Assembly: GCA_030740295.1 (NCBI GenBank)
Contig: JASLXP010000547.1
Span: forward strand, 1-15,976
Source of the DNA: Planctomycetota bacterium
GTDB taxonomy: Bacteria > Planctomycetota > PUPC01 > JACPCR01
Length of the DNA stretch: 15,976 bases
Reading direction: 5' to 3'
A program made the translations under genes and the position numbers. Of the stretch, positions 1 to 15,976 are shown one piece after another (the stretch's first letter is position 1; each line of letters begins with the position of its first letter). The notes beneath the pieces were generated by a model. The model worked only from the letters and a program-made list of their open reading frames with translations. It did no database searches and was not told the origin of the DNA.

Positions 1-381
1 AATTGGGATTCACCGGTGATACGGCAGATAAACGGCAAGAGCATTACGGGCCGCAGGCTCGAAAGCCCCTTTGCCGCTCAGGGCCCCGAGACCGCGCTGA
101 GAGTCGCAGGCTGTAGTCTCAAGAAAAACAGTGTCCCCCTCCTGTTCATCGCCGATAGCGAGCGAAGGCACTACGTGGTGACCAATCCGTGCAGGGAAGC
201 CACGCCGATTGTTCTGAAGACTCCTCACGGAACGATTCGATGCGACAGCCTTCCGAGGGGTCGGATAATCTGTAAGCTGGATCAACGGCCATCCGTTCAC
301 GTTGAGACATTCGAAAAGCCGGGACGAATAAGTACGGAACGAATGGGAAAGCCAAAGATAACCACTCTGATTCGGTCCTGA
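1..381 (+). CDS. 3' fragment of an unidentified protein (5' end outside window)
   Basis: The frame is open from the first base of the window (N-W-D-S-P-V...) to a TGA at 379-381, so this is the C-terminal ~126 residues of a longer protein. The GTG at 16 is probably internal, since nothing upstream marks it as a start. The fragment has no membrane segment and is rich in short beta-like stretches with Cys, Arg and Pro. The part around VVTNPCREATPIVLKTPHG followed by LPRGRI resembles the small all-beta tail that closes many glycoside hydrolases and other carbohydrate-active enzymes, but that is only an impression from residue pattern. I do not recognise the family. It reads in the same direction as the TIR-FHA gene, 208 bp upstream of that gene's ATG. 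Confidence 0.5.
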   Translation, partial: NWDSPVIRQINGKSITGRRLESPFAAQGPETALRVAGCSLKKNSVPLLFIADSERRHYVVTNPCREATPIVLKTPHGTIRCDSLPRGRIICKLDQRPSVHVETFEKPGRISTERMGKPKITTLIRS

Positions 382-535
382 TTCTGTGATGAGTTGAGAT
401 CCAGAACTGCTGCCGCCGTTTTTGCCGTAGCCCTACAGGGACAAAAGTAGGAGCACTTTGGCGCATGGATCGGACATCCTGGTGCGCGGGATTATGAAGG
501 TATCAAAGTATGCGGGAGTGTATAAGCATTGATGT

Positions 536-549
536 TGAGCGAGCGCTCA
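536..549. promoter_or_regulatory. Short dyad upstream of the TIR-FHA-kinase gene
   Basis: TGAGC-GAGC-GCTCA forms a 5-bp inverted repeat with a 4-nt loop. Inside it lies the 8-bp palindrome GAGCGCTC. It sits 40 bp before the preferred ATG of the TIR-FHA gene, so it could be an operator or a 5'-UTR hairpin. Dyads this short also occur by chance. The rest of 382-589 holds no gene. Confidence 0.25.
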
Positions 550-589
550 GCATCCTGATTCGGTGTTCGGCGAGCAGCTACCCATAGAA

Positions 590-2413
590 ATGGCAGACAT
601 CCTCATCACCTATGCCGAAGAAGACTCCGCCGCGGCGCAGGCAGTCTGTGATGAGCTCGAACAGCGGGGTCTCAAGTGCTGGCTGCGCGACCGGGACGTC
701 TCCGCAGGCCAGCATTGGGCAACGGCCACCATGAAGGCGCTTTCGTCGGCAGTTGCCGTCGTTGTCATATTCACAGACGGGGCGAACGACTCTTCGCATA
801 TAAGGAGAGATGTCGAGCACGCAGACCGAAAAGGTCTGTCGCTCATCCCTTATCGAATTGCGGCATCCCCCGTCTCTGATTTTTTTGAATACTTCTTTGG
901 ACAGTCTGCCTGGATTGACGCGTCCGCCGATCCGAAATTCAGCGATCTCGCATACGCTATCGGAGCGGCGACTGACAAGGGTGTGCCATCGCAAACTGCG
1001 GCCGTGCCCTCGGTTTCAACGCAACCGGAGCCCGAGCTTGACCGGGAAACTGATGAAACTGTTCAGGTCGAACCCCAGCCGGAAGTTGAGCCGACGGATT
1101 GGGATTCGGAGGTCTCGAGTCTCTGGACTGAGTCGGCAGAGCCCGAAGCCACGGTAACCCTCAGCGTGATTGAGGGCCCGAACGAAGGGCATGAATATAC
1201 ATTCCAGGGGCACGACACCTTCGTGGTCGGACGCTCTCCCAAAGCACACTTCCGGCTGCCGGAGAACGATCGTTATTTTTCACGATTCCATTTCATGGTC
1301 GAGGTAAATCCGCCCCTGTGCCGGCTCTCGGACATGGGGTCTCGAAATGGTACTTTCGTGAATGACGAGAAGGTAGCGACTTACGACCTGAACGATGGCG
1401 ATGCCATCCGCGGCGGAAAGACACTGTTGCAGGTCAGTGCAAAAAACTTGAGACCGAAATCAGAGTTTGCCGCGCTTGCCGAAGAGGTCAGCGAAACACC
1501 CCTGACAACATCCAAAGACAGCGCATTTGAAATCGTCTCTCCCAGCAGGGAAGAGCCCTCACCGAGGAAGCTCTTTGATAATCCATATGAGATCGGCAAT
1601 TACCGGATCCTCGAAAGAATTCATCAGGGCAGCCTCGGGCCCGTGTTCAAAGCAGAACACATCGAAAGCGGCGAACTGGCCGTTCTTAAAACAGTGGATG
1701 CCGCAGCCGCGGCCAGCGGACAGGATATCGCCAAATTCCTCGGCAACGTCGAAGGTCTCCTGCAACTCAAGCATCCGAACATTGTGCCTTACCGCGAGGC
1801 CGATGTTATTTCGGCGGGCGGTCTGTTTATCGCACTGGAATTCATCGAGGGCATCAACGTGGAATCGCTGGTCAAACGAAACGGCCCGCTGCCGATCGAT
1901 CGTGCGGCTGGGCTGGTATGTCAGCTCCTCAGGGGATTACAGTACGCGCACGACCTTGGCGTATGCCATCGCAATATCAAGCCCTCCAACATTCTCATCC
2001 AGACGTCAGGCGGCCAGGGCAAAGCCCTGCTCAGTGATTTCGGTCTGGCCCGCGTGTATCAGGCTTCGCAAATGAGCGGTCTGACCATGATGAAAGACGT
2101 TTCCGGCTCGGGTCCGTTCATTGCGCCCGAACAGATTACCGACTATCGCCGCGCCCAACCGCAGGCGGACATCTATGCAATCGCCTCCGTTCTTTATTAC
2201 CTGCTCACCGACTGTCACGCCCTTGAGCTGCCGGACCGGGTCGAGCTGCAACTCGCGATGATTCTCTCGGAAAAACCCACGCCCATTACTGACCGGCGCA
2301 AAGACATCCCAAGGAAATTGGCCAAAGCCATTCACAAAGGTCTCGAATCAGAACCGCGTGCCAGATTCAAAAACGCGAATGCGATGCGGAAAGCGCTGGT
2401 GCCGTTCGTGTGA
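590..2413 (+). CDS. TIR-FHA-Ser/Thr protein kinase-like fusion, probable pseudokinase
   Basis: Predicted 607-residue soluble protein. I chose the ATG at 590 (MADILITYAEED) because the TIR fold begins there; an in-frame GTG at 563 would add nine residues, and neither start has a clear Shine-Dalgarno. Residues ~1-130 are a TIR domain of the bacterial TIR_2 kind. After an acidic, Pro/Glu-rich linker, residues ~188-287 are an FHA domain with VGRS (213-216), SRFH (231-234) and NGT (253-255), the phosphothreonine-peptide binding signature. Residues ~338-607 are a protein kinase fold with VLK lysine 367, DFG (483-485) and APE (512-514). However, the HRD motif is HRN (460-462), the glycine loop reads HQGSLG, and the usual alphaC Glu position appears to be Asn386. 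The Glu normally catalytic in TIR NADases appears to be Asp74. No membrane segment is seen. A role as a phosphopeptide-reading signalling or defence scaffold is inference; the domain calls are secure. Confidence 0.93.
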   Translation: MADILITYAEEDSAAAQAVCDELEQRGLKCWLRDRDVSAGQHWATATMKALSSAVAVVVIFTDGANDSSHIRRDVEHADRKGLSLIPYRIAASPVSDFFEYFFGQSAWIDASADPKFSDLAYAIGAATDKGVPSQTAAVPSVSTQPEPELDRETDETVQVEPQPEVEPTDWDSEVSSLWTESAEPEATVTLSVIEGPNEGHEYTFQGHDTFVVGRSPKAHFRLPENDRYFSRFHFMVEVNPPLCRLSDMGSRNGTFVNDEKVATYDLNDGDAIRGGKTLLQVSAKNLRPKSEFAALAEEVSETPLTTSKDSAFEIVSPSREEPSPRKLFDNPYEIGNYRILERIHQGSLGPVFKAEHIESGELAVLKTVDAAAAASGQDIAKFLGNVEGLLQLKHPNIVPYREADVISAGGLFIALEFIEGINVESLVKRNGPLPIDRAAGLVCQLLRGLQYAHDLGVCHRNIKPSNILIQTSGGQGKALLSDFGLARVYQASQMSGLTMMKDVSGSGPFIAPEQITDYRRAQPQADIYAIASVLYYLLTDCHALELPDRVELQLAMILSEKPTPITDRRKDIPRKLAKAIHKGLESEPRARFKNANAMRKALVPFV

Positions 2414-2427
2414 ACGCAAATTCGAGT

Positions 2428-2447
2428 GCCGGCGGTGGAACCGCGGC
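2428..2447 (+). terminator. Possible weak terminator hairpin after the TIR-FHA gene
   Basis: GCC(G)GCGGT-GGA-ACCGCGGC gives an 8-bp GC-rich stem with one bulged G and a 3-nt loop, 14 nt after the stop codon at 2411-2413. No U-run follows, so intrinsic termination is doubtful. The remainder of 2414-2586 shows no gene. Confidence 0.25.
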
Positions 2448-2586
2448 TGCGCGACTGCTGCTCTCAGACAATCACTACACCTAATTTCGTACGGGAGGCT
2501 CTCTGGGTCGTCTGTAAAGACCGTGCCACATTTGCGTCAGAACCGGTCTATATTCCTTTTGTCTCCCCTGTTCCTTCAGGCCCAAC

Positions 2587-2591
2587 GAGGA
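2587..2591 (+). promoter_or_regulatory. Ribosome binding site of the 2-oxo acid decarboxylase gene
   Basis: GAGGA lies 7 nt before the ATG at 2599 and fixes that start. The ATG at 2592 is out of frame. This is one of only two convincing Shine-Dalgarno sequences in the window. Confidence 0.7.
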
Positions 2592-2598
2592 ATGGATC

Positions 2599-4242
2599 AT
2601 GGCCAGACAGAAAACAACGATCGGAAAGTATCTTCTGGATGAACTTTACCGGCGCGGCATACGTGACATTTTTGGAATCCCCGGCGACTACGTCCTGGGC
2701 TTCTACGAGGAGCTCGAAAAACACAGGATTCGGCGGGTAGGCACGACCCGTGAAGATTCGGCCGGCTTTGCAGCGGATGCTTACGCACGGGTGCGCGGGC
2801 TTGGAGCCGTCTGTGTCACCTATTGTGTCGGGGGCTTCAATCTGGTGAATCCGGTTGCCGGCGCGTACGCGGAAAAATCACCTGTCGTCGTCATCAGCGG
2901 CGCGCCTGGAATGAAGGAGAGAGAGAGCAACCCACTCCTTCATCATTGCGTGCGCGATTTTTCGACGCAGCGAGAGATCTTCGAGAAGATCACTGTGGCG
3001 AGCGCATCTCTTGAAGATCCTCTCACTGCGTTTCATGAAATCGATCGCGTCCTGAACGCGGTCGAGCACTACAAGCGGCCCGGCTTCATCGAGATCCCGA
3101 GAGACATGGTGGACATGGCACAGGTCCATCGATCTGCACTGAATGGAAACGTCTTTCCGGAAGACGCGGATGCACTCAAAGAATGCATGACCGAAGTGAC
3201 GGAGATGCTTAACAACAGCAAGCGGCCAGTCATCCTTGCAGGAGTGGAAGTCCACCGCTTCGGCATGCAGGACGCCCTGGTCGAGTTTGTGGAGAAATCT
3301 AAATTTCCTGTCGCATCGACGCTGCTTGGCAAATCTGTGATTTCGGAACATCACCCACTCTACCTGGGCGTGTACGAAGGCGCGATGGGCCGATCTCAAG
3401 TGCAGCGGATCGTGGAGAATTCGGACTGCGTGCTCATGCTCGGATGCTTCATGACCGATATCAATCTTGGAGTCTTCACCGCCAACCTGGACAGCAAGCG
3501 GGCCATCTCCGCAACCACTGAAAAGATATCCATCCGACGCCACCACTACGAAGGCATCTCTTTTGAGGGGTTCATGCGAGAGCTTCTGAATCTCAAAATC
3601 CGGCGGCGTAGAAAGCCCAATGTCCCGGCAGACGACCATGTCTGGTGCAACGGCGTGAAGGATGATTCGAAGATCTCCATTCGTTCGCTCTTCGGTGAGC
3701 TCAACAGATTCATCACCGAAGATATGGTCGTGATCTCTGATATCGGCGATTGCCTGTTTGGCGCGGTAGACCTGAAGATTCATCGCCGTACGGAATTCCT
3801 CAGTCCTGCATACTATGCGTCCATGGGATTTGGAGTTCCTGCCGCTCTGGGCGCGCAGACAGCCGCGCCCCAGTTGCGGCCGGTGGTCCTGGTAGGCGAT
3901 GGGGCTTTTCAGATGACTGGGATGGAGCTCTCTACGTGTGTGGGGCACGGGTTGAACCCAATCGTTGTCGTGCTGAACAACCACGGCTACTCGACCGAAC
4001 GGCAGATAATGGACGGCCCGTTCAATGACGTGAACGAGTGGGCCTTTCATCGCGTGCCGGAACTCCTGGGCAGCGGCTGGGGTTTCACCGTTGAAACAGT
4101 GGGTGACCTGCGCCAGGCCCTGCAGGCATCTCTGGCCAACAGAGACAGTTTCAGCATCCTCGATGTGAATCTGGATGCTTATGACATGTCCCCCGCCCTC
4201 GAACGGCTCGGTGAGAGAATGGGCAAGAATATCAAGTCTTGA
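2599..4242 (+). CDS. ThDP-dependent 2-oxo acid decarboxylase (pyruvate/indolepyruvate decarboxylase family)
   Basis: The 547-residue length is normal for the PDC/IPDC family, which non-oxidatively decarboxylates 2-oxo acids to aldehydes in the cytoplasm using thiamine diphosphate and Mg2+. The N-terminal PYR domain carries GIPGDY (Asp30), Glu52 in REDSAGFAADAYAR, which activates the cofactor, and the paired His115-His116. The middle domain spans about 190-340. The C-terminal PP domain has GDG (433-435) and NN (460-461) for Mg-diphosphate binding, and Glu467 in STERQIMDGPF. These match the five active-site acid/base residues of Zymomonas PDC. The S-T-E-R sequence after the NN motif is closer to indolepyruvate-type than to classic pyruvate-type enzymes, but the substrate (pyruvate, indolepyruvate, phenylpyruvate or branched-chain oxo acid) cannot be fixed by eye. 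It has its own RBS and lies 185 bp after the TIR-FHA gene on the same strand; co-transcription is possible but unproven. Confidence 0.93.
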   Translation: MARQKTTIGKYLLDELYRRGIRDIFGIPGDYVLGFYEELEKHRIRRVGTTREDSAGFAADAYARVRGLGAVCVTYCVGGFNLVNPVAGAYAEKSPVVVISGAPGMKERESNPLLHHCVRDFSTQREIFEKITVASASLEDPLTAFHEIDRVLNAVEHYKRPGFIEIPRDMVDMAQVHRSALNGNVFPEDADALKECMTEVTEMLNNSKRPVILAGVEVHRFGMQDALVEFVEKSKFPVASTLLGKSVISEHHPLYLGVYEGAMGRSQVQRIVENSDCVLMLGCFMTDINLGVFTANLDSKRAISATTEKISIRRHHYEGISFEGFMRELLNLKIRRRRKPNVPADDHVWCNGVKDDSKISIRSLFGELNRFITEDMVVISDIGDCLFGAVDLKIHRRTEFLSPAYYASMGFGVPAALGAQTAAPQLRPVVLVGDGAFQMTGMELSTCVGHGLNPIVVVLNNHGYSTERQIMDGPFNDVNEWAFHRVPELLGSGWGFTVETVGDLRQALQASLANRDSFSILDVNLDAYDMSPALERLGERMGKNIKS

Positions 4243-4261
4243 GGGGTGTGGCGGCAGGTTG

Positions 4262-4280
4262 CTGCAAAAGCGGCTTGCAG
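4262..4280 (+). terminator. Hairpin downstream of the decarboxylase gene
   Basis: CTGCAA-AAGCGGC-TTGCAG is a perfect 6-bp inverted repeat with a 7-nt loop, starting 20 nt after the stop codon. A small palindrome, AGCCTAAGGCT (4301-4311), follows. Neither has a U-tract. Transcription may be stopped instead by the much larger palindrome at 4344-4427. Confidence 0.3.
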
Positions 4281-4343
4281 GGAAGCTCACCGAGAGAACC
4301 AGCCTAAGGCTGCCTTCGGCCGCAACCGCAGCTACGATAGAAA

Positions 4344-4427
4344 TACCACGGATGGCAAGGCCATCCCACGGATGAAGAAGTTTTTTATTCTGTCTTCATC
4401 CGTGGGATGGCTTTGCCATCCGTGGTA
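4344..4427. repeat. Long nested palindrome between convergent genes (REP/MITE-like or bidirectional terminator)
   Basis: The arm at 4344-4378 is the reverse complement of 4393-4427 over 35 positions except for one pair (AAG opposite TTT, a G-U pair in RNA), around a 14-nt loop containing TTTTTT. Each arm is itself a palindrome: GGATGGC-AAG-GCCATCC on the left and GGATGGC-TTT-GCCATCC on the right. CCACGGATG also occurs twice within the left arm. The DNA can therefore fold as one long hairpin or as a cruciform with side hairpins. It lies 101 bp past the decarboxylase stop and 19 bp past the DUF6785 stop, the right place for a shared bidirectional terminator. The near-perfect symmetry and nested design are also typical of dispersed REP-like elements. 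No other copy was noticed in this window. Confidence 0.85.
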
Positions 4428-4446
4428 ATTATCTCCGCCACAGACT

Positions 4447-6378
4447 CTAATACCAGAACGAGTAAAGCCTCTTTTCAAGCATCCAGGTGGCCATCGTCCA
4501 GAGCCCCCCGACTATATAGTCGCCGACGATCAGGCCCATGAAAAAAGGCAGGCAGCGGCGATAGCCTGAACCGCCTGTGTATTTGACGATCGTTGTCTTG
4601 CAGAACCAGCCGATGAAAATCGGTAGCCAGACAAGGTGCATCGACCAACTCGATGAGACGGCGAGACCTATCGGATGGAATGGGAGCCCGGGAAACTTCA
4701 GCTTCAGGAGCGGCATCAACGCAACGGCCAGGAAGCCGCCGACATAAAAGATCCAGGAGAGCGGATTTACTTCAGCCGGCGCTGTCAGCCACTTCTGCAG
4801 GCGGATACCGTACGCTTCGTAACCGCGGGAATAGGTGATCCGAGGCGCACCGGTCTGCGCTTCGTAAGACACATGCAGGAAAACCCAGAATGCGCACAGG
4901 CAGCCAAACATCACCGCAAGAGCCTGTGCGATGAACATCATCCGAATCGGGCCCCGTGTCTGTTCGGCGAGCCGGAAGCCTTCCACCGAATGGGCGGTCG
5001 GATGCCCTCGATAGGCACGATTAAAACCAAAGAACAATGCAAAAGCCCCAAGGCTGTTTCCGTCGAGGTTCTCGCTACCGATGGTGTTGACGAAAATCTG
5101 ACCGGGCCCGGCAAAATGCAGATCATGCGCGGGCGGCCCGCAAGTGGCACGCATGCGGGCGATACCCATCGCAAGACCCAGATAAAGAACGAAGTAAATG
5201 ATTGAAAGCACTGGCGAAATACCCGCCCAGATGCCGAACCCCACAAGAGCGATGAAGCCAAGCGTGCTGCCCAGAGCGGCCAGACGATAGTTCAACTGGG
5301 TGCCGCCGAGCTCTTCTCCATGGCCGTGGATCACGCCGTCCATCACCCGTTTCAAATGTTCGCGCCCAATCCAGATCGCACCAGCCGTGATTGCCAGATA
5401 GGAGCCGGTGGCCTGCTGGGTAATGTAATCCTTTGGCAGCATCGGAGTGACGCCAAAACTGGCAAAGATTACCTGCTCGAATTTCCAGAACAGGAAGAAG
5501 AACCAGCATGAGAACATCAGGTCGAGCGGCATCAGAAAACTCAGACCGATCACGCATGGGTACCATGAGATCGGGAACCATCCGACCGCATTCCAGGGCG
5601 AGCCCAGACCTCGAAACAGAGAGGAAAGATTGATGTCATACGCCCGGATCGGAATCGCTGGAAAGAGCTCGGGATCGTAACTGTGGAGCCCGTTCAGCAT
5701 CGTGATACTCCCCGCGATGAGGAGGCCCCAGAGGAATCTGGAATTCCAGCAGAGCTCCTTCGGCCGCGTAGCAATAGCCAGTGGCAGCTCGACGATTGGG
5801 AAAGCCAGCCGTTCCTTCTGAGTCCACTCCTTCAGAAAGATGATGTTCAGACACATCGTCGTAAAAATGAGCGTCGTCAGAAACCCGGTCCATATCAGCA
5901 CGGGTGCAATCCACGGTTGGAAGTTTTCGGGCAGATAGAAGGAAGATTTGCCCTCATAGAAATTCGAGATCGCTTCCTTCGAGGTCACCAGAAGGTGAAG
6001 CGGCAACTTGCCATCAAAGAGTTCCGCCCAATTGTTTTCTGGCGTCGCTCCATGGATGTGGTGCGCAAGAAGCGGCAGCACCACCATCACAAAGTCCAGT
6101 CCCGTAACCGCAGACGACATGCACAACATCGCATAGAGCGTTACCAGTTCCGCCGCGTAGAGCGTGTACGCCGGCGCTATGTTTCGTAACGCAGCATTCA
6201 GCAGCGTCACCGCCATAAGAATCAGGACCACATTGAAAAAGAGCGAGATCGTAGTAGGCCATCCCGCCAGCCAGAATCCCTCGATCTGAAACACCCAATA
6301 AGCATTCAGAGGGATCAGGAGCAGCCCGAGCAGAATACAGCGAATGCGGATCGGGTTGGGCTGTGCGGGAGGTGTCAT
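4447..6378 (-). CDS. DUF6785-type polytopic membrane protein
   Basis: 643-residue integral membrane protein with roughly 12-14 hydrophobic segments: one begins near residue 12 (CILLGLLLIPLNAYWVF) and the rest continue to the C-terminus. A polar region around ATPENNWAELFDGKLPLHLL (~109-128) and the sequence KEWTQKERLAFPIVELPLA fit the DUF6784/DUF6785 family, whose function is unknown to me. The topology has a broad resemblance to oligopeptide (OPT-like) transporters, so a solute-transport role is possible but inferred. The ATG at 6378 is followed directly by a short polar N-terminus; there is no obvious Shine-Dalgarno. It lies 120 bp downstream of the heparinase-like gene on the same strand, with no terminator-like hairpin seen between them, so the two are probably co-transcribed. 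The stop is 19 bp from the big palindrome. Confidence 0.82.
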   Translation of the reverse strand: MTPPAQPNPIRIRCILLGLLLIPLNAYWVFQIEGFWLAGWPTTISLFFNVVLILMAVTLLNAALRNIAPAYTLYAAELVTLYAMLCMSSAVTGLDFVMVVLPLLAHHIHGATPENNWAELFDGKLPLHLLVTSKEAISNFYEGKSSFYLPENFQPWIAPVLIWTGFLTTLIFTTMCLNIIFLKEWTQKERLAFPIVELPLAIATRPKELCWNSRFLWGLLIAGSITMLNGLHSYDPELFPAIPIRAYDINLSSLFRGLGSPWNAVGWFPISWYPCVIGLSFLMPLDLMFSCWFFFLFWKFEQVIFASFGVTPMLPKDYITQQATGSYLAITAGAIWIGREHLKRVMDGVIHGHGEELGGTQLNYRLAALGSTLGFIALVGFGIWAGISPVLSIIYFVLYLGLAMGIARMRATCGPPAHDLHFAGPGQIFVNTIGSENLDGNSLGAFALFFGFNRAYRGHPTAHSVEGFRLAEQTRGPIRMMFIAQALAVMFGCLCAFWVFLHVSYEAQTGAPRITYSRGYEAYGIRLQKWLTAPAEVNPLSWIFYVGGFLAVALMPLLKLKFPGLPFHPIGLAVSSSWSMHLVWLPIFIGWFCKTTIVKYTGGSGYRRCLPFFMGLIVGDYIVGGLWTMATWMLEKRLYSFWY

Positions 6379-6498
6379 CGCTTTGTTGTGTCAGTCGTCA
6401 GAGGAGTCCGGTTGGTGTTTCTGGACATCCGAACGCGTCCCCTGGTTGCTCATGCGGGCTGGCGGCAAAGCCAAAAGACTAATGGAGTTCAAGCCAAC

Positions 6499-8559
6499 TT
6501 AGCAAACACGTGCAGGGCTTTCCCCGGCTTTGACCTGAATTGAGCCATCCGATGTCCAGACATCCACGATCTCCGCGCCCTTCCGGCGAACAAAGGCAAA
6601 CTCACAGCGGCCCGAATAACCGGGCGCTTCGATATGCCTATGATCGAGAGCGCAGAGAAGAGTGTCCTGGCAACCTTCACTCTCGATTTCCAGATGGATC
6701 AGATTGGGATGCTGAATCTGATTCACCACAAACGGTGATTGATCTTTCTTCTTCGGAACGACAACCGCTGCCATCTGGCCGTTTGCGCCATTCACCTCGG
6801 CCAGGAGGCGTGGACGCCGAACGCTGGTGGAAGAGAGCTCGGGTTCGTAAACCTTCCTGTCTGCATCTTTGCCGTAAGGCCAGCTCCACCACTTCTCGTC
6901 CGACCGAAGGGCAATCGAATGAGGATCGTCCGGAAATGCCTCCGGGCCGGGAATCGCGAATGAGATATCAAGCCGGACTTTCTTGCCTTCGACAGTCGCC
7001 TTCCTTTCTCCTTCGATCATGACGGCGCTCTCAGGATGCGCCTGCAGTTGCCACAGGTAGCTGTGCTTTTCAGTGTCCTTCTTTATGTTGTCGACGAAAA
7101 TCATGTAGCACTCATCACCACCGAGCCGCACAAAAAAGCAATGTCGATCCGCCCACATGCAATCCTTCATGTGAGCCGCGTCCGCGATGATGTAGTCGAG
7201 ATACTCGTGCTGCTGAAAACCGCGCAGGCGCCCGTGCCGCAGGCAAAGATGCCAGCCTTCAGCATCTTTGGGCAGCCCGTCAACCAGAACGACGCTGTGC
7301 TGATCCGCGTGGCCATTGTACCGGCCGGTGTCGATGGCGAGGTACTCACCGTAAGCGAATATGGAGAAGTGGCCGCAATCCGCGTGACGATGCGTCAGGC
7401 AAGTGTGGCTCATCCCTGAACCAGGGAAATTCATGTAGACCGCGTCCGGTCCCCAGGACGTTCTGAAATGCGACAGCTCAGTGCCGGGCGAGTACTGGGT
7501 CAAAGGCAGTCCGGCCTCAGCGACCGCTGTGGCCTCGGCCTCTGCATCCCAGAAGAGAAAAGCCAGCATGAGGTGCGACAACCGCTTGACCCTGGTCGCT
7601 GTATCGGGCTCGCGGTATCTGCGAAAGAAAATCGGCGGCCCCTCGAACTCGTGCCAGAAGCCTCGCAAAATCGAATCGTCATATTCACGAGCGAGAATCA
7701 GCAACCAGGCAAGACCTGTAGGTGATGCGAGCCCGAGGTCCCCGGCGTTCAGCAATGAGCTGCGGTCGGGAAGCAGATACATGACCGTTGCGTGACCTGT
7801 CTTACGAAGCCTGGGGGCATCCTTGAAGATGTCGCCGTGCCCCGACTGTTTGTGAAGAAACGCGAACAGCGTGACTGCGGCGAGCATCTCGTGCACATAC
7901 CCGGTGCCTTCATAGCCGAAACCATTTTCATCACACGCGTGTGCCAGGTACTTGATGCAGATCTCCCGGGTCTGCGAAACGACCTCCTGCCATCCGTCGT
8001 ACCCACATTCTTCACCCCAAAGCAACGCCGCAATACCGGCATTGATGCTGAGAAAAACATGCACGTTATTACCCGCACTCGTCCGCACCAGGATGCGCTC
8101 GAATGAAGAGAAAGGAATGATGTGCTCCTTCATCAATCGGCATAGTGTGGAGCGGCTGTGTTCGTTCAATGCATCCCGGACGATGTCCCCGGCAATAGCG
8201 ATTTCACCATGGGAGATCACCGGTTGCCGGTGATGCGAGAGGATCGATTGCAGATGCTCCTCACTGCCTTCATAAACTTCTGTGAGGTATCCGATGCAGC
8301 GCTCTACGTGCCGCAGGGCTTCATCGTCGTCGTTGACTCTGGAGAGGATAGCAGCCTCCACAACAGCCGGAGTAATCGAATGCCAACCCAGATTGCCGTG
8401 TGAGGTGTACTCTCCCGAGGCCGCGTCTATGCTTACGACTTCCTCGAAGGCACTCAGGATGAGTTGCCAGTATTCATCGTATGGGGCCGTTGTCGTACGC
8501 GAGCGAATTTCCTGTAGTGTCCTTCCGCTCAGCAGAATTCCCAGCTTTGATTCTTCCAT
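6499..8559 (-). CDS. Heparinase II/III-like polysaccharide lyase, apparently cytoplasmic
   Basis: 686 residues in the heparinase II/III layout: an N-terminal alpha/alpha-toroid (~1-340) followed by a C-terminal beta-sandwich (~360-686). Family landmarks are NNVHVFLSINAG (Asn164-Asn165, His167), GYEGTGYVHEM (Tyr216, Tyr221) and HRHADCGHFSIFAYGEYLAID (His390-Asp410). These correspond to the Asn/His, Tyr and His residues that neutralise, abstract and donate protons in beta-elimination of uronic acid-containing glycans such as heparin or alginate. The assignment of exact catalytic residues is by pattern only. The N-terminus (MEESKLGILLSGRTLQEIRS) is polar with no signal peptide, so the protein probably acts on imported oligosaccharide, unless the start is misplaced. 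The true substrate is unknown; related proteins act on heparin, alginate or other acidic glycans. It is the first gene of a likely two-gene operon with the DUF6785 protein and is divergent from the YfhO-like gene. Confidence 0.85.
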   Translation of the reverse strand: MEESKLGILLSGRTLQEIRSRTTTAPYDEYWQLILSAFEEVVSIDAASGEYTSHGNLGWHSITPAVVEAAILSRVNDDDEALRHVERCIGYLTEVYEGSEEHLQSILSHHRQPVISHGEIAIAGDIVRDALNEHSRSTLCRLMKEHIIPFSSFERILVRTSAGNNVHVFLSINAGIAALLWGEECGYDGWQEVVSQTREICIKYLAHACDENGFGYEGTGYVHEMLAAVTLFAFLHKQSGHGDIFKDAPRLRKTGHATVMYLLPDRSSLLNAGDLGLASPTGLAWLLILAREYDDSILRGFWHEFEGPPIFFRRYREPDTATRVKRLSHLMLAFLFWDAEAEATAVAEAGLPLTQYSPGTELSHFRTSWGPDAVYMNFPGSGMSHTCLTHRHADCGHFSIFAYGEYLAIDTGRYNGHADQHSVVLVDGLPKDAEGWHLCLRHGRLRGFQQHEYLDYIIADAAHMKDCMWADRHCFFVRLGGDECYMIFVDNIKKDTEKHSYLWQLQAHPESAVMIEGERKATVEGKKVRLDISFAIPGPEAFPDDPHSIALRSDEKWWSWPYGKDADRKVYEPELSSTSVRRPRLLAEVNGANGQMAAVVVPKKKDQSPFVVNQIQHPNLIHLEIESEGCQDTLLCALDHRHIEAPGYSGRCEFAFVRRKGAEIVDVWTSDGSIQVKAGESPARVC

Positions 8560-8648
8560 TTTGTTGCTCTCGTGCAGTTGCGGGGTGAGCGTCTCGTAGC
8601 TGGCTCTCCGAGGCCAGAACTCTGGAGTACGGAGACTCCTGCTACTGT

Positions 8649-8679
8649 TCTGATCCGATCAGATCAACTTCGATTCGAA
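8649..8679. promoter_or_regulatory. Two adjacent dyads in the divergent intergenic region
   Basis: TCTGATC-C-GATCAGA (8649-8663) is a perfect 7-bp dyad around one base. Five bases later TTCGA-T-TCGAA (8669-8679) is a perfect 5-bp dyad around one base. Both lie in the 150-bp gap between the divergently read lyase (start 8559) and YfhO-like gene (start 8710), where an operator would be expected. No regulator gene is nearby, and I cannot place -35/-10 boxes with confidence. Confidence 0.4.
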
Positions 8680-8709
8680 ATCAGAGCCACCTGAACTTAC
8701 GCTTCGGTG

Positions 8710-10860
8710 ATGGAGCTTTCGAAGAACAACCGATCCAATACTCACCGTGGAGCGTCAATTTCACAAGATGCGATCAAAGGCGCGCTTCTGCTCGGCGTAC
8801 TCACGATGCTGCTCTTTTCACAGGGGCTGGTCGGACAGTTCCTCCTGCTCGGACGCGAGCTGGATTTCATCAGCTTCAGGTATCTGAGCGAGGCGCGAGA
8901 GCAGATTGGCCAAGGGAAGATCCCGCTCTGGACATCGCGCGTGTTCTGTGGATTTCCACTCCTGGCGAACCCGGAGCTGGCCTTGTGTTATCCGCCGACC
9001 TGGCTGGCGTTTCTGCTGCCCGTGCACCGGGCCATCGGTGTGCTTGCCGCTCTGCATGTGCTGCTGAGCGGGATGCTGGCTTACCTTTTCTTCAATGAGC
9101 GAGGCCTGGGACGATACGGGTGTTTCACGGCTGCAGGGACGTGGACGTTCGCGGGCATCGCCATGTCTCATGTGGCGCACCTGCCCACACTTTCTGCGCT
9201 GGCATGGCTGCCGGGGCTTTTCTGGTGCGTGGAACAGAGCGTCGCAAAAGGAGGTCTGTGGAGGCATGCTCGGCTCGGAGCTGTCGCGGGCATTCAGATG
9301 CTGGCAGGTGATTTCGGCATTGCGTTTGTTTCGCAGTTTGGCGCGCTGCTCTGGATGATTCTCGAATTGGGAATCGCCGGTCAAGAATATTCTCGTCGAA
9401 GGATTATCGAGTGCGGATGCTTTGTGCTGCTCTGCGGGGTCGGTCTCTCTGCAGTGCAGGGATTACCTTTTGTCGAGCTCCTCGAGCAGGCAGTACCTCA
9501 ACAACGTGAAGGCGTACACTTCATGCACTTGATCGTGCCCGGCCTTGCCGGTGGCGGCAGCCTTTTCCTCGGTGTGCTTTTTCTGCCTCTTGCGGGGGCG
9601 GGGCTCTTCAGACGCCAAGGCATTCCGTTCGGGGTGCTGGGGCTGACAGGCATTGCCTTTGGTTTCGTAGCGCCCTCAGCGAATGCTTTTGCAGCTCTGG
9701 CTCTTGCAGGATTGGTCGGTCATGGGACGGATGTGATAGCGGAGAAAAGCGACGGATTCAGCAAGCCAAGAGAGACATTTTCGGTCCTGGCCCTGGGCAT
9801 TCTGGGGATCGGGTTGTCTATGACGTTTTTCGATTATCCGAAATCGAGCCTGAAACACATGGCAGGGCTGTCTCTGTGTATGGGAGGGGTTTTGGGTCTT
9901 GCGTATGTATTCGTCTGCAAACGCTGGTCTGCATTCCGGTGGTCTGTTCTACGAGTATTGGTGGGTTTGCACGTGCTCACACTTTTCTGGTCAGGCGGGC
10001 GATGGATCCCGAAGATGCGCGTGAAGGATTTTGAAGAGACACGTCTTGAAGAAGAAAGTCTGGTAAAGCAGCTCAGTGCAAAGCCGGGACACCGAATCGT
10101 TGACCTCACGACGATGCCGATGGCACACTCGAGATGGGTTCCGTACGGGCTGGAATCGGTTTCAGGATTCAGTCGATACGTGCCATCCGACGTCATCAGA
10201 TACAGCTCGATTGGCGAAGAATCGGCCCCCGCCGCAGGGGGGGCAGCATATGCATCTTTCGTGAGGTCACCCCGGATGCTGCAGGTAGCCGGCTGCCAGT
10301 ACATCCTGGTCGACGCGAATGCGACGCCTTTGATCCGGTTGCTGGATCGTGAGCTGTCGGAGGCATTGGGGGAACCATCCGTTCTGAAGGAAGTGGATGT
10401 CTTCAGTACTCGCTGGAAGGTTTTTCGTATCGGGATCAGGCCCTGGGATATTCTGCAGTATGGGGTCCTTGCCGGAGCGAATCAGCAGGTAGAGCTGGTC
10501 TTCTGTCCAGATCGGCAGTGTGCCTGGCAGGGCATTTCTTCAAGCAACACTGGCAGGCCAAGAGTGGTGCTTGAATCCGATCCGCAAGACAGCCCAGCGG
10601 CCGATGGAGCCGATTACAGCGGGCTCTTCTTTTCAAGACGGCACAGCAGAAACCTGCGCGCATTCTCCGATGCTGGTGAAGCTGATATCGTCCGAGCCCA
10701 GTATGTGTTTGCGGCTATCCCCAAGGCGGATACTTCGGACCTGGATTCAGAATCCTTCGTATACGAACCGAGGTCATTCAGAGTGGGGCTGTACATCACT
10801 CTGACGATGCTGGCATTGTCATGCGCGGCATTTGTTGCCGGAGTAGTCAGTCCTCGCTGA
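8710..10860 (+). CDS. YfhO-like GT-C family membrane protein
   Basis: 716 residues from the ATG at 8710 (a GTG directly before it at 8707 is also possible). A short polar N-terminus is followed by a first membrane span near residues 24-43, then the lumenal stretch LLGRELDFISFRYLSEAREQ...IPLWTSRVFCGFPLLANPELALCYPP. This is typical of YfhO/GT-C proteins: an acidic residue after the first span, then P-L-W...G-F-P-L...N-P-E. About ten further hydrophobic spans follow to ~430. Next come a ~250-residue soluble extracytoplasmic domain and a last C-terminal span introduced by YEPRSFRVGLYITLTMLAL, again YfhO-like. Members are thought to transfer sugars from lipid carriers to envelope polymers. At 716 residues it is on the short side, and the usual W/G-rich motif before the last span is poorly conserved. 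It converges on rodA, with a hairpin just after its stop. Confidence 0.75.
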   Translation: MELSKNNRSNTHRGASISQDAIKGALLLGVLTMLLFSQGLVGQFLLLGRELDFISFRYLSEAREQIGQGKIPLWTSRVFCGFPLLANPELALCYPPTWLAFLLPVHRAIGVLAALHVLLSGMLAYLFFNERGLGRYGCFTAAGTWTFAGIAMSHVAHLPTLSALAWLPGLFWCVEQSVAKGGLWRHARLGAVAGIQMLAGDFGIAFVSQFGALLWMILELGIAGQEYSRRRIIECGCFVLLCGVGLSAVQGLPFVELLEQAVPQQREGVHFMHLIVPGLAGGGSLFLGVLFLPLAGAGLFRRQGIPFGVLGLTGIAFGFVAPSANAFAALALAGLVGHGTDVIAEKSDGFSKPRETFSVLALGILGIGLSMTFFDYPKSSLKHMAGLSLCMGGVLGLAYVFVCKRWSAFRWSVLRVLVGLHVLTLFWSGGRWIPKMRVKDFEETRLEEESLVKQLSAKPGHRIVDLTTMPMAHSRWVPYGLESVSGFSRYVPSDVIRYSSIGEESAPAAGGAAYASFVRSPRMLQVAGCQYILVDANATPLIRLLDRELSEALGEPSVLKEVDVFSTRWKVFRIGIRPWDILQYGVLAGANQQVELVFCPDRQCAWQGISSSNTGRPRVVLESDPQDSPAADGADYSGLFFSRRHSRNLRAFSDAGEADIVRAQYVFAAIPKADTSDLDSESFVYEPRSFRVGLYITLTMLALSCAAFVAGVVSPR

Positions 10861-10886
10861 GCATTGTCCGCGCGGGAATGTGCCTG

Positions 10887-10908
10887 CCCGGAGCGATGCT
10901 GCTCCGGG
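10887..10908 (+). terminator. GC-rich hairpin after the YfhO-like gene
   Basis: CCCGGAGC-GATGCT-GCTCCGGG is a perfect 8-bp stem with a 6-nt loop, 27 nt after the stop codon. No U-tract follows, so it is a candidate rather than a canonical intrinsic terminator. An 8-base direct repeat, GACTCGTC, occurs at 10908-10915 and 10927-10934. Confidence 0.5.
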
Positions 10909-10947
10909 ACTCGTCTCGCTCCGCTCGACTCGTCAGGCCACCCCAAT

Positions 10948-11003
10948 CACCACTCACCATTCACCATTCACCATTCACCAATCACCATTCACCATTCACC
11001 ATT
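10948..11003. repeat. Eight-copy heptamer tandem array (CACCATT)
   Basis: Eight consecutive 7-bp units: CACCACT, three CACCATT, CACCAAT, then three CACCATT. Six are identical and two differ by one base. The array ends 8 bp past the rodA stop codon (11012-11014), in the convergent gap between the YfhO-like gene and rodA. A 7-bp period in non-coding DNA suggests slippage-prone minisatellite sequence. Confidence 0.95.
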
Positions 11004-11011
11004 CTTCCTCC

Positions 11012-12262
11012 CTACCCTTCCCTCGCTTTTCTGATGGCAAATTCCCAGAGCACTTTCTCCCGTTCCTCTTGCCGCTCGTTGGAGCGTCGTCGGATGTCGT
11101 CGTCGTACTCGAAATCATCCTTGGCCAGCGTTGCCTGAGGGCGCATGCTGACGTTGAGGATGAGGCCCAAAAGAAAGAAGGATGAGATGAGCGAAGATCC
11201 ACCATAACTCACGAACGGAAGGGTGAGCCCGGTAATCGGCATCAGCCCAATAGTCATGGCCGTGTTGATGTAGAGCTGGGTGGCCAACAGAGCGACGGTG
11301 CCAATGACCAGCACTCGGCCGGAAGGGTCTTCCTGCCGGTCGGCGATGGTCAACGCCGAGGCGAAGAAAAGAAAGAAGACCAGCAGCACGAACATGAGGC
11401 CAGCGAAGCCAATCTCTTCGCCGATGACAGCAAAGATGAAATCGGTGGTGCGCACGGGCAGGAAGTTGAGGCGGTTCATGGTGCCCTCCATCCAGCCTTT
11501 ACCGGCCAGGCCGCCGGAGCCAATGGCGAGCTTGGATTGGATGAGCTGGTAGAGCTCGTTCATCGCTGCAGGACTGTCTACTTCGGATTGTTTGAGAAAG
11601 TAAATGATGCGTTTCTGTTGATACGGCTTGAGCACAAAGAAGAACATCGGCGGCGCAACGCAAATGGCCATGCCGACGATCACCAGCAGGTGTCGCAGCC
11701 TCGAGCCGGCCACGAACAGGATCGAAAACAGAACGGGCAGGAAGAGCAATGCCGTCCCCAGATCAGGCTGGCGCATGATGAGCGCCATAGGCACCAGGGT
11801 CAGAGCGAACGGTACCGCCAGGCCAAACCAAACGCGGTGCGTCTCACGGTATTGCATGTATCGGGCAAGGCACAGAATCAGCCCTATTTTCATGAGCTCG
11901 GACGGCTGCAGCATCATGAATCCAAGCGGTATCCAGCGACTGACCCCGTTTATCACGGGAAAGATCCCGAGTCGCGCACCGATGAGCAGGACCAACAACA
12001 AAGCCACGCACGCGCCGTAAATCACAAAACCATTTTCAATGAAGGTCTTGTAAGACGGGACAATCGTGAAAAGCAGAACAAACGAACTGAGCGCTATCCA
12101 CACCAACTGCTTCTTGGCTCGAGCCAGCCGTATGGCCTCGCCCTCCGGCCCGGTCAGAATGCCAGAGCCGCTGTGAATGAAGGCCACCCCAATCGTGAGC
12201 AGGATGGCGACCTCAATGAGAATCGGCCAGCTCAAGTTGCGGAGGTTTTTGCGAGTAAGCAT
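11012..12262 (-). CDS. rodA: RodA peptidoglycan glycosyltransferase (SEDS family)
   Basis: RodA polymerises lipid II into glycan strands during lateral-wall growth and works in complex with PBP2. I place the start at the ATG at 12262 (MLTRKNLRNLSWPILIEVAI), giving 416 residues. The frame stays open upstream to 12391, but those extra 43 residues are encoded by the degenerate repeats and lack family character. About ten membrane spans are present. SEDS landmarks are QPSELMKIGLILCLARY (from ~119), MRQPDLGTALLF (Asp167), TDFIFAVIGEEIGFAG (Asp274, at the position of the essential Asp in Thermus RodA) and PFVSYGGSSL (~349-358). The C-terminal ~40 residues form a highly charged cytoplasmic tail (KDDFEYDDDIRRRSNERQEE). 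It is the last gene of the mreD-mrdA-rodA set, 88 bp after the mrdA stop. No Shine-Dalgarno is seen before this ATG. Confidence 0.95.
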   Translation of the reverse strand: MLTRKNLRNLSWPILIEVAILLTIGVAFIHSGSGILTGPEGEAIRLARAKKQLVWIALSSFVLLFTIVPSYKTFIENGFVIYGACVALLLVLLIGARLGIFPVINGVSRWIPLGFMMLQPSELMKIGLILCLARYMQYRETHRVWFGLAVPFALTLVPMALIMRQPDLGTALLFLPVLFSILFVAGSRLRHLLVIVGMAICVAPPMFFFVLKPYQQKRIIYFLKQSEVDSPAAMNELYQLIQSKLAIGSGGLAGKGWMEGTMNRLNFLPVRTTDFIFAVIGEEIGFAGLMFVLLVFFLFFASALTIADRQEDPSGRVLVIGTVALLATQLYINTAMTIGLMPITGLTLPFVSYGGSSLISSFFLLGLILNVSMRPQATLAKDDFEYDDDIRRRSNERQEEREKVLWEFAIRKAREG

Positions 12263-12318
12263 GGGGAGTAGCGGAATTATTGAAATGCTGGAATGTCGGA
12301 GAAGTGATGGCTCTAAGG

Positions 12319-12393
12319 CCTCAGCTCTCTGAATTGTGAATCCTGATTCCTCAGTTCTCTGAATCCTGATTCGTGTATTCTGAATCCTCATTC
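12319..12393. repeat. Degenerate direct repeats across the mrdA-rodA junction
   Basis: A 16-bp unit, CCTCAGYTCTCTGAAT, occurs at 12319-12334 and 12349-12364 with one difference (30-bp period). A 14-bp unit, STGAATCCTSATTC, occurs three times at 12336-12349, 12359-12372 and 12380-12393. The mrdA stop codon (minus-strand TGA at 12351-12353) lies inside the second 16-bp copy. The last ~14 residues of PBP2 (MNEDSEYTNQDSEN) are encoded by repeat sequence. Confidence 0.85.
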
Positions 12394-14687
12394 ATCGCCA
12401 CACTCGGTTGCAGAGCGGGCATTTCGTATCTTTCCAGAATTCTTCTGACGATGGGTGCAGCCACGTCGCCGCCGTGTTCTTCGGGATCGCCCGGGTTCTC
12501 GGCACGAGTAAGGCCCTCGCAGACGACAGCGAAGGCGATGTGCGGTTTTTCCGCGGGATAGTAACCGGCGAACCAGCCGATGTTGCCCTCGGGGCGTCCG
12601 GACTGCGCAGTGCTTGTTTTGCCGGAGAGATGGAACGGCAGAGGGCTGTCTTTGAAAGTCTTGTTGGCAGTGCCTTTCTTAGTGTTGACCACGTCAAAGA
12701 GGCCCTTGCGGATGACTTCGAGAGTTGAGGAAGACATCTCTATACGGCGCCCTATGCTGGTTTCGTGATCGAATCTCACTCGTCGAAAATCTTCGTCTAT
12801 GATCTCCTTCACCAATCGCGGTCTGAGCAGCAGGCCGCCATTCGCAACGGCTGCCATCATGCGAACAACCTGCAGCGGTGAGACAGTCAGATATCCCTGA
12901 CCGATGGCCAGATTGCGTGTGTCGCCCCGGTACCACGGCTCGTTCAGACGTGCCCTTTTCCAGTCGGGATCTGGCAGAATGCCTCGGCTCTCGAAATTAC
13001 GGACCTCTGTGCCCGGCCGAACACCGAACTCAAACTCCTTTGCCCATTTCAGAATCGGATTCAACCCGGCGCGGTCGGCACAAGAGTAGTAGAAGACATT
13101 GCAGGACTGTTGCAGCGCCTGCCGCACGTCAATCTCCTGGTGTCCCCAACGGGCCCAGCAACGGAATCGGTTTCGATTATTCGGAAACAGAGCGCCCTGG
13201 CAGTTGATGTGCGATTGCGGCCGGATGATGCCCTCTTCGAGCAGGCAGATGCTGGACAATATCTTGAATATCGAACCAAGTGGATAGTGGCTGCTGAAGG
13301 CACGATTGATCGTTGGCTGTGATCTGCTCCGGTAAAGCCGTTCGACCGTATCCTGCGAAACCGGCTGCACGAGATCGTTGGGATCGAAATTCGGAAATGA
13401 ACCAGTGGCCAGGATTTCACCATTCCGAACATCCATGAAAACCGCCGCCCCCATTTCTCGATCGAATTCCTCTTCAAGAATCTTCTGCAAGCGAGGCTCG
13501 ATGGTCAGGACAAGATTGTGCCCGGCGCTGGATTCATCGTGGTCGAGAACGTCCTGAATCCGATTGCGAAAATCACGTTCCACCCACCTTCGCCCTCGAC
13601 GGCCGCGCAGATGGTTTTCGAATACTGATTCGATGCCTGACTTGCCGACCAGATCATCCTGTGTGAGCCCGAGCCTTGCGAGCTCACGATTAAGCGTGGC
13701 AAAGAAGAAGGCGTTCGAGGTGGGCCTGACACCGGAACGGGCCCAACGCCGAATCCAAATATCATCCGATTCCTGGAGCCATTTCTTGAGCTGGGCCTCA
13801 CTCGGCTTTCCGGTCGTGCCAAGGACTTGCCCCAGAAGCTGCTTTTGCGGGTAACGACGGACACTCCGGGTGCCTATGCTTGCAGCAGGCACTTCGTGAC
13901 CACTGCTGGCGACGCGGATCATGGTCTCGTAATCCAGATTGGGTATCAGCACCTCAGGACCGGCCCGGCGGAGAATCTTCTTATGAAGCACAGCTCTCGA
14001 CTCATCGAGTTTCTGAGCGAGGACCTCCGACTCGATATTGAGCAGCACACCAAGGTGGACGGGCAATTCGCCGTTGCTGGAGACCACCAACTGATTTGGG
14101 TCGTTGGCCGGCCCCGTCAGCTCAGAAAAATCCACCCACACCGAGTATTCTTCGAGCGCCTCTCTAAAGAAGAACCACTTCCTCTTCTCCTCTTCGAAGA
14201 GTGTCACGCCGGCCGGCAGATCTTCTTCGATGCCTTCTCTGGTTGATGCAGCCAGGGGGACATGGTCTGCGATTCGATACTTCCAACCGATGAGTCTTTG
14301 CCCCGACGCCTTTTCCTTCCGGGCTTCTTTCAGCCTGTTCTTGATGACCGATTGCCGCAGCCCTTCGAGCTCATAGGCAATCTGGTAATCGGGGATAGCT
14401 GTCATGCGAGAGAGCTTTGCGATCAGTTCGGCTTCATCCTTGATCTTACGCAAGTTAATCTTCAGGTCGTAAGTCGCGGCATCTGTGGTAAGCACTGTGC
14501 CGTCACGAGCAAGGATCTTGCCTCTTGGCGCATCCACCTGATCCTGTCGGACGCGGCGTTCCTCGACGAGCTCATCGTAGTAACCCTTGTGAATCACCTG
14601 CAACTCAAAGAGCCGCAGAGGTACGAGCCCGAAACAGAAGACGGAGATCGTTCCAAAGAAAATGTAGAGGCGCGTTTCATATCGCAC
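12351..14687 (-). CDS. mrdA: Penicillin-binding protein 2 (elongation transpeptidase) with enlarged pedestal
   Basis: PBP2 cross-links peptidoglycan made by RodA in the periplasm. The GTG start at 14687 is supported by an AGGGAG 7 nt upstream and overlaps the mreD stop by 11 nt. The N-terminus has a short cytoplasmic tail and one membrane anchor (YIFFGTISVFCFGLVPLRLF, ~8-27), then APRGKILARDGTVL (~53-66), the usual start of the pedestal domain. The transpeptidase domain begins near VGKSGIESVFE (~348). It carries SIFK (Ser472 nucleophile, Lys475), SCN (Ser528, Asn530) and KTST (690-693) in place of the common KTGT. Total length is 778 residues against about 630 in E. coli. The excess lies in residues ~80-280, between the RDG motif and the GKSGIE motif, and is rich in charged helical sequence. 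The C-terminal ~14 residues come from intergenic-type repeats. Confidence 0.95.
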   Translation of the reverse strand: MRYETRLYIFFGTISVFCFGLVPLRLFELQVIHKGYYDELVEERRVRQDQVDAPRGKILARDGTVLTTDAATYDLKINLRKIKDEAELIAKLSRMTAIPDYQIAYELEGLRQSVIKNRLKEARKEKASGQRLIGWKYRIADHVPLAASTREGIEEDLPAGVTLFEEEKRKWFFFREALEEYSVWVDFSELTGPANDPNQLVVSSNGELPVHLGVLLNIESEVLAQKLDESRAVLHKKILRRAGPEVLIPNLDYETMIRVASSGHEVPAASIGTRSVRRYPQKQLLGQVLGTTGKPSEAQLKKWLQESDDIWIRRWARSGVRPTSNAFFFATLNRELARLGLTQDDLVGKSGIESVFENHLRGRRGRRWVERDFRNRIQDVLDHDESSAGHNLVLTIEPRLQKILEEEFDREMGAAVFMDVRNGEILATGSFPNFDPNDLVQPVSQDTVERLYRSRSQPTINRAFSSHYPLGSIFKILSSICLLEEGIIRPQSHINCQGALFPNNRNRFRCWARWGHQEIDVRQALQQSCNVFYYSCADRAGLNPILKWAKEFEFGVRPGTEVRNFESRGILPDPDWKRARLNEPWYRGDTRNLAIGQGYLTVSPLQVVRMMAAVANGGLLLRPRLVKEIIDEDFRRVRFDHETSIGRRIEMSSSTLEVIRKGLFDVVNTKKGTANKTFKDSPLPFHLSGKTSTAQSGRPEGNIGWFAGYYPAEKPHIAFAVVCEGLTRAENPGDPEEHGGDVAAPIVRRILERYEMPALQPSVAMNEDSEYTNQDSEN

Positions 14688-15186
14688 GGCTCAGCTCCCT
14701 CTTTGGAATGCGCAGGAAGAATCGGCAAAACAGAAGCATCAGCATGAACAGGGGCGCCGCCAGCGCGGAATAGGCAGCCTCGAGAAAGACCCCGGCCGCG
14801 ATCTCCAGCAGGCGATAATTGCCGAAGCTCAAAGCCTGACTGAGGGCGGCAGAGCCGTTGGCAACCACAACGCCCATGAACACGAGCCAGATGCGGGTCG
14901 ACCAGAGCTCCCGGTAAATATCTTTCCTCATTCGATGGATCAGAATGCCCACCAGCATGAAAGTGAGCGCATAGAGTCCGGGCGGGCCGGCGGAGCAGAT
15001 ATCCTTCCCGAGCCCGACGAACCAATACCTCAGCGGCCAAGCCCCGTCGTCGGAGTACAGCGCAAGGAACACGAGCAGCGCCATCAGCAGATCCGGCCGA
15101 GCGCCAAGGATCGGCAGAAAACCGAAGACACTGGTCTGCAGGAGCAGCCCCAGGAAAATGAAGAGTGCAATCGTTAACTGTGCCAC
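14677..15186 (-). CDS. mreD: Rod shape-determining protein MreD
   Basis: MreD is an inner-membrane component of the elongation complex. The 169 residues are close to the usual ~160, with about five hydrophobic segments. The N-terminus AQLTIALFIFLGLLLQTSVFGFLPILGARPDLLMALLVF is typical, with the conserved L-Q-(T/S)...G-x-x-P-D-L-L signature, followed by G-K-D...GLYALTFMLVGIL, also a family landmark. The start is GTG at 15186, without a visible Shine-Dalgarno; no better in-frame start is nearby. The end overlaps mrdA by 11 nt, so translational coupling is likely. Unusually, no mreC or mreB gene lies upstream: the next 451 bp hold no recognisable gene, so mreD appears to be the first gene of this transcription unit. 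Confidence 0.88.
   Translation of the reverse strand: MAQLTIALFIFLGLLLQTSVFGFLPILGARPDLLMALLVFLALYSDDGAWPLRYWFVGLGKDICSAGPPGLYALTFMLVGILIHRMRKDIYRELWSTRIWLVFMGVVVANGSAALSQALSFGNYRLLEIAAGVFLEAAYSALAAPLFMLMLLFCRFFLRIPKRELSRAI
14695..14700 (-). promoter_or_regulatory. Ribosome binding site of mrdA
   Basis: On the minus strand AGGGAG precedes the GTG start at 14687 by 7 nt. It lies within the 3' end of mreD and decides the GTG over the out-of-frame ATG at 14680. Confidence 0.7.
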
Positions 15187-15637
15187 GAGCTCGGAGAGGG
15201 AGCGCGAGTGTTGGAACGAATCAGAATGGAGAATGACGCCGCAAGGGGAGCGGCGATTGAGGCGGGCGGGTCGGTCTGCAGTGCCGCGGGGAACGACAAG
15301 TTTTGATTCTACGACTTAATGCCCGATGCTCCAGAGATTTTTTGGAGAAAGGTTTGATTCGTTCTGATGGTTGGAAGTACCTTTTGCATGAGGAAGATGT
15401 CGACCAAAGCTGACGCATAAGCGCATGAGAATTGAGAGAGGCTGCAAGAAGGAATTCGGCCCGGAGCCCGTCCCTGTCAGAGCTTTACTTCCAGCATGAA
15501 GCCGGCCGCCTGATGGTTGAAGTGCCCGCGTCTTGAAGCATGAATGGGTCCATGGCAGATGCAACTGAGTATTTCGAATGCAGGCATTGAGATAAGATTC
15601 GCAGCTCTGGTGAATTCATGGGCCCGCAGCAGTGCAG
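15187..15637. other. 451-bp divergent intergenic region without a recognisable gene
   Basis: No open frame here looks like a real protein on either strand, and no tRNA or rRNA is seen. It must contain the promoters for mreD (minus) and the glycosyltransferase gene (plus). A possible minus-strand -10 box, TAGAAT, lies at 15306-15311, but no good -35 was found. GAACGAATCA (15214-15223) and its exact reverse complement TGATTCGTTC (15355-15364) flank that site. CTCCA...TGGAG makes a small AT-centred dyad near 15330-15348. A small RNA cannot be excluded. Confidence 0.5.
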
Positions 15638-15976
15638 ATGTTCGAGACGCTCTCGGAAAGACAGAAACGGGTGGGGATGGCCGTTGCCATCTTTCTGCTG
15701 ACGTTCTTGCCCGTGTTGATGACAATCACATCGCCCGGGATTGCCTGGGATGAGGTCTTCTATCTTGGTGGCGGATACTCGTACGGCGAATGGTTTTCTC
15801 GAATAGGCATCGATGCATTTCAGGCCGATGTCATCCGGCATCACTGGCAGGTGAACCACGAACACCCGCCAGTGGCCAAGCTCATCGTCCGAATCTCGAT
15901 GAGCTTGTTTGGTACTCCCGACAACTTCGTGTTGCCCGCCCGGATCGGCATGGCATTCACCTTTGGTGTTCTGGTG
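15638..15976 (+). CDS. Glycosyltransferase of the PMT/ArnT (GT-C) type, 5' part only
   Basis: The ATG at 15638 opens a frame that runs off the window after 113 codons; a GTG at 15632 is an alternative start and neither has a clear Shine-Dalgarno. After a short charged N-terminus (MFETLSERQKR) comes one membrane span (~12-31), then SPGIAWDEVFYLGGGYSYGEWF with the acidic pair Asp38-Glu39 just after the first span, and the loop NHEHPPVAKLI (~73-83). This D-E plus H-P-P-x-x-K/W arrangement is the hallmark of protein mannosyltransferase and ArnT-like GT-C enzymes, which move a sugar from a polyprenyl or dolichyl phosphate carrier to an acceptor on the outer face of the membrane. The acceptor cannot be inferred. 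It is divergent from mreD. Confidence 0.8.
   Translation, partial: MFETLSERQKRVGMAVAIFLLTFLPVLMTITSPGIAWDEVFYLGGGYSYGEWFSRIGIDAFQADVIRHHWQVNHEHPPVAKLIVRISMSLFGTPDNFVLPARIGMAFTFGVLV

Follow-up and report, generated by a model that had tools for sequence, protein, structure and literature searches.

The window, that is, the whole stretch of 15,976 nucleotides analysed here, encodes a single protein chain in which a TIR domain, an FHA domain and a protein-kinase fold follow one another, and it is the only protein we found to carry all three. These parts are all known; the combination of a TIR domain with an FHA-pseudokinase appears to be new. In this protein the catalytic aspartate of the kinase is replaced by asparagine and the catalytic glutamate position of the TIR domain is occupied by aspartate, while the ligand residues of the FHA domain are kept. 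We give an even chance to the reading that the protein is a soluble phosphothreonine-reading adaptor or scaffold with a pseudokinase and an N-terminal TIR domain.

Domain architecture and relatives

The first-pass annotation had placed TIR, FHA and kinase in this order on one chain, and all three Pfam matches indeed exceed their cut-offs (Table 1), with the TIR match (residues 4-114) and the FHA core (212-274) fitting the approximate ranges it gave (1-130 and 188-287). A further helix, predicted at residues 115-129 and reaching base 976, is probably the last element of the TIR domain. The open reading frame runs through 607 codons with a single stop, at its end. The frame is already open from GTG 563, and ATG 590, with which the first predicted TIR strand lies at residue 3, is the likelier start. 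Prediction of the full-length structure, from an alignment of 86 of 119 FHA-kinase proteins (see below) together with P0122 and P0123, gave a pTM of 0.70; the TIR part of the model has modest confidence, with 10-residue block means of about 36-86. The VIA-align rows cover the kinase region alone and hence have no bearing on the TIR or FHA fold. The highest 19-residue hydropathy mean is only 1.64, at residue 44 inside the TIR core, which suggests that there is no membrane segment; hydropathy, the sole method used, thus agrees with the earlier description of a soluble protein without a membrane anchor.

Table 1 Positions of the gene, its domains and the residues discussed in the text (coordinates in the window)
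Feature	Position	Strand	Remarks
TIR-FHA-pseudokinase gene	590..2413	+	607 aa; start ATG, stop TGA
TIR_2 domain	599..931	+	Residues 4-114; Pfam E 1.5e-15, 58.2 bits (cut-off 28)
Asp74 (codon GAT) at the TIR catalytic-Glu position	809..811	+	Glu in 29/30 relatives; aligns with Cat1 E74
Acidic linker	977..1150	+	Residues 130-187; pLDDT <50 at 130-168
FHA domain	1151..1459	+	Residues 188-290; Pfam core 212-274, E 1.7e-12, 48 bits (cut-off 20.7)
Second linker	1460..1600	+	Residues 291-337; pLDDT <50 at 300-325
Protein-kinase fold, predicted pseudokinase	1601..2389	+	Residues 338-600; Pkinase (Pfam) E 4.1e-36, 125.2 bits (cut-off 31.7)
His345 at the first P-loop Gly	1622..1624	+	Gly in 117/119 homologues
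Gly385-Asn386 at the alpha-C Arg-Glu	1742..1747	+	Arg in 118/119, Glu in 118/119 homologues
Asn462, HRN for HRD, catalytic base lost	1973..1975	+	Asp in 119/119 homologues
Thr499, activation segment, kept	2084..2086	+	Nearly invariant in alignments A1 and A5
TPP-dependent enzyme gene	185 bases downstream of the TIR-FHA-pseudokinase gene	+	Identified by Pfam

An assembly join of two genes had been named beforehand as one of the findings that would overturn the fusion, and no sign of one was seen. GC3 is 0.62 in the TIR part, 0.62 in the first linker, 0.64 in the FHA part, 0.54 in the second linker and 0.64 in the kinase part (0.62-0.75 in seven other window genes), with no compositional seam at the TIR-FHA junction, and coding periodicity is ordinary along the gene. 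Moreover, a protein of the public set (P0002; 607 aa) is 100% identical, has the same five Pfam domains and belongs to a cluster (90%) of 14 member sequences and to one contig of 6,973 bases. That a TIR gene and an FHA-kinase gene were merged in assembly, in favour of which it can be said that no other protein with all three domains occurs among the matches listed, is therefore hardly credible, given the single open frame, the even composition and the identical public protein in a 14-member cluster. As far as sequence tools can tell, the fusion is real.

Searching with the whole protein (7994 candidates scored) gave 1159 matches at E <= 0.001. The best 120 of these 1159 comprise P0002 itself and 119 proteins of 38-48% identity (P0003-P0121), which have FHA followed by kinase and align with the window protein throughout both domains; FHA-kinases thus fill this list, and none of the 119 is annotated with a TIR domain, in contrast to the window protein. 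Their FHA domain is N-terminal in 83 cases and follows a short N-terminal extension in 11 and a long one in 25. A hydropathy stretch of 1.9 or more is absent from all but one of them (P0098). Since all 119 listed homologues combine FHA and kinase and 118 lack a hydrophobic stretch, a soluble FHA-kinase is ordinary here and not in itself the oddity that it had been taken for. The family is apparently planctomycete, and the window probably so too, as the organism names among the listed homologues are Planctomycetaceae and Planctomycetota (one protein each). The available text of a survey of Planctomycetota kinases reports membrane segments in 70 to 80% of them and lists FHA among the abundant kinase-associated domains (PMC11032199).

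The triple fusion was not found elsewhere in any of the following searches. A protein search with the TIR part alone gave two matches, the window protein and P0122 (TIR with PF03781), and a profile search gave three, of which the two besides the window protein contain neither FHA nor kinase (the alignment being gappy outside the TIR domain). The whole protein detected one locus in a scan of genome contigs, an FHA-kinase without a TIR match, and at least 2 of 392 genomes in a scan of the phylum, among the matches listed and with three candidates scored per genome. Using the TIR domain, the phylum scan yielded 32 matches in 22 of the 392 genomes at E 1e-5; 30 of the 32 were fetched, local profiles were run on all 30 ORFs and Pfam on 3. 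Two of the 30 have a kinase by local profile, and both are without FHA by Pfam. The local FHA profile gives no sound negative, because it missed a TIR-FHA-FHA protein found by Pfam. Among the papers found by literature searches, titles and abstracts contained no description of a TIR-FHA-kinase or TIR-FHA-pseudokinase fusion.

Catalytic and ligand-binding residues

Conserved residues were counted in an alignment of the window protein with the 119 FHA-kinase homologues (from the best 120 of 1159 matches). All 119 keep the HRD Asp and nearly all keep the alpha-C Glu and the first P-loop Gly, whereas the window protein has none of these (Table 1); the HRN motif and the alpha-C change are also visible in the alignment with the two solved PDB kinases displayed. 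In this respect the first-pass annotation, which had not noted these losses, was incomplete. The residues retained are the beta-3 Lys367, the Mg-binding Asn467, DFG at 483-485 (D483) and Pro-Glu at 513-514. At columns conserved in at least 95% of the other homologues, the window protein deviates at 11 of 95, more than any other of the 120 proteins; the next-worst homologue deviates at 7 of 94, and the median is 1.

A bacterial pseudokinase, in the definition given in the accessible text of PMC12599244, lacks at least one of the beta-3 Lys, the HRD Asp and the DFG Asp. With HRN in place of HRD the window protein falls under this definition, so its kinase domain is a pseudokinase by the usual criterion and, judging from its residues, probably catalytically dead. 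Of the three residues expected in an active member of the soluble FHA-kinase family, K367 and D483 are kept and D462 is changed to N; the protein belongs to this family by descent, not by expected activity. Thr499, kept in the activation segment, is a possible phosphorylation site. We also considered the ActPs2 pseudokinase family, for which the same source describes HRD Asp replaced by Asn, beta-3 Lys replaced by Arg and, in most cases, a deletion of DFG (PMC12599244); HRN is common to both, but membership was rejected as the window protein retains Lys and DFG. Kinases lacking the three catalytic residues are not uncommon in the phylum: the part of the Planctomycetota survey dealing with Ca. 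Uabimicrobium amorphum reports that 525 of its 610 kinases keep them (PMC11032199). The VMAP conflict systems, too, are described in the text at hand as having kinase domains whose catalytic residues are disrupted (PMC7159879).

The FHA domain was supported by its profile and by its ligand residues. Five such residues are conserved among the 119 homologues, namely R215 (119/119), S231 (119/119), H234 (118/119), N253 (118/119) and G254 (116/119), and the window protein carries all five. The Arg, Ser and Asn are presumably the residues that contact phosphothreonine, and the domain looks like a working one.

The TIR domain clearly belongs to TIR_2 by its Pfam score. When it is aligned by profile with solved structures, no gap separates it from Cat1 up to the catalytic helix, so that Cat1 E74 falls on Asp74. 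The available text on Cat1 gives S7, H8, N9, N10, D33, S68 and E74 as its active site and the E74A mutant as inactive in vivo (PMC12162218), and AbTir, TcpO and ThsB are all described as needing the catalytic glutamate in what was accessible of PMC10022894. Among 30 TIR relatives from the phylum, position 74 is Glu in 29 and Asp in one (L021). Residue 7 of the window TIR is Thr (Ser in 24 relatives, Cys in 5, Gly in 1) and residues 33-34 are Arg-Asp (Ala in 17/30 and Pro in 17/30, respectively), while Ser68 is kept (28/30) and the other conserved positions W31, R35, D36, G40 and W43 are present. TIR NADases are recognized by a catalytic glutamate in the helix that follows strand four; here it is an aspartate, which makes the NADase output uncertain, although with Asp in place of Glu the activity may be reduced and not lost.

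Gene neighbourhood and related loci

The TPP-dependent enzyme encoded downstream has indolepyruvate/phenylpyruvate decarboxylase as its best NCBIfam match, at 439.1 against a cut-off of 554.5. Further downstream come, in order, genes for a DUF6785/6784 protein, for a protein with weak resemblance to heparinase (its Pfam score is below the cut-off) and for a membrane protein to which Pfam assigns no family; RodA, PBP2 and MreD, assigned by family, follow. Pfam likewise finds nothing in the frame at the right edge. No known defence gene was detected among the window genes scanned by Pfam (seven), PADLOC (first four) or NCBIfam (three). Nor did these genes include, next to the TIR gene, anything recognisable as a TIR effector, a cognate kinase or, within this one contig window, a ThsA-type partner that would indicate Thoeris or another named TIR defence system. 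The earlier remark that no known defence effector adjoins the gene therefore holds for the window genes between the two cut-off edge frames. PADLOC gave one weak match of the window TIR to a SAVED-TIR model. The known defence kinases PD-T4-6 and MAD6 were rejected as identities of the protein, because the 25 of 36 PADLOC matches listed all start at residue 318 or later and concern the kinase domain only; NCBIfam MAD6 scored 144.2 bits against a cut-off of 460.

The nearest genome by PBP2 (G131; 80% identity, best of 246 genomes) is collinear with the window over 8767-15341, with PBP2 at 80%, RodA at 84%, MreD at 88% and the membrane protein at 66% identity. This last protein (window 8707-10860; 717 aa) matches nothing in Pfam or NCBIfam. 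The proteins of window positions 1-8560 found no match in 20 kb of G131, apart from a single weak one of FHA at 28%. The TIR gene thus sits in the half that differs from G131, and a rearrangement or insertion in one of the two lineages is possible. In the whole G131 genome the best-scoring match to the window protein is 26% identical, over residues 188-606. No ortholog was detected at the thresholds used in two genomes of G131's order, and no match at E 1e-70 in nine genomes of its class (both searches without a positive-control genome). The RodA-PBP2 genes of the two nearest genomes have an FHA protein and a kinase-like match no more than about 6 kb away (L044 8847-10592, L045 10056-10871); this closeness may be due to chance, these genomes having given 49 and 37 kinase matches.

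Elsewhere in the phylum, genome G292 carries a TIR-FHA-FHA gene (L048 5549-6847, minus strand) whose TIR keeps the Glu, followed after 22 bases on the same strand by a gene for a Ser/Thr kinase with TPRs and an intact HRD (3658-5526). This pair, which places TIR, FHA and kinase in one apparent transcription unit where the window has one chain, seems to be a split version of TIR-FHA-kinase. It differs from the window protein in having two genes, two FHA domains, an HRD kinase with TPRs and a TIR with Glu, and it is not an ortholog of the window gene, as Pfam finds TPRs but no FHA domain in its kinase. It is flanked by a TIR-ATPase-TPR gene of STAND type (8207-11233) on one side and a further TIR gene (814-2640) on the other, and the cluster of three TIR genes and a kinase (L048 814-13096) may be a phospho-regulated conflict system. 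The protein encoded at 814-2640 shows, by eye, C-terminal hydrophobic stretches. Direct fusions of TIR and kinase are found in L033 (G014; TIR-kinase-AAA) and L030 (G292; kinase-TIR), both with HRD kept, by reading, and no FHA by Pfam. In addition, G308 has an HRD-intact FHA-kinase, 43% identical to the window protein, lined up with two genes that each encode a double FHA and with one in which Pfam finds no family (L049 1492-6444), possibly a phospho-signalling operon. TIR, FHA and kinase have thus come together on several occasions in the phylum.

A possible TIR adaptor under kinase control

The sequence data show the three domains, the lost residues, the kinship and, from hydropathy, the solubility; that the adaptor or scaffold proposed above binds phosphopeptides and clusters, what its TIR does, which way the signal runs and whether it serves in defence are what we infer. 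Such a protein could descend from a CHK2/Rad53-like FHA-kinase that became a pseudokinase and gained an N-terminal TIR domain, in either order. An active cellular Ser/Thr kinase would phosphorylate a partner, or Thr499 of another copy, and the FHA domain would bind the resulting phosphothreonine. Clustering through the FHA domain would then bring TIR domains together, and the TIR would recruit or nucleate a partner, most simply another TIR protein, without itself consuming much NAD. The pseudokinase domain, with Lys, DFG and the Mg-binding Asn kept, would provide a docking surface or a nucleotide-sensing switch. Control of the TIR by the FHA domain, as first suggested, remains the best idea and draws indirect support from the TIR-FHA-FHA/kinase pair of G292. 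Gating of the TIR by phosphorylation, also suggested there, is unlikely to work through self-phosphorylation because the catalytic residues of the kinase are lost, and any phosphate would therefore need another kinase as its source.

Against the adaptor reading, only one such protein was found, and the G292 pair is not an ortholog. The change from Glu to Asp is conservative and is shared by L021 (1/30), the TIR model is of modest confidence with no interdomain contact established, and neither a TIR effector nor a cognate kinase was recognised beside the gene in the window. Some kinases, moreover, are active despite missing canonical residues. It can be held only tentatively that both enzyme folds now serve for binding, with a pseudokinase on one side of a working FHA reader and a non-catalytic TIR on the other, the whole coupling Ser/Thr phosphorylation to TIR assembly. 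In animals the corresponding domains (TIR, kinase or pseudokinase, and FHA-like) are distributed among MyD88, IRAK and Pellino, to which the window protein would then correspond in bacteria, though purely as an analogy. The usual view of TIR proteins in bacteria is that they are effectors that cleave NAD; the present fusion of a TIR with a reader of phosphothreonine and a probably dead kinase suggests that some of them are adaptors under Ser/Thr kinase control, which would parallel animal innate immunity. The phylum relative with TIR-FHA-FHA and an HRD-intact kinase makes this idea directly testable.

A phospho-gated NADase effector, in which a TIR still active with Asp74 would start to cleave NAD when the FHA domain binds its ligand or the pseudokinase docks, perhaps as a defence against phages, would suit the TIR fold found by profile, the retained W31, R35, D36, G40, W43 and S68, the conservative nature of the substitution and the phylum TIR relatives that are joined to or lie beside kinases and STAND-type ATPases. 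We consider it doubtful, given that 29 of 30 relatives have Glu where the matching Cat1 E74 is reported, in the text available, to be essential in vivo (PMC12162218), that Thr7 replaces the Ser or Cys of 29 of 30 and Arg33-Asp34 the more usual Ala and Pro (17/30 each), and that no known defence gene was recognised beside the gene among the window genes scanned. Decay would be another explanation for two altered catalytic sites in one protein, which would then be a relict fusion with drifting enzymatic parts and no present function; its being a singleton among the matches listed and the lack of an ortholog at the thresholds used in two genomes of the nearest order (no positive control) also fit. 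This is unlikely in view of a frame that stays open for 607 codons, a GC3 and a coding periodicity that are both ordinary, 14 member sequences in the 90% cluster and losses that fall at catalytic points while the FHA ligand residues and, in the kinase, Lys, DFG and Pro-Glu 513-514 remain. That the domain is instead an active kinase with an unusual catalytic arrangement, the protein being an FHA-kinase with a TIR address tag, would agree with the retained Lys367, Asn467 and DFG and the strong Pkinase score, but is quite improbable with the catalytic Asp (present in 119/119 homologues), the alpha-C Glu and the P-loop Gly lost together.

The proposed adaptor shares the TIR fold with the NADases Cat1 and ThsB and differs from them by the Asp at the position of the catalytic Glu; it has no CARF domain, and no ThsA was recognised in the window. 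By Foldseek, Rad53 (5xzv) was the top match and CHK2 (3i6w) was among the matches listed, in agreement with an FHA domain N-terminal to a kinase fold; the likeness lies in the two folds and their order only, the whole-chain rmsd being above 20. CHK2 and Rad53 are active kinases without a TIR domain, and their clustering is driven by FHA. A precedent for the proposed scheme comes from Mycobacterium tuberculosis, where, according to the available text of PMC12599244, PknB phosphorylates the pseudokinase MviN and the FHA domain of FhaA then binds it, so that a pseudokinase and FHA phosphothreonine reading are again combined with an outside kinase as writer. There, two proteins are involved, MviN is transmembrane and no TIR is present, whereas the window protein is one soluble chain; and MviN has lost all three motifs (VALT, no HRD, no DFG; PMC12599244), whereas the window protein keeps Lys and DFG.
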